A DNA stretch of 64,000 nucleotides from Armatimonadota bacterium (GTDB lineage Bacteria; Armatimonadota; Zipacnadia; Zipacnadales; JABUFB01), in contig JABUFB010000001.1 of NCBI GenBank assembly GCA_013314775.1, positions 310,001-374,000 on the forward strand, written 5' to 3'. The first letter of the stretch is position 1; the number at the start of each line of letters is the position of its first letter. A model generated the notes under the pieces. It ran no database searches and had not been told where the DNA came from. It worked only from the letters and a program-made list of their open reading frames with translations. The position numbers and the translations under genes are program-made. This document shows positions 1 to 64,000 of the stretch, piece by piece.

Positions 1-1
1 G

Positions 2-547
2 GTGCGCATCGCGGGCTTTCTCCTGACCACGTCCTCGCTGTCCTTCGGCTTCATGCTCAGCGTCTTCGGGGATCATGTGAAGGCCCAGTTCGGCGAGGAG
101 TACATCTGGGTCACCGCAATGTTCTATCCAGGCTGCCGCATGGTGACCAGCATCGTGGGCGGGGCTCTCAACGACCGCATCGGGCAGGCATGGACCATGG
201 CCGGAGGGTTTGTGTCGGCAGCCGTGGCCCTGTGGCTGGCGACCCAGTGGTCTACGGTGGTCTCGGCAGCAATCGCCGCCACCGCACTGGCCCTGCTGAA
301 CGGAACCGTCCCGGTGGTTGCTACCGCGATGATCGGCGATTCTGCCGACAGTAAGCGCCAGCCACTTGCATACGGTGCGGTGTTCGCGTTTCGGGACCTG
401 GGTGTGGTGCTCGCGGCGGTCTGGGGGAAGGTCCTCATGGGCCCCAGCGCGGAGTTCACACACACCTTCAACACCTTCGCGCTGGTCTTCCTGGCCTGCG
501 GCGCTGTGGCGCTCATGCTGCGCAAACACGCCCTCGAGCGCCTCTGA
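2..547 (+). CDS. MFS transporter, C-terminal half (5' truncated by window edge)
   Basis: The reading frame is open at the left edge, so the true start lies outside the window; the GTG at position 2 is only the first in-frame start-like codon. The 181 visible residues hold about six hydrophobic helices separated by short polar loops, with a loop motif GGALNDRIGQ that resembles the conserved MFS inter-helix loop (G-x3-D-R-x-G). This is the usual C-terminal six-helix bundle of a major facilitator permease of the inner membrane. The substrate cannot be told from this half. A strong intrinsic terminator follows 24 bases after the stop, so the gene ends its own transcription unit. Confidence 0.75.
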   Translation: MRIAGFLLTTSSLSFGFMLSVFGDHVKAQFGEEYIWVTAMFYPGCRMVTSIVGGALNDRIGQAWTMAGGFVSAAVALWLATQWSTVVSAAIAATALALLNGTVPVVATAMIGDSADSKRQPLAYGAVFAFRDLGVVLAAVWGKVLMGPSAEFTHTFNTFALVFLACGAVALMLRKHALERL

Positions 548-571
548 CAGCCAATCTGCGCCCATGAATCA

Positions 572-616
572 GGAAAGCCGCGTGGACCAGAAGGGTCTCT
601 CGCGGCTTTCCTTTAT
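572..616 (+). terminator. Rho-independent terminator after the MFS gene
   Basis: An 11-bp perfect stem (GGAAAGCCGCG at 572-582 with CGCGGCTTTCC at 601-611) encloses an 18-base loop and is followed by TTTAT. It sits 24 bases past the MFS stop codon. Confidence 0.85.
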
Positions 617-619
617 AGG

Positions 620-999
620 GAGGAGGGCTGTCCTTCATATACCCCTGAGAGTGCGCCCCCAAACTCTCTGGCGCAATACCCGCAGGTTCCCCGCCCTCCC
701 AACCGCTCCCTGTGAAGTTTCCCCCTCTTCGCGATTAGCCCCCAGACCGGTCCGGCCATTGGCTGCACCCGCGCGACGAGAAGGCTCTCTGCGACCGCAT
801 GCTATCGCTGGTGACCCCGCCCGTTGGCGGTCTGTCTTCGGGCGGACGGGCAGGGAAGGGTCCCGGAGGGCGCTGATCTGGCAAAACGACGGCGGGCCGG
901 ACGGGGCCCCTCCAGGCCCACTGCGCGGCCGTGATACCCCGTGCGGCTGGCCGAAGGGCCTTGTCAGCGCCTCGGGCGACCTCTCCGGATGGCCTCCCT
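620..999. other. Intergenic stretch with no recognised feature
   Basis: About 380 bases between the MFS terminator and the converging minus-strand gene. Open frames cross it on both strands but they have no plausible start with ribosome site and no recognisable protein motif. I see no RNA gene or clear repeat. Confidence 0.5.
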
Positions 1000-1455
1000 T
1001 CAATCGTACTCGTAGGCAGCCGGTTCCCAGCCGCTGGCACTGATGACCTTCCACAGCCCGCCTTCCTTAGCGAAATCCACCTTCACACTCAAATCTATAC
1101 CGTCTGCCAGTTCACTGTGATGGCCCGCGGCGAACCGCGCCCGGATTACCGCCTGAGCCCTCTTGCCCGAGATACTCACTCGCGGGGGCTCCACATGCAG
1201 CCGGAAAGGCTCGGGCTGCCGGAACCCGCTGACCACCATGCGGGTAATATCCCGCTTGCGATGAGTGCCATCGTCGTATTTGTCGGAAACATGCCGGAGC
1301 ACGGCTCCCGCGTCTTTCCTCTCAACGGCCTGCTGCACCTGTAGGATGACGCGGTTGATCTGCAGTTCGTCGGGTTCTGTGGGACGCGCGCGCCACCAGG
1401 CGTAGCCGGCAACCAGGGCGACCACCAGGGCCAGGACGCCAAGAAGGACTCTCAT
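1000..1455 (-). CDS. Small membrane-anchored protein, NTF2-like fold suspected
   Basis: A 151-residue protein. The start was set at the ATG read from 1455 because it has a GGAGTGAG ribosome site just upstream and begins a clean signal-anchor (MRVLLGVLALVVALVAGYAWW); the frame stays open upstream but that extension has no such features. After the membrane segment comes a soluble domain of about 120 residues with an opening helix (VILQVQQAVERKDAGAVLRH), a YDDG turn and alternating strands ending in LWKVISASGWEP. This layout is typical of NTF2-like/SnoaL-like domains, but that is inference. It would face the periplasm. An extended -10 promoter lies 53-62 bases upstream. Confidence 0.65.
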   Translation of the reverse strand: MRVLLGVLALVVALVAGYAWWRARPTEPDELQINRVILQVQQAVERKDAGAVLRHVSDKYDDGTHRKRDITRMVVSGFRQPEPFRLHVEPPRVSISGKRAQAVIRARFAAGHHSELADGIDLSVKVDFAKEGGLWKVISASGWEPAAYEYD

Positions 1456-1507
1456 CCAGCTCACTCCGCGCGTGCAAATGGGTGTATGACGACATGAGCT
1501 ACCGGGA

Positions 1508-1517
1508 AGTATAGCAC
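1508..1517 (-). promoter_or_regulatory. Extended -10 promoter for the small membrane protein
   Basis: On the minus strand the sequence reads GTGCTATACT, a near-consensus -10 (TATACT) with TG one base upstream. No good -35 is seen. The same GTGCTATAMT block recurs at three other places in the window (25308, 30967, 43816). Confidence 0.5.
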
Positions 1518-1648
1518 CGCGGGCCATGTCGGGGTTCCATGTCTGGCGCACGGGGAGGCCTTCTCCCCGGTCCGCGCCAGCTTGACCGGCGCAGGCAAGT
1601 GGCATACACTTCCCTGCGCCTGAGGGCGCTATTCGAAAGGATAGGCCG

Positions 1649-4525
1649 ATGCTCCGCGACCGACGTTCATCCCTGACACTGGCTCTGATGGGGTTCGTGG
1701 CTGCCCAGGTGCTCTCCTGGGCCGGATGGCTGCGCTCTGTGGACAACGGACTCCTGTCGCTGGCATTCCACCAGCGCGGGACTCGCCCTGCGGCGCCGCA
1801 GGTGACCGTCATCGCACTTGATCCCCTGGACGTGTACCCTGATCCCGGCGCGCCGGAATCATCACCTGCCGCGACGTATGCCGCACTGGTTGAGCGCCTT
1901 CATACCGGCGGCGCGCAGGCCATCGCGCTGGACGTGCCCATGGCTTCCCTGCTGGCCACTCGCGGCGCCGGATCGCCGGCTAACCGGCGACTTGCAGAGG
2001 CGATCCGCCAGGCCCGGAATGTGGTCCTGCCGTGCGTCCTGGAGCCACCGGGGATCGCCGCGGGGCGCACCTACCCCCAGGTGCCGGCACGGTTCAGTCT
2101 AGGCGAGGGCACGCTCCCCGTTCCGGCCGAGCTGGTGGACGGGGTGCTGCTTGCGCCGGCATTGGAGCTCACCCGGCACGCCGCCGGGCTGGGTCACGTG
2201 AACCTTTACCCTGACGTGGATGGGGTCATCCGGACGCTGCCCGTGGTCACCTCCGCACACGGCCTCCTGTGGCCCTCTTTGGCCCTGGAAGCGGTTCGCG
2301 TCCACCGTGGTCTGCCGCCGGGTTCCGCCGCTGTTAGCGCGGGGAATGTGCGCCTGGGAGACACCCACCTGGCCGTCACCCCTGCAGGCGAGATGTTCAT
2401 CAACTTCGCCGGGGGATACAAGCACTACCCCTATCTGGATGCCCGCGACGTGCTTGAGAGCGATTCGGAGAGCCTGCGCGAAGCCGTATCAGGCAAGGTG
2501 GTGCTGATTGGCCCAACAAGCCACACGGGATACTGGCGCACTCCGATCCACCCGGTCATGCCTGGAGTCGAACTGACCGCCAACGCCGTGGGCAATCTGC
2601 TGCAGAACAGCTGGTTGCGCCAGCCTGCGCCGTGGGTCCCTGTGCTCGTGTCGTTGCTGCTTGCGCTGGCTCTGGGGCTCGCATGTCCGCAGGGCAGGGC
2701 GGCTTACGCGGCAATGGTGAGCGGAACCCTGGTGGCCGGGGTGCTGGTGGTCGCGTTACTGCTCTTTACGTCCGGCTTATGGCTGCCCGCCGGGAATGTC
2801 CTGGCCACTGTGGTCATCGGCGGCCTGGTGCTCATCGTGCGCTCGGCCTCCTATGCCGAACGTGCACGGGAACGCGCCGAAGCCCGGCTGGATTCGCGCC
2901 TGGACGCCATCACGGGCATCGGCGCGCTGATCGTCTCCACCATCGATCGCCGGCGCCTGCTGGACGAGGTGGTTCACTGGGTTGAGCGCGAACTCGACGT
3001 GCCCGCAGTGTCGATTTTGCTCCTGGATGAACGCCGGCGGAAGCTGGTCTTCGAGGTGGCCTCCGGCGAGAAAGGCCGCCAGGTCCAGGCGTTTTCACTT
3101 GAGCTGGGCGAGGGAGTAGCAGGGACTGTGGCGGCCACCGGACAAGCGCTTATCGTGGACAAGGCCTCAGCGGATCCCCGCCACCAGCGATTCATCTCCG
3201 ATGCCGTGGACTTCCCGGTGCAGTCGATCCTCTGCGTCCCCATCGCTCTTCACGGCGAGGTGATCGGGGTCATCGAGGCCCTGAACAAGCGCTCGGGGCC
3301 ATTCACGAGCCAGGACACCGACTTGCTCACCGTCATCGCCCAGCAGGCTGCGCTGTTCCTGGAGACCGCCCGACTGTACTCCGAAATGCAGCGGCGGGTG
3401 GATGAGGCCACAGCAGGTCTGCGCCGGGCGAACCGAGACATCACCAGCCAGAAGGCCCGCCTGGAGACCCTTCTCGCGGAACTGGAATCGGGGGTCATCT
3501 ACACCGACAACCGTGATCGGGTGGTCACCTGGAACCGCACCGTGGAGCGCCTCCTGGGAGTCCGGGCCGAGCAGGCAATCGGGCAGCCGGTCCTGGCGCT
3601 CATCGGCCACCCCGGCCTGTCTGACCTCCTTGCCCGACCGCTGTCGCTCATGGGCGGACGGGCCGCAGAAGAGCTTGAGATGTCGGTGGATGGGCACACT
3701 GTCTTCCTGCGGGCGTCGGTGAACACGGTGGCCGAGGAAGACGGGTTCGGCAAGCTCGTGCTCCTCACGGACATCACCCGGCTCAAGGAACTGGACCGGA
3801 TGAAGACCGATTTCGTCTCTTTCGTCTCACACGAACTGCAGAATCCGTTGGCGTCTATCCGCGGCTTCGCCCATCTCCTGCAGCAGAAGACCGAGGCGGA
3901 TTCACCCAATGCGCGCCTGATCCGGTTCCTCAACCAGCAGGCGACGCGGATGCAGTGGCTGGTCGAGGACTTCCTCGACATCTCGCGCATCGATTCGGGC
4001 GTGCCACTGTCCATCCAGTTTCGGGAGATCGACGATGTGCAGGGCATGATCCAGCAAGTCTTCGAACTATACGCGGTGACCACTCAGGACCACGAGTTCG
4101 TGGTCGAGGTTGCCGAGGAACTGCCGCCCTTCGAAGCAGACCGGCGCAAGCTGGAGCAGGTCCTGGTGAACCTCGTGGGCAATGCTGTGAAATACTCGCC
4201 GGACGGCGGCGAGGTGAAAGTCGTCGTCGAGCGCAGTGGCGATGACGTGCTTTTTTCCGTCCTCGACGAGGGCATCGGCATCTCCAAGGAGGACGTCGAG
4301 CACCTCTTCCAGCGGTTCCGTCGCGCCCCGGGAACCCGTGAGAGAGTGCGGGGGACCGGAATCGGACTGTTCCTGTGCCGGTATCTCGTAGAGGCCCAGG
4401 GCGGTCGCATCTATGCCGAGCCCCGGGAGAAGGGCTCTGCATTCCGGTTCACCATCCCCCTGCGCCCGGTGGACGGGAGTGATGACAATGGGCGTCCGGC
4501 CACCGGTTCCGCTCAAGCTGGGTGA
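1649..4525 (+). CDS. CHASE2-GAF-PAS sensor histidine kinase
   Basis: A 958-residue hybrid-free sensor kinase. Order: one N-terminal membrane helix (about 10-28), an extracytoplasmic CHASE2 sensor (about 40-320), a group of three hydrophobic helices (about 328-395), a GAF domain (about 425-575), a short coiled segment, a PAS domain (about 605-710), then HisKA and HATPase_c. The phospho-accepting histidine is His728 in SHELQNPLASIRG; the N-box Asn is residue 845 in LVNLVGNAVKYSPDGG; DEGIGI and GTGIGLFLC are the G boxes. The ATG at 1649 has GAAAGGATAGG upstream. There is no receiver domain and no response regulator gene nearby, so its partner is elsewhere. Its last 38 bases overlap the DUF951 gene, implying co-translation. 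Confidence 0.9.
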   Translation: MLRDRRSSLTLALMGFVAAQVLSWAGWLRSVDNGLLSLAFHQRGTRPAAPQVTVIALDPLDVYPDPGAPESSPAATYAALVERLHTGGAQAIALDVPMASLLATRGAGSPANRRLAEAIRQARNVVLPCVLEPPGIAAGRTYPQVPARFSLGEGTLPVPAELVDGVLLAPALELTRHAAGLGHVNLYPDVDGVIRTLPVVTSAHGLLWPSLALEAVRVHRGLPPGSAAVSAGNVRLGDTHLAVTPAGEMFINFAGGYKHYPYLDARDVLESDSESLREAVSGKVVLIGPTSHTGYWRTPIHPVMPGVELTANAVGNLLQNSWLRQPAPWVPVLVSLLLALALGLACPQGRAAYAAMVSGTLVAGVLVVALLLFTSGLWLPAGNVLATVVIGGLVLIVRSASYAERARERAEARLDSRLDAITGIGALIVSTIDRRRLLDEVVHWVERELDVPAVSILLLDERRRKLVFEVASGEKGRQVQAFSLELGEGVAGTVAATGQALIVDKASADPRHQRFISDAVDFPVQSILCVPIALHGEVIGVIEALNKRSGPFTSQDTDLLTVIAQQAALFLETARLYSEMQRRVDEATAGLRRANRDITSQKARLETLLAELESGVIYTDNRDRVVTWNRTVERLLGVRAEQAIGQPVLALIGHPGLSDLLARPLSLMGGRAAEELEMSVDGHTVFLRASVNTVAEEDGFGKLVLLTDITRLKELDRMKTDFVSFVSHELQNPLASIRGFAHLLQQKTEADSPNARLIRFLNQQATRMQWLVEDFLDISRIDSGVPLSIQFREIDDVQGMIQQVFELYAVTTQDHEFVVEVAEELPPFEADRRKLEQVLVNLVGNAVKYSPDGGEVKVVVERSGDDVLFSVLDEGIGISKEDVEHLFQRFRRAPGTRERVRGTGIGLFLCRYLVEAQGGRIYAEPREKGSAFRFTIPLRPVDGSDDNGRPATGSAQAG

Positions 4526-4709
4526 CGTGTTAGAATTGAAGAAGCCGCACGCCTGCGGCGCGAATCGCTGGGAAGTCATTCGCCTGGGGCAGGATATTCG
4601 CCTGCGCTGCCAGGGCTGCGACCGCCTGGTGATGCTTCCGCGGTCAAGACTGGAGCGCCGCATCCGCAAGATCGAGGGACCCGTGGATTCCGCGCCGTCG
4701 GAAAGCTGA
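4488..4709 (+). CDS. DUF951 family protein
   Basis: A 73-residue protein matching DUF951 by its core LKLGDVLELKKPHACGANRWEV and the following RLRCQGCDRLVMLPRSRLERR. Three cysteines and the CxxC-like RCQGC suggest a small metal- or nucleic-acid-binding fold, but no function is established for the family. The start at 4488 was chosen because GGGAG lies 8 bases upstream; an in-frame ATG at 4482 is too close to that site. It overlaps the end of the histidine kinase by 38 bases in another frame. Confidence 0.8.
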   Translation: MGVRPPVPLKLGDVLELKKPHACGANRWEVIRLGQDIRLRCQGCDRLVMLPRSRLERRIRKIEGPVDSAPSES

Positions 4710-4746
4710 AGAAGACGCCCGCTAACACACTGAAAGGCGACACCCA

Positions 4747-5190
4747 ATGCCAACTGTCAACGCTGAGATTGCCGTGGCCGCGCCCGTGGATCGCGTCTAC
4801 CAGATTGCCCGGGACATTGAGAAGTTCCCGGAGTTCATGGATGACGTCGAGAGCGTGGAGATCCTCGAACAGACCCCCGAGAAGCAGGTCAGCAAGTGGG
4901 GCAGCATAATCAAAGAGTTCAACCGCACCATCACCTGGACTGAAGCGGACTACTGGGACGACGCGGCGAAGACCTGCCGGTGGGAGCAGCTCGAAGGAGA
5001 CTTCACCCGGTACGAGGGCGAATGGCAGTTCGTGTCAGACGGCGAGGGTTCCATCGCGCGGCTTACCATCAACTACGAATACACCGTGCCACTCATCGGC
5101 GCGCTGATCCAGGGCTTGCTTCTGAAGAAAATGCAGGCCAACGTGCAGTCGATGCTGGAGGCCATCAAGGCCCGGGCCGAACAGGGGTAG
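4747..5190 (+). CDS. SRPBCC / polyketide cyclase-type START-like protein
   Basis: A 147-residue cytosolic protein of the SRPBCC (START-like) superfamily, closest in feel to COQ10/polyketide-cyclase members. The first strand and helix read VNAEIAVAAPVDRVYQIARD with the following FPEFMDDVESVEIL, and a long C-terminal helix (LLLKKMQANVQSMLEAIKAR) closes the hydrophobic pocket. These domains bind small lipophilic ligands; the ligand here is unknown. An AAAGG ribosome site precedes the ATG. It lies 37 bases after DUF951 and 31 bases before the next gene, so it may belong to the histidine kinase transcript. Confidence 0.75.
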   Translation: MPTVNAEIAVAAPVDRVYQIARDIEKFPEFMDDVESVEILEQTPEKQVSKWGSIIKEFNRTITWTEADYWDDAAKTCRWEQLEGDFTRYEGEWQFVSDGEGSIARLTINYEYTVPLIGALIQGLLLKKMQANVQSMLEAIKARAEQG

Positions 5191-5221
5191 AGCCGCGCCG
5201 GGTCTCAACCCGCTGATAGCC

Positions 5222-6358
5222 ATGACCACTGTCGCCCTTTGCGGGCTCTCGCTGCTCCTTCTGTCGCAATTCGCCGCCGGGGATGACCCGACGGTGGCTC
5301 CGCCTGCCGAAGCGCAACCGGTTCCGCGCACTGTCGTCGGCGCCATCCGCTGGGATGCCTGGCATGGCGAAGCGTCCAGCGTCGGGAGAGTGGTGGAGGC
5401 GACTCTCGGCCCAAAGTGCTATCACAGTCGCCTGCCGTTCTTCGCCAAAATCATCTCCGACCACCAGGTGGAGATACGCGGCGACACTCAGGAAATCATG
5501 GACCGGGAGATCGCCTACGCCCATGAAGCCGGGCTGGACTACTGGGCTTTTGTTACCTATCCCCCGGATATCCCCATGAGCAGAGGGCTGGAGCTCTACC
5601 TGTCCAGCGAACGCAAGCAGGACATCCACTTCTGCCTGAATCTGCAGGGCGGGTGGGAAAGCGCCGGCGGCATGGCTGCCTGGCCCGCGAAAGTAGAGCG
5701 ATACGTCAAGTATTTCGCTGATCCATGCTACCAGACGGTTCTCGGAGGCAGGCCGCTGGTGTACCTGTACTCGGTGGGCGATCTTGTGGGCGAAGGGCGC
5801 TTCGCCGACTGGACACAGGCCCGCCAGGCTTTTGACCGTTTGCGCCAGGCCACCGCAGAAGCGGGGGTTCCTACTCCGTATTTCGTGGTGCAGGACTGGT
5901 CGCCGGACGTGGCCGCCGAGAGGATGAAGCTGCTCGGTATGGACGCCATCGGGGCCTACGCCATGGCCGGCGGCGGTAACGAGGCGCCTTTTCGGAAGCT
6001 GGCCGAAGTCGTGGCGGCATGGTGGGAACGCTGCAAGGCCACAGGAGCCCCTGTGGTGCCCCTTGCCATGGCCGGGTGGGATCGTCGACCGCGCATTGAG
6101 CGCCCCCATCCGTGGGAACCGTGGCAGAGACCCGGCGAGGGCATGGAGCGGTACTACCAGGCGCCGACCCCGCAAGAACTCGCGGCACATGTCGGGGACG
6201 CTCTGCGCTGGGTGGATGCCAACCCCGAGGCTGCGCCGGCCCGGGCAGTGCTGATCTATGCCTGGAATGAAAATGACGAGGGCGGCTGGCTTGTGCCCAC
6301 GCTGCAGGAGGGTAAGGCACGCCTGGATGCATTGAGGGAAGTCCTCGCCACGCGCTGA
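5222..6358 (+). CDS. Secreted GH99-like / WbsX-like glycosidase
   Basis: A 378-residue protein with a signal peptide (TTVALCGLSLLLLSQFAAG). The rest looks like a TIM-barrel of the GH99-like/WbsX group: HSRLPFFAKI near the front, EAGLDYWAFVTYPPD, a YLYSVGDL strand and the C-terminal AWNENDEGGWLVPTL, equivalent to the WNEW-EG-x-LEPT hallmark of WbsX-type proteins. Family members act on glycans, so a role in polysaccharide breakdown outside the inner membrane is inferred; the substrate is unknown. The ATG at 5222 has only a weak ribosome site. It is the last gene before a bidirectional terminator. Confidence 0.65.
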   Translation: MTTVALCGLSLLLLSQFAAGDDPTVAPPAEAQPVPRTVVGAIRWDAWHGEASSVGRVVEATLGPKCYHSRLPFFAKIISDHQVEIRGDTQEIMDREIAYAHEAGLDYWAFVTYPPDIPMSRGLELYLSSERKQDIHFCLNLQGGWESAGGMAAWPAKVERYVKYFADPCYQTVLGGRPLVYLYSVGDLVGEGRFADWTQARQAFDRLRQATAEAGVPTPYFVVQDWSPDVAAERMKLLGMDAIGAYAMAGGGNEAPFRKLAEVVAAWWERCKATGAPVVPLAMAGWDRRPRIERPHPWEPWQRPGEGMERYYQAPTPQELAAHVGDALRWVDANPEAAPARAVLIYAWNENDEGGWLVPTLQEGKARLDALREVLATR

Positions 6359-6377
6359 GACCGACTATTGGGAAAAG

Positions 6378-6411
6378 CAAGAGCGCACTCCGGCGTCGGA
6401 GTGCGCTCTTG
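6378..6411. terminator. Bidirectional terminator between convergent genes
   Basis: A 15-bp perfect stem (6378-6392 with 6397-6411) and a 4-base loop. On the minus strand it is followed by CTTTTCCC, so it mainly ends the pseudopilin transcript; on the plus strand the T-run is poor. It lies between the GH99-like gene and the convergent pseudopilin gene. Confidence 0.85.
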
Positions 6412-6434
6412 TCGTCTGTGCTGTGTGGTGCGGC

Positions 6435-7115
<681 letters not shown>

Positions 7116-7286
7116 CTTGTCTCCTCCTTGCTTCTGTGAGTTGACGACTGGTCTGACGCACGATATTGGCGGGTTCCTCGGGTATTTCACCCTATACTAC
7201 ACCGCCGGTAGGTCGAGAGAATGGCGATTTGCGGAAGACCGCCGTACGCAGCGGGCTCGTATCCGGCCCGAAGCGGGGGCCGTCCG

Positions 7287-8351
7287 CTATGACCCCGCCA
7301 GTACCGTGAAGATGGCTTCCGTCATCCGCACCTGCGTCAGACCGTCCTCAATGGTGCAGATTGCCTCTGCTTTCCCCGCCACCACATCCACCGCATTCTG
7401 CGCTTGTTCGAGGAATGACCAGCTATACTTCACCTGCGGCAGCCTGATTTCCTGCCTGTCACCCATCGCATAGATTTCTACGTCTGCCGGAACGTTGATG
7501 AGCAGCGGCGGGGGGAGCTTCACTCGCACCGAACCGCCCTCGAAATACAGCGCGAGCTCCTCGTCCCAGCGCGTGTTGGCGCTGCACTTTGCTATTTCCA
7601 GTTGGGCGACCGCATTGCCGTATTCGATGCAGACTCGCTTCACATCCCGGCTCCAGTCGGCATCACATACCCGGAAATCTTGCCCGAGGAAATACGCGAG
7701 CAGGTCCATGTCGTGGCTGTGGACGTGGTTCGTGAAGTAGTACGGGCCCCAAGCCCCCGCAAACTTCTCGGGCAGCCAGTCGGGCATAGGCGACGTGGGC
7801 TTGGCGCTCATCGGCTCATCGGTCTTGATGGTAGGGAAGAGACCGCCGATGTTGGCCTGCCAGTCGCCGCCGATGAAGGAGTGCGCCCGCGCGTACAACA
7901 ACTTGCCCGCCTCGCCTGTGGTCTGCCAGTGGTCTACAACCGCCTTGGCTGCCCGGACGCCGAGATCAAAGCGCTTCATGAACCCCACCAGGAGCTGCTT
8001 ACCGGTACGCGCGGAGACGTCCCGCAAATGCTCTGCGTCAACCGCCCGGAGTGAGACAGGCTTCTCGCAGATCACATCCTTTCCCGCTTCGAGCAGGTCC
8101 GCGCAGATGTCCACGTTCAGCTCCGGCGGCACGACGACCACCGCGAGGTCGATCTCCGGGTCGGCGCCGAGTTCCGAATGGGACGCGTAACGTTTCTCGA
8201 TGCCGAACCGGTCAGCCACCTGGTTGAGCAGTCCGGGCCGCGAAGAGGCGAGGGCCGTGACCCTTGCCCCGGAAGCCTGCTGAAAACAGGGAATGTGTGC
8301 GACTTGCGCCATGTATCCGGCGCCTACGAAACCGACACGCACGTCAGTCAT
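7287..8351 (-). CDS. Gfo/Idh/MocA family oxidoreductase
   Basis: A 354-residue NAD(P)-dependent sugar or inositol dehydrogenase-like enzyme. The Rossmann motif is VGFVGAGYMAQVAHIP at the N-terminus, and CEKPVSL supplies the conserved Glu-Lys-Pro near residue 95; the C-terminal half is the usual mixed alpha/beta substrate domain. An AGGAGG ribosome site precedes the ATG. It lies 62 bases downstream of the heparinase-family gene on the same strand, so it probably processes a sugar released from the same polysaccharide. There is no signal peptide; it acts in the cytoplasm. Confidence 0.9.
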   Translation of the reverse strand: MTDVRVGFVGAGYMAQVAHIPCFQQASGARVTALASSRPGLLNQVADRFGIEKRYASHSELGADPEIDLAVVVVPPELNVDICADLLEAGKDVICEKPVSLRAVDAEHLRDVSARTGKQLLVGFMKRFDLGVRAAKAVVDHWQTTGEAGKLLYARAHSFIGGDWQANIGGLFPTIKTDEPMSAKPTSPMPDWLPEKFAGAWGPYYFTNHVHSHDMDLLAYFLGQDFRVCDADWSRDVKRVCIEYGNAVAQLEIAKCSANTRWDEELALYFEGGSVRVKLPPPLLINVPADVEIYAMGDRQEIRLPQVKYSWSFLEQAQNAVDVVAGKAEAICTIEDGLTQVRMTEAIFTVLAGS

Positions 8352-8413
8352 TTTGCTGTGCCTCCTGGTGCAATCCAGACAGTACTCCCCAGAAACCCAT
8401 CGCGACCGGCGCC

Positions 8414-11400
8414 CTACGGCTGCCTCACCGAGACATCCATCCGGGTGGTGGATTCGACGTTGAGCACCTGGTTACCCCGGCACTCGGCGTAAATGTGGTT
8501 CGGGATCACAAAGGAAGCACCTTCCTTGAAATTGTACGCAAATCCCTTCGAGTAGTCGTTCGGGTCTACGTACCCGCGCACCAGGCTCACGCGACCCAGG
8601 GAGATGAGCGTCAAGTCGCCGTCTTTCTCCACGCGCTCAATGGTGTAGCACGCATTTCGCGCCCGGTCGTTTTCGATGATGATCTCCTGCCCGACCAGCG
8701 TATTGCCGGCAGGCAAGTCCGCGTCCACCCAGAGCCGCGCGTCGTCCAGCGTGTCCTTGTCGAAACGCACTACTTTCCCGGTATGACCGGCATCGGGCGC
8801 GCTCAGGACTATGTCCCCGTACTGCAGGCGGGTCCCGGCGATGAGCGCCATGCTTTCCACCACACCGTCTCGGGTCCGCACTATTGCCAGCCGGCCCTGG
8901 CAGGAGATAGCGTCGTCCACCGTAACGGCGGCTCCATCCGGTGAATAGATGAGGGTGTCCACTGCGCCGGACTTGAGGTACACCCGCAAGGCCACTGGAC
9001 CATTGTGCGGGTCGCCGGGAAGTGGCAGTCGCTCGGCGCGGTCGATGACGGGGTCTCCCTGGTAAGGCTCGAGCAGCGCGACGAAGGTACTGGTGAGGTC
9101 CTCGCCTGCACGGTGGGAGAGGCAGTAGCGCAGCCAGCGCGGGTTCCCGGCCTTGTTCTGCGGGGGCTCGCCGTCCGCGAGAACCACGTCGTCCGCCGGC
9201 GTAAAGTCCCACATCCGCACGTGAACATCTTCGGCGCCCGTGGCCCCGCGGTATCCGGCCTGCACCTTCCAGTCCACCGTCCAGTTGTCCGGAGGCAGGT
9301 TGTCATACTCAATCCGCCCGAGCCAGGAATACCCGTACTTCGGCCCCACCGGAAGCGTGGTGCCGAAGGCGATATCCGGCCCTGCGAGTGTCCCTGTCTC
9401 CTGGGCTGTGAGCTTGAGGCCCGATGTCGTTACCTCAACCCCGGGGCCGTGAAGACCACGCATGTGGTCGGTGCCGCCTTCCACCCGGAATACATCCAGC
9501 GCGTAGCCCAGCCAGTCGGAGACCTGTATCATCGCCACAGTACGGCGGTAATCCCGGGTGGACGCATACACGTCACTGCTCTCTACCTCGGCGCACTGGA
9601 AGCCCGGCAGTACCTTGAAGAACCGCGGGTGGCCCACCCAGTTGACGCCTTGCGGGATCTGGTCCACCAGCACGGTGTTGTGGGAAATCGTGGGGTCGGT
9701 GAATTCATTGCGCTGAGGCCAGCTTGTGGCGAACTCAGGGTAGCCCAGGTCCGGCGTCAGGTCAAAGCCGAACCCGTACAGGCCGATGTTGAGCCGGTCC
9801 TTGTGCCCATGACCGCCATTGCGCCCGTAGTACATGAACAGGCCGGTGCCGGCCTTCGCCTGACCGTACTCCAGGGTCAGGAAGCCATAGCCCGGCATGT
9901 GATGCGGGCCAAGACCCGACAGCGCTGGGGATTGCAACGCGATCTGCTCCACTTCGCGGCTGATACGGTCCGGGTCCTCGTCGAAGATGGACCGTCCGAG
10001 GCCCGCTGCTGAGTTCCCGTTGGCCCGGTATGCCGCCAGGGCGATCTGCGCGTCCTTCAGATACCGGTATCCTCGCACTATGAACTCAGGCGAGCTCTGG
10101 ACCTTGCCAATGTCTCCGGTCGCGCCGGTATCGCCGATGGAGGGGGTGTCATAGTCCAGGATTGTGATGCGCGATCCCGCGGTGAAGGTCTTTGCAAACT
10201 GCGGGAAGTCCCGATAGATATCGTGCTTCTCGTACTTGCCGTAGTCCGCCAGCATGTCCGCCAGAGTGCCGAGGTTCGCGCCCCATCCCAGCGCATAGCC
10301 TGGAGCGGCTTCAGCGCCGACGCCGTCCCGATCGATACCACCGACGATGATGCCCGGCACATGTCCGCCATTCTCAGCGAAGATCCAGTCCAGCATCCGG
10401 GACGTCTCGGGCTCTGTGTTCAGGGCGATGGCGCAGGCGGCCATCGCTCGCTGGTGCATGCCCTCATTGCCCCAGATCTGCTGGTTGCGCACCGCTTCGG
10501 CGCCGCAACGCAGGATGTTATCGTCGATGTTGGCCATGAGCAGTTCACGGCTGCCCTTTGCGGTGGGTAACTGGTACTTGCGGCCCATCTCGGCCAGAAA
10601 CTCATACAGCTCAGGCTGGTCCGAGAGGCCGGTGATGATCTTGTCGTAGTCTCGCGCGAAGTTGGTCAGGACGCCGGTCTCCCAGATCCGCCCCTCGATC
10701 TTCCCGCGTCCACTCCCGCCGTCCGAGTGGTACCAGCCCATCTTGGCGTACTTGCCCCAGTCCATAGCCGGATAGACGTCGGCGATGCGGTCCAGGAGCA
10801 CCGCGCACTTGCGAGCGTAGAGCGGATCGCCGGTCATCACGTAGGCTTCCGCGAGCACACCCACGCCGGCGCAGACGTACTGCCAGTGTTTCCAGGTGTA
10901 GTAGCCGATGAACCGGTGGGAGTTGCCGTCGGCATCGATGTATCCGTAGCCGTCATCCACGCCCCACTTGTGCAGCGGGTCGGCCGGGTCCGGGTGTTCG
11001 GCATTGAACAACAAGGAGCGGTCGCCTTTCTCGGGGTCGAACAGCCCGTGCTCGTCGAGGGCACTCTCGTAGTACTTGCCGAAGTCGTTGGTAGGGTAGA
11101 CCGTCTTGCATGACGGGCAGGTGATCTTCCAGGGCTTCCCGGCAGGATCCACAATCCAGGGGTAATTGCCGAACTTGAACACTTTCTCGCCGCAGACAAG
11201 ACATCCGGGACGGACCTTCCCCGACTTGGTGTAAGTCATCGTCGCGTCGATACAACGGGGCAGGTCCTGCCCGGGCACCATCCGCCAGAGCTCCTCGTCG
11301 GACTTTGCTACCCAGGAAGCAGCATTTCTCACGGCACGGTCTCGCATCGTCTTCGCCCAGTCGTGTCTCTCCACGTTCCGGCGTACATTGGCCAGGCGTT

Positions 11401-11488
11401 CGGGGGTGTACATGCCCCCAGAATCCCGGGCGAAACAGCAGAGGGGTAAGAGAACAGCAATGATGGCAGCGGCGATCCAGTGTGTCAT
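8414..11488 (-). CDS. Secreted heparinase II/III-family protein with zinc-ribbon insert
   Basis: A 1024-residue exported protein (signal peptide residues 1-21). A four-cysteine knuckle follows (CLVC at 96-99, CPSC at 124-127), likely binding zinc. The middle is an alpha/alpha-toroid-like helical region, and the heparinase II/III core shows RNGGHGHKDRLNIGLYG and later DPTISHNTVLVDQ, the usual His-rich core of these uronate-cleaving lyases; the rest is beta-sandwich. Substrate class is inferred as an acidic polysaccharide. The ATG at 11488 is preceded by AGGAGG. It leads a probable operon with the Gfo/Idh/MocA gene. Confidence 0.85.
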   Translation of the reverse strand: MTHWIAAAIIAVLLPLCCFARDSGGMYTPERLANVRRNVERHDWAKTMRDRAVRNAASWVAKSDEELWRMVPGQDLPRCIDATMTYTKSGKVRPGCLVCGEKVFKFGNYPWIVDPAGKPWKITCPSCKTVYPTNDFGKYYESALDEHGLFDPEKGDRSLLFNAEHPDPADPLHKWGVDDGYGYIDADGNSHRFIGYYTWKHWQYVCAGVGVLAEAYVMTGDPLYARKCAVLLDRIADVYPAMDWGKYAKMGWYHSDGGSGRGKIEGRIWETGVLTNFARDYDKIITGLSDQPELYEFLAEMGRKYQLPTAKGSRELLMANIDDNILRCGAEAVRNQQIWGNEGMHQRAMAACAIALNTEPETSRMLDWIFAENGGHVPGIIVGGIDRDGVGAEAAPGYALGWGANLGTLADMLADYGKYEKHDIYRDFPQFAKTFTAGSRITILDYDTPSIGDTGATGDIGKVQSSPEFIVRGYRYLKDAQIALAAYRANGNSAAGLGRSIFDEDPDRISREVEQIALQSPALSGLGPHHMPGYGFLTLEYGQAKAGTGLFMYYGRNGGHGHKDRLNIGLYGFGFDLTPDLGYPEFATSWPQRNEFTDPTISHNTVLVDQIPQGVNWVGHPRFFKVLPGFQCAEVESSDVYASTRDYRRTVAMIQVSDWLGYALDVFRVEGGTDHMRGLHGPGVEVTTSGLKLTAQETGTLAGPDIAFGTTLPVGPKYGYSWLGRIEYDNLPPDNWTVDWKVQAGYRGATGAEDVHVRMWDFTPADDVVLADGEPPQNKAGNPRWLRYCLSHRAGEDLTSTFVALLEPYQGDPVIDRAERLPLPGDPHNGPVALRVYLKSGAVDTLIYSPDGAAVTVDDAISCQGRLAIVRTRDGVVESMALIAGTRLQYGDIVLSAPDAGHTGKVVRFDKDTLDDARLWVDADLPAGNTLVGQEIIIENDRARNACYTIERVEKDGDLTLISLGRVSLVRGYVDPNDYSKGFAYNFKEGASFVIPNHIYAECRGNQVLNVESTTRMDVSVRQP

Positions 11489-11567
11489 GCCAACCTCCTG
11501 GGGCTCAAGCTACAAGGATGATTCGCGCCGGGCCTCGTTGCGACCTTCAGAGCCTTCCCCAAAACAG

Positions 11568-11595
11568 CGTGGGGTCCCAGTTCAGGGACCCCACG
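11568..11595 (-). terminator. Terminator of the second pseudopilin gene
   Basis: An 11-bp perfect stem (11568-11578 with 11585-11595) and a 6-base loop. Read on the minus strand it is followed by CTGTTTTGG. It lies 26 bases past the pseudopilin stop and separates it from the heparinase operon. Confidence 0.8.
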
Positions 11596-11620
11596 GCAGT
11601 ACGCTCTTCGGTTCCGGGGC

Positions 11621-12340
11621 CTACCAGATGCCCCAGATTTCGTCGTATACGTTATACCATCCGGGTGACTTGTCTTTGGCGTACCACTTGGCGTGACCGT
11701 CCACGAAAGCCACGTTCAGGCCCTCGTTATGCCTGCGCGCCGGGCCCCAGCCGTTGATCGTCGCCAGATCAATCGGGCCGGTCGTGGCGGGGTTCCCGTG
11801 GTTGTGCCCGACTGCTTCAAAGACCAGGGGCACTTCCGCGACACTGGACACCTCGGCTAACGCGGTGGGGGTGCGCTGATATGAGGCGCCTGCCGGGTTG
11901 ATCTCATGCACCAGGCGGTCATTGGGGCCGTAGGAATGTTTCGGATCAGGGTGGCCAGGCTGGATCAGACTCAGGTCCATGCCCGCGTCGCCACCAGATG
12001 GCGTTACCCACGCGCCGCCTGCGAAAACCTTGATCGCCGCGTTCCTGCTCGGACAATCTCCGATCTGATTGTTCTTTACGTACGGCATGACCACGTCGAA
12101 CATGCTAACAACACCCGTGGCGGTCCCGAACATAAGCGGCGGGAAGCACTCATCATAGTCCTGCACGTACATGATCACGCCGAGGTTCAGTTGCTTGGAG
12201 TTGGCCAGACATGAGGTCTGCCGTGCCTTCTCTCTAGCGCGTGCGAACACGGGGAAAAGAATAGCGGCTAGAATTGCGATGATAGCTATGACCACTAGAA
12301 GCTCGATGAGAGTGAAGCCACCACGCCGACTCGCCTGCAT
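11621..12340 (-). CDS. H-X9-DG type IV pseudopilin-like protein, second copy
   Basis: A 239-residue protein with the same class III leader as the copy at 6435 (RRGG^[18 protein letters not shown], then [19 protein letters not shown]) and the same C-terminal H-X9-DG ([16 protein letters not shown]). The middle, which carries the specific function, is different. The ATG at 12340 has AAAGGATGG about 8 bases upstream. It has its own terminator. No pilus assembly genes (pilB, pilC, pilD, pilQ) are in the window, so the export machinery is encoded elsewhere. Confidence 0.85.
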
Positions 12341-12994
12341 AGGAACCCATCCTTTCTCTAGTTTCGCGGCCGCACGGCCGTTCCCATCCGATACTATTCT
12401 GCTTGTCTGCGGGGTGAGTCCTTCTGTATAACCTTGCTAGCGACGCGCGCGCAGAATGAACGTGACCGCGGCATCCCGCCTCGCCCACACGGAATACTGA
12501 CCAAGCGCTATTGCACCCCTTCCCGGTGTGGATAACTCGGATGCGAACACGTATTCTGATCCATTCCGTCGGGTGGAACGCCCACACCGCCAGGGACCTG
12601 TGGGGCGATCTCTCCGCTCTGGGCCACAGCCTCGACAATTCATCGGGAATCGGTCCGATAGTGCCAAACATCCCATATATAAGGGGGTTTTCCACCTACG
12701 CAGCGTAGTTTCAACAGGGTTTTCCACAACCCGCCGTGTCAGCGCACCGCTAGAATCCCCCAGAAAGGCGTTTATCGGCCCATCGCCAGAAGTTGGTGCC
12801 CCGGGTGACTTGCGGCTGCATTCCACGGTGGGCTTCATTTTCCACGCGGGTTTTCCACATTGTGGATAAGTCGCCCTCTACACTATCTCAAAATCCGGGC
12901 GGCAGTCCCTGGCGGCGCGTGGCCACAGGTGCAGGTATACCGGGGGGACAGGGCGAATTCAGGTTTCAGATACATCCAAAGGGAAGTGATAGAG
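12341..12994. other. Non-coding region between divergent genes holding a DnaA-box-like cluster
   Basis: About 650 bases without a supported gene, between the minus-strand pseudopilin and the plus-strand E2 gene. The open frames across it have no ribosome site or recognisable product. It holds the repeated GGGTTTTCCAC and TTATCCACA elements described separately and an A/T-rich CATATATAAG at 12674-12683. Confidence 0.7.
12527..12869. other. Candidate replication origin: DnaA-box cluster
   Basis: Two perfect TTATCCACA boxes lie on the minus strand (12527-12535 and 12861-12869). Four TTTTCCACN boxes lie on the plus strand: 12688-12696 (TTTTCCACC), 12720-12728 (TTTTCCACA), 12838-12846 (TTTTCCACG) and 12851-12859 (TTTTCCACA). 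Three of the four share the longer GGGTTTTCCAC. The last two sites face each other across one base. An A/T-rich CATATATAAG at 12674-12683 could be an unwinding element. Gene direction diverges here (minus to the left as far as 6.4 kb, plus immediately right). No dnaA, dnaN, rpmH or gidA is nearby, which weakens the case. Confidence 0.5.
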
Positions 12995-13708
12995 ATGTCC
13001 CGTCGTCCAAGGCCGGATGAACAGCCCTTCACACTCCTCACCAATACCCCCATGCGGCAGGCCATTGGTGAGCGCACACTCAAGAGTGTCAATGAAAAGC
13101 CCCATTTCTGGATGAGCAGCGAGATGGATGCCACCGCGCTCACTGAACTGCGTGCGGCATTACGCGAGCAGGGCCAGACCGACATCCCAAGCTACAACGA
13201 CTACATCATCAAGTGCGTTGCCCTCGCGCTGCGGGACAACCCGCGGTTCAACGCCTGGGTCGCCGAAGACGGCCTGCACGTGCTGGAGCATGTGAACGTG
13301 GCCTTCGCCGTGGCCACGGAGAAGGGCGTGCTCATGCCCACTGTCCTGGATGCCGACACCAAGAGCATGCAGGAGATTGCCGCCGAGACTCGGGAGATGA
13401 TCGCTCTCGCCCGCGACGGCAAGCTGCGGGCGAGTCTCCAGATGGGCGCAGGGTTCAGCATCAGCAATATCGGCCCCTCGGACGTGGACTCTTTCAGCGC
13501 TATCATCAGCCCGCCGCAGACCGGCATTCTGAGCATCGGCGCGGTCAAGCCCCGCCCCGTGGTGGTGGGTGGCGAACTGGCGGTCCGACGCACCATGATC
13601 TGCACCCTGAGCGTGGACCACGCCGCAGCTGACGGTGCGGACGGCGCCAACTTCCTGCGGGACATCAAGAAACGCATCGAGAGCCGCGAGTTCCTGGAAA
13701 GCCTGTAA
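12995..13708 (+). CDS. 2-oxoacid dehydrogenase E2 catalytic core without lipoyl domain
   Basis: A 237-residue protein equal to the acyltransferase catalytic domain of dihydrolipoamide acyltransferases. The active-site motif is DHAAADG, with His209 and Asp213 matching the H-x3-D-G of the family; SISNIGPSDVDSFSAIISPP and GILSIGAVKPRP are the conserved core strands. The usual lipoyl and E1/E3-binding domains are absent: only about 15 residues precede the domain. The ATG at 12995 has GGGAAGTGAT upstream; the open frame upstream runs through the DnaA-box region and is not coding-like. E1 alpha and beta lie 1.3 kb away on the other strand, so it may work with them, with a lipoyl carrier encoded elsewhere. 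Confidence 0.85.
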   Translation: MSRRPRPDEQPFTLLTNTPMRQAIGERTLKSVNEKPHFWMSSEMDATALTELRAALREQGQTDIPSYNDYIIKCVALALRDNPRFNAWVAEDGLHVLEHVNVAFAVATEKGVLMPTVLDADTKSMQEIAAETREMIALARDGKLRASLQMGAGFSISNIGPSDVDSFSAIISPPQTGILSIGAVKPRPVVVGGELAVRRTMICTLSVDHAAADGADGANFLRDIKKRIESREFLESL

Positions 13709-13749
13709 GCCCGAGGGGATCGACCCACACCCATCGTGAGGTTCCGTGC

Positions 13750-14892
13750 ATGTCTCTGGTATTTCTCGCCGCGGATTTTCCCCCGTCTCGGGGAGGGATC
13801 CAGACGGTGGCGTATGAGTTGCCCCTGGCCATCCACCGTTCAGGGGAGGCTGTAGGTGTGGTCACGGTCTGCCGCGAGGGTGGAACCGAGTTTGATGAGA
13901 CCTGCCCGTACCCCGTAGTGCGCGTGCCGGACGGGTCAAAGATGCAGGTCGCGGCGAACCTTAGCGCGGGCGTGTCGGGGCTGATCGACCAGATCCCCGA
14001 GCGCCCACGGGCCATCATTGCCACCAAATGGTTTCCCGAAGGCCTCGCGGCCATCAACACCATCAAGATCAACCGCCCCAAGGTATTGCTCATCGGACAC
14101 GGCAGAGAGTTCCTGCTGACCGGCGGCAACCCGCTGAAGTGGCTGGCCCAGAAGTATATCTTGCGGCAGGTCGACATCTGCATCGCGGTGAGCCACTGGA
14201 CCGCCGAGCAGTTCATCCGCGCAGGAGTGCCCTCGAAACGCGTTCGCGTGGTGAACAATGGCGTCCGTCCTGAACCCTTCATGGAGCCCCATGATCTGGC
14301 TCCACTGCGCGAAAGCTTGAACATAGGCGACCGTCCGGTGCTGCTCACTGTGGGCCGCCTTGTGGAGCGCAAGGGCCACGCCGACGTGATTCGCCTGCTG
14401 CCGTCCATCATCCGGCAGGCGGGGCCTGTTGCCTATCTCATCGTAGGCACCGGGCCCGAAGAGAAAAATCTGCGCGATCTCGCAGCCGGCCTGGGGCTGT
14501 TGGATTCCGTGATCTTTGCAGGCGACGTTGCCGACGAGGACCTGCCGGCGTACTACCAGCTGGCTGACGTCTTCATCATGCCCACGAAAGACGTTCGAGG
14601 GGATCCCCTGGAGGGCTTCGGGGTGGTGTATCTCGAGGCCAACGCCGCGGGCAAGCCGGTGATCGCGACCCGTTGTGGCGGAGTGGCTGATGCGGTCCAT
14701 GACGGGGTCTCAGGGCTGCTGGTCAAACCTGGGGATGATGAGGCGCTGGTGAAAGCAGCGGTGCGATTGTTGACCGACCGCGAGTACGCGGCAGAGCTGG
14801 GCAGGCATGGACAGCAGCGTGTCCGGCACGATTTCAACTGGGACCGCGTCGCCCGGCGCTTCCTGGAGGCGCTGTCGTCGCCGGGCGCCTGA
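13750..14892 (+). CDS. GT4-family glycosyltransferase
   Basis: A 380-residue GT-B glycosyltransferase. The N-terminal Rossmann domain opens MSLVFLAADFPPSRGGIQTV with the glycine-rich loop of GT4 enzymes; the C-terminal domain has LLTVGRLVERKGH and the donor-binding EGFGVVYLEANAAGKPVIA, the E-x7-E motif. It would transfer a sugar from a nucleotide donor to a lipid or glycan at the cytoplasmic face. It is 41 bases after the E2 gene on the same strand. A GTGAGG sequence precedes the ATG. Confidence 0.9.
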   Translation: MSLVFLAADFPPSRGGIQTVAYELPLAIHRSGEAVGVVTVCREGGTEFDETCPYPVVRVPDGSKMQVAANLSAGVSGLIDQIPERPRAIIATKWFPEGLAAINTIKINRPKVLLIGHGREFLLTGGNPLKWLAQKYILRQVDICIAVSHWTAEQFIRAGVPSKRVRVVNNGVRPEPFMEPHDLAPLRESLNIGDRPVLLTVGRLVERKGHADVIRLLPSIIRQAGPVAYLIVGTGPEEKNLRDLAAGLGLLDSVIFAGDVADEDLPAYYQLADVFIMPTKDVRGDPLEGFGVVYLEANAAGKPVIATRCGGVADAVHDGVSGLLVKPGDDEALVKAAVRLLTDREYAAELGRHGQQRVRHDFNWDRVARRFLEALSSPGA

Positions 14893-14906
14893 GAGAGGCG
14901 CCCGGC
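14880..14906. terminator. GC-rich hairpin at the end of the GT4 gene
   Basis: An 11-bp stem GCCGGGCGCCT (14880-14890) with AGGCGCCCGGC (14896-14906) around a 5-base loop. It overlaps the stop codon and has no T-run, so it is a weak intrinsic terminator or an mRNA 3'-end stabiliser between convergent genes. Confidence 0.45.
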
Positions 14907-15013
14907 AAGTGCCGCAACCACGCCCGGCGTGGCGTTGTTATTCGCCAAGACACTGCCTCGACTGCGCCGGAAGCAGTGGCACGGATCTCTCCGGGCCGAT
15001 TTCTTCCGGATGG

Positions 15014-16006
15014 CTAACCACCCAGGTATTGTTTCACCTCGGTCACGATGCGGTCGACTTGCGGGACCACGAACAGTTCCATCGGCTCGGAGTAGGGGAC
15101 AGGCACAAAGGGTGCGCCGATGCGCAGCGGCGGCTTCTTCAGGCTGCCCCAGAGCCGTCCGGTCACCTGCGTCGCGATCTCCGCGCCTAGCCCGCCGAAC
15201 ACCACGGCCTCGTGGGCAATGATCAAGTTGCCCGTTCGGGCCACGGATTCGCAGATTGCATCAATATCCAGTGGCTGGAGCGTCAGCGGGTCCAGCACCT
15301 CCACGTCGATGCCGTCCTCCGACAACTTTTCCGCCGCATCGAGGCAGTAGGTGAGCGTCCGGCTCCAGGAGACCAAGGTCGCGTCCTTGCCGGGGCGCTG
15401 GATTTTGGCCACACCCAGCGGAATGACCTCACTCTCCGCCGGTATTTCGCCCTTGAAGGTGTAGTGGGCCTTGTGCTCGAGGAAGACCACGGGGTTGTCG
15501 TCGCGAATCGCGGCCCGCAGGAGCCCTCGCGCGTCCCGGGGCAGGCCCGGCATGACCACTTTGAGGCCCGGAATGTGGGTGAACCACGCCTCCAGGTTCT
15601 GCGAGTGCTGGGCGGCGTAACCCGCTCCTCCGCCCGCCGGCGACCGAAACACGATGGGCAGGCGGAACTGCCCGCCGCTCATGTAGCGCCACTTGGCGGC
15701 ATTGTTCACCACGGCGTCCGAGGCGTGGGTGAGGAAGTCGCAGTACATGATCTCGGCCACCGGGCGGAACCCGGCGAGGGCCGCGCCCACAGCCATTCCC
15801 GCGATGGCCATTTCCGAAATAGGCGTGTCACGCACGCGGTCCTCACCGAACTCCCGCTGCAAGCCGGTGGTGGCTCCGTAGACCCCGCCATACTGCCCGA
15901 CGTCCTCGCCGAACAGGATGACCTTCTCGTCGGCCTTCATCTCCTCCCGCAGCGCGGTGCGGATCGCTTGGGCATAGGTGACTGATCGCATTTTGGGTTC
16001 GCTCAT
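15014..16006 (-). CDS. 2-oxoacid dehydrogenase E1 component, beta subunit
   Basis: A 330-residue thiamin-diphosphate-dependent dehydrogenase beta subunit (pyruvate, acetoin or branched-chain 2-oxoacid type). Hallmarks are RSVTYAQAIRTALREEM, VILFGEDVGQYGGVYGAT, DTPISEMAIAGMAVGAAL and FRSPAGGGAGYAAQHSQ. The C-terminal transketolase-like domain carries VLDPLTLQPLDIDAI. Its ATG follows the alpha-subunit stop with no gap (TAAATG), so the two chains are translationally coupled. The substrate cannot be set from sequence alone. Confidence 0.92.
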   Translation of the reverse strand: MSEPKMRSVTYAQAIRTALREEMKADEKVILFGEDVGQYGGVYGATTGLQREFGEDRVRDTPISEMAIAGMAVGAALAGFRPVAEIMYCDFLTHASDAVVNNAAKWRYMSGGQFRLPIVFRSPAGGGAGYAAQHSQNLEAWFTHIPGLKVVMPGLPRDARGLLRAAIRDDNPVVFLEHKAHYTFKGEIPAESEVIPLGVAKIQRPGKDATLVSWSRTLTYCLDAAEKLSEDGIDVEVLDPLTLQPLDIDAICESVARTGNLIIAHEAVVFGGLGAEIATQVTGRLWGSLKKPPLRIGAPFVPVPYSEPMELFVVPQVDRIVTEVKQYLGG

Positions 16007-16996
16007 TTACTCCACCTCCGGTTCCGCGTACACGCCGGTGAGTGCATCTTCGGGGTTCGGCCAGGGATCCTCCACCGCCCGCGCGTAAGCCTCGTCGATC
16101 TCGGCCTGCACCCGCTCCCGCATGTCGATGGTAGTGTCCAGATCAACCGTGTGGTCGTCGATCATCTCGACTTCGAGAATGTGGATCGGGTCGCGTTCGC
16201 GGAACTGCGCGATGGTCTCGTCTTCCGTGCGGTAGCTCTCCTTGTCTGCGGTGTGATGCCCTTCGAAGCGGTAGGTATCGAAAACGAAGAACCGGGGCGC
16301 CGGCTCCGCGCGCATCTCCTCGGCGGCCTTGGACACCGCCTCGTAGACCTGCATCACATGCATCCCGTTGACCTTCTGGCCGGGAATGCCGTAGGAGCAG
16401 GTGCGGTTCTCGAGTTCCATGAGAGAGCTGGACTTCTCCAGGGGCACGGAGATGGCATAACGGTTGTTCTCGCACAGCAGCAGCACCGGCAGGCTCCAGA
16501 GCGCTGCCATATTCGCAGATTCGAGAAATGCGCCAGTATTCAGCGCGCCTTCGCCGAAGAAGCTGGCTACAACGCGGCCGCTGCCCTCAAGTCGCGCGGC
16601 CAGCGCCATGCCCGCCGCCATGCCTGCGTTCGAGCCTACCACCGGATTCTCGCCCATGAAGTGCTTCGAGGCATCGGCAATGTGCATGGAGCCGCCTTTG
16701 CCCTTGCAGCAGCCGGTGCGGCGGCCCATGATTTCGGCGAACATCACGTAAGGGTCCACGCCTTTGGCGATGGCATGACCGTGACCACGATGGGTGCTGA
16801 TCACCGGGTCATCCTCCCGCAGGGCATGGATCGCGCCTACCGCAACCGCTTCCTGCCCGATGCCCAGGTGGGAGCTGCCACGGAAAAGCTTTTTGGGCAG
16901 CAACACATCCCGAATCTTCTCTTCGAAGAAGCGGATGCGCAGCATATCCTCATAGAAGTGAAGGAGAAGCTCCGCGTCCTTTTTCTTGCGTGCCAT
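16007..16996 (-). CDS. 2-oxoacid dehydrogenase E1 component, alpha subunit
   Basis: A 329-residue alpha subunit that binds thiamin diphosphate. The cofactor motif runs from FFGEGALNTGAF to LLCENNRYAI (G-E-G to N-N), and GKGGSMHIADASKHFMGENP is the typical front half shared with acetoin and pyruvate dehydrogenase E1 alpha. The start at 16996 (MARKKKDAELLL) is where family similarity begins; AAGGAGG lies about 11 bases upstream. An open extension back to 17059 exists. No E3 or lipoyl protein is adjacent. Confidence 0.9.
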   Translation of the reverse strand: MARKKKDAELLLHFYEDMLRIRFFEEKIRDVLLPKKLFRGSSHLGIGQEAVAVGAIHALREDDPVISTHRGHGHAIAKGVDPYVMFAEIMGRRTGCCKGKGGSMHIADASKHFMGENPVVGSNAGMAAGMALAARLEGSGRVVASFFGEGALNTGAFLESANMAALWSLPVLLLCENNRYAISVPLEKSSSLMELENRTCSYGIPGQKVNGMHVMQVYEAVSKAAEEMRAEPAPRFFVFDTYRFEGHHTADKESYRTEDETIAQFRERDPIHILEVEMIDDHTVDLDTTIDMRERVQAEIDEAYARAVEDPWPNPEDALTGVYAEPEVE

Positions 16997-17163
16997 GGCC
17001 TTTTCAGCCTCCTTCTCGCCAACTGTGCCGGCTTCCGTCAGCCCAGTTCGCCGCGGCACACGGGATGACCTGCGAACCGATGCTCCTCAACTGGGGCGGG
17101 TTGCGCTTGCCCTGTTGGTGTATACTGGTGGGGCAGTCCACCTCTCGCTGGAATACAGGGACC

Positions 17164-18231
17164 ATGCGAATCCTCATCGTCCACCGCAATGCCCGCATTG
17201 GCGGCGCAAACACTTACATCCTTGCGGTCGCGCCGGAACTGATCGCGCGAGGGCATGAGGTGCACCTGCTCATCGGCCCCGGGCCGCTCCTGCCGAAACT
17301 GCGCGAGGCCGTTCAGACCCGGGTCATCGTCGCTCCTCCGGTGCGCGCGGCGGGCAGTTTCGTCCTGCGCCGGGCCATTCGTCTTCGGCAAATCGACGTG
17401 GTCAATGCCCACACCGTCACCTCTGGCGCGCTGGCCCTGGCGGCCTGCAGAGCAGAAGGAGTGCCGCTTGTCCAGCATGCCCACAGCCTGATCCCGCTGG
17501 ACGAGGCCAATCCGGTTCTGCGCGGGGCGGGGGCAGTGATGGTGATGAACCGTTCAGTGCAAGACTGGGTGGGGCAGGTCGAGGGGGTTGCCGAAAAGAC
17601 CTTTCTCAGTCGTCTGGCCGTAGACTCCGCACGCTTCCATCTGTGCCCTCCGCACGAGAATGGCGGTTTCCACGTGCTCTACTGCGGCCGGATGTCTCGC
17701 AGGAAGGCGGCTTATGCTCAGGACCTGCTGGAAATGCTGGCCGCGGTGGACAAGCAGATTCCGGGTCTGCGCCTCACCATCGTCGGCGGGGGCTCGCGCC
17801 AGGTATATATGGGGCGGACCGTGCGCGCGGCCAATGCCGGACTGGGCCGGGAAGCTGTGCGGTATGCCGGGGAGACTCTGGACACGGCGCCACTGATCGC
17901 CTCGGCGGACTGCGTCATCGGGGCGGGGTATGTGGCGCTGGAAGCTTTGGCCACCGGACGGCATACCATCGGGGTGGGCATTCAGGGCCTGACCGGATAT
18001 GTGACGCGGGAGAATCTGGAAGCGTCGATTGAGGCCAATTTCGGGGATCACGACGCCTTCGACCGCAACGTGACGGCCGACTCTCTGGCTGCACAGGTAC
18101 TGGCCGCATACGCAGCCTGGCAGCGCGAGAAGGTTCTGGGGTGGGCCTCCGAAGCGATTGGTGAGGAGTTCTGTGTCGCCCGGGCATGCGACGATCTGGA
18201 GAGGGTCTACGCGTCCGTTGCCGGCAGGTGA
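17164..18231 (+). CDS. GT-B glycosyltransferase (paralogue A)
   Basis: A 355-residue GT-B fold glycosyltransferase. The N-terminus MRILIVHRNARIGGANTYIL has the acceptor-domain glycine-rich loop, and the C-terminal domain has LYCGRMSRRKAAY and the DCVIGAGYVALEALATGR donor-site region. The start at 17164 is the ATG opening the first Rossmann strand; a TATACT at 17121-17126 could be the -10 of a weak promoter. It is closely related to the gene at 18250-19323, with which it converges 18 bases apart. Confidence 0.8.
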   Translation: MRILIVHRNARIGGANTYILAVAPELIARGHEVHLLIGPGPLLPKLREAVQTRVIVAPPVRAAGSFVLRRAIRLRQIDVVNAHTVTSGALALAACRAEGVPLVQHAHSLIPLDEANPVLRGAGAVMVMNRSVQDWVGQVEGVAEKTFLSRLAVDSARFHLCPPHENGGFHVLYCGRMSRRKAAYAQDLLEMLAAVDKQIPGLRLTIVGGGSRQVYMGRTVRAANAGLGREAVRYAGETLDTAPLIASADCVIGAGYVALEALATGRHTIGVGIQGLTGYVTRENLEASIEANFGDHDAFDRNVTADSLAAQVLAAYAAWQREKVLGWASEAIGEEFCVARACDDLERVYASVAGR

Positions 18232-18249
18232 GAGGGGCGCCTCCGTGGG

Positions 18250-19323
18250 CTATCTGCCGGCCAGGGCGTCCTCGTATACCCGCACAAGATCGGCTGCCAC
18301 TTTCTGAGGGTCGCACATGGCGCACACGAGTCCGCTGCCCCAGGTGATTTGCCCCTGCTCTCGGTGCCGCGTGTGGGCATCCCGGATCATTTCGGCCATG
18401 ATCTCGGGATTGGCCTCGCCGAGGCGCGCCGCGGTATCCCCGAAATTGCCCGCCAGGGCATCCATGAATTCAGCCTCATCCACATGCCCCCAGACGCCCT
18501 CGAAACCGACCCCGATGAGGCGGCGGTTCATCGCAAGTGCTTCGAGAGCCACGTACCCGGCACCGATCACCACGTCCGCCTGGTGCAGGTAGGGCCTTGG
18601 GTCGTCGACCTGCCCCGGCGCGGTGATCACCATCTTCCCCTGGGTTATGTTGACTCTCTCCGCGGCGTCTCGGACCATCCGGAGACGGTTGGCCACGCCG
18701 CCGACCACCACCAGCGCGAGATCGGGCATTTCGGGCACAAGAGCCTCGACGGCAGCGATCGTGGCGAACACCTGCGCGCCTTTGGTGCGGCTCAAGCGGC
18801 AGCAGTGGACCACCGTGAAGTCTGCTGTGCTTTCCCGCGGTTCGGGGCTGAAGTGTTTGCAGTCCACCGGCAGAATCGACTGGTAGACCTTGTCGGCATA
18901 CTCGGGGACTTCGCGCCGGATGTGCTCGACCGTGCCCCGGTTCATGCCGATGATCCGCGATGCGTACGCCAAGGCCTCCAAGCCGGGACGCATGTCCCGC
19001 AGGCTGTGGATGTTCATAATCAGCGGAATGCGTGCCCGGCGACAGGCGCCCAGCGCATGGACTGCGCTGTTGAGGGTCTGGGTGACGACGATATCGATGG
19101 ACCAGCGTTCCAGGGCTCGGGATACCGCTATCGAGGCCAGCACGGGCAGTGGGGGATGGGCCGCTACATCGCGGAAGACAGGTCTCACTTGGTGGTAACT
19201 GCTGCCACCGGATGATACGAGGTAGCAGGCGTGGCCCAGATCAGAAAGGGCCGGGACCAGCGTTCGCAAGTAAGTGGACCCTCCGCCAATCTTGGCGTTC
19301 CGGTCAACAAACAGGATGTTCAT
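18250..19323 (-). CDS. GT-B glycosyltransferase (paralogue B)
   Basis: A 357-residue protein that aligns along its full length with the neighbour at 17164: MNILFVDRNAKIGGGSTYL against MRILIVHRNARIGGANTYI, and DVVIGAGYVALEALAMNRR against DCVIGAGYVALEALATGRH. Both end in a similar VYEDALAGR/VYASVAGR tail. Same inferred role: sugar transfer at the inner face of the membrane. The pair is arranged tail to tail, pointing to an old inverted duplication. The ribosome site is weak. Confidence 0.8.
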   Translation of the reverse strand: MNILFVDRNAKIGGGSTYLRTLVPALSDLGHACYLVSSGGSSYHQVRPVFRDVAAHPPLPVLASIAVSRALERWSIDIVVTQTLNSAVHALGACRRARIPLIMNIHSLRDMRPGLEALAYASRIIGMNRGTVEHIRREVPEYADKVYQSILPVDCKHFSPEPRESTADFTVVHCCRLSRTKGAQVFATIAAVEALVPEMPDLALVVVGGVANRLRMVRDAAERVNITQGKMVITAPGQVDDPRPYLHQADVVIGAGYVALEALAMNRRLIGVGFEGVWGHVDEAEFMDALAGNFGDTAARLGEANPEIMAEMIRDAHTRHREQGQITWGSGLVCAMCDPQKVAADLVRVYEDALAGR

Positions 19324-19401
19324 CGGCAGGCTCGCAGGGGGGCAGTGGCTCGTGCGGTCCCCCCCCCGCCGCTACCTGAGTAGTCGAACCTGGCCCCCCG
19401 A

Positions 19402-20424
19402 TCAGGGAGTTGGGTTCGTTGCGTTTCCATCAAATGCCGCCGGCGTGCCGTACAAGCCGGGCGACGTAGGAACGGTGTCTCGCTGCCACCAGGCACCCGC
19501 CGGGGGCTGAGTGGTGGCTGCGCTGGGCAACCAGGGATTGGGCGCCGCCGTCGGAGCCGTGGCTGTTCCCTGGCTGGGAGGCGTGGTCATCCACGGGTTC
19601 GGCGCCGTGGACTGCACCTCGGGCGCGCCGGGTGCTGCCGGCACGTACTGCCACCCGTTGGTCGCAGGCTGGGGCCATCCGGGCGTTAGCGTTGTGTCCT
19701 GGGGGACGGCCAGACCTGGCACTGCGGTGTTCACCCAGGGGTTCGGCGCGACAGTGGCCTGAGGGGCCGCGCTCACCCACGGGTTGGGCAAGAGACCGTC
19801 GGCTGGTGCGAGCGGCCCCGAGTTGGATTGCGGCAGCGTCGGCGCGGTGTTCCAAGTGATGCCCGGCGCCGTTGGGGCAGCGCCGCCCGGTGAAGCGGTC
19901 TGCTGCCACCCGCTCTGTGGAATGGCTACAGAGGGTGCTGTGGGTAACCATGGAGAAACGGGCGCAGGCACAGTGATGTTTGGTGACCAACTGGACGGTG
20001 TCTGCTGGACCCACGGATTGGGCGCGAGCGGCTGCTGAGTCTCTGGCGCCGGCGTGTACCAGCCCCCCATCGCGGGGCCGGTGAAACCGCCGCCGGGAGG
20101 GATGGTGGGCAAGGGGGCAGCGTTCGCAGGCTGGGTGGTGCCCCAGGGGTTGTACCATCCGCCCGTCGCGGCGCCCGGGGCAGGAACGGCCCCCGCCGGG
20201 GCTGTGGTGGCAGTGGGAGCGGGAGCAAGCCAGGGCTGGAGCGGGTTAGCCGTCGGCGCGGGTGCCGCGGATGACGCAGGCGTGGTGGGACTACCGTAGA
20301 GCGAGGGCATGGGGCCACCATATGGGGCTGTGGGAGCCGACCACTGGAACTGCGCTGCCGCGCATCCGCATAAGAGCACGAAGGTCACGGCAATCAACCG
20401 GGAAAAGGCTGAATTCATCGGCAT
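19402..20424 (-). CDS. Secreted Pro/Ala/Thr-rich protein with PNPW repeats
   Basis: A 340-residue protein of very low complexity, not recognised as a known family. It begins with a signal peptide (NSAFSRLIAVTFVLLCGCAA; the LCGC could also be an imperfect lipobox). The mature part is rich in Pro, Ala, Thr, Gly and Trp and has five PNPW units (APNPWV, LPNPWV, APNPWV, APNPWM, APNPWL) plus looser NPW/PWL copies. It is probably an extended, unstructured cell-surface or periplasmic polymer. The start at 20424 has GGAGG 9 bases upstream; a second ATG at 20418 is also usable. A good promoter lies 67-95 bases upstream. Confidence 0.65.
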   Translation of the reverse strand: MPMNSAFSRLIAVTFVLLCGCAAAQFQWSAPTAPYGGPMPSLYGSPTTPASSAAPAPTANPLQPWLAPAPTATTAPAGAVPAPGAATGGWYNPWGTTQPANAAPLPTIPPGGGFTGPAMGGWYTPAPETQQPLAPNPWVQQTPSSWSPNITVPAPVSPWLPTAPSVAIPQSGWQQTASPGGAAPTAPGITWNTAPTLPQSNSGPLAPADGLLPNPWVSAAPQATVAPNPWVNTAVPGLAVPQDTTLTPGWPQPATNGWQYVPAAPGAPEVQSTAPNPWMTTPPSQGTATAPTAAPNPWLPSAATTQPPAGAWWQRDTVPTSPGLYGTPAAFDGNATNPTP

Positions 20425-20788
20425 CCTTCTGCACCTCCAGAACCCCAGCACACAGACGACTTGGTCCGGGGACGCAAACCACACTGCTTTATTATAGTCG
20501 TACGCGCGAGAGCCGTCCATAGCGCCCGCGGGCGCGGCATGAGCATCGCTTTTGCAGTATGCGTGCCGGCCTACGTGCGTGGGCGGCGTCCAGCCTCGGC
20601 GGTCCTGGGGCCGTCCAACTGTGACCCCCGTAGGGGCGGATGAAACCCGGTGCGAGGGGAACGACCTGTCGCCCCCTCCGGGGGCTCACGCGGTCGTGAG
20701 GGGCTTTACAACACATTCGCGGGAACGCATACTTCTCTCCCGTCACGCAGTCAGCCCTGAAAGGGCAATGAGAGGGACGTCGTCGACC
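20425..20788. other. Divergent intergenic region
   Basis: 364 bases between the minus-strand PNPW gene and the plus-strand small membrane protein. It contains the PNPW gene promoter (20491-20519). The rest is GC-rich with short palindromic stretches (for example CCCCCTCCGGGGG around 20680); I could not match it to a known riboswitch and saw no other gene. Confidence 0.5.
20491..20519 (-). promoter_or_regulatory. Promoter for the PNPW-repeat gene
   Basis: On the minus strand TGGACG (-35; plus positions 20514-20519), 17-base spacer, TATAAT (-10; 20491-20496). The -10 is perfect and the -35 matches four of six. Confidence 0.65.
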
Positions 20789-21265
20789 ATGCCTGACATA
20801 CCTTCGCAGCCCGGCGCGGATAAGCTCCCCACACTCGATGAATACGGACGCGGGGAGGCCGGCGATGACTACGATCGTCGGCGCCGCCGCATGCTCGTCC
20901 TCGTCACAGTGGTGGCGCTTACGGGACTGTGCGCCTTCGCCGCGCTCATGGTCTATGCGGTCCGGCGCAATGTGAACCGGGAGCACTATGAGTTCCGCGC
21001 CTTCGTACGGCCGGGGGTGGGCGAGGACGAAGTCATCGCCGAGTTCGGCGAACCGTACCGACGCTTTTTCACCCGCTCATCCATCGAACCTATCCTGTCA
21101 GGGCGCGGACAGTACACGCGCTTCGACCGCGATGTCTCTCCCGATCAGCCGGGCATGTCCGACTTCTGCAAGGTCTTGCATTACCGCACCACACTGGAGC
21201 ACGGGGAGTTCGTATTCATTGGGACGGACGGCAAGGTCACGGCCGTGGTGACCGGCTCGCCGTAA
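20789..21265 (+). CDS. Small bitopic membrane protein, BamE/SmpA-like periplasmic domain suspected
   Basis: A 158-residue protein: a charged cytoplasmic head ending in DRRRRRM, one membrane helix (about 36-57, LVLVTVVALTGLCAFAALMV), then a periplasmic domain. That domain opens FVRPGVGEDEVIAEFGEPYR, which fits the G-x-T-x2-E-V-x3-L-G-x-P signature of SmpA/BamE-like folds, and closes GEFVFIGTDGKVTAVV. The function is unknown and the fold is inferred. The ATG at 20789 was chosen with GAGGGA 11 bases upstream; an in-frame ATG at 20768 is an alternative. Confidence 0.55.
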   Translation: MPDIPSQPGADKLPTLDEYGRGEAGDDYDRRRRRMLVLVTVVALTGLCAFAALMVYAVRRNVNREHYEFRAFVRPGVGEDEVIAEFGEPYRRFFTRSSIEPILSGRGQYTRFDRDVSPDQPGMSDFCKVLHYRTTLEHGEFVFIGTDGKVTAVVTGSP

Positions 21266-21341
21266 GCGCGGATGGAGGAAAACCCCGTCCCGGTCGCGAA
21301 GTAATCCCCCGAAAACCCACCCCGCGCAGGAAAGGCTCAGA

Positions 21342-24203
21342 ATGGCTTCCTCGACTCGTGAGACGGTCCTGGCACGCTTTGAGAATCCACCCGCCGCATA
21401 CCGGCCGATGATGTTCTGGATCTGGAACGGGGTGCTGGAGGAACGAGCCGTGCGCGCGCAGGTCCGCGACATGGCGGAGAAGGGTTGCGGCGGGTTTTTC
21501 ATCCACCCGATGGGCGAGAACTTCCGACTCAAGGATTTCATTGAGGGCCAGTGGCCGCCGTATCTGTCGGACGGGTACTTCCAGGCTGTGCGCTGGGCCA
21601 CGGAGGAAGCAGCGGCGCAGGGCATCTACGCGTGGTTGTACGATGAGGGGGGCTGGCCCAGTGGCACCGCTCAGGGCAAGGTGCTGGAGGGTCATCCCGA
21701 GCACACGGCCAAGGTCCTGCAGATGGAACAGGTCGCCGCAACCCCGGGTACTCAGTTCGCCTGCCCGGCGGAGACCGTCGCGGTTCTCGCGGTGTTCCGC
21801 GACCATGCGCCCGAAGTCCTGGAGATCGTGTCCGGCGCGGTCACCGTACCGTCGCTTTCCCACGGCCTGCTTCTGTTCCGTCAGGTTACGCGTGACGGCC
21901 GGGTAGACTTGCTCAGCCACGCCGCTGTCGCCCGGTTCATCGAGGTCACCCACGAGCAGTACGTCCCGTGTGTAGGGGAGTATTTCGGCAGCGTGATTCC
22001 GGGCATGTTCACCGACGAGCCGGCGGTATCGGGGGCCGTGGGTACCGACGCCATCCCGTGGACCGGGGACATGCTGCTCACATTTGAGCGCGACCGTGGC
22101 TTCGACCTGCGCCCGTTCCTTCCAGCGCTGTTCGCCTCTGACCAGCTCTCAGACGAGGTCCTGCATCATCTCGATGAAGCCGACGTGTTCCGCGCTCGCT
22201 GCGAGTTCAGCGACCATTGGACCGATCTGTTCCATGCCGCGTACTGGCTGCAGATCAACCGCTGGTGCGAGCGCCATAACCTGATTCATACGGGCCACGT
22301 GGGCGGCGAGGACAACCTGCCGGACCATGGGCGCCACGGTTTCGGTCACTTCTTCAAGACGGCCGGCGCATTGCACGCGCCGGGAGTGGACGCGATCTGG
22401 CGCCAAATCTGCTGGAACAAAGACAACTTCGATTTTCCCCTGTTCGCTTCATCGGCTGCACACCAAAGGCCCGGCCAGGGCGGCGCGCCGGACGAAGAGA
22501 GCCCCTTCGATAACCTGGTTGTCACCGAAACCAACGGTGTCTACGGATACGGGCTGACCTTCGAGCAGATGCGGTGGCTTGTGGACTACCAGTGCCTGCG
22601 CGGCATCAATCTCATCGGGCATATGTCCTACAGCTACACCACCGCGGGCGGCCGGCTGTATCGGACCATGGATCACGTGGGTCCCGGGAACCCCCTGTGG
22701 CCGCTGTTCAAAGGGTACGCAGACTACGTGGGGCGGCTGTGCTCTGTGTTGCGCAGTGGTGTGGCTCTGGCGGACATCGCGGTCTACTACCCGATTGAAT
22801 CCGTCTGGGCCGACCCGCGCGGGCCCTCAACCGACCGCGCCTGGAAGTCCTTGCAGGCAATCACCCGAGCGCTGACCGAAGAACAGGTGGCTTTTGATTA
22901 CATCGACGCGGACACGATCCAGAGGGCGGCCGTCAGCGAAGGTGCGCTTGAGACAGACGGGCAGTTCTACGGGACCATTGTGGTGCCCGAGGCCAGCGTG
23001 CTGCCGGTTGGAGTCCTGAAGACGCTTCTGGCGTTTTACGAGAGCGGCGGCCGGGTGGTGTTCCTGGATGATGTGCCGCGTCTGGCCGCGGAATTCGGGA
23101 AACAGAGAGAGTTCGAGGCCGCTCGTGATGGCCTGATCGCGGGCGCAGTGACCATGGATAGGGAGAGCGAGAGCGGCAGACTTGGAGGCGACACGCGCGA
23201 GGGGCTGTCTGAGGCGGCGCGCTGGGACGGACTCGCCGCCGGGCTGGGCATGTCAAGGCAGGACTACTTCCCGTCAGAGTTACTGGAGGACAAAGCGGTC
23301 ATCTTGGTCGCGGAAGTGGAGCTGGCCCGGCTGGCACGTCTGCTCGCACTGCGTGCCGGGCATTACGGCTTCCAGGTCTCCGGCTTTGTGCCCGAATTGC
23401 GCCTGGCCGTGCGAGACCTGGGCGACTTGCAGGTCGCCTTCATGATGAACGAGAGCCAGGAGCCGATCCATTTCGAGCTGGAGATCGTGCGCGATCAGCC
23501 CGTGAGCCTCGAGCAGTGGGACCCGGCCACTGGCCAGCGCGAGCTTCTGACCATGCATACGGAGGTCGCCGAGATCACCCGCGTGCCCTTCCGGATGCGA
23601 GCGGGAGAGTCGGCACTGCTGGTGCTTGACCCCGACACTCAGCCCGCGATCCCCGCTCATAAGGTGCGCAAGCTATCCCAGCCTGTGGTCATCGAAGTAC
23701 TCGACGAACCCGATCGGGTACGCATTGTGTCGGATTACCGCATTATTGACGGCGATATGGACATTCGGACGAGACAGACCCCCCAAGCCGATCTGCCCTT
23801 GCGCATCGGTTCCTGGGATGATCTGGACTTGATCGATTTCAGCGGAACGGTTGCCTATGAGTTCACCTTCACGATTGCGCCCGAGTATCTGACCGGGCCA
23901 GTATATCTTGATCTCGGTATGGTGAAATATGTGGCCAGGGTGATTCTCAACGAGAAAGAACTGCCGCTGTACGGATGGGCGCCCTTCGTACACAACGTGA
24001 CGCCGGCTCTACAGGAGGGCGAAAACCGGTTACGGGTGGAGGTCACCAACACTCTCGCCAACCAGTGCTGCAAGGAGAGCGTGGTTCACGAAGCGAAGGA
24101 CCGCGGGTGGTTCAACACGTACTTCGAGCGCTCGCTGCCGATGATGTCCGAGTCCCTGCCGTCAGGCCTTTTCGGTCCGGTGCGTCTGTATATCGAGGTC
24201 TGA
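21342..24203 (+). CDS. GH106-like (alpha-L-rhamnosidase-like) glycoside hydrolase
   Basis: A 953-residue protein resembling GH106 and related large glycosidases. The N-terminus has YRPMMFWIWNGVLEERAV and GGFFIHPMGENF, followed by AWLYDEGGWPSGTAQG, then the acid-rich GMFTDEPAVSGAVGTDA and a VTETNGVYGYG strand of the barrel. The last 150 residues form a galactose-binding-like beta-sandwich with RLRVEVTNTLANQ, as in the C-terminus of GH2/GH106 proteins. The assignment rests on these motifs. No signal peptide is seen, so it probably acts on imported oligosaccharides in the cytoplasm. AGGAAAGG precedes the ATG. The aspartokinase-like gene follows after 24 bases. Confidence 0.7.
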   Translation: MASSTRETVLARFENPPAAYRPMMFWIWNGVLEERAVRAQVRDMAEKGCGGFFIHPMGENFRLKDFIEGQWPPYLSDGYFQAVRWATEEAAAQGIYAWLYDEGGWPSGTAQGKVLEGHPEHTAKVLQMEQVAATPGTQFACPAETVAVLAVFRDHAPEVLEIVSGAVTVPSLSHGLLLFRQVTRDGRVDLLSHAAVARFIEVTHEQYVPCVGEYFGSVIPGMFTDEPAVSGAVGTDAIPWTGDMLLTFERDRGFDLRPFLPALFASDQLSDEVLHHLDEADVFRARCEFSDHWTDLFHAAYWLQINRWCERHNLIHTGHVGGEDNLPDHGRHGFGHFFKTAGALHAPGVDAIWRQICWNKDNFDFPLFASSAAHQRPGQGGAPDEESPFDNLVVTETNGVYGYGLTFEQMRWLVDYQCLRGINLIGHMSYSYTTAGGRLYRTMDHVGPGNPLWPLFKGYADYVGRLCSVLRSGVALADIAVYYPIESVWADPRGPSTDRAWKSLQAITRALTEEQVAFDYIDADTIQRAAVSEGALETDGQFYGTIVVPEASVLPVGVLKTLLAFYESGGRVVFLDDVPRLAAEFGKQREFEAARDGLIAGAVTMDRESESGRLGGDTREGLSEAARWDGLAAGLGMSRQDYFPSELLEDKAVILVAEVELARLARLLALRAGHYGFQVSGFVPELRLAVRDLGDLQVAFMMNESQEPIHFELEIVRDQPVSLEQWDPATGQRELLTMHTEVAEITRVPFRMRAGESALLVLDPDTQPAIPAHKVRKLSQPVVIEVLDEPDRVRIVSDYRIIDGDMDIRTRQTPQADLPLRIGSWDDLDLIDFSGTVAYEFTFTIAPEYLTGPVYLDLGMVKYVARVILNEKELPLYGWAPFVHNVTPALQEGENRLRVEVTNTLANQCCKESVVHEAKDRGWFNTYFERSLPMMSESLPSGLFGPVRLYIEV

Positions 24204-24227
24204 GGCAACCCAGGAAGGGGGCTTGCA

Positions 24228-25091
24228 GTGGCACCCATACCTGTACTCAAGTTTGGCGGGCTGACCCTACAGGGGCGCGAGCGTTTCGGCCCGGATGAGC
24301 CCGCACTGCTCGAGGAATGTCGCCGGCTTGAGAGTGTCAATGCCATCTACCGTCACATTGAGACAAGGCGCAACCAGGCACGCTCGAAACGCCTGCGTGA
24401 GATTGCCGAAAGTTTCATTCTGCCCCTCACCAGGGCCGGAGTGATTCCGGTGGTCGTTGTCTCGGCGTTCGACTGGACCACTGACAAACTGCAGCAGTTA
24501 GCGTACTGCGTGCATGAGAAGCCGGATGACCGGGAGTACGCACGTCTGCTCATGTCCGGCGAGCTGCGGGCGAACGCCGCCCTGGCGATGGTCCTGCAGT
24601 GTATGGAATGTCCGGCATGCTCCCTCACCGGCCACGAGGCGGGCATCAACACCACCCCACAGCACGTCGACGCTCTGGTGCGCAGGGTTTACCCGAGCTA
24701 CTCGCGCAGCCTCATCGAGCGCGGTGTGGTCCCGGTGATTGCGGGTTTTCAAGGGTACTTCCGCAACCCGAAGCTGGGCAGGAACGATGTATCAATCCTG
24801 GGCCGCGGGGGCTCGAACCTGACGGCGGTGGCGCTTGCGCATGCGTTGGGGCAGAGTGAGTGCACCATGTTCACTGACGTGGACGGGATCTATGACAAAG
24901 ACCCGCGGCGGCACCCTGATGCCCGCAAGCTGCCGGAAGTCAAAGCGTCTGACCTGCTGGACTGGGACCCGTTCCCCCAGGTGATCCAGAAGGAAGCCGT
25001 GCAGTTTGCGGTCGATCGACGGGTCAACATCTGGATCCGCGACGGGTTCGATGCGGACGCTCCCGGAAGCCTTATCGTCTGCACCGGCTAA
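24228..25091 (+). CDS. Aspartate kinase-like amino-acid kinase without ACT domains
   Basis: A 287-residue amino-acid-kinase-fold protein. It opens VLKFGGLTLQGRERFG, a variant of the KFGG-T-S phosphate loop of aspartokinases, and has LGRGGSNLTAVALAHAL and MFTDVDGIYDKDPRRHPDA, both typical of aspartokinase. The protein stops right after the catalytic domain, so the two regulatory ACT domains that sense lysine or threonine are missing. It could be an unregulated LysC, or a relative with another substrate. The GTG at 24228 is preceded by GGAAGGGGG. It lies 24 bases after the GH106-like gene, probably on the same transcript. Confidence 0.75.
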   Translation: MAPIPVLKFGGLTLQGRERFGPDEPALLEECRRLESVNAIYRHIETRRNQARSKRLREIAESFILPLTRAGVIPVVVVSAFDWTTDKLQQLAYCVHEKPDDREYARLLMSGELRANAALAMVLQCMECPACSLTGHEAGINTTPQHVDALVRRVYPSYSRSLIERGVVPVIAGFQGYFRNPKLGRNDVSILGRGGSNLTAVALAHALGQSECTMFTDVDGIYDKDPRRHPDARKLPEVKASDLLDWDPFPQVIQKEAVQFAVDRRVNIWIRDGFDADAPGSLIVCTG

Positions 25092-25589
25092 GATAGCCGG
25101 CGCGGTGAGCAGAATCGGCAAGAGGTATACGTGACGGGACGGCGAAACCCTTGGCAGTGGCGGCGGTCTTACTTTACAGAAGCCGAGTGTGGTGGGCGTG
25201 TGGTGATAGCGTCGGGGCGGCACAGGGTCCTGGGAAGCTCTGACAACGGTGTGCTCTGGAGCGTCGGGCGACTGGCTCGGCGGTTTGCTTGCCATATTTT
25301 CGAACGCTGTGCTATAATCGCCGCGTCTTCAGCTTTGAACGAAGGCGCGTCGGAACAAGGGAAGGCGCCGAACGTTCCTACAGGGGTATGCGCTCTCCCA
25401 AGAGAGCTGCGATCGCGTACCGGGGCGCGCGTAAGCGTGACAACGTGTACGCGCTCGTTTGCGTGTAGGGCGCGCCCTCGCCCGGGGTAGCAGTCGGACA
25501 ATGGGGGCCGGGGAGCGACTGCAGGCACCGTCGCAGCAGCAGGCACGCGCGTCAGGTCGTCACCGCAGTAGGTGTCATAGGGAGTGATC
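25092..25589. other. Intergenic region with promoter and about 270-base leader
   Basis: The first part shows nothing recognisable. A strong promoter sits at 25289-25318; from there to the next start codon is a leader of about 265 bases with several potential hairpins (for example GCTCTC 25392-25397 with GAGAGC 25402-25407). I could not match it to a known riboswitch class. Confidence 0.6.
25289..25318 (+). promoter_or_regulatory. Promoter of the surface-protein locus
   Basis: TTGCCA (25289-25294), 18-base spacer, TATAAT (25313-25318), with the extended -10 block TGTGCTATAAT from 25308. Confidence 0.75.
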
Positions 25590-28500
25590 GTGTTGCGCAA
25601 GGGCCACGCCCTGTCCTCGGGCATCGGACTTTTGATAGCGCTGGCCGTCTTCGCCGCTTTGGCTGGGGCCTATGAGGCCGCAGCCGCACCGTTCCCTCCC
25701 GTGGGTGGAGCGTCGACTGCCCACTACGACGATTTCGGTCGCGTGAGCCACCACCGGTACATCGGGCACACGCTTCCGCCCCTGCCCCGGGCCATTAGCA
25801 CCGCTCAGACCGGCGGGCCCAACCCGGACGTCAACCTCACCCTCAATGCCACCGGCAGCCAGGAACTTCAGCCTGCCGGCGTTCCCAACAACAACCTGAA
25901 CCGGGTGGCCTTCGCCTCCAACGGCGTAGATGAGGATGCCGACGGGCGCATCGACGACACGCTTCCTGCTGATGCGAACTACGACATCTGGATCATGCGT
26001 CCGGATGGGTCGGAGCAGTTCCGCGTCACCAATCTGCCGGGCGACCAGATCGAGCCCGCCTATCACCCCGGGTCCAATGTCATTGCGTTCGCCGGCAACC
26101 AGACCGGGCGCTGGGAGATCTACACGGTCCAGCTCGTAACCGGGGTCGTGCAGTGTCTCACGGACAAGCAGCCCGGACGGAAGATGCACCCGACCTTCAA
26201 CCCTGACGGCAACTGGATCGCCTACCAGTGCTGGATCGACAGCGCTGCGAACTGGGACATCTATAAGATGCCGGCCAACGGCTCCCTGCCCCAGCAGCAG
26301 CTCACCACCTCCAACAACGACGACACTGATCCTGCCTGGAACCCGGTGGGCAATCCGCTCAGCCCTGCGGGGAATGCCATCCTGTACACGGCCAAGTCTG
26401 GCACGCTCAGCACCATCAACTGGGTGGACGCGGAGACCGGGGACGTCGAAACCATCTCAGCCGGCGGCATCTCCAGCGACAAGGAACCGGCATGGAGTTG
26501 GGACGGCCAGCGCATCGCCTTCGCCAGCAACCGTCTTTCCGAAGGCGACACGCTGCCTGACTGGAATATCTGGTCTATGTTCGCCATCGGCGAGCTCAGT
26601 GGCCCCGAAGCGGTTCTCATCTCCAACACCAACGTTGCGGACACCACCGACGACACGAACCCCACCTGGACGGCGGCTCTGGAGCGCCAGCCGGTTCGGA
26701 TCGTCTACGAATCCAAGCGCAATGACGGGGTCGGCGCAGAGCCGGACATCTGGGCCACGTTCTCCACGGATACCGAAGCCCCCATCCTGCGGGACCTGCC
26801 CTGGGTGAACCGCGGCACCGACAACATGACGCGCATCCGCCAGTTCTCGCCGGGCGACGATGTCTACTTCCACGTGCCGGTCTACGATGCCGGAAGCGGA
26901 GTGGGCCGGGTCTTCGTGACCATCAAGGACCCGGACCTGAAGCAATGGGTGATTGACTACTGGTCGGGCAGCCAGAGCTGGGACAGCGGCTTCGAGGGAT
27001 ACCAGTATCTGGAGTATGACTACTACCCGATCGCCAGCGTGGAGTTGTTCGACGACGGCGACCCGGCCAACGGAGACCTCACCGCCGGCGATGGGGTCTT
27101 CAGCGGCGTGTGGAGTATCCCCGCCAGTCTGGCCAGCGATTTCGTGATCGATGTCCTCGCCATTGACGCCAGCGCAGCTGCGAACGGCCAGAACTACGAC
27201 AGCATCTACGGTTTCACGAGCCTGGTGTTCAGCCCCAAGGGGAATATCCTTTTCGTCAACGACTACTGCGAAGGCCAGAAGTTCATCTGGGAGATGGGCT
27301 TCAATAATGACGCAGGCTCCCAGTGGTACACCGAGAGCTTCTACACCTTCAATCCTGGCTACTCCCCGAATGCGACGAACCAGTCGACGACCGAGGCCTA
27401 CAGCGTCACGAAGGATACCATCAAGACCTACGCTGCCGGTTGGGGAGTGGATGAGGAGTACTCCATCTGGCGCATCATCTGTCGCGGCCCCATTCCTCAG
27501 GGCGTATATCAGTACTACCTGCCCACGGTTGAGCAGCAGCTTGATCCGGTGGAGGCCGCCGATCCCCAGCGAGCGCCCAACGCCGCTCCCACACGGACCG
27601 TGCCTGTTGCCGAACGCGGCATTTTCTGGGCCTGCCCCCACGCGGGCAACCTGTGGGTCGCCGACGGATCCCTCATCGATGCGGGGACCCAGGCGGACTT
27701 GGACCTGTTCCTGGAGCGAAGCGGCCGCCTGTTCGTTTCCGGCAGCGACATTGCCTGGGCGCTGACCCTCAACGGAACGGTTGCTAACGACTTCCTAACC
27801 AACACGCTCAAAGCAACTTTCGTGAGCGATACCTATCTGGGCAACTACTGGATGTACTATACGCCGGTGGGTGCCAACCGCAGTCGGTCGCAGCGCGTTG
27901 ACCTGGACTGGGCGGTGGTCGGCAGTAGCAGTGACCCGGTGACCTTCGACCCGTGGGCAGGCACGTCGGCCGGCCCCTGGTCCCATTACCACTCACTGGC
28001 GCAACCCGCCGTCTACGACTCGGATGACATGCCCGACAGTCTGACCACGCCGTCAAACTGGGGCGATCAGACGCCTACCTCTCATGATGCTCATCCATAC
28101 TCCTGGCGACCGGACGTAATCCAGGCGGGTCCGGACGCGGTCAAGCTCTACGGTTACGGTGGCGCGGAGGGGCCTACGGCCGGCCTGAGATACCAGGACC
28201 CGATTAGCGGCGGCAGGCTTGTCTTCCTGTCCTTTGGCTTCGAGTCCATCCACCGCGGCTACCACACTCCGTCCAATCTGCCAGCGCACTGCAAGAACCA
28301 TCGGGCGACGCTGTTTCACAATGCCTTCTGTTGGATGCGCACCGGCAGCTTCCAAGGCAAGGTCGTGGATGTAGCAGGAAGCAAGCCGATTACCGATCCG
28401 AACCCAATCGTGCTGCTGTGGCGGGGCAACCACAACCCCGGCGATCGCACCACCGCGCCGGACTACGCGGTGCGCTGCCAGGACGACGGAACGTGGGTTA

Positions 28501-30836
28501 TCTCGGGCATTCCTCCGGGCTTCTACAGCATGGAAGCCACCCGTCCGGGCTACGACATAGACCACTATGACGGCTATGTGGTCCACGGTGGGTGGGAGCC
28601 GTTCATCGTTGACTTCGCGATCACGCGGGCCCGGCCCGGCGTCGTGACCGGCACCGTGACCTCCGAGGCCAATGACGAGACACTGGCTCTCGTGGATGTG
28701 ACCGTCTACGAGATCCCGGTTGAGGAAGATGAAGATGAGGGCGGCACGGCAGGAACCACCCAGACGAAGGGCGACGAGCCAGACTGGGATGCCCTGCAGC
28801 CGGTGACCATAAACGGCAAGGTCAAGACGATCAAGACCGGCGTGGACGGAACCTACAAGATCGAGGACCTTCCTCCCGGCCGGTACTACATCCGTGCTGA
28901 CGGGACAGGGATCGGTTACGGCGACGACTGGGCGGAGATCCTGATCACTGCTGGAAACACCACCACGCAGGACTTCGAACTGCCTGCAGCCGACGGCACT
29001 CTCGAGGTTACCGTGGTTGACGATGCGGACGACACACCCATCGCCAACGCCAGCGTCCAGGTGCGCACCCAGGCGGGCGTGCGGGTGCAGACCGGCACTA
29101 CCGACGCCACCGGGGTGGCCACCTTCAGTCTGCAGCCGGGGAATTACCTGCTGCGTGTGGCAGCCGCCGGTTACGGACAGGCCGATGGCGAACCGGCCCT
29201 GGTCCAGTCCATCACCACGTCGGAGGTCACCGTGCGCCTGACCGCCGAGGCTGGTGCGCGCGCCCTGTCCGGGAAGATCGTCTCGGCCACAAGTGGGGCT
29301 CCCGTAGGCAACATCCTTGTCAGCCTGCTGGTGAACGACGTGGTTGTTGCTACTACCCGCACGCTGGCCGCTTTCGTTGATCCGGCGGGCGACGACCCGG
29401 AGTACAACTACATCTTCGATCAGGATGTTCCGACCGGCGAAGTTGTGGTCAGGCCGTCGCCGGTTGGCTTCACCGCAAGCCCCACTGAGCGCACGGTCAC
29501 GGTCGCCAGTGGCGCGCTTGTCCCGAACGTGAACTTCACTCTCAACAGCCTCTACGTCTTCCCGCGGGGCCTGCAATTGGTCAGCGCTCCCTACGACTAC
29601 GAGGGCATCGACGCGGCGACTCTCCTCAATGTGGCTCCCGGCGACCTGAAGTTTGCTGCCTGGGAGGCCTCACGACAGCGCTATCGGATCTACCCGCTCG
29701 CCCCTGCGGACCAGTTCCGCCTGGGTACGGGTTACTGGCTGCGCCTGGATAGCGCGACGGATGTTACCACGCCCGGAACTCCTGCGCCGGACCCGACGGA
29801 GATTCCGTTGGAGACGGGGTGGAACATCATCGGTGACCCGTCGACGCGACTCATCGACCTGTATACCGTGATGGTGCGTGATCAGGCCGGGGTGACCGTC
29901 ACCATGCAGGCCGCCCTGACCGAGGGCTCCGTGGACGGCGGCATGTTCGCTTACGTACTCGGCGGCTACCAGACCACGGCGATACTGAACCCGTGGGTGG
30001 GGGCTTGGATCAAGGCCAACAAACCGGTCACACTGATTGTTAGCGAGTCCGCGGGGGCGCTGTCAGCCGAGACCGCGGCGACAAAGGCTGCCATCCGCCA
30101 GCCCGAGGACGGTTGGTTGGCGTCCATCGAAACCTACGTGGATGGCCTGCAGGACCGCTCTGCGCTGTTCGGGCAGGCGGCATCTGCCTCCGCCGGGCAC
30201 GATGCCGGGCTCGACATGAGCAAACCGCCTGCGGCTGATCTGGGCCCGTATGTCTACACAAGCTTCGTCGGTGCCACCGGGGGCTCCTATGCCGTGGACG
30301 TGCGGTCGGCACAGGCCGAAGATAGCCGCTGGACCATGAAGGTCGCGACGAGCCAGACGGGTTCCAGCGTGACACTCCGCTGGCCGGACTTGAGTGCGGT
30401 GCCCGCCGAGGTCCGCCCTGTACTGACCGATCTCGCCACGGGGAAGAGCGTGTACATGCGGACTGCTCCCAGCTACACTTTCGTTGCTGGCGACGCGCCG
30501 CGCGAGTTCGAGATCACCGTAGGCCCGGCAACCGGGGCCCCGCTGACAGTCAGCGGAGTTTCGGCTCAGCAAGCCCGCGGTGGTGTAAGCCAAATCGCCT
30601 ACACCCTCTCGAGCGCTGCAGACGTGGACGTTGAAATTCTGAACGTAGCCGGTCGGCTGGTGAAGCGGGTCTTGGCAGGCGAGAGCCAGGCGGCGGGCGC
30701 GAATACAGCGTTGTGGACCGGTGTGAGCGAAGCTGGTACTCGTGTTCCGCGAGGACGGTACCTTGTTCGAATCACCGCCCGCACCGACGATGGGCGACAG
30801 GCCAACGCGGTTCAGGCCTTCAGTGTCGTGCGCTAG
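25590..30836 (+). CDS. Giant secreted protein: beta-propeller, carboxypeptidase-regulatory-like repeats, FlgD-type Ig C-terminus
   Basis: A 1748-residue exported protein. Signal peptide at about 10-38; TolB/PD40-type propeller blades at about 90-400 (units such as DIWIMRPDGSEQFRVTNLPG and GRWEIYTVQLVTGVVQCLT); a middle region of unknown fold; then CarboxypepD_reg/Cna-B-like repeats at about 910-1310 (GTVTSEANDETLALVDVTVY, GKIVSATSGAPVGNILVSL). The last 450 residues form a module shared with two downstream proteins, ending in VDVEILNVAGRLVKRVL and GTRVPRGRYLVRITARTDDG, a FlgD-type Ig-like domain. GTG at 25590 was chosen because GGGAG is 5 bases upstream; GTG 25584 is an alternative. Likely surface-exposed; function unknown. 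Confidence 0.7.
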   Translation: MLRKGHALSSGIGLLIALAVFAALAGAYEAAAAPFPPVGGASTAHYDDFGRVSHHRYIGHTLPPLPRAISTAQTGGPNPDVNLTLNATGSQELQPAGVPNNNLNRVAFASNGVDEDADGRIDDTLPADANYDIWIMRPDGSEQFRVTNLPGDQIEPAYHPGSNVIAFAGNQTGRWEIYTVQLVTGVVQCLTDKQPGRKMHPTFNPDGNWIAYQCWIDSAANWDIYKMPANGSLPQQQLTTSNNDDTDPAWNPVGNPLSPAGNAILYTAKSGTLSTINWVDAETGDVETISAGGISSDKEPAWSWDGQRIAFASNRLSEGDTLPDWNIWSMFAIGELSGPEAVLISNTNVADTTDDTNPTWTAALERQPVRIVYESKRNDGVGAEPDIWATFSTDTEAPILRDLPWVNRGTDNMTRIRQFSPGDDVYFHVPVYDAGSGVGRVFVTIKDPDLKQWVIDYWSGSQSWDSGFEGYQYLEYDYYPIASVELFDDGDPANGDLTAGDGVFSGVWSIPASLASDFVIDVLAIDASAAANGQNYDSIYGFTSLVFSPKGNILFVNDYCEGQKFIWEMGFNNDAGSQWYTESFYTFNPGYSPNATNQSTTEAYSVTKDTIKTYAAGWGVDEEYSIWRIICRGPIPQGVYQYYLPTVEQQLDPVEAADPQRAPNAAPTRTVPVAERGIFWACPHAGNLWVADGSLIDAGTQADLDLFLERSGRLFVSGSDIAWALTLNGTVANDFLTNTLKATFVSDTYLGNYWMYYTPVGANRSRSQRVDLDWAVVGSSSDPVTFDPWAGTSAGPWSHYHSLAQPAVYDSDDMPDSLTTPSNWGDQTPTSHDAHPYSWRPDVIQAGPDAVKLYGYGGAEGPTAGLRYQDPISGGRLVFLSFGFESIHRGYHTPSNLPAHCKNHRATLFHNAFCWMRTGSFQGKVVDVAGSKPITDPNPIVLLWRGNHNPGDRTTAPDYAVRCQDDGTWVISGIPPGFYSMEATRPGYDIDHYDGYVVHGGWEPFIVDFAITRARPGVVTGTVTSEANDETLALVDVTVYEIPVEEDEDEGGTAGTTQTKGDEPDWDALQPVTINGKVKTIKTGVDGTYKIEDLPPGRYYIRADGTGIGYGDDWAEILITAGNTTTQDFELPAADGTLEVTVVDDADDTPIANASVQVRTQAGVRVQTGTTDATGVATFSLQPGNYLLRVAAAGYGQADGEPALVQSITTSEVTVRLTAEAGARALSGKIVSATSGAPVGNILVSLLVNDVVVATTRTLAAFVDPAGDDPEYNYIFDQDVPTGEVVVRPSPVGFTASPTERTVTVASGALVPNVNFTLNSLYVFPRGLQLVSAPYDYEGIDAATLLNVAPGDLKFAAWEASRQRYRIYPLAPADQFRLGTGYWLRLDSATDVTTPGTPAPDPTEIPLETGWNIIGDPSTRLIDLYTVMVRDQAGVTVTMQAALTEGSVDGGMFAYVLGGYQTTAILNPWVGAWIKANKPVTLIVSESAGALSAETAATKAAIRQPEDGWLASIETYVDGLQDRSALFGQAASASAGHDAGLDMSKPPAADLGPYVYTSFVGATGGSYAVDVRSAQAEDSRWTMKVATSQTGSSVTLRWPDLSAVPAEVRPVLTDLATGKSVYMRTAPSYTFVAGDAPREFEITVGPATGAPLTVSGVSAQQARGGVSQIAYTLSSAADVDVEILNVAGRLVKRVLAGESQAAGANTALWTGVSEAGTRVPRGRYLVRITARTDDGRQANAVQAFSVVR

Positions 30837-30947
30837 CAGCTCAGCCCGACCGGCTGGTCGGCGGCCTGCGGCCGCCAGCCCCGGTAACGGTCGGGGATCG
30901 AGGCTTTCACAGGGGCTTCCGAGCGCTTCGGCGGCCCCTGCGCAGAG

Positions 30948-30977
30948 TTTACAAAGCGAAAACTTGTGTGCTATACT
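30948..30977 (+). promoter_or_regulatory. Promoter before the first CsgG/FlgT-like gene
   Basis: TTTACA (30948-30953), 18-base spacer, TATACT (30972-30977), with the extended -10 block TGTGCTATACT from 30967. A 7-bp GC hairpin (30860-30876) upstream could end the previous transcript. Confidence 0.7.
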
Positions 30978-31032
30978 GCGGGGCCGTTGCCCCGGCTATA
31001 AGCGGAACACGCCTGGGAGGGAACCGACCGTC

Positions 31033-32943
31033 ATGAGGCGATTGCACCATTGCATCGTAACCGGCCCCGTAGCTCCTGTCCTCACCCTACTGCTGGTGCT
31101 GGCCCTCGGGTTCACTGACACTCCCGCAGCGCATGCCCAGAAGATCAGCCAGGCCATTTCCGTTGCGGTTGTGCCTTTCGCGAACCGCTCCGGGAACCCT
31201 AGCCTGCTGATCTCCGATAAGGCCACTGACGCTGTGGCTCTGGCGCTCGATGACTCCCAGGAGTACGTGGTCACCACGCGCGCAGACACCCGTCGCGAGA
31301 TGGAATCCCTCGGCATTCTGCGATCCGAGACCGGCCGTCATTCGGTATCCACCGAGCAGATGGTCCGTCTTGGGGAACGACTCCGTGTGGAGAAAGTCGC
31401 GTCCGGTTCTGTGGACGCACTGTCCATCCAGAAGAATGGGCAGTGTCGTGTTCGCTTGACCCTCACCCTCCTGGACATTGCCACCCAGGAGTTCCTGGAA
31501 GGCGCGACTGCCGACTATACCACGCGCCCGATCCCCGGCTGGACGGGCGACGAAGCCAGTGCCATGAACGAGGCCCTGCGCTCGGCTGCGGAGGAGTGCG
31601 TCCGCAAGATCCAGACCACGCGCACACCACGCGGTAATGTGGATATGGTTGACAATTCCGGCGCCATCATCGTGAACCTCGGTGCCCGCGACGGTATCGA
31701 AGTCGGCATGCAACTGCTGGTAGTGCGTGGCGTGTGGAATGCCGGCATTGAGAAAGTCGTTCTGCAAAAGATCGGCGTGATCGAGGTCAGTCGGGTCGAG
31801 GTGAATGACTGCGTCTGCCGCAGTGTGAGTGGCAGCCTGCCTCGCACGGCCGACAAGGTATACGTGATGTATCGTCCCTCCGAGCGGGTTGCTATGCAAG
31901 CCCGCCAGGCCAAGACGAAACAGATGAGCCGGGTGCTCATTGCCCTCGGCCTTGGTCTGGGCATCTACGCCGTCGCGACCGGGGATGACAACCAGAGCGC
32001 TCCCGGAGTCACCGCGTTCCTGAGCCAATCCGCGCCGGGCGCCGAGCCCCGCATTCGGGTTGAGGCCAATGCAGGGACATTCCCCGGGTCGGCAAAGACC
32101 CATGCATGGCTCGTGTACCGGGGCAGCTGGGCCGGATTCCCGCCCCTGGTGGATGATCGCAACTTCCTGGTTGCCGCGGTGCCCGGTTCGAAGCTATCGA
32201 ATTTCGAGGACGACCCCAGTTTCCAGGCCGGCCTCGAGTTCGAGTTGACCTTCCAGTATTTCGATAGGGCCGGCGACGAGGAGGATGGGGACGTCAGCAT
32301 CACCTACAACCACCTTCCGCTGACCGCTGGGCAGACCTACTTCTACAAGCTGCGACGTATCGTCGACCCCGGGTTCGTCGAGATCCCGATCGCCGATACC
32401 ACACAGGCTGCGGATGAGCTGGAAGACGTTGATTTCGAGATCGATCCGCCTCAGTCGCTGGGCGACGCGAGCAGCCCTGCCGGGCCCATCACCTTCTTCT
32501 ATCCGCCTCAGCTGGAGACGCCATCGAACGGCAACCAGACCGTTGACCCGCGCAGTGGGCGGACCACATTCCGGTGGACCCCATCGGTTGGGGCCGATCA
32601 GTACAAGGTCCTGATCTTCACCAACCCGCAGGCGACGGGCACCGCAGTGAAGGAGAGCCCCGTCCTCAACTCCACCGGCTCGACCACGACGATGAACTGG
32701 GTGCTCAACATGGACCTTCAAGGGGCCACCGAGTACTACTGGTTCGTGGCTGCTCGCCGCAGTGGGGAGACTCCCGCCCGGGTACGCAGCAACGGCTTCA
32801 CGGGCTGGCTGCTGAGCGAGCCCTTCCGGTTCACGACAGCGGTCCTTCCGCCTTCCGGGCCGTCGAGCTCTGTTGACGGCGGCAAGCCGCGTCCCACCGA
32901 CCGCGGCGGGATATTTGGCGAGATGCCGACCCGCCCGAAGTAG
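31033..32943 (+). CDS. CsgG/FlgT-like protein with membrane helix and Fn3-like domains
   Basis: A 636-residue exported protein. After the signal peptide (cleavage near AAHAQ) comes a CsgG/LpoB-like domain: SVAVVPFANRSGNPSLLIS, then EKVASGSVDALSIQKNGQ and VRLTLTLLDIATQEFLEGA. A FlgT-like strand set follows (SGAIIVNLGARDGIEVGMQL). Near residue 300 there is a hydrophobic segment (VLIALGLGLGIYAVATGDD), then one or two Fn3-like domains (for example TTFRWTPSVGADQYKVLIF). CsgG-type domains build outer-membrane export pores or oligomeric scaffolds. The start at 31033 has GGGAGGGA upstream. The gene at 40569 has the same architecture in smaller form. Confidence 0.65.
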   Translation: MRRLHHCIVTGPVAPVLTLLLVLALGFTDTPAAHAQKISQAISVAVVPFANRSGNPSLLISDKATDAVALALDDSQEYVVTTRADTRREMESLGILRSETGRHSVSTEQMVRLGERLRVEKVASGSVDALSIQKNGQCRVRLTLTLLDIATQEFLEGATADYTTRPIPGWTGDEASAMNEALRSAAEECVRKIQTTRTPRGNVDMVDNSGAIIVNLGARDGIEVGMQLLVVRGVWNAGIEKVVLQKIGVIEVSRVEVNDCVCRSVSGSLPRTADKVYVMYRPSERVAMQARQAKTKQMSRVLIALGLGLGIYAVATGDDNQSAPGVTAFLSQSAPGAEPRIRVEANAGTFPGSAKTHAWLVYRGSWAGFPPLVDDRNFLVAAVPGSKLSNFEDDPSFQAGLEFELTFQYFDRAGDEEDGDVSITYNHLPLTAGQTYFYKLRRIVDPGFVEIPIADTTQAADELEDVDFEIDPPQSLGDASSPAGPITFFYPPQLETPSNGNQTVDPRSGRTTFRWTPSVGADQYKVLIFTNPQATGTAVKESPVLNSTGSTTTMNWVLNMDLQGATEYYWFVAARRSGETPARVRSNGFTGWLLSEPFRFTTAVLPPSGPSSSVDGGKPRPTDRGGIFGEMPTRPK

Positions 32944-32958
32944 TCTGTGAGGGCCGCA

Positions 32959-34122
32959 ATGCCGTACGCGCTCCTTTTCTTTCTGGTGTTGATGGCATGC
33001 TGCCCGGTCTGCGCCCGGGATTGGGCCCTGGTGGCGTACCTGGATGGACGAGGGGACCTTGGCGCAGACGCCGTTGAGCACGCTGGGGGCATGCTGCGTC
33101 TGCCGGGAGCGAATCCGGTACACGTGGCTGTCAGCGGTGCGGGTGGCGGAATCTGGTCTCGGGAAAACGGCCGGGTGACGCGGTTCCCCGGCGGTGCGCC
33201 GCAGGCTCCAATCTCGTCTGAGCGAGGACTGTCTGATTTCCTCGAGTGGGTTCGGCCGAGAACGCAGGGGTACAACCGTCTGGTGTGCCTCCTGGGACAC
33301 GGAGCCCCCGCAGCGGCAGGCGCAGGAACGGCCCCGTTTCGGTTGCTGCACGCCGATGACGACCCGGGGATAACGCCGGACCAGTTGGCAGAGTGCTTGC
33401 GCGGGCATCTCGGCAGCGAGCCGGACACTACGACGGTCGTGGTCCTTGAGACTTGCTTCAGTGCATCGGCGGATTCGATCTACGCATTGCGCGACGTGGC
33501 CGACTTTGTCCTCGTCGCCCCGGGCGAAGTGCCGAGTCCTGGGCTTCCGTGGCCGTCGACGGCGCTGGCCGTCATTGCTGCGGCTTCCGGGGATCGTAAT
33601 ACTTCGCTGTCAGAGGACCTTTCGCGTGGCGCGGAACAGAGATGGATGCGCTCCTGGACTCTGCTCTGGGTACAGCCGGGAAGGTTCGAGAGCGTTGTCG
33701 ATGCGCTGCAGAGCTTCTGCGAGGCAGCAGAGCGAAGCCCTGAAACCTGTGCTGCGAGCCTGCTGCGACTTCGCGCGAGCACCTCGGCAATGCTGGAACG
33801 CCGGGAAATGGTCGAACTCGCAAGACTAGCCAGGACAGTCGGGAATGAGCAGCCGGGAACGATCCTCTTCGACCGAGGACAGGCTCTCGCGACGGCAGCG
33901 GAACAGGCAGCAGTCCAGCACGTCGTGCTTGGGCCCGCAGGGGCGGATAGCAGGGGCCACCCGTGTGGGATAACGGTATACCTGCCCGGAGCGCTGGGAT
34001 GCGGCCACGCAGACCTGGGATCGTGGAGTTCCCTTGCAAAGCGCACTGGCTACGATCGGTTGATTGAGTTCTATGTCCAGTACTGCGGCCGTTTGGTGCC
34101 CGGCTTGGGACCGACAGCCTGA
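32959..34122 (+). CDS. Secreted clan-CD cysteine peptidase (clostripain/C11-like)
   Basis: A 387-residue protein with a signal peptide or lipoprotein-like leader (MPYALLFFLVLMACCPVCAR). The domain starts WALVAYLDGRGDL, the first caspase-fold strand of C11 peptidases. The catalytic dyad is inferred as His114 in VCLLGHGAP and Cys166 in VVVLETCFSAS; both sit at strand ends as in clostripain, gingipain and caspases. The ATG at 32959 has GAGGG 5 bases upstream (a GTG at 32947 is possible). It is 15 bases after the CsgG/FlgT-like gene. It could mature or sort its neighbours as PorU does in type IX secretion; that is a hypothesis. It lacks the shared C-terminal module. Confidence 0.65.
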   Translation: MPYALLFFLVLMACCPVCARDWALVAYLDGRGDLGADAVEHAGGMLRLPGANPVHVAVSGAGGGIWSRENGRVTRFPGGAPQAPISSERGLSDFLEWVRPRTQGYNRLVCLLGHGAPAAAGAGTAPFRLLHADDDPGITPDQLAECLRGHLGSEPDTTTVVVLETCFSASADSIYALRDVADFVLVAPGEVPSPGLPWPSTALAVIAAASGDRNTSLSEDLSRGAEQRWMRSWTLLWVQPGRFESVVDALQSFCEAAERSPETCAASLLRLRASTSAMLERREMVELARLARTVGNEQPGTILFDRGQALATAAEQAAVQHVVLGPAGADSRGHPCGITVYLPGALGCGHADLGSWSSLAKRTGYDRLIEFYVQYCGRLVPGLGPTA

Positions 34123-34213
34123 CGCTACGCAGGACGGCCGGGAGACCTCGGTGCGAAAAGCGCTGAGGGTCCGCGGAACTGGCGCGTCGGACTGCCAGAA
34201 GGAGGCAACAAAG

Positions 34214-37200
34214 GTGAGACGTTTCGGCCAGGAACGCAGTGCTCATCGCTCCCCTGTGGCCAGCCTCATCATTCTGGCGGGGCTCATCGCCACGTCGGCG
34301 TTCGCATCAGCGGCGCCTGCCGGGTGGGATGACCTGGCCGGGCCTCTGCGGGCACTCACGTCCGCAGGTAGTGCCCTGCAACAGGTGGAGGTGACCTTCC
34401 GATCGCCACAGGATGCGGCGTGCACCGACCTCTCGGCTCTGGGCGCGATCGTTGAATACCGGCGTGACTGCCGAGCGCAGTGCCTGGTGCCTGCGCGCAA
34501 CCTTCTTGCTCTGGCGGCGCTGCCACAGGTGGCTCAAGTCAGTGAGCCGGCGCGTCCCATCACCTGTCAAGGCTTCGGCGCCGTGGTAAGCGAGGCAGTC
34601 CAGTTCACCAACGCATCGGCCATGCAGATGTCGGGCTTCTCCGGAGCACCTGCAACCATCGCGATCATCGACATCGGCTTCAACGGTATCGCCGCGGCCG
34701 AGATACCTGCGGGCTACGAACTGGTCTCGCTTCGAAGCGACCAATCGACGACTGCGAGCAATCACGGCACCGCGATGGCTGAGACGGTCGCCGACATGGC
34801 CCCTGGCGCGAACCTGCTGCTGGTCGCGGTGGACACTCCCCTGTCGATTGAGGCCGCTGCTGATTTCGTGGCAGGACGCGGTGTTGAGATCGCCGTGTCA
34901 GGTCTTGTCGTGGTCGAGGGGCCGTTCGACGGCACCCATCCTCTGTCACGCGCGGTGAACAGTGCGGACGCGAGTGGTCTGCTATGGGTGCAGGCCGCCG
35001 GGAACCTCGCTCGCCGCCACTGGTCGGGTGAGTATACCGACGACGATGGCGACGGGATACACGAGTACGATAAGAACGTCGAGGGGATATCGTTGGCCCT
35101 CAACAGCGGGACCTTCGACGCCTACCTGAGCTGGTATCAGACTGCAGGCACGAAGACCAGCCAGGACTATGATCTCGTTCTCGTGGACGGCCAGGGAAAC
35201 GTCGTGGCGCAGTCATCGATCACTCAAAATGGTGATGACCACCCGCGCGAGCGCCTGCATGCTACAGTGGTGGCCGGAACCTACAACCTGCAGATAAGAG
35301 CGGTGTCCATCGACGAGAGCATCACGGACACATTCCAGCTCTTCATCCCCGACGTGGACATCTCACCGGATACCCTCCAGGTTGCCGAGGGAAGCCTGCC
35401 CGTTCCCGCAGAAGCAACGGGAGCCTTCACGGTAGGCGCCGTGCGCGGAACAACAATTGACCCGGCCCCTTACAACCTGACTGCTGTCGCGCTGGATAAC
35501 ATCGAGCCCTTCAGTTCGCGAGGCCCCACGGTGACTGGCGCGATGAAGCCCAATATGGTCGCGCCTGACGCCTGCCGCACAAGCCTTGCCGCGGTCGGAG
35601 CAACGCCGATCAGTGCGGGAGGCGAGTTCATCGCCCCCAACGCGTTCGGCACGTCCTTCGCCGCTGCTCATGTAGCAGGAGCGCTTGCACTGCTGTGGAG
35701 CGAGGACACCACACGGTCCAAGATAGAGTTGCGCGACGCGATCCTTCGACTCGCGGTAGACGTTCCGCCACCTCTGCCCCCGGCAGAGCCGCTCCCTAAT
35801 AACACCTACGGTGAGGGCCGCCTGAATCTGCGCGTCGGAACTGACGTGGCGAAACCGGTGTGTCAGATCACCTACCCGCGCAGCGGGGAAACGATCAGCA
35901 CTACTGAGCCCGTCATAACCGCGTTTCTGAGCGACGTCGGTAGCGGCGTCAAGCCTGCGACCATCGTGCTCACAGTCGACGGCGAGATAATCAACCCCTC
36001 CGACATCGTGTTTGATGCGGCCACAGGACTCTTGACATACAGGGTTGGGCCGCCCTCTCACGCGCCGCTTAGCCGCAGTAGCCATCGGATCACCCTCGAC
36101 TGTCAGGATTTTCAAGGGAACGTCGCCGAGCAGGCCGTGAGCAGTTTCCGCGTCTCGCCGCCCCAGGTGGACGCGGGGCTGCACATGATCTCTCTCCCCT
36201 TCGCGGACCTCGCGCCAAACACGAAGACGCCGAGTGCCATTTTCGGACTTCCTCCCGACCAGGTCATCGTCGTCCGGTGGGTTCCCACCGACGCGACTGT
36301 CGGCGACAAGTACCACTGGTGGGGTGGCCCTGCCCAAATCGAGGACCAGTTCGCCAGCTTCGAGCCTCTGGATGCACTGGAACCGCCGTACGTCGTGTCT
36401 GACCCGCCTGCCGGCCTCGGGTACTTCCTGAGCATACCGACCTCCGCCATCCTGAATGTCTCTGGCCGGAGCCTGGCCGATCAGGTGAGCTATGACGTGA
36501 AGCTGTCCGTCGGTTCGACGCCCCCGCGAGGGTGGAACATGATCGGGTGTCCGTTCCCAGACGCAGTCACCTGGGGCGGAGTGGAGTTCATCACGAACGG
36601 CGTGCGCCAGGACCTGCGCGAAGCCATCGACTCGGGGGTAACGGAGGGCATCCTGTTTGCTCTGAAGAAGGCTGGCGCTTCCTATTACTACGACTTCCCC
36701 GCCGATCCCCTCTCGGGTTCGGTAGCGCCCTTCCAGGGCTACTGGCTGCATGTTCTGAAGGACACCACGCTCCGGCTCTACAATGGCGTGATCACCGGCG
36801 CATCGAAGGCGCCCAAGGCGGAAAAGCCGACGCCCTCTGTTGATAACTGGGTGCTGAAGTTCGGCGCATCCGCGGCGGGGGGCCAGGATCCGACGAATTA
36901 CATCGGTGTCTCCACCGCTGCGACTGACGGGTACGATGCCGGCACCGACGTGCCCGAGCCGCCAGCCGTGTCGAGCCCGGTCCGGGTCTTCATGGCCAGG
37001 CACGAATGGGGGACCGCTGCGGGCCAGTACGTGAAGGACGTGCGCGGCGCGGTGGGGACTTCACAAGTCTGGGACGTCACGGTGGAGTGTGCCCAGGCCG
37101 ACACCGACGTGACGCTGAGCTGGCCCGAGATCAACGCCCAGGTCCCGGCCGGGGTGACCTTGGTCCTCACCGACCTCGATGCCGGACGTGATGTGTTCAT

Positions 37201-37585
37201 GCGGACGGTCACCGGTTACACGTACAGGTCCTCGTCCGCGAACAGCAGTCGTCGCTTCGAGATCACGGCAACGCCAAGTGCCGATCGTGTGTTGACCATG
37301 AGCAATGTGCAGGCGCAGCAGGCGCCCGGGGGAACGGTGACCCTGGCGTACACGGTGAATGTCGCCGCGGACGTCGAGGCCGAGATACTCAATATCGCGG
37401 GGCGGACCATCAACCGCCTTGGTTCTCGGCCCGCGACTGCCGGCGCAGTCCAGACCCTGACCTGGAATGGCCGGAACATCCAGGGCTCCCGCGTGCCGCC
37501 GGGCCGCTACATGGTCCGGCTCACCGCTCGCACCGAAGACGGTCAGGCCGTGAACGCGGTCCGCACCTTCCAGGTGACACGCTGA
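34214..37585 (+). CDS. Secreted subtilisin-like (S8) serine peptidase with shared FlgD-type Ig C-terminus
   Basis: A 1123-residue exported protein. The signal peptide covers about residues 12-35. The S8 catalytic residues are Asp153 (AIIDIGFNG), His184 (SNHGTAMAE) and Ser481 (FGTSFAAAHVAG), with VQAAGN supplying the oxyanion Asn. The domain is spread over about 330 residues with a long insertion between Asn and Ser that looks like a beta-sandwich pre-peptidase domain (TFDAYLSWYQ to YNLQIRAVSID). From about residue 640 the protein follows the same C-terminal plan as the genes at 25590 and 37598, ending VEAEILNIAGRTINRL and VPPGRYMVRLTARTEDG. The GTG start at 34214 has GGAGG 8 bases upstream; the frame is open back to 34064 over the previous gene. 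Confidence 0.85.
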   Translation: MRRFGQERSAHRSPVASLIILAGLIATSAFASAAPAGWDDLAGPLRALTSAGSALQQVEVTFRSPQDAACTDLSALGAIVEYRRDCRAQCLVPARNLLALAALPQVAQVSEPARPITCQGFGAVVSEAVQFTNASAMQMSGFSGAPATIAIIDIGFNGIAAAEIPAGYELVSLRSDQSTTASNHGTAMAETVADMAPGANLLLVAVDTPLSIEAAADFVAGRGVEIAVSGLVVVEGPFDGTHPLSRAVNSADASGLLWVQAAGNLARRHWSGEYTDDDGDGIHEYDKNVEGISLALNSGTFDAYLSWYQTAGTKTSQDYDLVLVDGQGNVVAQSSITQNGDDHPRERLHATVVAGTYNLQIRAVSIDESITDTFQLFIPDVDISPDTLQVAEGSLPVPAEATGAFTVGAVRGTTIDPAPYNLTAVALDNIEPFSSRGPTVTGAMKPNMVAPDACRTSLAAVGATPISAGGEFIAPNAFGTSFAAAHVAGALALLWSEDTTRSKIELRDAILRLAVDVPPPLPPAEPLPNNTYGEGRLNLRVGTDVAKPVCQITYPRSGETISTTEPVITAFLSDVGSGVKPATIVLTVDGEIINPSDIVFDAATGLLTYRVGPPSHAPLSRSSHRITLDCQDFQGNVAEQAVSSFRVSPPQVDAGLHMISLPFADLAPNTKTPSAIFGLPPDQVIVVRWVPTDATVGDKYHWWGGPAQIEDQFASFEPLDALEPPYVVSDPPAGLGYFLSIPTSAILNVSGRSLADQVSYDVKLSVGSTPPRGWNMIGCPFPDAVTWGGVEFITNGVRQDLREAIDSGVTEGILFALKKAGASYYYDFPADPLSGSVAPFQGYWLHVLKDTTLRLYNGVITGASKAPKAEKPTPSVDNWVLKFGASAAGGQDPTNYIGVSTAATDGYDAGTDVPEPPAVSSPVRVFMARHEWGTAAGQYVKDVRGAVGTSQVWDVTVECAQADTDVTLSWPEINAQVPAGVTLVLTDLDAGRDVFMRTVTGYTYRSSSANSSRRFEITATPSADRVLTMSNVQAQQAPGGTVTLAYTVNVAADVEAEILNIAGRTINRLGSRPATAGAVQTLTWNGRNIQGSRVPPGRYMVRLTARTEDGQAVNAVRTFQVTR

Positions 37586-37597
37586 GACTGAGGCTCT

Positions 37598-40492
37598 ATG
37601 GATTACCGACGATCCAGAACGACAAGCGATATCGTCACGACACGCCTGCGGCGGCCGGCGAGAGGAGCTGACCCACTCGTGCACCAAAGTCACGGCGCAC
37701 TCGCCACTTTGACGGGGCGTGCCTGTTTCGGTCTGGGCCTGTTGCTGTTGACCATCGTGGTGGCGTCCCCGGTCGCTGCACAGAGGAACGTCGTGGAGGT
37801 CACCCACCCCGGTGGCCTCATGACAATCCAGGTCGAGGACGCGACTACCTTCAGCACGGTCCGCGTGACCAACAACGTGCCGCGGTATTACCAGTGGCAG
37901 CGCCCCGGCGGTCGATTCCGTCTGCTGACTGGCTCGCGTACCCCCACCGGAGGCGATCCGACGCGCACAGGAGACGAGAGCCGAGCGATCGCCAGCAAGA
38001 TCGAGGCGGGGATTGCCGGTCCGGCGACCGACCTTCCTTCCTATGACCGGTTCACGTCGAAGGTAACCATCGCGGTGGACGGAGAGTACTACGACATTCA
38101 CGCTCTCGGGGCCGCCGAAGACGACCGCGAAGGTGCGGCTGCCAACTACTGGCCCGTGCCCCCTCAAGCCAGTACGCGAGACATCTACGGCGTCGCGCGC
38201 ATCCCGCTGGATGATGACGACCCCAATGCCGCGACGGAGTTTCTGGTAATTGAGCACCGTTGGACCCTGATCCACGACGCGGTGCGTCTCGAGTACATTG
38301 TTCGCAACAACTCCGGTGAGGCGCACACCGTTGGCCTTCGCACCCTCATCGACGCCTCCTTCGGCCAATGGGACCGCGACGGCGGCGTAATCGTGCTTCC
38401 CACTGGCGAGCGGATCGTGACCGAACGCACCATCCCGGATGCAAACACAACGGTCGTGCCCGCTGTCTGGACAGCCTTCGACCGGATTGATGATCCGACC
38501 GTCAAGGTGCGCGGTACGCTGGCGAGCAGCGATGTCTTCAGCCCCGGTACGGCGAATTCCGCCGCGGGCATGCCCGACCAGATCTCCTTTGGCCTTTACC
38601 GTAGTCTGGGCAACGACGCCCAGTGGGACTTCATCCCGAACGAAGCCTTGAGTCTTGAGGGCGAGGACTGGGCATACGCTGCGCGATGGGACGAGCGTGA
38701 TCTGGCCGCTGGCCGCTCCCGCCGGTACGTGACCTACTACGGCCTGGGGGCCGCCTCTGTCGACTACGAAGCGCCGTACGCACTCGCAGCCTACTGCCCT
38801 AGCCGCCTGTCGGTGCAGGCCGGCGACGACCCCAGCACAGCGGCGGTGGAACGCTACTATTTGACGGACGCCGATGGAAACAGCCCATTTACGGTCTATG
38901 CCTATGCCGACAATTTCAGCACCGCACCCCTGGTCGATGCGAGTGTTCGCATCAGTCTGCCTGACGGCTTCGAGCTGGATCCGTCCACGCAGTCGTTGAG
39001 CAAGTCCTTGGGCACCGTGGCGCGGAACGAGCTGAAGCGCGTGTCGTGGACAGTGCGGGCATCGGTGGCAAGACCCGGTGTGGGGACTGTGAAGTTCACC
39101 GGTCCGAACGGCAAGACGGTCGAGTGCGACGTGACCATTCCGGTTATCCCCGCGCTCACGCCGATGACATCCCTCAGGGGCATCGAGATGATCTCGATCC
39201 CCTATGAGTTCACTGACACCAGCGTGGAGCACGTCTTCCAGGACCTTGGCTCGATGCATGTGGGTGGGCCCAATGGTCTGGCTCGATGGAGCCCCGAGGA
39301 ACAGCTCTACCGATGGTTCCCTCACGCATCGGTGAGCAACATCATCCCAGGCCTGGGTTACTGGTTCCTCAACCTGAACCGTAAGACGGTGTTCTTCCCG
39401 GATGATCTCCAGGAAGTGAACACCGATTGGGAGTACTCGGTGAACCTCCCGGCCGGGTGGAACCAGATAGGCTCGCCATACGCGTTGATGACCAACCTCG
39501 CCGGCGTTCGGGTCATTGATAGCAGCGGCTCGGAGTGGTCTATGCAGGAGGCTGTGGCCCGGCGCCTGGTTATGGGTACGCTCTACTCATATGACGCGGA
39601 AGACAATGAGTATGAGTGGGAAACTGAACTCGCCGACGTAACGATGACACCTTTCATGGGTTACTGGCTGTACGCCTACGAGGACATCACACTTCTGTTC
39701 GGCCCCGAAGCCCTCTATACCCAGTCAGTGAATGAAACCACGGTTACGAGGGCACCGGGAGACTGGAAGGTGAATATCTCGGTCGCCGCAGCCGGGCGCG
39801 TGCGCACCCGATCCATCGGCATGGCCGCCGACGCCAGCGATGGCGTCGACCAGTCAGACGTCGTGGCCCCGCCGGCTGCGCTTCCCGACGGGGTGGTTCT
39901 CACCGCTCAGTTCGCGGACCCACAGACCGGGGCAGGCTTCATGGAGGACATCCGGAGCGCGGGAAGCGACCGGCAGACATGGGACCTGACTGTCACAACC
40001 AATGCCGCCGATCAACCAGTGACTATCACCTGGCCCGACCTCAGCAACTTGCCGGCGCAGTTCGCGGCGTACTTTGAGGATCCTGTAACCGGTCAGCGCC
40101 GTTACATGCGCACCACAACCAGTTACCAGTACCGCACAGGAGCAGGCGGGGGAACCCGTCAGTTCAGGATCGTGGTCCAGCCGATGACGGCGAGGAATAC
40201 CCTGGTACAGTCGGCATCGGCCGCGGCATCATCCGGCGGCGTGTCTTTCGCATACACGTTGAGCTCGGACGCCGATGTTGACATTGAAGTGCGCAACATT
40301 TCGGGCGTCGTTGTACGCCGGGTCGCCACGAGCAGGCCCTCGACAGCGGGTGTCAACACTCTGGCCTGGGACGGGCGCAATGAGCACGGAGCCAAGGTGC
40401 CGTCAGGTCGGTACCTGTTCTCGGTCACCGCGCGATCGCCAGAGAGTGGCGAGCAGCACAGTGTTGTACGTTCCTTCCAGCTCTCACGCTAG
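37598..40492 (+). CDS. Secreted protein of unknown function with shared FlgD-type Ig C-terminus
   Basis: A 964-residue exported protein. The N-terminal 500 residues (starting after RNVVEVTHPGGLMTIQVED) form a beta-rich domain I do not recognise. Near residue 480 an Ig-like strand pattern begins, and from about residue 525 the shared module follows: GIEMISIPYEF, LPAGWNQIGSPY, WDLTVTTNAADQPVTITWPD and the FlgD-type end VDIEVRNISGVVVRRVA, VPSGRYLFSVTARS. The ATG at 37598 puts 45 residues before the hydrophobic leader; a GTG at 37679 with GAGGAG upstream gives a more normal signal peptide. It lies 12 bases after the subtilisin gene. Confidence 0.65.
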   Translation: MDYRRSRTTSDIVTTRLRRPARGADPLVHQSHGALATLTGRACFGLGLLLLTIVVASPVAAQRNVVEVTHPGGLMTIQVEDATTFSTVRVTNNVPRYYQWQRPGGRFRLLTGSRTPTGGDPTRTGDESRAIASKIEAGIAGPATDLPSYDRFTSKVTIAVDGEYYDIHALGAAEDDREGAAANYWPVPPQASTRDIYGVARIPLDDDDPNAATEFLVIEHRWTLIHDAVRLEYIVRNNSGEAHTVGLRTLIDASFGQWDRDGGVIVLPTGERIVTERTIPDANTTVVPAVWTAFDRIDDPTVKVRGTLASSDVFSPGTANSAAGMPDQISFGLYRSLGNDAQWDFIPNEALSLEGEDWAYAARWDERDLAAGRSRRYVTYYGLGAASVDYEAPYALAAYCPSRLSVQAGDDPSTAAVERYYLTDADGNSPFTVYAYADNFSTAPLVDASVRISLPDGFELDPSTQSLSKSLGTVARNELKRVSWTVRASVARPGVGTVKFTGPNGKTVECDVTIPVIPALTPMTSLRGIEMISIPYEFTDTSVEHVFQDLGSMHVGGPNGLARWSPEEQLYRWFPHASVSNIIPGLGYWFLNLNRKTVFFPDDLQEVNTDWEYSVNLPAGWNQIGSPYALMTNLAGVRVIDSSGSEWSMQEAVARRLVMGTLYSYDAEDNEYEWETELADVTMTPFMGYWLYAYEDITLLFGPEALYTQSVNETTVTRAPGDWKVNISVAAAGRVRTRSIGMAADASDGVDQSDVVAPPAALPDGVVLTAQFADPQTGAGFMEDIRSAGSDRQTWDLTVTTNAADQPVTITWPDLSNLPAQFAAYFEDPVTGQRRYMRTTTSYQYRTGAGGGTRQFRIVVQPMTARNTLVQSASAAASSGGVSFAYTLSSDADVDIEVRNISGVVVRRVATSRPSTAGVNTLAWDGRNEHGAKVPSGRYLFSVTARSPESGEQHSVVRSFQLSR

Positions 40493-40568
40493 GCGGGGAA
40501 TGAACGCAGCACCAACAACATACTAACACAGAAGCGCATGCACACATTAGCAAGGGGGAAAGGGTGTA

Positions 40569-41648
40569 ATGACCTCTATTCGAACCAGCTGGTGGGGGCG
40601 CCACATTAGCTACGCCCTGCTGGCAACCATGGTGCTGGGCCTCACCCCGCTGTGCGCCGGCACGGCCGCTGCACAGGGACACAATCGCACTGTGCTACTG
40701 TTTGCCGTCTCCGATGAGAGCGCAAGCGGCCTGCCCGAACTCAGGAAGGTTGCCACCGACTCTCTGCAGATGGCCATAGACCAGTTGCCGCAGCTTGAGT
40801 GCACTGAGTTCTCGCGCACGTCCCCCCTCGTGCGAAGGGCCGCTGCGGAAGGTCGAGTGCTGCCCACGCAGCTGGAGCTTGGGCCGTCCAGTCCGCGAGA
40901 CGCGGTCGCTATTGGCCACGCGCTGAATGTGGACACTGTGGTGCTTGCGAGTATCCAGTCTTACCGCAGCACCCAGCAGCCCCGAGCCGTCGAGGTCATC
41001 ATCTCGGGCCAGGCCTATGACGTGAAGCCCAACTACGACGAGGAAGCGGGCGACCCCGTTGCCAAACCGCAGGTTGCCCAGGCATTCGGCGTGGTAGGCA
41101 CGAGCCGCAAGCTCCCCGGTTACCAGGGCAGCGACCGCCCTCTTGCACGAGAGGCCCTCGACGAGGCCGCATACCGCGTAGCCCGGGTGCTGAGCGGCGC
41201 CACTATCAGCGAAGTCGCCAAGCCCACCCCCAAGGCGGCCAAGAAGAGTAATGGCACCAAGATCCTGGCCTATCTGGCCGCGGTCGGTCTCCTGGCCTAC
41301 CTGGTGAGCGAGTCTGGCGGCGACGACGCTGCCGGGCCCAGTCCCGACGCCGTGCCTCCCACCGTCCTTCCGCTGCAGGTCGAGGGGACGGACACGATCC
41401 GGCTGCGCTGGCAAGAGCCCACGGGCACCTCATTCACCGTGCTGCGCTATCAGATTCAGCGCCGAGTAAACAATGGTGAATGGTCCTTCTTCGGTTCCGG
41501 CGGCTCCAGTGCCGATGTAAGCCGCACCGCCACCGAATACCCTGACTTCGGCGTGAGCACAGGGAACTCCTATTCATACCGGATGCGCGTCATTTACACG
41601 AACCAGAAGGTCTCCGAGTGGGTAATGTTCCAGGGGATCTCTCTGTGA
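40569..41648 (+). CDS. Second CsgG-like protein with membrane helix and Fn3 domain
   Basis: A 359-residue exported protein. Signal peptide ends near GTAAAQ; the next 180 residues have a CsgG-like pattern (RTVLLFAVSDESASGLPELR, then IGHALNVDTVVLASIQSYR). A Lys/Pro linker leads to a hydrophobic stretch (ILAYLAAVGLLAYLVSESGGDD), followed by an Fn3 domain (LPLQVEGTDTIRLRWQEPTG to SWVMF-like end). This is the arrangement of the protein at 31033: CsgG-like domain, hydrophobic segment ending in GDD, Fn3. The ATG has GGGGGAAAGGG upstream. Confidence 0.6.
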   Translation: MTSIRTSWWGRHISYALLATMVLGLTPLCAGTAAAQGHNRTVLLFAVSDESASGLPELRKVATDSLQMAIDQLPQLECTEFSRTSPLVRRAAAEGRVLPTQLELGPSSPRDAVAIGHALNVDTVVLASIQSYRSTQQPRAVEVIISGQAYDVKPNYDEEAGDPVAKPQVAQAFGVVGTSRKLPGYQGSDRPLAREALDEAAYRVARVLSGATISEVAKPTPKAAKKSNGTKILAYLAAVGLLAYLVSESGGDDAAGPSPDAVPPTVLPLQVEGTDTIRLRWQEPTGTSFTVLRYQIQRRVNNGEWSFFGSGGSSADVSRTATEYPDFGVSTGNSYSYRMRVIYTNQKVSEWVMFQGISL

Positions 41649-41685
41649 GCAGGGCGGCTCGCGCCGCGTAACTCCCGCGAAACTG

Positions 41686-41716
41686 GCCGCCCTCTGCTGA
41701 ACCGGCAGGGGGCGGC
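41686..41716 (+). terminator. Possible weak terminator hairpin
   Basis: A 12-bp stem with one G-T wobble (41686-41697 with 41705-41716) followed by TTGCCC, in the gap between two genes of the locus. The T-run is poor, so this may only attenuate. Confidence 0.35.
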
Positions 41717-41793
41717 TTGCCCAAGAAACGCAGCATACATCGCGCCCTCTCCGGTTCAGCATTTGGCCCGCCACCTCATTCAGTGATCAGCGA

Positions 41794-43770
41794 ATGGCAA
41801 CCCACCCTGACGCTAAATTGGTCCGGATCTCGGTGATCCTGTGCGGCTTGCTTACATGGCTGATCTCCGGCCAATCTGCTGCCCAGGACATCCGCCAGGG
41901 GACCGTCCGCATCACTCTCAGCCCTAACCCTGTCACCCTCCCCGCAGACGGCAAGAGCCGCTCACGCATCCTCATTGAGGTGCGCGACCGCAACGAGCAA
42001 CCTCTCCCAGATGGGACGCCGGTGTTCGTTTTCGTGGACAACGGTCTCGTGGAAACCGGCGATGCCGACCGGAGGCAGTCCCTCACGGCCACAACACAGG
42101 GCGGGTATACCACGGTCTACTGCACAAGCGAGACACCGGGGGTCGCCACTGTCACGGTGCGGGTGCAGGACACCCGCCAGCGCGCTCTTCTGACGTTCCT
42201 GCCCAAGGGCGAGAGCCCGAAAGCCCAGCCTCGCGTGGTTCACGTGCGCGGCAAGTGGGTCGGCTACTGCCTGGATCTAAACACCATCAGGGCCCGCGAC
42301 GGTGCGCGTGCGACAATAGGCAACATGATCTTCGACGCTGCAGACGGCCTGGAGCTGGACATTGAAGCGAACACGTTGCGGGGCTGGTCGGTGCGGATCC
42401 GCCGGGGCGAAGAGACACTTGAGGGCGAAGATTTCTTCTATGAGATTGGCACCGGGAGGGGTGTGATCCGGCGTTTTGGAGAACTCGGGGTGGAGCGTAC
42501 TTTCTTCTCCTGCTACAGCCTGACCGGCCAAACTGCCGAGTGGGAACTGCCAGACGATGTCTTTCGGCGCGATGACCGCGAGGGCGTCAACTGGATGATC
42601 TGCGAGAGTTGCCAGTACCATCTGCACCAAAAGGTCGTCGTGAAGAAGGCGGCCTTCTACGCGCAGACCCAGAAGGTGTTCAGCTTCCCCCCGTACTGGG
42701 TAATCGGGCTTCCCGGCTACAGCGGCTCCAGCAACACCCAGGTGGTGGGCGTGAGCACTGATGGCGGTCTCGCCGTTGACTTCCCCTTCTTCTACCGGGT
42801 GAGCGACAACTGGGCGGGAGCGGTGAAGATCCAGCGCGGGGCCTCCGGCACCAGCTTCATGGCCCGCGATGGTTGGAGCCTCGCCGTCGAAGAAGAGTAT
42901 CAGACCTGCACTACTCGCGGGAGTATCGAGGCGAGCGGGATATTCACGAGTGACTGGGGCGTGGAGTGGCGCGATGAACGCACGGTGTTCGGGAGCGATC
43001 AAGCGTTCTTCAACGTGGCGTGGCCCGACCATGAAAGCATTTTCGCGGACGCCAGCCTCTATCACTACTCGGACAAGTATCGCTTCAACCTCCGCGGCCA
43101 GTATGACGACCCGGCGGCCGCCGAGAAGGCCTACCGCGTGACTGGCGACTGGTTGACTGAACCTCAGCGTCTCACAGGGAACTCGCGCTACCGTCTGGGG
43201 GCGTCGGTCGGAGGGCGCCTGTACAAACAGCGGGATGACGACTGGGTTCTGGAAAACGAGCTATACGCCTCCGTTGAGCTGGACCCCTGGAGAATCGGTT
43301 CGCGCACTCGCATCCGCCCGACCTTTAGCGACACCTTCTCGTGGGACACCGGGGAGTTCTCGCAGAACATCGCGCGCGCCCAGCTCCGCCTGAACCACCA
43401 GTTCGGCTCGGCTGCATGGCTGGGGCTCAACTACCAACTGAGTTACCACAATGGCGACAGTACCCGCAAGGGCGCCAACAGCATGGTCGGCCTGGACTTC
43501 AACCTGACCCACGACTGTCTGTGGAACCTGTACCTCAATGGCACGTGGGATGTGAATGAATCGGACACCTACGGGTATATCGGCTGGGATTGGTTCTTCA
43601 AACCGGCGTGGCGGTTCGGAATCGTCGGCACCCACTACGGATATGGTGAGGAAGACTACAACGACCTCGAGTTCGAATTGGGCCGAGCCATCGGTACGCG
43701 CGAGATCGGCCTGCGGTATTCGCTCAAAGAGGACCGGCTGTCCCTGGAGTTTGGGAGTTTCGGTCTGTAA
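41794..43770 (+). CDS. Big_1 Ig domain plus LptD/OstA-like outer-membrane barrel protein
   Basis: A 658-residue exported protein. After the signal peptide (cleavage near SAAQD) comes one Big_1 invasin/intimin-like domain (RITLSPNPVTLPADGKSRSR, then VRDRNEQPLPDGTPVFVFVD, GVATVTVRVQD). Then an OstA/LptD-like region (ATIGNMIFDAADGLELDIEA; YAQTQKVFSFPPYWVIGLPG) leads into about 350 residues of alternating aromatic strands ending EDRLSLEFGSFGL, typical of a transmembrane beta-barrel. A lipopolysaccharide-transport or protein-export role is inferred. No good ribosome site precedes the ATG. It ends the surface-protein locus. Confidence 0.65.
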   Translation: MATHPDAKLVRISVILCGLLTWLISGQSAAQDIRQGTVRITLSPNPVTLPADGKSRSRILIEVRDRNEQPLPDGTPVFVFVDNGLVETGDADRRQSLTATTQGGYTTVYCTSETPGVATVTVRVQDTRQRALLTFLPKGESPKAQPRVVHVRGKWVGYCLDLNTIRARDGARATIGNMIFDAADGLELDIEANTLRGWSVRIRRGEETLEGEDFFYEIGTGRGVIRRFGELGVERTFFSCYSLTGQTAEWELPDDVFRRDDREGVNWMICESCQYHLHQKVVVKKAAFYAQTQKVFSFPPYWVIGLPGYSGSSNTQVVGVSTDGGLAVDFPFFYRVSDNWAGAVKIQRGASGTSFMARDGWSLAVEEEYQTCTTRGSIEASGIFTSDWGVEWRDERTVFGSDQAFFNVAWPDHESIFADASLYHYSDKYRFNLRGQYDDPAAAEKAYRVTGDWLTEPQRLTGNSRYRLGASVGGRLYKQRDDDWVLENELYASVELDPWRIGSRTRIRPTFSDTFSWDTGEFSQNIARAQLRLNHQFGSAAWLGLNYQLSYHNGDSTRKGANSMVGLDFNLTHDCLWNLYLNGTWDVNESDTYGYIGWDWFFKPAWRFGIVGTHYGYGEEDYNDLEFELGRAIGTREIGLRYSLKEDRLSLEFGSFGL

Positions 43771-43815
43771 TCGCGTCTGCCAGCCCCCGTTACGCGCACC
43801 CACCAGCCAAACATC

Positions 43816-43826
43816 TGTGCTATAAT
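43816..43826 (+). promoter_or_regulatory. Extended -10 promoter before uvrB
   Basis: TGTGCTATAAT with no convincing -35. The -10 is perfect and the TG element is one base upstream. It places uvrBC under separate control from the surface locus. Confidence 0.6.
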
Positions 43827-43926
43827 ATCCACCTTCATCCTACTACCTGCATCACAGAGTCTCGCGCTCCGCAGGGCGGCGTTGGACTGTCCGGGCGGCG
43901 AGCGATGCGGCATTTGGGGTCCTGGA

Positions 43927-45912
43927 GTGCCTGACTTCGTCGTCACATCCGAGTATGTACCCGCGGGCGATCAACCGCAGGCCATTGACAGCCTGTCGGA
44001 GGGCATCGCTGCGGGGGAGAAGTTCCAGGTCCTGCTGGGAATCACGGGTTCAGGCAAGACATTCACCATCGCCAACGTGATTGAAAGGGTCCAGCGGCCC
44101 ACCCTGGTAATTGCGCACAACAAGACGCTGGCCGGGCAACTGTGCGCCGAATTTCGCGACTTCTTCGGCAACAATGCGGTGGCATACTTCGTCAGCTACT
44201 ACGACTTCTACCAGCCCGAAGCCTACTTGCCCCAGACTGACACGTACATCGAGAAGGACTCCCGAATCAATGAGGAGATTGACCGGCTGCGCCACTTCGC
44301 CACACAGTCGGTCATGCAACGTCGGGACGTGGTGGTGGTCGCCAGCGTCTCGTGCATCTTCGGCCTGGGCTCGCCTGAGCAGTATGAGGAAGTCACCCTC
44401 TCTTTGGCACGCGGACAGGCGCTGAGCCGCGATGACATCCTGAAGCAACTGGTGAAGATGCAGTTCTCGCGGAACGACATCGCCCTGGATCGAGGCACGT
44501 TCCGCGTACGGGGCGATGTCATCGAGATTCACCCGGTGGACGCGGATATCGTGACCCGCGTGGAGCTTTTCGGCGACGAGATCGAACGCATCGTCACCCG
44601 AGATATCCTCACAGGTGAGCTTCTTGAGGAGAAAGACAAGACCATCGTCTTCCCGGCCACGCACTACGTGGCCAGCGCCGAGCGCACTGAAATGGCGATC
44701 GCGTCCATCCAGGCCGAACTGGAGGAGCGGCTCGAGTACTTCTACAGCCGGGGCCGGGTGCTGGAAGCGCAACGTCTGGAGCAGCGCACCCGGTATGACC
44801 TGGAGATGATCAAGGAAATCGGCTACTGCCAGGGCATCGAGAACTACTCACGCCATTTCGACGGACGCGCGCCGGGACAGGCTCCGTATACGCTGCTGGA
44901 TTACTTCCCCGATGACTACCTGATGGTCGTGGATGAGTCGCACCAGACGATACCGCAGATTCGTGCCATGCTCCACGGCGACCGGTCGCGCAAAGACAGC
45001 CTGGTAGACCACGGGTTTCGGCTTCCATCGGCCTACGATAACCGGCCACTCACTTTTGAGGAGTGGGAGGAAAGGACAAATCAGGTCATATTCGCCTCCG
45101 CAACACCGGGGCCGTACGAGCTATCGAAAGCGTCGCGAGTGGTGGAGCTGATCGTACGCCCGACCGGGCTTGTTGATCCACCCGTGGAAGTTCGCCCAAC
45201 GCACGGTCAGATCGACGATCTGGTGGCGGAGATCAAGAAACGTGTCAGCAAGAGACAGCGGGTTCTTGTGACCACGCTCACCATCCGGATGGCGGAGGAC
45301 CTCACGGACTACCTGCTGGAGCTGGGTATCCGTGCGCAGTACATGCATAGCCAGATTGACACCCTGGACAGGCACGAGATTCTGCGGTCGCTACGGCTTG
45401 GAGAGTGCGATGTTCTGGTGGGCATCAATCTCCTGCGCGAGGGCCTGGACCTGCCCGAGGTTTCCCTGGTGGCCATCATGGACGCGGACCGTGAAGGGTT
45501 CCTGCGCTCAGAGACAGCTCTGATCCAGACCATGGGCCGGGCTGCGCGGCATCTCGAGGGCCGGGTCATCATGTATGCTGACCAAGTCACCGAAGCGATG
45601 CAGGCGGCGATGGATGAGGCCGAGCGTCGCCGGGCGAAGCAGATCGCCTATAACGAGGAGCACGGAATCACGCCGCGTTCGGTGCAGAAGGCCATCCGCG
45701 ACACGATCCGTTCCGAAGAGGATGCACGCGAAGCTGCCCGGCGTCTCATCCCCGCTGCGGCGGCGGAGGAAGTGGGCGAGGAGGATCTGACCGAGATTAT
45801 CGCCGCGCTGGAGAGCGAGATGCAGGAGGCGGCCGCGAACCTGGAGTTCGAACGCGCTGCGCAACTGAGGGATGAGATCCGCGAACTGCGCGGTCTGCTG
45901 GAGGAGGATTAG
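43927..45912 (+). CDS. uvrB: Excinuclease ABC subunit B
   Basis: A 661-residue UvrB, of normal length. It scans damaged DNA after loading by UvrA2 and recruits UvrC. Walker A is [10 protein letters not shown] (about 38-47), the beta-hairpin region starts [20 protein letters not shown], the helicase motif II region is MVVDESHQT, and motif VI is in [14 protein letters not shown]-terminal UVR domain ([20 protein letters not shown]) binds UvrC. The GTG at 43927 was chosen because similarity begins there ([20 protein letters not shown]) and GGGG lies upstream. uvrC follows at once. Confidence 0.97.
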
Positions 45913-45914
45913 CC

Positions 45915-47924
45915 CTGGCGCTCCCGCCGAAGGTCGAGGAGAAGCTGAAGAGCGTGCCGGACCTGCCCGGCGCGTACACCATGCGCGACGCCGAGGGCAA
46001 TGTGCTCTATGTGGGCAAGGCACGCAGCCTGCGCAAGCGTCTGCGGCAGCACTTCCGGGAAAACGCGACTCCGTACGGCTGGTCGCAGCAACTGTACCCC
46101 CGCGTGGACGATATTGATTACACGGTCACGGCGTCCGAGGTGGAAGCCTTCATCCTCGAAGCCAATCTCATCAAGGAACACAAGCCGCGCTACAACATCC
46201 GCCTCGCGGACGACAAGAGCTACCCTTATCTGAAGCTGACCGACGAGGTCTACCCGCGGCTCATGATTCTGCGCGACCTGCCCGCTAATGCACGGGTCCG
46301 TGTGCCCGGTCGTGCGGGAGCAAGGCGTTTCCACGACCCCCATCGCCACGAGGTCCACGGCACCGGGTCCGGGCGCATCTTCGGTCCGTACCCCGACACG
46401 TCCGCGATGCGCCGCATCATGCAAATGGTGCCAAAGCTGTTCGGCTTGCGCGATTGCCGTCGCAATCTGGACGGCACGCCCAACGGCAAGCCCTGCCTGA
46501 ATCTGCACATAGGCCGGTGCGTGGGCCCATGCCGCGGCGAAGAGTTCGTCCCCCGCGAGCAGTACGGCGCCATCGTTGAGCAGACCGTGCGCTTTCTGGA
46601 GGGCAAGTCCGCGGAAATCGTGCGCGACCTGGAGGCCCAGATGCGCGACGCGTCGGCGAATCTGGATTTCGAACGCGCAGCCATTCTGCGTGATCGGATC
46701 AGAGCCGTGGGCCGGGTCACACAAGATCAGCTCATGGTCGCAAACGAGAACCGCGACCAGGACGTCATCGGCGCAGCGATGCAGGAGGACAGTGCGCTGG
46801 TGGCCCTCCTGCAGGTGCGTGCCGGGCGCCTCGTGAAGCAGGATCAGTATCCCTTCGCTCACGCGAAGGACCGCAGCCTGTCCGATGTGGTTGAAGCCTT
46901 TCTCACCCAGCACTACGCCCGGGCGGCGTACATTCCCCCGGAGATATTGGTCTGCGCAGATATAGAGGACGAAGAGGAATGGTCCGCGCTACTCAGCGAG
47001 GCCCGCGGCTCAAAGGTGCGCGTCTACCGGCCCCAGCGCGGTGAGAAGCGGCGGCTGATGGAGTTGGCGGTGAAGAACGCGGAGGTCGGCCTGCGGGCGC
47101 ACCTGCAGAGTCGCGAGGCGCGCAGGCAGGCATCGGAAGCGGCGCTCAATGACCTCGCTGCAGCCCTCGGCCTTCCTGAACCGCCCGCGCGGATTGAGTG
47201 CTTCGACATTTCCACCACACAGGGGCGTCATTCCACAGGCTCCCAGGTGGTCTTCACCGATGGTCTTCCCGACAAGCGCGGTTACCGTCATTACCGCATG
47301 ACCCAGACCGAAGGCAAGCCTGACGACTACGCGATGATGGCGGAGATGCTCGCGCGACGGCTGAGCCGAGGACTGCAAGAGGATCCGCACTTCCTGCCGA
47401 TGCCCGACCTCATTCTCGTGGATGGAGGCAAAGGACAACTCAGCACGGCGCTGGAGGTGCTTCGGAAGGCCGGCGTCGAGCACATTCCGGTAGCCGGGCT
47501 TGCGAAGCAGGAAGAAGAAGTGTTCGTTCCCGGCCGCTCCTTCCCCGTGGACATGCGCGATCACCCGCAGGGACATCTGCTGCTGCAGCGCATCCGTGAT
47601 GAGGCGCACCGTTTCGCCATCACCCACCACCGGGGCCTGCGCGATGCCCAGATCACCCGCTCGGCACTGGAGCAAATCCCGGGGATTGGCCCGGAGCGCC
47701 GCAAGGCGCTACTGCAAGCCTTTGCATCGGTTCAGGAGATCGCACACGCATCCGTGGAGCAACTGGCGGCCGTGAAGGGCATGGACCACCGAGCGGCGCA
47801 GGCAGTGCTGGACGCACTGACGGCAGGGCCGGAGCTCATGGCTGAGCGGGAGGAGGAAGAGGAGTACGAGGGGCCCGAGACCGGCGACATCGAGGAAGAA
47901 CAACAGAATGGGGAGCCTACCTGA
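45915..47924 (+). CDS. uvrC: Excinuclease ABC subunit C, probable CTG start
   Basis: About 669 residues. UvrC makes the two incisions around damage held by UvrB. Domains: GIY-YIG nuclease at the N-terminus (PGAYTMRDAEGNVLYVGKAR), a Cys-containing linker, UVR domain (LEAQMRDASANLDFERAAIL), RNase H-like nuclease (RIECFDISTTQGRHSTGSQV, then DLILVDGGKGQL) and a tandem HhH end (LEQIPGIGPERRKALLQAF). An acidic tail follows. Conserved residues (KVEEKLKSVP) lie in frame before the GTG at 45954, and GGAGG is 8 bases before CTG 45915, so CTG is taken as start; 45954 is the conventional alternative. It starts 2 bases after the uvrB stop. Confidence 0.92.
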   Translation: MALPPKVEEKLKSVPDLPGAYTMRDAEGNVLYVGKARSLRKRLRQHFRENATPYGWSQQLYPRVDDIDYTVTASEVEAFILEANLIKEHKPRYNIRLADDKSYPYLKLTDEVYPRLMILRDLPANARVRVPGRAGARRFHDPHRHEVHGTGSGRIFGPYPDTSAMRRIMQMVPKLFGLRDCRRNLDGTPNGKPCLNLHIGRCVGPCRGEEFVPREQYGAIVEQTVRFLEGKSAEIVRDLEAQMRDASANLDFERAAILRDRIRAVGRVTQDQLMVANENRDQDVIGAAMQEDSALVALLQVRAGRLVKQDQYPFAHAKDRSLSDVVEAFLTQHYARAAYIPPEILVCADIEDEEEWSALLSEARGSKVRVYRPQRGEKRRLMELAVKNAEVGLRAHLQSREARRQASEAALNDLAAALGLPEPPARIECFDISTTQGRHSTGSQVVFTDGLPDKRGYRHYRMTQTEGKPDDYAMMAEMLARRLSRGLQEDPHFLPMPDLILVDGGKGQLSTALEVLRKAGVEHIPVAGLAKQEEEVFVPGRSFPVDMRDHPQGHLLLQRIRDEAHRFAITHHRGLRDAQITRSALEQIPGIGPERRKALLQAFASVQEIAHASVEQLAAVKGMDHRAAQAVLDALTAGPELMAEREEEEEYEGPETGDIEEEQQNGEPT

Positions 47925-47935
47925 GCAGGCTCCCC
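47910..47935. terminator. Hairpin between convergent uvrC and aconitase
   Basis: A 9-bp stem (47910-47918 with 47927-47935) with the uvrC stop codon in its 8-base loop. T-runs are weak on both sides, slightly better on the minus strand. Confidence 0.55.
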
Positions 47936-47960
47936 GCTGATGAACGGGCTGTTGGGTTCG

Positions 47961-49889
47961 CTACCCGCCGGCTGCGCGGGACTTCACGTAGGTCAGCATC
48001 CCGCCAGCCCTGAGGACCTCGATCTCGCGCGAGGTCAGTTCCACTCTCGCTGTGAACTCTGCGCCGGTCGCGAGGTTCCGGCCCTGCACGGTTCCGCTGC
48101 TCAGGCCGGTCACCACGCCGCTCAACTCGATTTCATCCCCCTCGCTGAGCGCTCCGTAAGTCTCTTCGTCAATGACCATCGGTACGATGCCGAAGTTCAC
48201 GAGATTGGCTTTGTGGATACGGGCGAATGATCGGGCCAGGACCGCCCTCACGCCGAGGTACATGGGTACGAGCGCGGCGTGCTCACGGCTGGAGCCCTGG
48301 CCGTAATTGTCGCCGCCGAGGATCACGCCGGCGCCGGCCTCACGGGCCTTCTCGGCGAAATCCGGCGCGACGTTGGCGAAGGCGAACTCGGCCATCTTCG
48401 GAATATTGCTCCGGTAAGGCAGCACCTTGGCACCCGCGGGGGCGATGTCGTCGGTGGTCACGTTATCGCCCAGGCGCAGGAGCACCTTGCATCGGATGGT
48501 GTCTTCGATCGGCCCGCGCGGGTCAACGAACTGGATGTTGGGGCCCCGGATGACCTCGACGTCGGAGCCATCATCGGGCGGCGCGACGATCATGCGATCG
48601 TCGATATCGAAGCGTTCCGGAACGCTGACCACCGGGGCATCGCCAAGCTCGCGCGGGTCGGTGATCTTCCCAGTCAGCGCCGCTGCCACGCAGGTCTCGG
48701 GGCTGGCCAGGAATACCTGCGCGCTGAGGGTTCCACTGCGTCCCTCGAAATTGCGGTTGAAGCTCCGTACCGAGACGCTATCTGTCATCGGCGACAAGCC
48801 CATTCCGATACACGGGCCGCAGGCGCTCTCCAGGATCCGCGCTCCCGCACCAATAATGTCTGCCAATGCGCCATTGCGTGCCATCATCTCCAGCACCTGC
48901 CGCGAGCCCGGGGAGATGGCCAGGCTGACCTCGGGCGGCAGTGTCTTTCCGCGCAGGGCGGCCGCGACGGTGAGCATGTCGCGCAGGGACGAGTTGGTGC
49001 AGCTTCCGATGCAGACCTGATCCACCGGGGTCCCGGCGACTTCGCGCACCGCAACCACATTGTCCGGACTGTGCGGCCGGGCGATCATGGGCTCCAGCGC
49101 GGAGAGATCGATCTCGACGATCTCATCGTACTCAGCGTCCGCATCGGCAACGAACTCCTCCCACGCGTCCCCGCGTTCCTGGGCAATGAGGAAGTCGCGG
49201 GTGAGCTCGTCGCTCGGGAATACGGAAGAGGTGGCGCCCAGTTCGGCGCCCATGTTGGTGATGGTAGCGCGTTCGGGAACGCTCAGAGTCCCGACGCCTG
49301 GGCCACCGTACTCGAATATCCGCCCCACGCCACCTTTGACCGAAAGACGCCGCAGCAGTTCGAGGATCACGTCCTTCGCGGAGACCCACGGGCTGAGAGC
49401 ACCGTTGAGCTCCACCCGCACGACCTTCGGGCATGTAAGCGAGAAGGGTTCGCCAGCCATCGCGCAGGCCACATCCAGCCCGCCTGCGCCGATGCCGATC
49501 ATGCCGATGCCGCCAGCGGTGGGAGTGTGGCTGTCGCTGCCCAACAGCGTTTTCCCGGGCACGCCGAAACGCTCCAGGTGCACCTGGTGGCAGATGCCAT
49601 TTCCGGGACGCGAGAAGTAGACGCCGTGCTTTGCGGCAACGGTGCGCAGGTACAGGTGGTCGTCCGCATTCTCGAACCCGGTCTGAAGCATATTGTGGTC
49701 GACGTAGCTGACCGAAAGCTCGGTCTTGACCCGCGGCACACCCATGGCCTCAAACTGCAGATAGGCCATGGTGCCGGTGGCATCCTGGGTGAGGGTCTGG
49801 GCGATGCGGATGCTGATTTCGGCGCCGGGAGTCAACTCCCCGGAGACCAGGTGGCGACTCAGGATCTTCTCGACAACGGTGCCCTTCAC
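47961..49889 (-). CDS. Aconitate hydratase, short (about 640-residue) type
   Basis: A 642-residue aconitase-family enzyme that would interconvert citrate and isocitrate in the TCA cycle. LGSDSHTPTAGGIGMIGIGA is the classic aconitase motif, and the three iron-sulphur cysteines are supplied by IGSCTNSSLRDM and ESACGPCIGMG. The C-terminal swivel domain contains NYGQGSSREHAALVP. The length and order (catalytic then swivel in one chain) fit the short bacterial type often called putative or Aquifex-type aconitase; a homoaconitase or isopropylmalate isomerase is less likely because the large and small subunits are fused. The GTG at 49889 has GGGAGGT 6 bases upstream. Confidence 0.88.
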   Translation of the reverse strand: MKGTVVEKILSRHLVSGELTPGAEISIRIAQTLTQDATGTMAYLQFEAMGVPRVKTELSVSYVDHNMLQTGFENADDHLYLRTVAAKHGVYFSRPGNGICHQVHLERFGVPGKTLLGSDSHTPTAGGIGMIGIGAGGLDVACAMAGEPFSLTCPKVVRVELNGALSPWVSAKDVILELLRRLSVKGGVGRIFEYGGPGVGTLSVPERATITNMGAELGATSSVFPSDELTRDFLIAQERGDAWEEFVADADAEYDEIVEIDLSALEPMIARPHSPDNVVAVREVAGTPVDQVCIGSCTNSSLRDMLTVAAALRGKTLPPEVSLAISPGSRQVLEMMARNGALADIIGAGARILESACGPCIGMGLSPMTDSVSVRSFNRNFEGRSGTLSAQVFLASPETCVAAALTGKITDPRELGDAPVVSVPERFDIDDRMIVAPPDDGSDVEVIRGPNIQFVDPRGPIEDTIRCKVLLRLGDNVTTDDIAPAGAKVLPYRSNIPKMAEFAFANVAPDFAEKAREAGAGVILGGDNYGQGSSREHAALVPMYLGVRAVLARSFARIHKANLVNFGIVPMVIDEETYGALSEGDEIELSGVVTGLSSGTVQGRNLATGAEFTARVELTSREIEVLRAGGMLTYVKSRAAGG

Positions 49890-50015
49890 GGTGAGACCTC
49901 CCTCAAGAACAGCAACTGCCCGGACCTTTCCGGGCGGGACCTAATCTTACACAATGGCCTGCACGTGAGGCAAGGTGGCCGTCAGCGATCACAAGAGCCC
50001 GGGTGTGCTTCGCTC

Positions 50016-50044
50016 TTGCCGCCGGGCCGCGGACAGTCTACACT
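50016..50044 (+). promoter_or_regulatory. Possible promoter for the ABC-F gene
   Basis: TTGCCG (50016-50021), 17-base spacer, TACACT (50039-50044), four of six matches each. The start codon is about 90 bases downstream. Confidence 0.4.
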
Positions 50045-50135
50045 ACAATTCGGCCATGCGTTCCGGGTCCCGACCCCGCCGCCCTGGCATGCCGCACCCA
50101 ATTACCGCGCCTCGCACTTCGGGTTATCCACCACC

Positions 50136-52076
50136 ATGCCGCTCATCAGCGTCCACAATCTGACCAAGTACTATGGCACCGATCTTATCCTGGACGGTGT
50201 CTCGCTGAGTATTGACAACCGGGATCGCGTCGGGCTCATCGGCGCGAACGGGAGCGGCAAGACCACGTTGTGCCGAATTCTGGTGGGACTGGAGTCCTAT
50301 GAGGACAATGCCCAGATTCACAAGGCCAGGGGCATGACGGTGGGCTATCTTTCGCAGGACGTTGATTTCGGCGGTGCCATCACGCCGTGGGAAGTGGTCA
50401 TGGCAGTGTACGGCGAGATGCGCCGGCGTGAGGAGGAGATCCGCAGGCTCGAAGAGGCGATGTCCGCGGAGACGGACAGCAACCAGCTTGCGGAGTTGCT
50501 GGAAGAACACGAGCGCCTTACCGCGCACCACATCGCCGCCGGCGGGTACGAGTATGAGCGCCGCGCGGCCAGTGTCCTCACTGGCCTCGGAGTGCCGGAA
50601 GCTGATTTCCACCGAGACATCTATAGTTTCAGCGGCGGTGAGCAGCGCCGGGTTGCGCTGGCCCAGTTGCTGCTCAAGGAACCGGACCTGGTGCTCCTGG
50701 ACGAACCCACGAACCACCTGGACATTCAGGGCATCGAGTGGCTGGAGGGGTATCTCAAGAGCTATCCCGGGGCTGTGGTCTGCATCTCCCACGACCGACG
50801 TTTCCTGGATTCGGTGGCGCGGCGTATCCTGGAACTGGAAGCCTGCGACCTGACGGAGTACCGGGGCGGCTACTCGGACTACCTGCATCAGAAGGAAGAG
50901 CGCCTGCTCACGTACAGCCGCCAGTATGAGCGACAGCAGCAGGAGCTGAAAAAGCAGATGGCCTTCATCCGCTGGGCGCTGGGGACCCAGCAGGAGAAGA
51001 AAGTGCGCGCGGCCAAGAGCCGATTGAAGCTGCTGTCGAAGATGGAGTATCTCGATCCCCCGCCGGCACAGGCGCGGCAGATGAATCTGCGATTTGAGCC
51101 GAAAATGCGGGGCGGCGAGGAAATCCTGGAGCTCACCCGCGTGGGCATGAGTTTCGGCGAGCGCAGGCTGTTCTCCGACATCAACCTGTTCGTACGGCGC
51201 GGCGAACGGGTGGGAATTGTTGGTCCGAACGGGTGCGGCAAGACAACGTTGCTGCAGATCATGCTGGGCAGACTGCAACCCACCGAGGGCAGAGCACGAC
51301 TGGGAAAGAGCGTGGAGATCGGCTATCACCGCCAGGATGAATTCGGCCTGACGCCGGACCACACCGTCTTCCAGGAGTTCCGCCAGATCCTGCCCACCGC
51401 TGACCAGGGCGAGATCCGCAGCCTTCTGGCGCGCTTCCTGTTCGTCGAAGATGACGTGTTCAAACGGGTCGGGGACCTGTCCGGCGGCGAGCAGAGCCGC
51501 CTGTCGCTTGCCAAGCTGATCCTTATGCAGCCCACGGTGCTTGTTCTCGACGAGCCCACCAACCACTTGGACATCGACTCGCGCAATGCCCTGGAACACG
51601 CGCTCAGAGACTACCGGGGCACAGTGATTGTGGTCTCTCACGACCGCTACTTCCTGGACAATGTGGTCAACCGCGTGTTGGTGATGGGTGGCGGCACGGC
51701 CGTGGTTCACCAAGGCAATTACGCATCATACGTTGCCAAGCGCGAGGCGATCCAGCAGGAGCGGGAAGCCCAGCGGCGCGAGCGCGAGGAACAGGAACGC
51801 CGCGACCGACAGCGCCAGGAGCGACTCGCGCGGCAGAACCGCAAGGACAAGCGAGCGCAATCCGGACAGGAGCAGCTGCCCACAGCGGAAGAGCTGGAGG
51901 AGCGCGCGGCGTACCTGGAGAAGCAGCTTGAGAAGGTGCACCGGATTCTCGGCGACCCGGCCACCTATGACCAGCCGGTGCGCGCCCAGGCGCTGAATGC
52001 CGAGCATGAAAAGCTCAGCGCAGAGTTGCAGACCGTGTATGAACTCTGGGAGCGGGTGGCGGCGGAGGAAGACTAG
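50136..52076 (+). CDS. ABC-F family ATPase (ribosome-associated)
   Basis: A 646-residue soluble protein with two ABC nucleotide-binding domains and no membrane segment. Walker A motifs are GANGSGKTT (36-44) and GPNGCGKTT; signatures are FSGGEQRRVALAQLLL and LSGGEQSRLSLAKLI; both Walker B regions read LDEPTNHLD. Between them a charged linker (YERQQQELKKQMAFIRWALG) fits the ABC-F P-site interaction motif. A long Arg/Glu coiled coil and a C-terminal helix pair end the protein, as in Uup and ABCF3-like members. Family members act on the ribosome in translation or antibiotic protection. The open frame extends 1.8 kb upstream, antisense to aconitase, but the ATG at 50136 begins the family similarity. 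Confidence 0.9.
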   Translation: MPLISVHNLTKYYGTDLILDGVSLSIDNRDRVGLIGANGSGKTTLCRILVGLESYEDNAQIHKARGMTVGYLSQDVDFGGAITPWEVVMAVYGEMRRREEEIRRLEEAMSAETDSNQLAELLEEHERLTAHHIAAGGYEYERRAASVLTGLGVPEADFHRDIYSFSGGEQRRVALAQLLLKEPDLVLLDEPTNHLDIQGIEWLEGYLKSYPGAVVCISHDRRFLDSVARRILELEACDLTEYRGGYSDYLHQKEERLLTYSRQYERQQQELKKQMAFIRWALGTQQEKKVRAAKSRLKLLSKMEYLDPPPAQARQMNLRFEPKMRGGEEILELTRVGMSFGERRLFSDINLFVRRGERVGIVGPNGCGKTTLLQIMLGRLQPTEGRARLGKSVEIGYHRQDEFGLTPDHTVFQEFRQILPTADQGEIRSLLARFLFVEDDVFKRVGDLSGGEQSRLSLAKLILMQPTVLVLDEPTNHLDIDSRNALEHALRDYRGTVIVVSHDRYFLDNVVNRVLVMGGGTAVVHQGNYASYVAKREAIQQEREAQRREREEQERRDRQRQERLARQNRKDKRAQSGQEQLPTAEELEERAAYLEKQLEKVHRILGDPATYDQPVRAQALNAEHEKLSAELQTVYELWERVAAEED

Positions 52077-52162
52077 ATGTGCCCGAGAGCTCTCGATCCG
52101 GTGTTCCACATGCCACGACCGCAGCGCGGAAGCAAACCCCGGCAGTGACTGAGGAGATGCCC

Positions 52163-53251
52163 ATGTTCGGCGGCTTCTATGAAGGCAAGAACGTGCTGGT
52201 CACCGGACTGACTGGTGCGAAGGGAACCTGGGTTGGCTGGTACCTGCTGCAGGCCGGAGCCGCGAAGATCATCGGCGTGGACAACGCGCGTAGCCCTGAG
52301 GGCTCTTGTTTCTCGCGCTGCGGGCTGGCCCAGGACCCGCGCGTCGTCCTGCATACTGAAGACGTGCGCATGGCGGATCACCTCACGGAAATCGCCGAAA
52401 AGGAGCAGGCGGACGCCGCCCTGCACCTGGCCGCGATGGCCATCGTTGGAGAGTGCCAACGCAGCCCGTTGGAGACGTACTCGGTCAATGCAATCGGCAC
52501 CGCATCGTTCATGGAAACCGTCTGGCGCACGGGGATTGAACGCGCGGTTGTCATCACCACAGACAAGGTGTACCGGGACAAGGGCGGCGAGCCCTGGGTG
52601 GAGGACGACGCGCTGGTGGCGAGTGGCCCGTATGCGGTATCCAAGGCTTGCGCAGACCTCATTGCTCGTGACTATTACCAGATGTACCTGAAGCCCGCGG
52701 GCAAGCGGTTCGCCATTGCCCGCGCGGGGAACGTGCTGGTGCCGGGCGACCGCCATAAGGGACGGATTTTCGTGGACATCGCCGACGCCCTGGCGGCAGG
52801 CGAGCCGCCGGTCATCATGAACCCCGCGTTCACCCGACCCTACACTTTCGTGGGGGATACGGTGAGTGGATACCTGTGGCTTCTCTCCCAGTCTGACCGG
52901 CCGGATGTTGATGGCGAGGCCTTCAACTTTGGCCCAATCGAAGAGCGCGGGGTGCCCAACGCGGATCTTGCGACAAAGATGTGCGAACTGTGGGGCTCGG
53001 GCATCACCTGGAAACGCGGAACCCCGCGGGACGAGCCTTTCGCGCACCAGAGCCTGGACTGCACGAAGGCCAGGGAACGCCTGCACTGGCAGGCGGCATA
53101 CACGCTTGACCAAGGGCTCGCGGAGCTGGTCACCTTCGAGAAAGCGCTGGCCGCAGGCGCCGCCCCGCACGAGTTGCGGGCACTTGCCCTGCGGATCGTC
53201 GGGGACCACGCAAGAGCCGCCGCCAGGCAGGGGATCGCCTGGGCGGCCTGA
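52163..53251 (+). CDS. NAD-dependent epimerase/dehydratase (CDP-glucose 4,6-dehydratase-like)
   Basis: A 362-residue extended short-chain dehydrogenase. The cofactor loop is VLVTGLTGAKGTWVGWYLLQ, close to the VTG-x-TG-x-KG loop of CDP-glucose 4,6-dehydratases, and the catalytic Tyr-Lys pair is in GPYAVSKACADL. LHLAAMAIVGECQRSPLETY is the core strand region. It would make a modified nucleotide sugar for the surface glycans assembled by the glycosyltransferases. ATG 52163 has GAGGAG 6 bases upstream. It follows the ABC-F gene on the same strand after 86 bases. Confidence 0.8.
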   Translation: MFGGFYEGKNVLVTGLTGAKGTWVGWYLLQAGAAKIIGVDNARSPEGSCFSRCGLAQDPRVVLHTEDVRMADHLTEIAEKEQADAALHLAAMAIVGECQRSPLETYSVNAIGTASFMETVWRTGIERAVVITTDKVYRDKGGEPWVEDDALVASGPYAVSKACADLIARDYYQMYLKPAGKRFAIARAGNVLVPGDRHKGRIFVDIADALAAGEPPVIMNPAFTRPYTFVGDTVSGYLWLLSQSDRPDVDGEAFNFGPIEERGVPNADLATKMCELWGSGITWKRGTPRDEPFAHQSLDCTKARERLHWQAAYTLDQGLAELVTFEKALAAGAAPHELRALALRIVGDHARAAARQGIAWAA

Positions 53252-53313
53252 TCCGATCGCACCGCCCTGGGTTCGCTTCGGGAGTTCACTGCCTCACCCA
53301 TGGAGGTCCGCTC

Positions 53314-56300
53314 ATGCCTGCTCTCCTCCTCGCTCTCCTGTGCTGCGCCGCCTGTTCCGCTGCCCCCATCCAGGTGGGGGATGACTCCTTCAGCATCTAC
53401 CTCGCAGAAGACGGGGCGATCAGTTCCGTCCGCTCGTGGGGGCAGGAAGTTCTCGCCCCCGGCTCTTTGGGGACTCTCACCATATATGATGTCTCCGGCA
53501 AGCAGGGTTCGGCGACTCTGCGCGGCTCGGTGGCGGTGGGGGAGACGGGCATCGCCGCCAGCTACCCTTGCGACCAATTCGGACTGGACGTGGATGCCGT
53601 CTACACCGCCGGGCCGCTGAGCACGGTGGGCATCACTCTCACGGTTCGGGACCGCACAGGGCAGGATCGGGGTCTTGCGCTGGAGTTCGGCCTGCCCGTA
53701 GGTGCTCAGGGCTGGAAATGGTGGGATGACCCCGACACCTGGCGGGTCACCGAGGCAGGGCAGCAGTACGCGAATGTCACCCGCCTACGTGGCCTGCCCG
53801 GGTTGCCCGAGTTCGATGACAAGGCGAATCTGGCCAGTTTCGGGCACTACTCGTGGTACCCGGTGGCCGCCATTACCGGCCGTACGGGCCTGGGACTGGC
53901 CAAGCCCCCGCGAGATGCCTGTCTGTTCCGCTTCGGCTTCGACGGTCGCCGTGGCGTGCTGTATTCGGCCTGGGATTTCGCCCTGAGCCCCGACACCCGC
54001 GAGCCCGGCACGGCCCGGTTCTCCCTGGTACTGCTTCCCCTGCGCTCCGAGAACGGGTTCCGCGGTGCGCTTGCGTCGCTCTATGCGCTTTGGCCCGAAG
54101 ACTTCCGGGCCCGCGTCCCGTCCTTCGGCGCCTGGATGCCCTTTGACCGACTCAGCGAAATTCCCGACGTGGATGAGTTCGGCTTCGCTTACCAGGAAGG
54201 CGCGCCTGAGCCCGGGTTCGACGATGAGCTGGGTGTCTCCAGTTTCATCTATTTCCACTGCGCGGGGGAGTTCGCCGACATCCCCGGGTACACGCGCGAC
54301 CAGCCACTTCCGCCGTACGAACAGCAGCTGGCGGCACTCAACAAGGTCGCCAAGGGACGCACCGGGATCGATGATGTGTGGGGTATCACCGGGATACAGA
54401 ACCCGGACGGCACGGTGAACATCCTGCCTGAGCGCGTCTACGGGCATATCTTCAGCCAACCCTGCGTCGACCCGGACCTGCCCTACGGGAGGGCCATGGT
54501 GCAGCGCCTGGTGGAGCGGGTGATGGAGAAGCCATCGCCCGTCGGGGTGGATGGGTGCTATTACGACGGCATCGCAGTGGGGTTGGACTACTCCCGCGAG
54601 CACTTCCGGGTGGCCGACAACCCGCTCCTGTGGGATGCGTCGCTGCAGCGGCCGGTCGCGTACAACTTCTTCGCGTCTCTGGAGTGGGCGCGGGCCATCG
54701 CCGACACGCTCCATCCCGCGGGCAAGCTGACGATGCTCAACGATTCGTCCATGACTTCCTTCAGCTATGCGTTCCCGTACCTGGATGTGCTGGGCGCTGA
54801 AGGCGGCTGGGTCAACTCCGACGAGAGCTTCCTGCGCGCAAGGGCGTACTCGTACCAGAAGCCCTTCTGCACCCTGCTGAAGACGGACTACAGCAAGCAC
54901 CCGCAGGCACGGATCGAGTCGTACATGCGCAGTTGCATGGCCTTCGGAGTACTTCCCGGGTTCTTCGACATCAGCCCCAGCGGCGCGAACCCCGGCTCCA
55001 GCTACTGGGATCACCCCGAGTGGTACAACCGTGACCGCTCCCTGTTTAGGCGCTACATGCCGCTTTGCGCCGAGTTGTGCCGAGCGGGCTGGGAGCCGAT
55101 GCGTATGGCCTCGAGCCTTACCACAGGGGCCGAGATTGAACGCTTCGGCGGCGGGGCAAGCGGCACGGCGGATGGCGTCGTCTATTTCACGATTCGCCGC
55201 GACCCCACGGAGGGGCCGTCCACAGTGAGCATCGACCTGTCGGCAGGTCTGGCCTGCCTGAAGGCGCGCGGTGTCTGCGCCCTGGACCTCATCAAGGGAC
55301 AGGTGCTTCCCATCCAGGAGGGACGGCTCGAGGTCGAGGTGCCTCCGGCCGAGGTGGGTGTGATTGCGGTAGGGACGCCGGCGCAGCTTTCCGCGCGCTG
55401 CCTGGACGCGCTGGCCCGGATGATCGGGGCGCGACAGCAGTACCAGGCCGCGACGGAATCTGCCCGCAAGATGCTCACGGGCTGGACGCCCTACATGACC
55501 GGTGGGGAACTGGACTACACCGTGGCCCACACCGGTCAGGCGTCTCTGCGTGCCGCACTTGCGGACCCGAAACAGATGGCCGGGGCAACCCAGGTGCTGA
55601 ACCTCAACCAGAGCGAGCCGGAGGACCTCATCATCAGGGGCGCATCCCGGGCGCAGGAGGTGTCCGGCAACAAGGACAGCGGTTACAGCGTATACGTGGA
55701 CTGTTATTACCACAACGGTGAAAAGCTCTACGGGAACACCATCCAGTTCTCGCCCGGCACCCACGACTGGGAAGTGGGGGAGATCCGTATTCACCCGGAA
55801 GCCACCCTCAGCACGGTCAATGTCTACTGCATGTTCCGCGGGCATACCGGGACGGTCTGGTTCGATGACCTCTTCGTGGCGCGGGCGTCTGACCCGGAGA
55901 GGAACCTGCTGAAGAGCCCGGGCTTCGAGCCCGCACAGGCCACCGTCACAAATGACGCAGTCAGGGACGCCTTCGCGCAGCTCGATTCGCGGCGTGAGCA
56001 GGCGCTCAAGCTCGTGGCCAATCCCAATGCTGACGGACTGACCGAACTGGCTGCGGCGACGCAAGGCGACCTGGCGCGTTTCGACGCGTTGGAAGCCCGG
56101 GACGCGGGCGCTCGCGCGCGCAGAGACCTGGTGGAAGCGGCGGACCTCGCCCGTCTGGCGCTGATCGCGTTCACGGGGAATACAGAGGCAGCCCTCTGGC
56201 CTCAGCGGCTCACCGAGCCCTGCCCATTGGTATCAACCGCTCCCGGGCCAGCCGCTCCGATCTGGTGGGTGGTAGACCAGACCACGGGCGTCCCTGCGGG

Positions 56301-56721
56301 CACTCGCCTATCGGTGGACAGCAATTTTAGCGGGTATCAGCCCGACGTCCTTGCCGATGGCCGCATCAACCCGGATACCCCGGACTGGACCCGGGTTGCC
56401 TGGGCATCGGCCGACGATCCGCGCCCACACTGGATCCGCATGGATTTCCCGGCGCCGCAGAGAGTGGGCAAGGTGACGGTGCACTGGGCACTTGACGGTG
56501 GTAAGCGTTACCGGTCCAGGGACGTGCGGGTGGAAGTGCGCGAAGGGGAGGGCTGGAAGGCGGTTGAGCTCGATGAAAGGGGCGTTGACACGAAGGACGA
56601 GCGGACTGTCTTCTCCTTCGAGCCTGTGGTGGTGGACTCCCTGCGCATTTACCAACCCGCGCATGGAGGACCGGCGGACCGCCCCGATATCCTGTGGGTG
56701 ACCGAAGTTCAGGTGGAGTAG
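53314..56721 (+). CDS. Large secreted protein with barrel-like core and F5/8C-like C-terminus
   Basis: A 1135-residue exported protein (signal peptide PALLLALLCCAACSAAP, possibly a lipoprotein). The core looks like a glycosidase barrel: strands such as SFIYFHCAGEFADIPGY, SPVGVDGCYYDGIAVGLDYS and DVLGAEGGWVNSDESF hold acidic residues at strand ends, but I could not assign a family. A beta-sandwich follows (about 730-860), then a helical stretch, and the end (about 985-1135) resembles an F5/8 type C sugar-binding domain (TVHWALDGGKRYRSRDVRVE). Probable polysaccharide-active enzyme. GGAGG lies 7 bases before the ATG. Confidence 0.6.
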   Translation: MPALLLALLCCAACSAAPIQVGDDSFSIYLAEDGAISSVRSWGQEVLAPGSLGTLTIYDVSGKQGSATLRGSVAVGETGIAASYPCDQFGLDVDAVYTAGPLSTVGITLTVRDRTGQDRGLALEFGLPVGAQGWKWWDDPDTWRVTEAGQQYANVTRLRGLPGLPEFDDKANLASFGHYSWYPVAAITGRTGLGLAKPPRDACLFRFGFDGRRGVLYSAWDFALSPDTREPGTARFSLVLLPLRSENGFRGALASLYALWPEDFRARVPSFGAWMPFDRLSEIPDVDEFGFAYQEGAPEPGFDDELGVSSFIYFHCAGEFADIPGYTRDQPLPPYEQQLAALNKVAKGRTGIDDVWGITGIQNPDGTVNILPERVYGHIFSQPCVDPDLPYGRAMVQRLVERVMEKPSPVGVDGCYYDGIAVGLDYSREHFRVADNPLLWDASLQRPVAYNFFASLEWARAIADTLHPAGKLTMLNDSSMTSFSYAFPYLDVLGAEGGWVNSDESFLRARAYSYQKPFCTLLKTDYSKHPQARIESYMRSCMAFGVLPGFFDISPSGANPGSSYWDHPEWYNRDRSLFRRYMPLCAELCRAGWEPMRMASSLTTGAEIERFGGGASGTADGVVYFTIRRDPTEGPSTVSIDLSAGLACLKARGVCALDLIKGQVLPIQEGRLEVEVPPAEVGVIAVGTPAQLSARCLDALARMIGARQQYQAATESARKMLTGWTPYMTGGELDYTVAHTGQASLRAALADPKQMAGATQVLNLNQSEPEDLIIRGASRAQEVSGNKDSGYSVYVDCYYHNGEKLYGNTIQFSPGTHDWEVGEIRIHPEATLSTVNVYCMFRGHTGTVWFDDLFVARASDPERNLLKSPGFEPAQATVTNDAVRDAFAQLDSRREQALKLVANPNADGLTELAAATQGDLARFDALEARDAGARARRDLVEAADLARLALIAFTGNTEAALWPQRLTEPCPLVSTAPGPAAPIWWVVDQTTGVPAGTRLSVDSNFSGYQPDVLADGRINPDTPDWTRVAWASADDPRPHWIRMDFPAPQRVGKVTVHWALDGGKRYRSRDVRVEVREGEGWKAVELDERGVDTKDERTVFSFEPVVVDSLRIYQPAHGGPADRPDILWVTEVQVE

Positions 56722-56731
56722 TGGCCCGGGG

Positions 56732-56959
56732 CTACTTCGCCTTGCCACCTTTGCTGGCTGTGGCCTTGTTCCGCGCGCGCCGTCGGGATCCGGATACGTA
56801 ACCCGATGCCACGGCACCCAGCAGCAAAACGGCGAGGACGATCAGGAAAACGCCGTGGTCAGCCTTGCCGTTCAAAAGCAGCATGATGCCGTAGACCAGC
56901 AGGAACAGGCCCAAAGGCAGCGCCAGGGCCGTGAATGCGCAGTTGAGGAGATTGTCCAC
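56732..56959 (-). CDS. 75-residue membrane protein with two helices
   Basis: Starts at GTG (56959) with AAGGTGG upstream. It has two hydrophobic helices (ALALPLGLFLLVYGIMLLL and HGVFLIVLAVLLLGAVASGY) and a Lys/Arg-rich tail (GSRRRARNKATASKGGKAK), so both ends should face the cytoplasm. No family recognised. A well-placed promoter (57043-57072) supports it as a real gene. Confidence 0.6.
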   Translation of the reverse strand: MDNLLNCAFTALALPLGLFLLVYGIMLLLNGKADHGVFLIVLAVLLLGAVASGYVSGSRRRARNKATASKGGKAK

Positions 56960-57042
56960 GGATCCACCTTCCGGTCGGGTCGGGCAGGAAATGCGCCGGC
57001 GCGCGAGTTGCATGCGCCCAAGGCCGGGCCCGTCGCCGGGGC

Positions 57043-57072
57043 ATTATACCGGGCGCGCAAAGGGCGCGACAA
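57043..57072 (-). promoter_or_regulatory. Promoter of the 75-residue membrane protein
   Basis: On the minus strand TTGTCG (plus 57067-57072), 18-base spacer, TATAAT (57043-57048), giving a leader of about 80 bases. Confidence 0.6.
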
Positions 57073-57100
57073 GAGCCAGCCCAATTAGCGGCCCGCTCAC

Positions 57101-57129
57101 TTGACAATGCGCGCCCAAAGGTGTAGCGT
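57101..57129 (+). promoter_or_regulatory. Possible promoter of the SEC-C protein gene
   Basis: Perfect TTGACA (57101-57106), 17-base spacer, TAGCGT (57124-57129), a poor -10. It diverges from the minus-strand promoter at 57043. Confidence 0.45.
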
Positions 57130-57176
57130 CTGCGGGTTCCTTCATCCCGCAAACACGAAAGAAGCATGATCTCGTC

Positions 57177-57332
57177 ATGGGCGTCATCGAGTTCCTCAAC
57201 CGCCTGTTCCCACCCCGCGAGCCCGACACAACACGCGAAGTCGGGCGCAATGAACCGTGCTGGTGCGGAAGCGGGCGCAAGTACAAGTCCTGTCATCTTC
57301 AGGCCGACCAAAAGAAACAGCAATCCCGCTGA
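57177..57332 (+). CDS. 51-residue SEC-C motif protein
   Basis: A short protein: an amphipathic lead ([13 protein letters not shown]), then [19 protein letters not shown], a full SEC-C zinc motif (C-x-C-x8-C-H) as at the C-terminus of SecA. The zinc-bound motif in SecA contacts SecB and the ribosome; in stand-alone proteins its role is not settled. The ribosome site is weak (GAAAG), but the motif, an upstream TTGACA and lack of overlap with other genes support it. Confidence 0.75.
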
Positions 57333-57439
57333 ACCTGCCGGTCACCGACTGATCCCCCGCCTGACGGCAAGAGTGAATGCGCACCACGGTCTTGCGACCG
57401 GGGCGCTTTGCTGTGCCTGGACGCCGGAAGTCCGTCGCC

Positions 57440-57468
57440 TTGACGCCTGGGCTGGTTTCGTGTCTAAT
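57440..57468 (+). promoter_or_regulatory. Promoter for the alkaline-phosphatase-superfamily gene
   Basis: TTGACG (57440-57445), 17-base spacer, TCTAAT (57463-57468); five of six matches in each box. The start codon is 39 bases further. Confidence 0.7.
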
Positions 57469-57506
57469 CCCCCTACATCAACTGCTCCCGGGACATCCGC
57501 GACCCT

Positions 57507-59153
57507 ATGTCTCGTCCATCAATGGTTGCCGTAATCGGTCTGGACGGCGCCGACTGGAATATTCTCCAGCCGCTGCTTGATGCCGGGCGCTTGCCGGTGC
57601 TCGCGGGTTTGATGAACCGCGGCGCATGGGCCCGACTGAAGAGCGTGGAGCCCCCAGTTTCCTCCGCCGCCTGGACCAGCATGTGCACCGGTGTCAATCC
57701 GGGCGCCCACGGCATCCTGGGTTTCGCGCGCATGGACGGCTATGGCTCGCAGATCATCCGCTCCGGTGATGTGCGAGCCCCGCAACTGTGGGACATCCTG
57801 CGAGCCGCGGGCCTGCGCAGCCTTGTCACCAACCTGCCCAATCTCTACCCGCCGGTGGATGTGAATGGCGTGATGGTCACCGGCATGCTCACTCCGGACG
57901 CAGCCTCGCGTTGGGTCCACCCGAAGCCTTTGCAGGAGAGCCTTCTCCGTGCGGGTCTGGGGTTCGCTCCTCGGCCGACGGTCCGGGAACTGCACCGTTT
58001 AGGCGCGGAGGATGCCCGGCGCGTGCTGGGAGAGTCAGCGGCGCTCCAGGGCCGGACCGTGCTGCGACTGCTGCGCGAGGGACCCTTCGGCCTCGTATTC
58101 ACGGTGTTGGACACGGGCGACCTCGCGCATCACGCATATCTGGGCAGGGCGCACGCCGAGGCGGTAGAGACTGGGCAGGCGCTGCTGGACACAAGTGCGG
58201 GTTCGATCATTGCCAGACATCTGGATGATCTGGACGAACTGCTTGGGGAGATCACCCGCGCACTGCCTGCAGACGCCGCGATCCTCGTGGTGTCGGACCA
58301 CGGCTTCGAGCCGAAACCCAAGACTGTGTACCTGAATCAGTGGCTGGCGACCAATGGCTATCTGCAGCGTTCGCGGTTCGGCGGCAGCAAGGACGCGATG
58401 AACTGGCGTAAGCGCACGGTCGCGGAACTACTGGGCAAGCTGAAGCTCGGCCCATTGGCCCGGCTGCTTCCCTCGGGAGTGCGCGAACGACAGGTTGCGG
58501 TGCCGCGTCTCGGCCGGATCCTGCACGCGCCTTCGCCCAACTGGGGCCGCACCCGGGCGTTTCTGGACCCGACCGCGCTGGGCGCAGGCATCCGGATCAA
58601 TCTTGCCGGGCGCGAGCCTCAGGGCACGGTGTCGCCAGGGCCGGAGTACGAGTCCCTGCGCGACGAGCTAATCTCCCGGTTGCTGGCCTGGCGCGAGCCG
58701 GGCACAGATTTGCCTGTCATAACCCATGCCTGGAAGCGCGAGGACATCCACCCCGGACCTCACAATGGGGCCGAGCCCGACGTCATCGTGCGCTACCGCC
58801 CTGACCTGAAGGCCGCGCACACCTACGACCCTGCACTTATCGCTCCTGCCGAACCAGACCAGGCTGCGTGGCACAGCGCGGAGGGCATTATCATCGCAGC
58901 CGGCCCGGGAATTGGCCCTTCGGGCGATCTTGGCGCTGCCGATATCCGCGACGTTGCGCCGACAGTACTCACGCTCCTGGGCATCGCCCCGCCTGAGCAC
59001 ATCGAGGGCCGGGCGCTGGCGTGTCTGACGGCGGAGGTGCGAGAGCAGGCACAGGTCTTGGCGCTGGAAGACGGTGTAACTGCAGGGTCAGGGCTCAGCG
59101 GAGAAGATGAAGCCGAGGTCACCGCCCGGCTTGAGGATCTGGGCTATCTGTAG
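57507..59153 (+). CDS. Alkaline-phosphatase-superfamily phosphodiesterase / nucleotide pyrophosphatase-like
   Basis: A 548-residue protein of the type I phosphodiesterase/nucleotide pyrophosphatase group. The first metal ligand is Asp13 in VIGLDGADW, the nucleophile region is PPVSSAAWTSMCTGVNPG, and the second metal site is VVSDHGFEPKP, with a later EPDVIVRYRP strand. HGFE matches the predicted AP-superfamily hydrolases whose substrates are mostly unknown. No signal peptide, so cytoplasmic. The ATG has no clear ribosome site but has a strong promoter. Confidence 0.8.
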   Translation: MSRPSMVAVIGLDGADWNILQPLLDAGRLPVLAGLMNRGAWARLKSVEPPVSSAAWTSMCTGVNPGAHGILGFARMDGYGSQIIRSGDVRAPQLWDILRAAGLRSLVTNLPNLYPPVDVNGVMVTGMLTPDAASRWVHPKPLQESLLRAGLGFAPRPTVRELHRLGAEDARRVLGESAALQGRTVLRLLREGPFGLVFTVLDTGDLAHHAYLGRAHAEAVETGQALLDTSAGSIIARHLDDLDELLGEITRALPADAAILVVSDHGFEPKPKTVYLNQWLATNGYLQRSRFGGSKDAMNWRKRTVAELLGKLKLGPLARLLPSGVRERQVAVPRLGRILHAPSPNWGRTRAFLDPTALGAGIRINLAGREPQGTVSPGPEYESLRDELISRLLAWREPGTDLPVITHAWKREDIHPGPHNGAEPDVIVRYRPDLKAAHTYDPALIAPAEPDQAAWHSAEGIIIAAGPGIGPSGDLGAADIRDVAPTVLTLLGIAPPEHIEGRALACLTAEVREQAQVLALEDGVTAGSGLSGEDEAEVTARLEDLGYL

Positions 59154-59180
59154 AGATGGAACACTGAGGAGGTACCTACC

Positions 59181-59660
59181 ATGGCCAAGATGCTAATCAC
59201 GTTCTACTCCCGCTCCGGCCATACCCAGGCGATGGCGGGGCATATCGCGGAAGGTGCTCGCGAGGTCGAAAACGTCGAGGTCTTTGTACTGCCGGTGGCC
59301 GATGTGACGCCGGACGACCTGCTGGACTACGACGCAATCGTCATGGGTTCACCGGTGTACTACGGAACAATGGCGGCGGAGCTCAAGCAGCTCATCGATG
59401 ATAGTGTCAAGCATCACCGCAAGCTGGACGGCAAAGTGGGCGGTGGGTTCGCTTCCGCCGGCGGCGTCGGTGGCGGCAATGAGACCACGGTGCTTGACAT
59501 TGTGAAGGCGCTGATGATCCACGGGATGATCGTCAAAGGCGAGCCGATGGGGGATCACTACGGACCGGTCGCGATTGGCGCGCCCGATGATCGCTCCCAG
59601 CGTGAGTGCCGCAAGTACGGGAAGATGGTGGCCGAACTGGCGGTGCGGCTCTTCGGGTAA
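59181..59660 (+). CDS. Flavodoxin-family protein (WrbA/NADPH quinone reductase-like)
   Basis: A 159-residue flavodoxin fold. The FMN phosphate loop is FYSRSGHTQAMAGHI, the isoalloxazine loops are GSPVYYGTMAAEL and SAGGVGGGNETTVL. Length and loops are close to short WrbA-like or flavodoxin/NO-synthase-type proteins. Role: electron transfer or quinone reduction in the cytoplasm. GAGGAGGT lies upstream of the ATG, 27 bases after the phosphodiesterase stop. Confidence 0.85.
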   Translation: MAKMLITFYSRSGHTQAMAGHIAEGAREVENVEVFVLPVADVTPDDLLDYDAIVMGSPVYYGTMAAELKQLIDDSVKHHRKLDGKVGGGFASAGGVGGGNETTVLDIVKALMIHGMIVKGEPMGDHYGPVAIGAPDDRSQRECRKYGKMVAELAVRLFG

Positions 59661-59800
59661 CAATGCGTCGTGGGGCTGCTGTGACCTAAGGTTTGCCTGT
59701 GGCGTGCCGCTATAGAGGGTGTAGGCAGATTCTCGACGGCAGCCGGGGCCTGGTGCGCTATCCGCGACAGACATCGCAGCCCACGCTGGAGAACGCGAAC

Positions 59801-59986
59801 ATGCAAACGCCGAAACAGTGCTGCAGTTGTCTGAGGGTCCTTGTTGCAGGGGGGCGCGATGACCGGGGTGTGTGGCTGGAATGCTCACGGGCCCTGCCTG
59901 TCACTCACGGCTTGTGCCCTGTCTGCGCCCAGCGGTACCGGGAGAGCGCAGCCGCCCTGTCTCCGCCCGTCGCAGAGGTCGCGTAG
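59801..59986 (+). CDS. 61-residue zinc-ribbon protein
   Basis: Starts at ATG 59801 (GGAG upstream). It has two CxxC pairs (QCCSCLRV and HGLCPVCAQRY) around a DDRGVWLE turn. The spacing and the HG-x-CP-x-C end resemble the small zinc domain often found at the C-terminus of response regulators and PAS proteins (C-S-x-C-K ... HG-I-C-P-x-C). Here it is free-standing. It is followed by a very strong terminator and then a histidine kinase. Confidence 0.55.
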   Translation: MQTPKQCCSCLRVLVAGGRDDRGVWLECSRALPVTHGLCPVCAQRYRESAAALSPPVAEVA

Positions 59987-60007
59987 CCGAGAGCAGAACC
60001 AAGTTGC

Positions 60008-60050
60008 GAGACCGGGGAGCCCTTTATCGAGGGCTCCCCGGTCTCTCTTC
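60008..60050 (+). terminator. Strong intrinsic terminator
   Basis: A 16-bp perfect stem (60008-60023 with 60030-60045), 6-base loop, then TCTTC. Confidence 0.85.
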
Positions 60051-60148
60051 GGGCTAATGGCTGCCGGGCAGGGAACCACAGGCCCTGACAGGAACATTAC
60101 CCCTTCTAGGAGCAAACGCCGCTTTTCTGCCGTTCGTGGAGGACCACT

Positions 60149-61414
60149 GTGGATGCGCCCAAGGACCTGAAGCTGCTCGACCTCGTGCCAGTGGAAACCC
60201 TGGACAAACTGCGCCGCCAGTTCCGGGCGGTGGTCGGCGTGCCCATGGTTTTCATCGACCGTGACGGCAATCCGCTGACCGAAGTCGAAGAGCCCCTGCG
60301 CTTCTGCGGGTCGCTTGTAACCGGTGACCACACCAATACTGTCTGCCTGCGTCGCAAGAAGTGGGATGAGCCCGAGCCGCAATTCGAAGAGCGCCTGCGG
60401 TCCCAGCACACAGGGCCGAAGCCTTTGGCCCATCGATGTCTCGGGGGATTCCAGGACACTGCTGTGCCGATCGTTGTCGAGGACCAGGTCGTCGGCTACT
60501 CAGTCTTCGCTCGCAGCCTGCCCGAGCCGCCGGACGTGGAGGCCTTCCGGGCGATGGCTGTGGCCGGCGGCATGGCGCCCGAAGTTGGGGAAGCGGTGGC
60601 GAAAAACGCAGTCGTTATGACCCCTGAGCGCATCCAGGATGTCGCGGGGTTCCTCCAGGTCATCACCGAGCTTGTGGCGCGTGCTGCGTATGACACCCTG
60701 CGCGCCCGGCAGATCCTGGAACTCGAAAAGCTGCGCGATGACCTGATACACATGATTGTCCACGACCTGCGCACCCCACTTACCAGCATCCTCGGCGGGC
60801 TGGAGACCGTGGTGGATACGGACTACGACCCCGAGCTTACCCGAGAGTTCGTGCCCATTGCCCACGCGTCGGCGGTCACGCTTCTGGAGATGGTCAACAC
60901 GCTGCTGGACATCAACAAGATGGAAAGCGGCGAGATGAAGCTGAACCTCGAAAACGTGGACGTAGCCGCAATAGCAGCCACCGCACTCGAACAAGTTCGG
61001 GGGCTGGCCCTCGAACACCGACATCATCTGGAGTCCGCTATCGATCCTGCCTGCGGCACGGTGCGCGCTGACGGGGAACTGCTGCGCCGTGTGATGGTGA
61101 ATCTGCTGGGCAATGCTATCAAATTCACGCCCGACGGCGGGGAGATAAGCCTCCGGGCAGCCTGTCACGACGGTGAAGTCAGGGTCTCGGTGGCTGATAA
61201 TGGCCCCGGGATTCCGCCCGAATACCGGGAGCGCATCTTCCAGAAGTTCGGCCAGGTGGAGACGCGGAAGGCCGGGCGGAAGCACTCCACCGGCCTTGGT
61301 CTCACATTCTGCCGCATGGTTGCCGAAGCCCATGGCGGGCGCATCTGGGTGGACAGCGAGGTGGGGAAGGGCAGTACCTTCACTCTCGCCATCCCGCTTG
61401 TGCCCGCCGAGTAA
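60149..61414 (+). CDS. PocR-domain sensor histidine kinase
   Basis: A 421-residue soluble sensor kinase. The N-terminal 170 residues fit a PocR ligand-binding domain (LDKLRRQFRAVVGVPMVFID, then FCGSL, HRCLGGFQDTAVPIVVEDQV) with cysteines that may hold a cofactor. HisKA follows with His205 in MIVHDLRTPLTSIL, then HATPase_c (MVNLLGNAIKFTPDGGEI, ADNGPGIP, STGLGLTFCRM). No membrane segment and no receiver domain. The GTG at 60149 has TGGAGG 6 bases upstream. No response regulator is adjacent. Confidence 0.88.
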   Translation: MDAPKDLKLLDLVPVETLDKLRRQFRAVVGVPMVFIDRDGNPLTEVEEPLRFCGSLVTGDHTNTVCLRRKKWDEPEPQFEERLRSQHTGPKPLAHRCLGGFQDTAVPIVVEDQVVGYSVFARSLPEPPDVEAFRAMAVAGGMAPEVGEAVAKNAVVMTPERIQDVAGFLQVITELVARAAYDTLRARQILELEKLRDDLIHMIVHDLRTPLTSILGGLETVVDTDYDPELTREFVPIAHASAVTLLEMVNTLLDINKMESGEMKLNLENVDVAAIAATALEQVRGLALEHRHHLESAIDPACGTVRADGELLRRVMVNLLGNAIKFTPDGGEISLRAACHDGEVRVSVADNGPGIPPEYRERIFQKFGQVETRKAGRKHSTGLGLTFCRMVAEAHGGRIWVDSEVGKGSTFTLAIPLVPAE

Positions 61415-61434
61415 GCCGCCACCGGTCCCCGCTC

Positions 61435-63588
61435 TCAGGGCCCGGCCATGATGCCTGTCTGCGGCGTCACGGTCTGGGCCAGCGGCTGGTCTATGGACGC
61501 ACCCTCCCCTGCGAACCGGACGTGTCCTGCGAGGTCGCCGGTTGCGGCGAAGGTGACCTCCCAGGTCCCCTGGTCCGTGTGGACCCGGGCCCCTGCGGTC
61601 CCGTCAGTCTCAAGCAATTCCACTCCGTTCATGGATTCCAGCGTCTGATCGCCCACCTGGATCACGTGGAGGAACAGGTCGTCAGTCCTGGGTTCCCCGG
61701 GGGATACCTCCAGCCGCCACTGGCCCATCATCGCCAGGTGTTCGGGTTTGAGGCCTTTCGTATTGATCTCCCAGTTCCGACCTGCCGCCCAGAACTCCCT
61801 GCCCGGACCGCCCACGAGCTCGAGCCGCGCATCTTTCGGCAAGAGCGTACGGCAGAACATGCGGCCCTGCAGGTGGTCAGCGCGCAGCGTGGTTCCGTCG
61901 ATGGTGGGCTCGTGAGCGGTGTGCAAGAGCCACTGTTTCGAGAAGCCCGGGTCGGTAGAGCGCACGCGGTCGAACACCACAAAGTGGTTCGGCATCAGGA
62001 ACACGAACTGGCGTGTGACCAGTTCGGCCTTCTGCGCCAGGCCTCCGGGAGCGCCGTGGCGGTAGCTCTCGGTGGCATCTCCGGCGACGTAGACGAAGCG
62101 GTCATTGGTCTCAAAAGCCTTGACCACTGACTTGAGTGCGCTGTGCTGGCCACCGTGGTTCTGAGCCACCGCGGGCCCTTCGCCCCAGTAGGGAGCAGGC
62201 GGCTCGCCGGGCTGGTGGATGAGCACGCAGTTGTGGGCAACCGTCTGCGCATAGTAGTTCTTGAGATGCTGTCCGTTCTCGAACTCGTTGGCCCGGGTGC
62301 CGCTGTCCAGGGCGAGGAATCCTTTGTGGTAGATTACGAAGTTCAGGTTGTCGTAGTGCTTGTGCTGTCCCAGTAGGCCGCCACAGGTGAACAGGCAATA
62401 GGTGTCATCCGGCCCGTCTCCGGAGCGCATGAAGATCTGGCTCATGTTTTCGAAATGCCTGGCATGGGGCAGGTTGGACGGTTCGAATGGTTCCGGTGAA
62501 TCGTCCATACCTGTGAGCAGGAAGGGGTAGATGAACCAAGTGGATGAGTGGGCCTTGCTGGGAAGTCTCTCCTGCAGATACCGGGCCAGCGCCGCGGCCT
62601 GCGGCTCGCGTTCACCGTACAGATGCCGGATGTTGGCCATGTGGCTGTACAGTTGCCACGTGGGCAGCGCATTCGTGGTGTGTGGCGTGTCGCCCCAACC
62701 GAACTCCAGCGGGCCGCCCGGCGCCTCGATCCAGTTCCAGATGACGTAGTTCGCAAGCCACGCGCTGTGGGGCCAGTCCGGCGCGATGTTCTCGCCCGTG
62801 GCGCTGAGCCAGGTGTAGAAGTAGTTCTGCTCGGCCCACGGGTATGCACCGAGGACGTAGCCCAGGGTGGGAGAGGCGCCTCCACCGTCGTCACCGCAGG
62901 CCTTCCGGCGGTGCTCCAATAGCCTCAAGTTTTCGTCATGCCCCCAGACCAGCCACTCTTGCACCAGGTCAGCCGCGATGCCCGTGCCCAGCGCTGTGCA
63001 GCCGATGAACCACAGGCAGTTATGCACCCCGTAGAACCCGGTGGTGTAGTTGCTGTAGTTTTCCCGGTAGATACGGGGCCGCACGTCCAGCACATTCTTG
63101 ATGACCCGCACGAATCGGGTCATCCACTGGTTCCGCTCGTCCTCGGGCAGGTAATTGTAGAGCCAGTCCCAGGCGAGGACGGCATGGACGCGGCTCGTGG
63201 AGTACCAGTCCACCGCCTTGCGGTCTTCGAAACACTTCTCGTAATGCCGCAGGCTTACGTCCAGGCCCTTACGCGCAGCCTGCAGGTACTTGTCATCGCC
63301 GGTGACCAGGAACACGAAGGCCGAGCGGGCGCTGTCCACGCCGAAGTCCTTCAGCGCGGGCTCTTCAGCCTGCATAGCCTTCACAAGGCCATCGGCCCAC
63401 GCCGTGGTCTTGGCGAACCAGTCTTTCTCCGGCCCCAGTGCCCGTGCTTTCACCTGCTCGAAAGTGTCGGCGTTGAAGAACAGGCGCGGGTGATCCGGCC
63501 GGATCTTCGCTACCCAGTCCGGCAGGTCTGCGGCTGTCGTCGCGCACATCAACCAGGTCACCACCAGCAGGCAGAGTGTGCATCGCAT
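61435..63588 (-). CDS. Secreted heparinase II/III-family protein
   Basis: A 717-residue exported protein; signal peptide CTLCLLVVTWLMCATTA. The helical toroid fills residues 30-380 (WYSTSRVHAVLAWDWLYNYL, NYTTGFYGVHNCLWFIG), and the heparinase II/III core has GGLLGQHKHYDNLNFVIYHK and AQTVAHNCVLIHQPGEPP, with the His residues expected of these lyases. Less than 30% similar by eye to the one at 8414, without its Cys knuckle. It converges with the histidine kinase and lies after a truncated minus-strand gene, likely a common transcript. GAGAGGGA precedes the ATG. Confidence 0.85.
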   Translation of the reverse strand: MRCTLCLLVVTWLMCATTAADLPDWVAKIRPDHPRLFFNADTFEQVKARALGPEKDWFAKTTAWADGLVKAMQAEEPALKDFGVDSARSAFVFLVTGDDKYLQAARKGLDVSLRHYEKCFEDRKAVDWYSTSRVHAVLAWDWLYNYLPEDERNQWMTRFVRVIKNVLDVRPRIYRENYSNYTTGFYGVHNCLWFIGCTALGTGIAADLVQEWLVWGHDENLRLLEHRRKACGDDGGGASPTLGYVLGAYPWAEQNYFYTWLSATGENIAPDWPHSAWLANYVIWNWIEAPGGPLEFGWGDTPHTTNALPTWQLYSHMANIRHLYGEREPQAAALARYLQERLPSKAHSSTWFIYPFLLTGMDDSPEPFEPSNLPHARHFENMSQIFMRSGDGPDDTYCLFTCGGLLGQHKHYDNLNFVIYHKGFLALDSGTRANEFENGQHLKNYYAQTVAHNCVLIHQPGEPPAPYWGEGPAVAQNHGGQHSALKSVVKAFETNDRFVYVAGDATESYRHGAPGGLAQKAELVTRQFVFLMPNHFVVFDRVRSTDPGFSKQWLLHTAHEPTIDGTTLRADHLQGRMFCRTLLPKDARLELVGGPGREFWAAGRNWEINTKGLKPEHLAMMGQWRLEVSPGEPRTDDLFLHVIQVGDQTLESMNGVELLETDGTAGARVHTDQGTWEVTFAATGDLAGHVRFAGEGASIDQPLAQTVTPQTGIMAGP

Positions 63589-63605
63589 GTTGAATCCCTC
63601 TCAGC

Positions 63606-64000
63606 TCAGGTCCCGGGTGGCAGGCCCTCGGTCCAGGCGATCTGCGCGCGGTGGATCACGTCCCAGAGCGCTTTGGCCGGGGGTGTCACCGCGGCGTCAG
63701 TGAAGTCCATGCTGCGGTGCGGCACGAGATACAAGCAGGATTTCTGTGGCCGGCTGAAGGTGGCTTCCTTGCCCCACAGGTAGAGCACTTCGAGCCAATC
63801 GGATGCGTCGTAGAGCCGGCTCACGTCGTAACTCTGGGTGTCGCTGTCCACCCAGCGATAGTCGATCACCACGCCCATGCCGCCATCGCGTCGTGTCGCG
63901 TCATAGGAGAAATCGATCCAGCCCGCTCGGTCTGCGTTCGCCGGCTCAGGGGCGCCGCCGAGGTAACCGAACAACAGGTCCCGGTACTTGTCGCTGTCAT
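63606..64000 (-). CDS. C-terminal part of an unrecognised protein (5' end outside window)
   Basis: The frame is open to the right edge (reading DSDKYRDLLFGYLGG from the first codons), so the start is outside. The 131 visible residues have GWIDFSYDATRRDGGMGVVI and ASDWLEVLYLWGKEATF, beta-rich with no motif I recognise. It ends 17 bases before the heparinase-family ATG on the same strand, so it is probably in the same operon. Confidence 0.6.
   Translation of the reverse strand, partial: DSDKYRDLLFGYLGGAPEPANADRAGWIDFSYDATRRDGGMGVVIDYRWVDSDTQSYDVSRLYDASDWLEVLYLWGKEATFSRPQKSCLYLVPHRSMDFTDAAVTPPAKALWDVIHRAQIAWTEGLPPGT

Follow-up and report, generated by a model that had tools for sequence, protein, structure and literature searches.

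Introduction

PorU, PorZ and RgpB carry the T9SS type A CTD (TIGR04183, Por_Secre_tail). Secretion of RgpB requires the C-terminal end of its CTD and the β3-β4 loop with its glycine, and T9SS genes have been stated to be absent outside the FCB phyla (PMC11285876). In Poribacteria, proteins with TIGR04183 domains were described without Por secretion genes, and the route of their secretion was left open (PMC3909097). The other domain relevant here is the Ig-like domain of FlgD (PF13860, FlgD_ig); a search of the available literature retrieved no paper joining Armatimonadota with FlgD. Here we describe a C-terminal tail that is carried by unrelated, putatively exported proteins of Armatimonadota and whose last domain appears to be a T9SS-like sorting signal, occurring phylum-wide although searches did not recover the known T9SS machine. 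The underlying observation was confirmed, and its interpretation as a signal was supported in part, for the terminal domain only.

Results

The window, that is, the whole stretch of 64,000 nucleotides of Armatimonadota DNA that was analysed, encodes three tail-bearing proteins on its plus strand. TAIL1 (25584..30836) is a predicted exported protein of 1750 aa with TolB/PD40 beta-propeller and carboxypeptidase-regulatory-like domains, TAIL2 (34214..37585) is a subtilase (S8), and TAIL3 (37598..40492) is a predicted exported protein whose N-terminal fold is unassigned. BLASTP aligned these proteins in their C-terminal parts alone (residues 1328–1750 of TAIL1, 704–1123 of TAIL2 and 527–964 of TAIL3; 33–35% identity, E 1e-45 to 1e-51) and gave no mutual alignment of their N-terminal parts, bearing out the preliminary description of three reading frames with a common C-terminal module on unlike N-termini. 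The motifs listed there, GWN(I/M/Q)IG, VTxxWP, MRT, GR and VPxGRY, were all recovered in a multiple alignment of the three tails. The module was shorter than the 450–500 residues first proposed, at around 430, and composite, consisting of a GWN/GYW region, a WPDL domain of around 150 residues (named after VTxxWPDL...MRT) and a final Ig-like domain of 96 residues, referred to below as the CTD. The GWN/GYW region occupies 29559..30104, 36170..36841 and 39173..39757 in TAIL1, TAIL2 and TAIL3, respectively, and homology between its two halves is weak (24 columns, 89.5%). It is followed by the WPDL domain (30105..30542, 36842..37291 and 39758..40195) and by the CTD, at 30543..30833, 37292..37582 and 40196..40489, with the ends FSVVR, FQVTR and FQLSR. 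Elsewhere in the window, an exported Pro/Ala-rich protein with repeated NPW motifs is encoded at 19402-20520 on the minus strand, and a 1135-aa open reading frame at 53314-56721 has a terminal F5/8 type C (carbohydrate-binding) domain.

While the count of three carriers holds for the window, a profile search of the whole genome retrieved 11 tail proteins. In a search with a single protein, the nearest named relative, 89% identical across the query, was an Armatimonadetes metagenome-assembled genome. Among the different passengers of the 11 tails, four are S8 peptidases, two are PD40 propeller proteins and one is a Big_5 protein, and an N-terminal hydrophobic stretch that may be a signal peptide is present in all 11. 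One of them, a tail-bearing subtilase encoded on the minus strand of contig C8 (L027:6572-10453), also has a dockerin-like domain whose PF00404 score narrowly exceeds the cut-off. With a profile built from the last ~255 residues of these 11 sequences, the WPDL and CTD part was detected in 254 of the 291 Armatimonadota genomes searched. Copy number ranged widely: one genome (G247) encodes 50 tail proteins, compared with one or two in each of the ~75 genomes of family f25, most of which have one.

The tail profile also matched 250 of 395 Bacteroidota genomes, in which representative proteins show the same GWN-WPDL-CTD order as in Armatimonadota. The 10 proteins of this order that were examined all end in a TIGR04183 domain scoring above cut-off, and the Armatimonadota CTDs align with these curated T9SS type A sorting domains within an equal architecture. 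Several Bacteroidota proteins have two WPDL copies, the first lying hundreds of residues before the end; an internal position was part of what the preliminary description had named as evidence against its own reading. Because WPDL thus occurs internally, a sorting function is assigned here to the CTD, with GWN and WPDL as accessory parts, and the whole ~430-residue module is ruled out as the signal.

The CTD, in contrast, was never found internally. Across all loci read it was terminal in 132 of 132 distinct Armatimonadota cases, most of them from loci fetched with the tail profile, which would pick up internal copies just as well; in the source genome it lies at the extreme C-terminus of all 11 tail proteins. 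The last residue is Arg in 119 of the 132 and Arg or Lys in 120, and the third from last is V, L or I in 110, giving a hydrophobic-x-Arg end. The CTD also has an N-x-x-G-R loop (N-I-A-G-R), with N and G invariant in the 11 tails of the source genome. Matched by eye, these two features are the counterparts of the motifs essential in the CTD of RgpB.

AlphaFold2, run on a five-sequence alignment, predicted a seven-strand sandwich for the CTD (strands at residues 156–248 of a 250-aa model, mostly at pLDDT ~88–93), the seven strands being those of the TAIL3 CTD. Since the alignments, drawn from sequences of the window and of related loci, are shallow, the GWN region and much of WPDL were modelled at low confidence, and the WPDL domain of TAIL3 at low to medium confidence. 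Foldseek matched the CTD to PorU, PorZ and FlgD as well as to other Ig-like folds, and a profile search of the PDB retrieved FlgD with E 4e-11 and, more weakly, the PorU CTD with E 5e-4. TIGR04183 matched all 11 tails of the source genome below cut-off (best E 9.5e-4; the three window tails score 13.6–18 bits, with the cut-off at 23), whereas PF13860 matched all 11 above its gathering cut-off; the tails scored higher as FlgD_ig than as T9SS CTD. The proteins as wholes are not FlgD, as FlgD equivalog models matched the Ig domain only, at no more than ~40 bits against cut-offs of 230–383. For the last ~95 residues, a role as a sorting or anchoring signal, which the preliminary description had proposed for the entire module, is well supported by terminal position, predicted fold and homology to T9SS sorting domains.

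The three tail genes belong to a conserved cluster in the order TAIL1, a CsgG/FlgT-like protein, a C11 peptidase, TAIL2, TAIL3, an fn3 protein and an LptD-family barrel, followed by uvrB and uvrC; intergenic gaps in the window cluster are 3–145 bases. This order is kept within the class of the source genome and also in many families of the phylum, there without a detected C11 gene. The CsgG/FlgT-like gene (30982..32943, plus strand) encodes a predicted exported protein with fn3-like domains, for which the ortholog alignment gave weak matches to CsgG (two members), FlgT_C (one member) and fn3. Downstream of it, at 32947..34122 on the plus strand, lies a gene for a predicted exported cysteine peptidase, which was detected in the class of the source genome only. 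It matched a clostripain-related structure in the PDB (E 1.5e-17), and His118-Gly119 and Cys170 are invariant in eight orthologs, most of which are just 19–28% identical to the window protein. By sequence, the product qualifies as a C11 (clostripain, clan CD) peptidase with the clostripain fold and the His/Cys dyad. The fn3-domain gene (40569..41648, plus strand) likewise encodes a predicted exported protein, TolB-N-like by eye.

Searches for the T9SS machinery covered SprA, PorU and PorV. Neither the SprA nor the PorU model scored above cut-off in any of the 291 Armatimonadota genomes, and PorV_fam did so in one, while in the control genomes (three Flavobacteriales and one metagenome-assembled genome of candidate division FCPU426) SprA was detected above cut-off in four out of four. 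Judged by SprA, PorU and PorV at the sensitivity used, a canonical T9SS is not recognisable in Armatimonadota. With respect to machinery, the tail proteins thus fall short of what defines the T9SS, and they are not filed as T9SS cargo. As a separate observation, the SprA homolog of FCPU426 (L150, G294:C191:1-9500), a frame of 2194 aa that narrowly passes the cut-off with a summed score of 202.7 bits, lies outside the phyla usually listed for the T9SS. The source genome also encodes, on contig C12 (L230:5806-7578), a 591-aa frame for a C25-type cysteine peptidase that matches the catalytic region of PorU. This peptidase is without a tail and does not adjoin tail genes. Similar genes are patchy across the phylum, and with those examined not lying near tails, C25 peptidases were rejected as PorU.

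A second conserved pair points to another kind of outer-membrane partner. In the source genome and four others of its order (L137, L139, L144 and L146), a tail gene lies directly downstream of a gene for a barrel of 1066–1246 aa with one SprA domain (C3:40689-44429 in the source genome). Between this barrel and SprA, hhalign gave ~93 common columns at a probability of 96.8% and no end-to-end alignment; with just one domain in common, full SprA identity was ruled out. The SprA-domain match, which has low sensitivity in the class of the source genome, was found in 186 of 254 tail carriers vs 9 of 37 tail-negative genomes (Fisher 1.4e-8, with phylogeny ignored) and, when f25 was excluded, in 118 of 179 carriers vs 1 of 27 genomes without tails. 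Outside that class, the barrel lies near tails in just a few loci. On these sequence data, we regard the shorter SprA-domain barrel as the leading candidate receptor or translocon.

The same barrel bears on whether Armatimonadota possess a true but highly divergent T9SS, with SprA, PorU and PorV homologs too distant for the models. Besides the shared SprA domain, such a reading could draw on a barrel member of one genome (G209) with two SprA regions in order, on a weak PorV_fam protein in the source genome and on the patchy C25 peptidases. We nevertheless consider it unlikely, given that the SprA model does reach the distant FCPU426 as well as the Flavobacteriales, that C25 and PorV matches have a patchy distribution, with the examined C25 genes lying away from tails, and that the candidate barrel is 850–1250 aa long vs 2200–2500 for SprA.

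The barrel at the end of the window cluster (41794..43770, plus strand) combines a Big_1/Invasin_D3 domain with an LptD-family outer-membrane barrel. Its profile matched the LptD structure 7omm in the PDB (E 5.6e-7) and gave no Pfam LptD match; the protein is possibly the LptD of Armatimonadota. It occurs in 283 of 291 genomes, including most of the tail-negative ones, and is therefore probably not dedicated to tails; as a dedicated translocon it is disfavoured. The usual presence of this barrel and of the CsgG/FlgT-like protein in the cluster would suit a tail that acts as a surface-anchoring or assembly module binding an envelope component (polysaccharide, LPS or an outer-membrane protein), with export by another route such as the T2SS. 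In the two f25 loci read, only the CsgG-like gene, TAIL3 and the barrel remain, as a unit in which the ortholog of TAIL3 is the single tail protein, and FlgD_ig domains, which all 11 tails contain, assemble into caps. This explanation is nonetheless a poor prospect, as a C-terminal position fixed to the last residue and a conserved basic end suggest a recognised terminus, the architecture is in common with T9SS cargo, and the LptD-like barrel is not tail-specific. Least credible of all is a reading in which the tail has no part in sorting, being an ordinary adhesive or structural array of Ig domains that is terminal only because of domain order: FlgD_ig is indeed widespread, with matches in controls that include E. 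coli and B. subtilis, and WPDL can be internal, but 0 of 132 CTDs are internal, the terminal Arg is conserved and the tails are collinear with TIGR04183 domains.

Discussion

We propose that the last ~95 residues of the tail are probably a C-terminal signal for outer-membrane export or sorting, of the T9SS type A kind, whose receptor is not a canonical T9SS. Sec would take the passengers, which have signal-peptide-like N-termini, across the inner membrane. At the outer membrane, the CTD, folded as an Ig-like domain and bearing a conserved basic end and the G-R loop, would then be recognised, and recognition would direct the passenger to the surface; we infer that the Armatimonadota CTD works in the manner of the T9SS CTD. 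GWN and WPDL would serve as accessory spacer domains, as in the T9SS cargo of Bacteroidota, the shorter outer-membrane barrel with one SprA domain may act as receptor or translocon, and processing of tail proteins could fall to the neighbouring C11 peptidase. Some results speak against this proposal: SprA and PorU did not score above cut-off in any genome of the phylum and PorV did so in one; f25 genomes mostly have a single tail, borne by the TAIL3 ortholog in the loci read, which a structural role fits equally; FlgD_ig scores above the T9SS CTD; the candidate barrel has only ~93 residues in common with SprA and lies near tails in few loci outside the class of the source genome; and the co-distribution of tail and barrel is confounded by phylogeny.

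A bolder extension of the signal reading, which we offer only tentatively, is that Armatimonadota have an outer-membrane export system of their own, with a T9SS-like C-terminal signal, a smaller SprA-domain translocon of 850–1250 aa and, in some lineages, a clan CD processing peptidase. If so, the signal would predate the known T9SS machine or be more widespread than it. A T9SS-like signal found phylum-wide without recognisable SprA or PorU means that evolution can separate signal from machine, or else that a diderm phylum distant from Bacteroidota has an export system not yet described. The tail also supplies a criterion by which surface proteins of this little-studied phylum can be predicted.

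Among known systems, the tail compares most closely with the T9SS type A CTD of PorU, PorZ and RgpB, with which it shares a terminal position, a predicted seven-strand Ig-like sandwich, a basic hydrophobic C-terminal end, an N-x-x-G-R loop and the GWN-WPDL-CTD order of Bacteroidota proteins. It differs in that the 11 tails of the source genome match TIGR04183 weakly and below cut-off, in that Armatimonadota tails end mostly in Arg whereas the Bacteroidota relatives read mostly have a final Lys or Arg, preceded by a KKM-type stretch, and in a phylum without SprA or PorU above cut-off and with PorV in one genome only. The likeness to the FlgD Ig-like domain lies in the PF13860 matches of all 11 tails and the fold match to FlgD structures; unlike in FlgD, the domain sits on large exported proteins whose N-terminal domains are different, and FlgD models cover the Ig domain only, far below their equivalog cut-offs. 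The barrel of the window cluster resembles LptD in its profile match to 7omm and departs from it in its N-terminal Big_1/Invasin D3 domain and the missing Pfam match. Finally, as in Poribacteria (PMC3909097), sorting-domain carriers occur in a phylum in which secretion genes were not found. Unlike that case, which was described from single-cell genomes, Armatimonadota offer 254 carriers among 291 genomes as well as conservation of the gene cluster, and their candidate barrel makes the question raised by Poribacteria testable.
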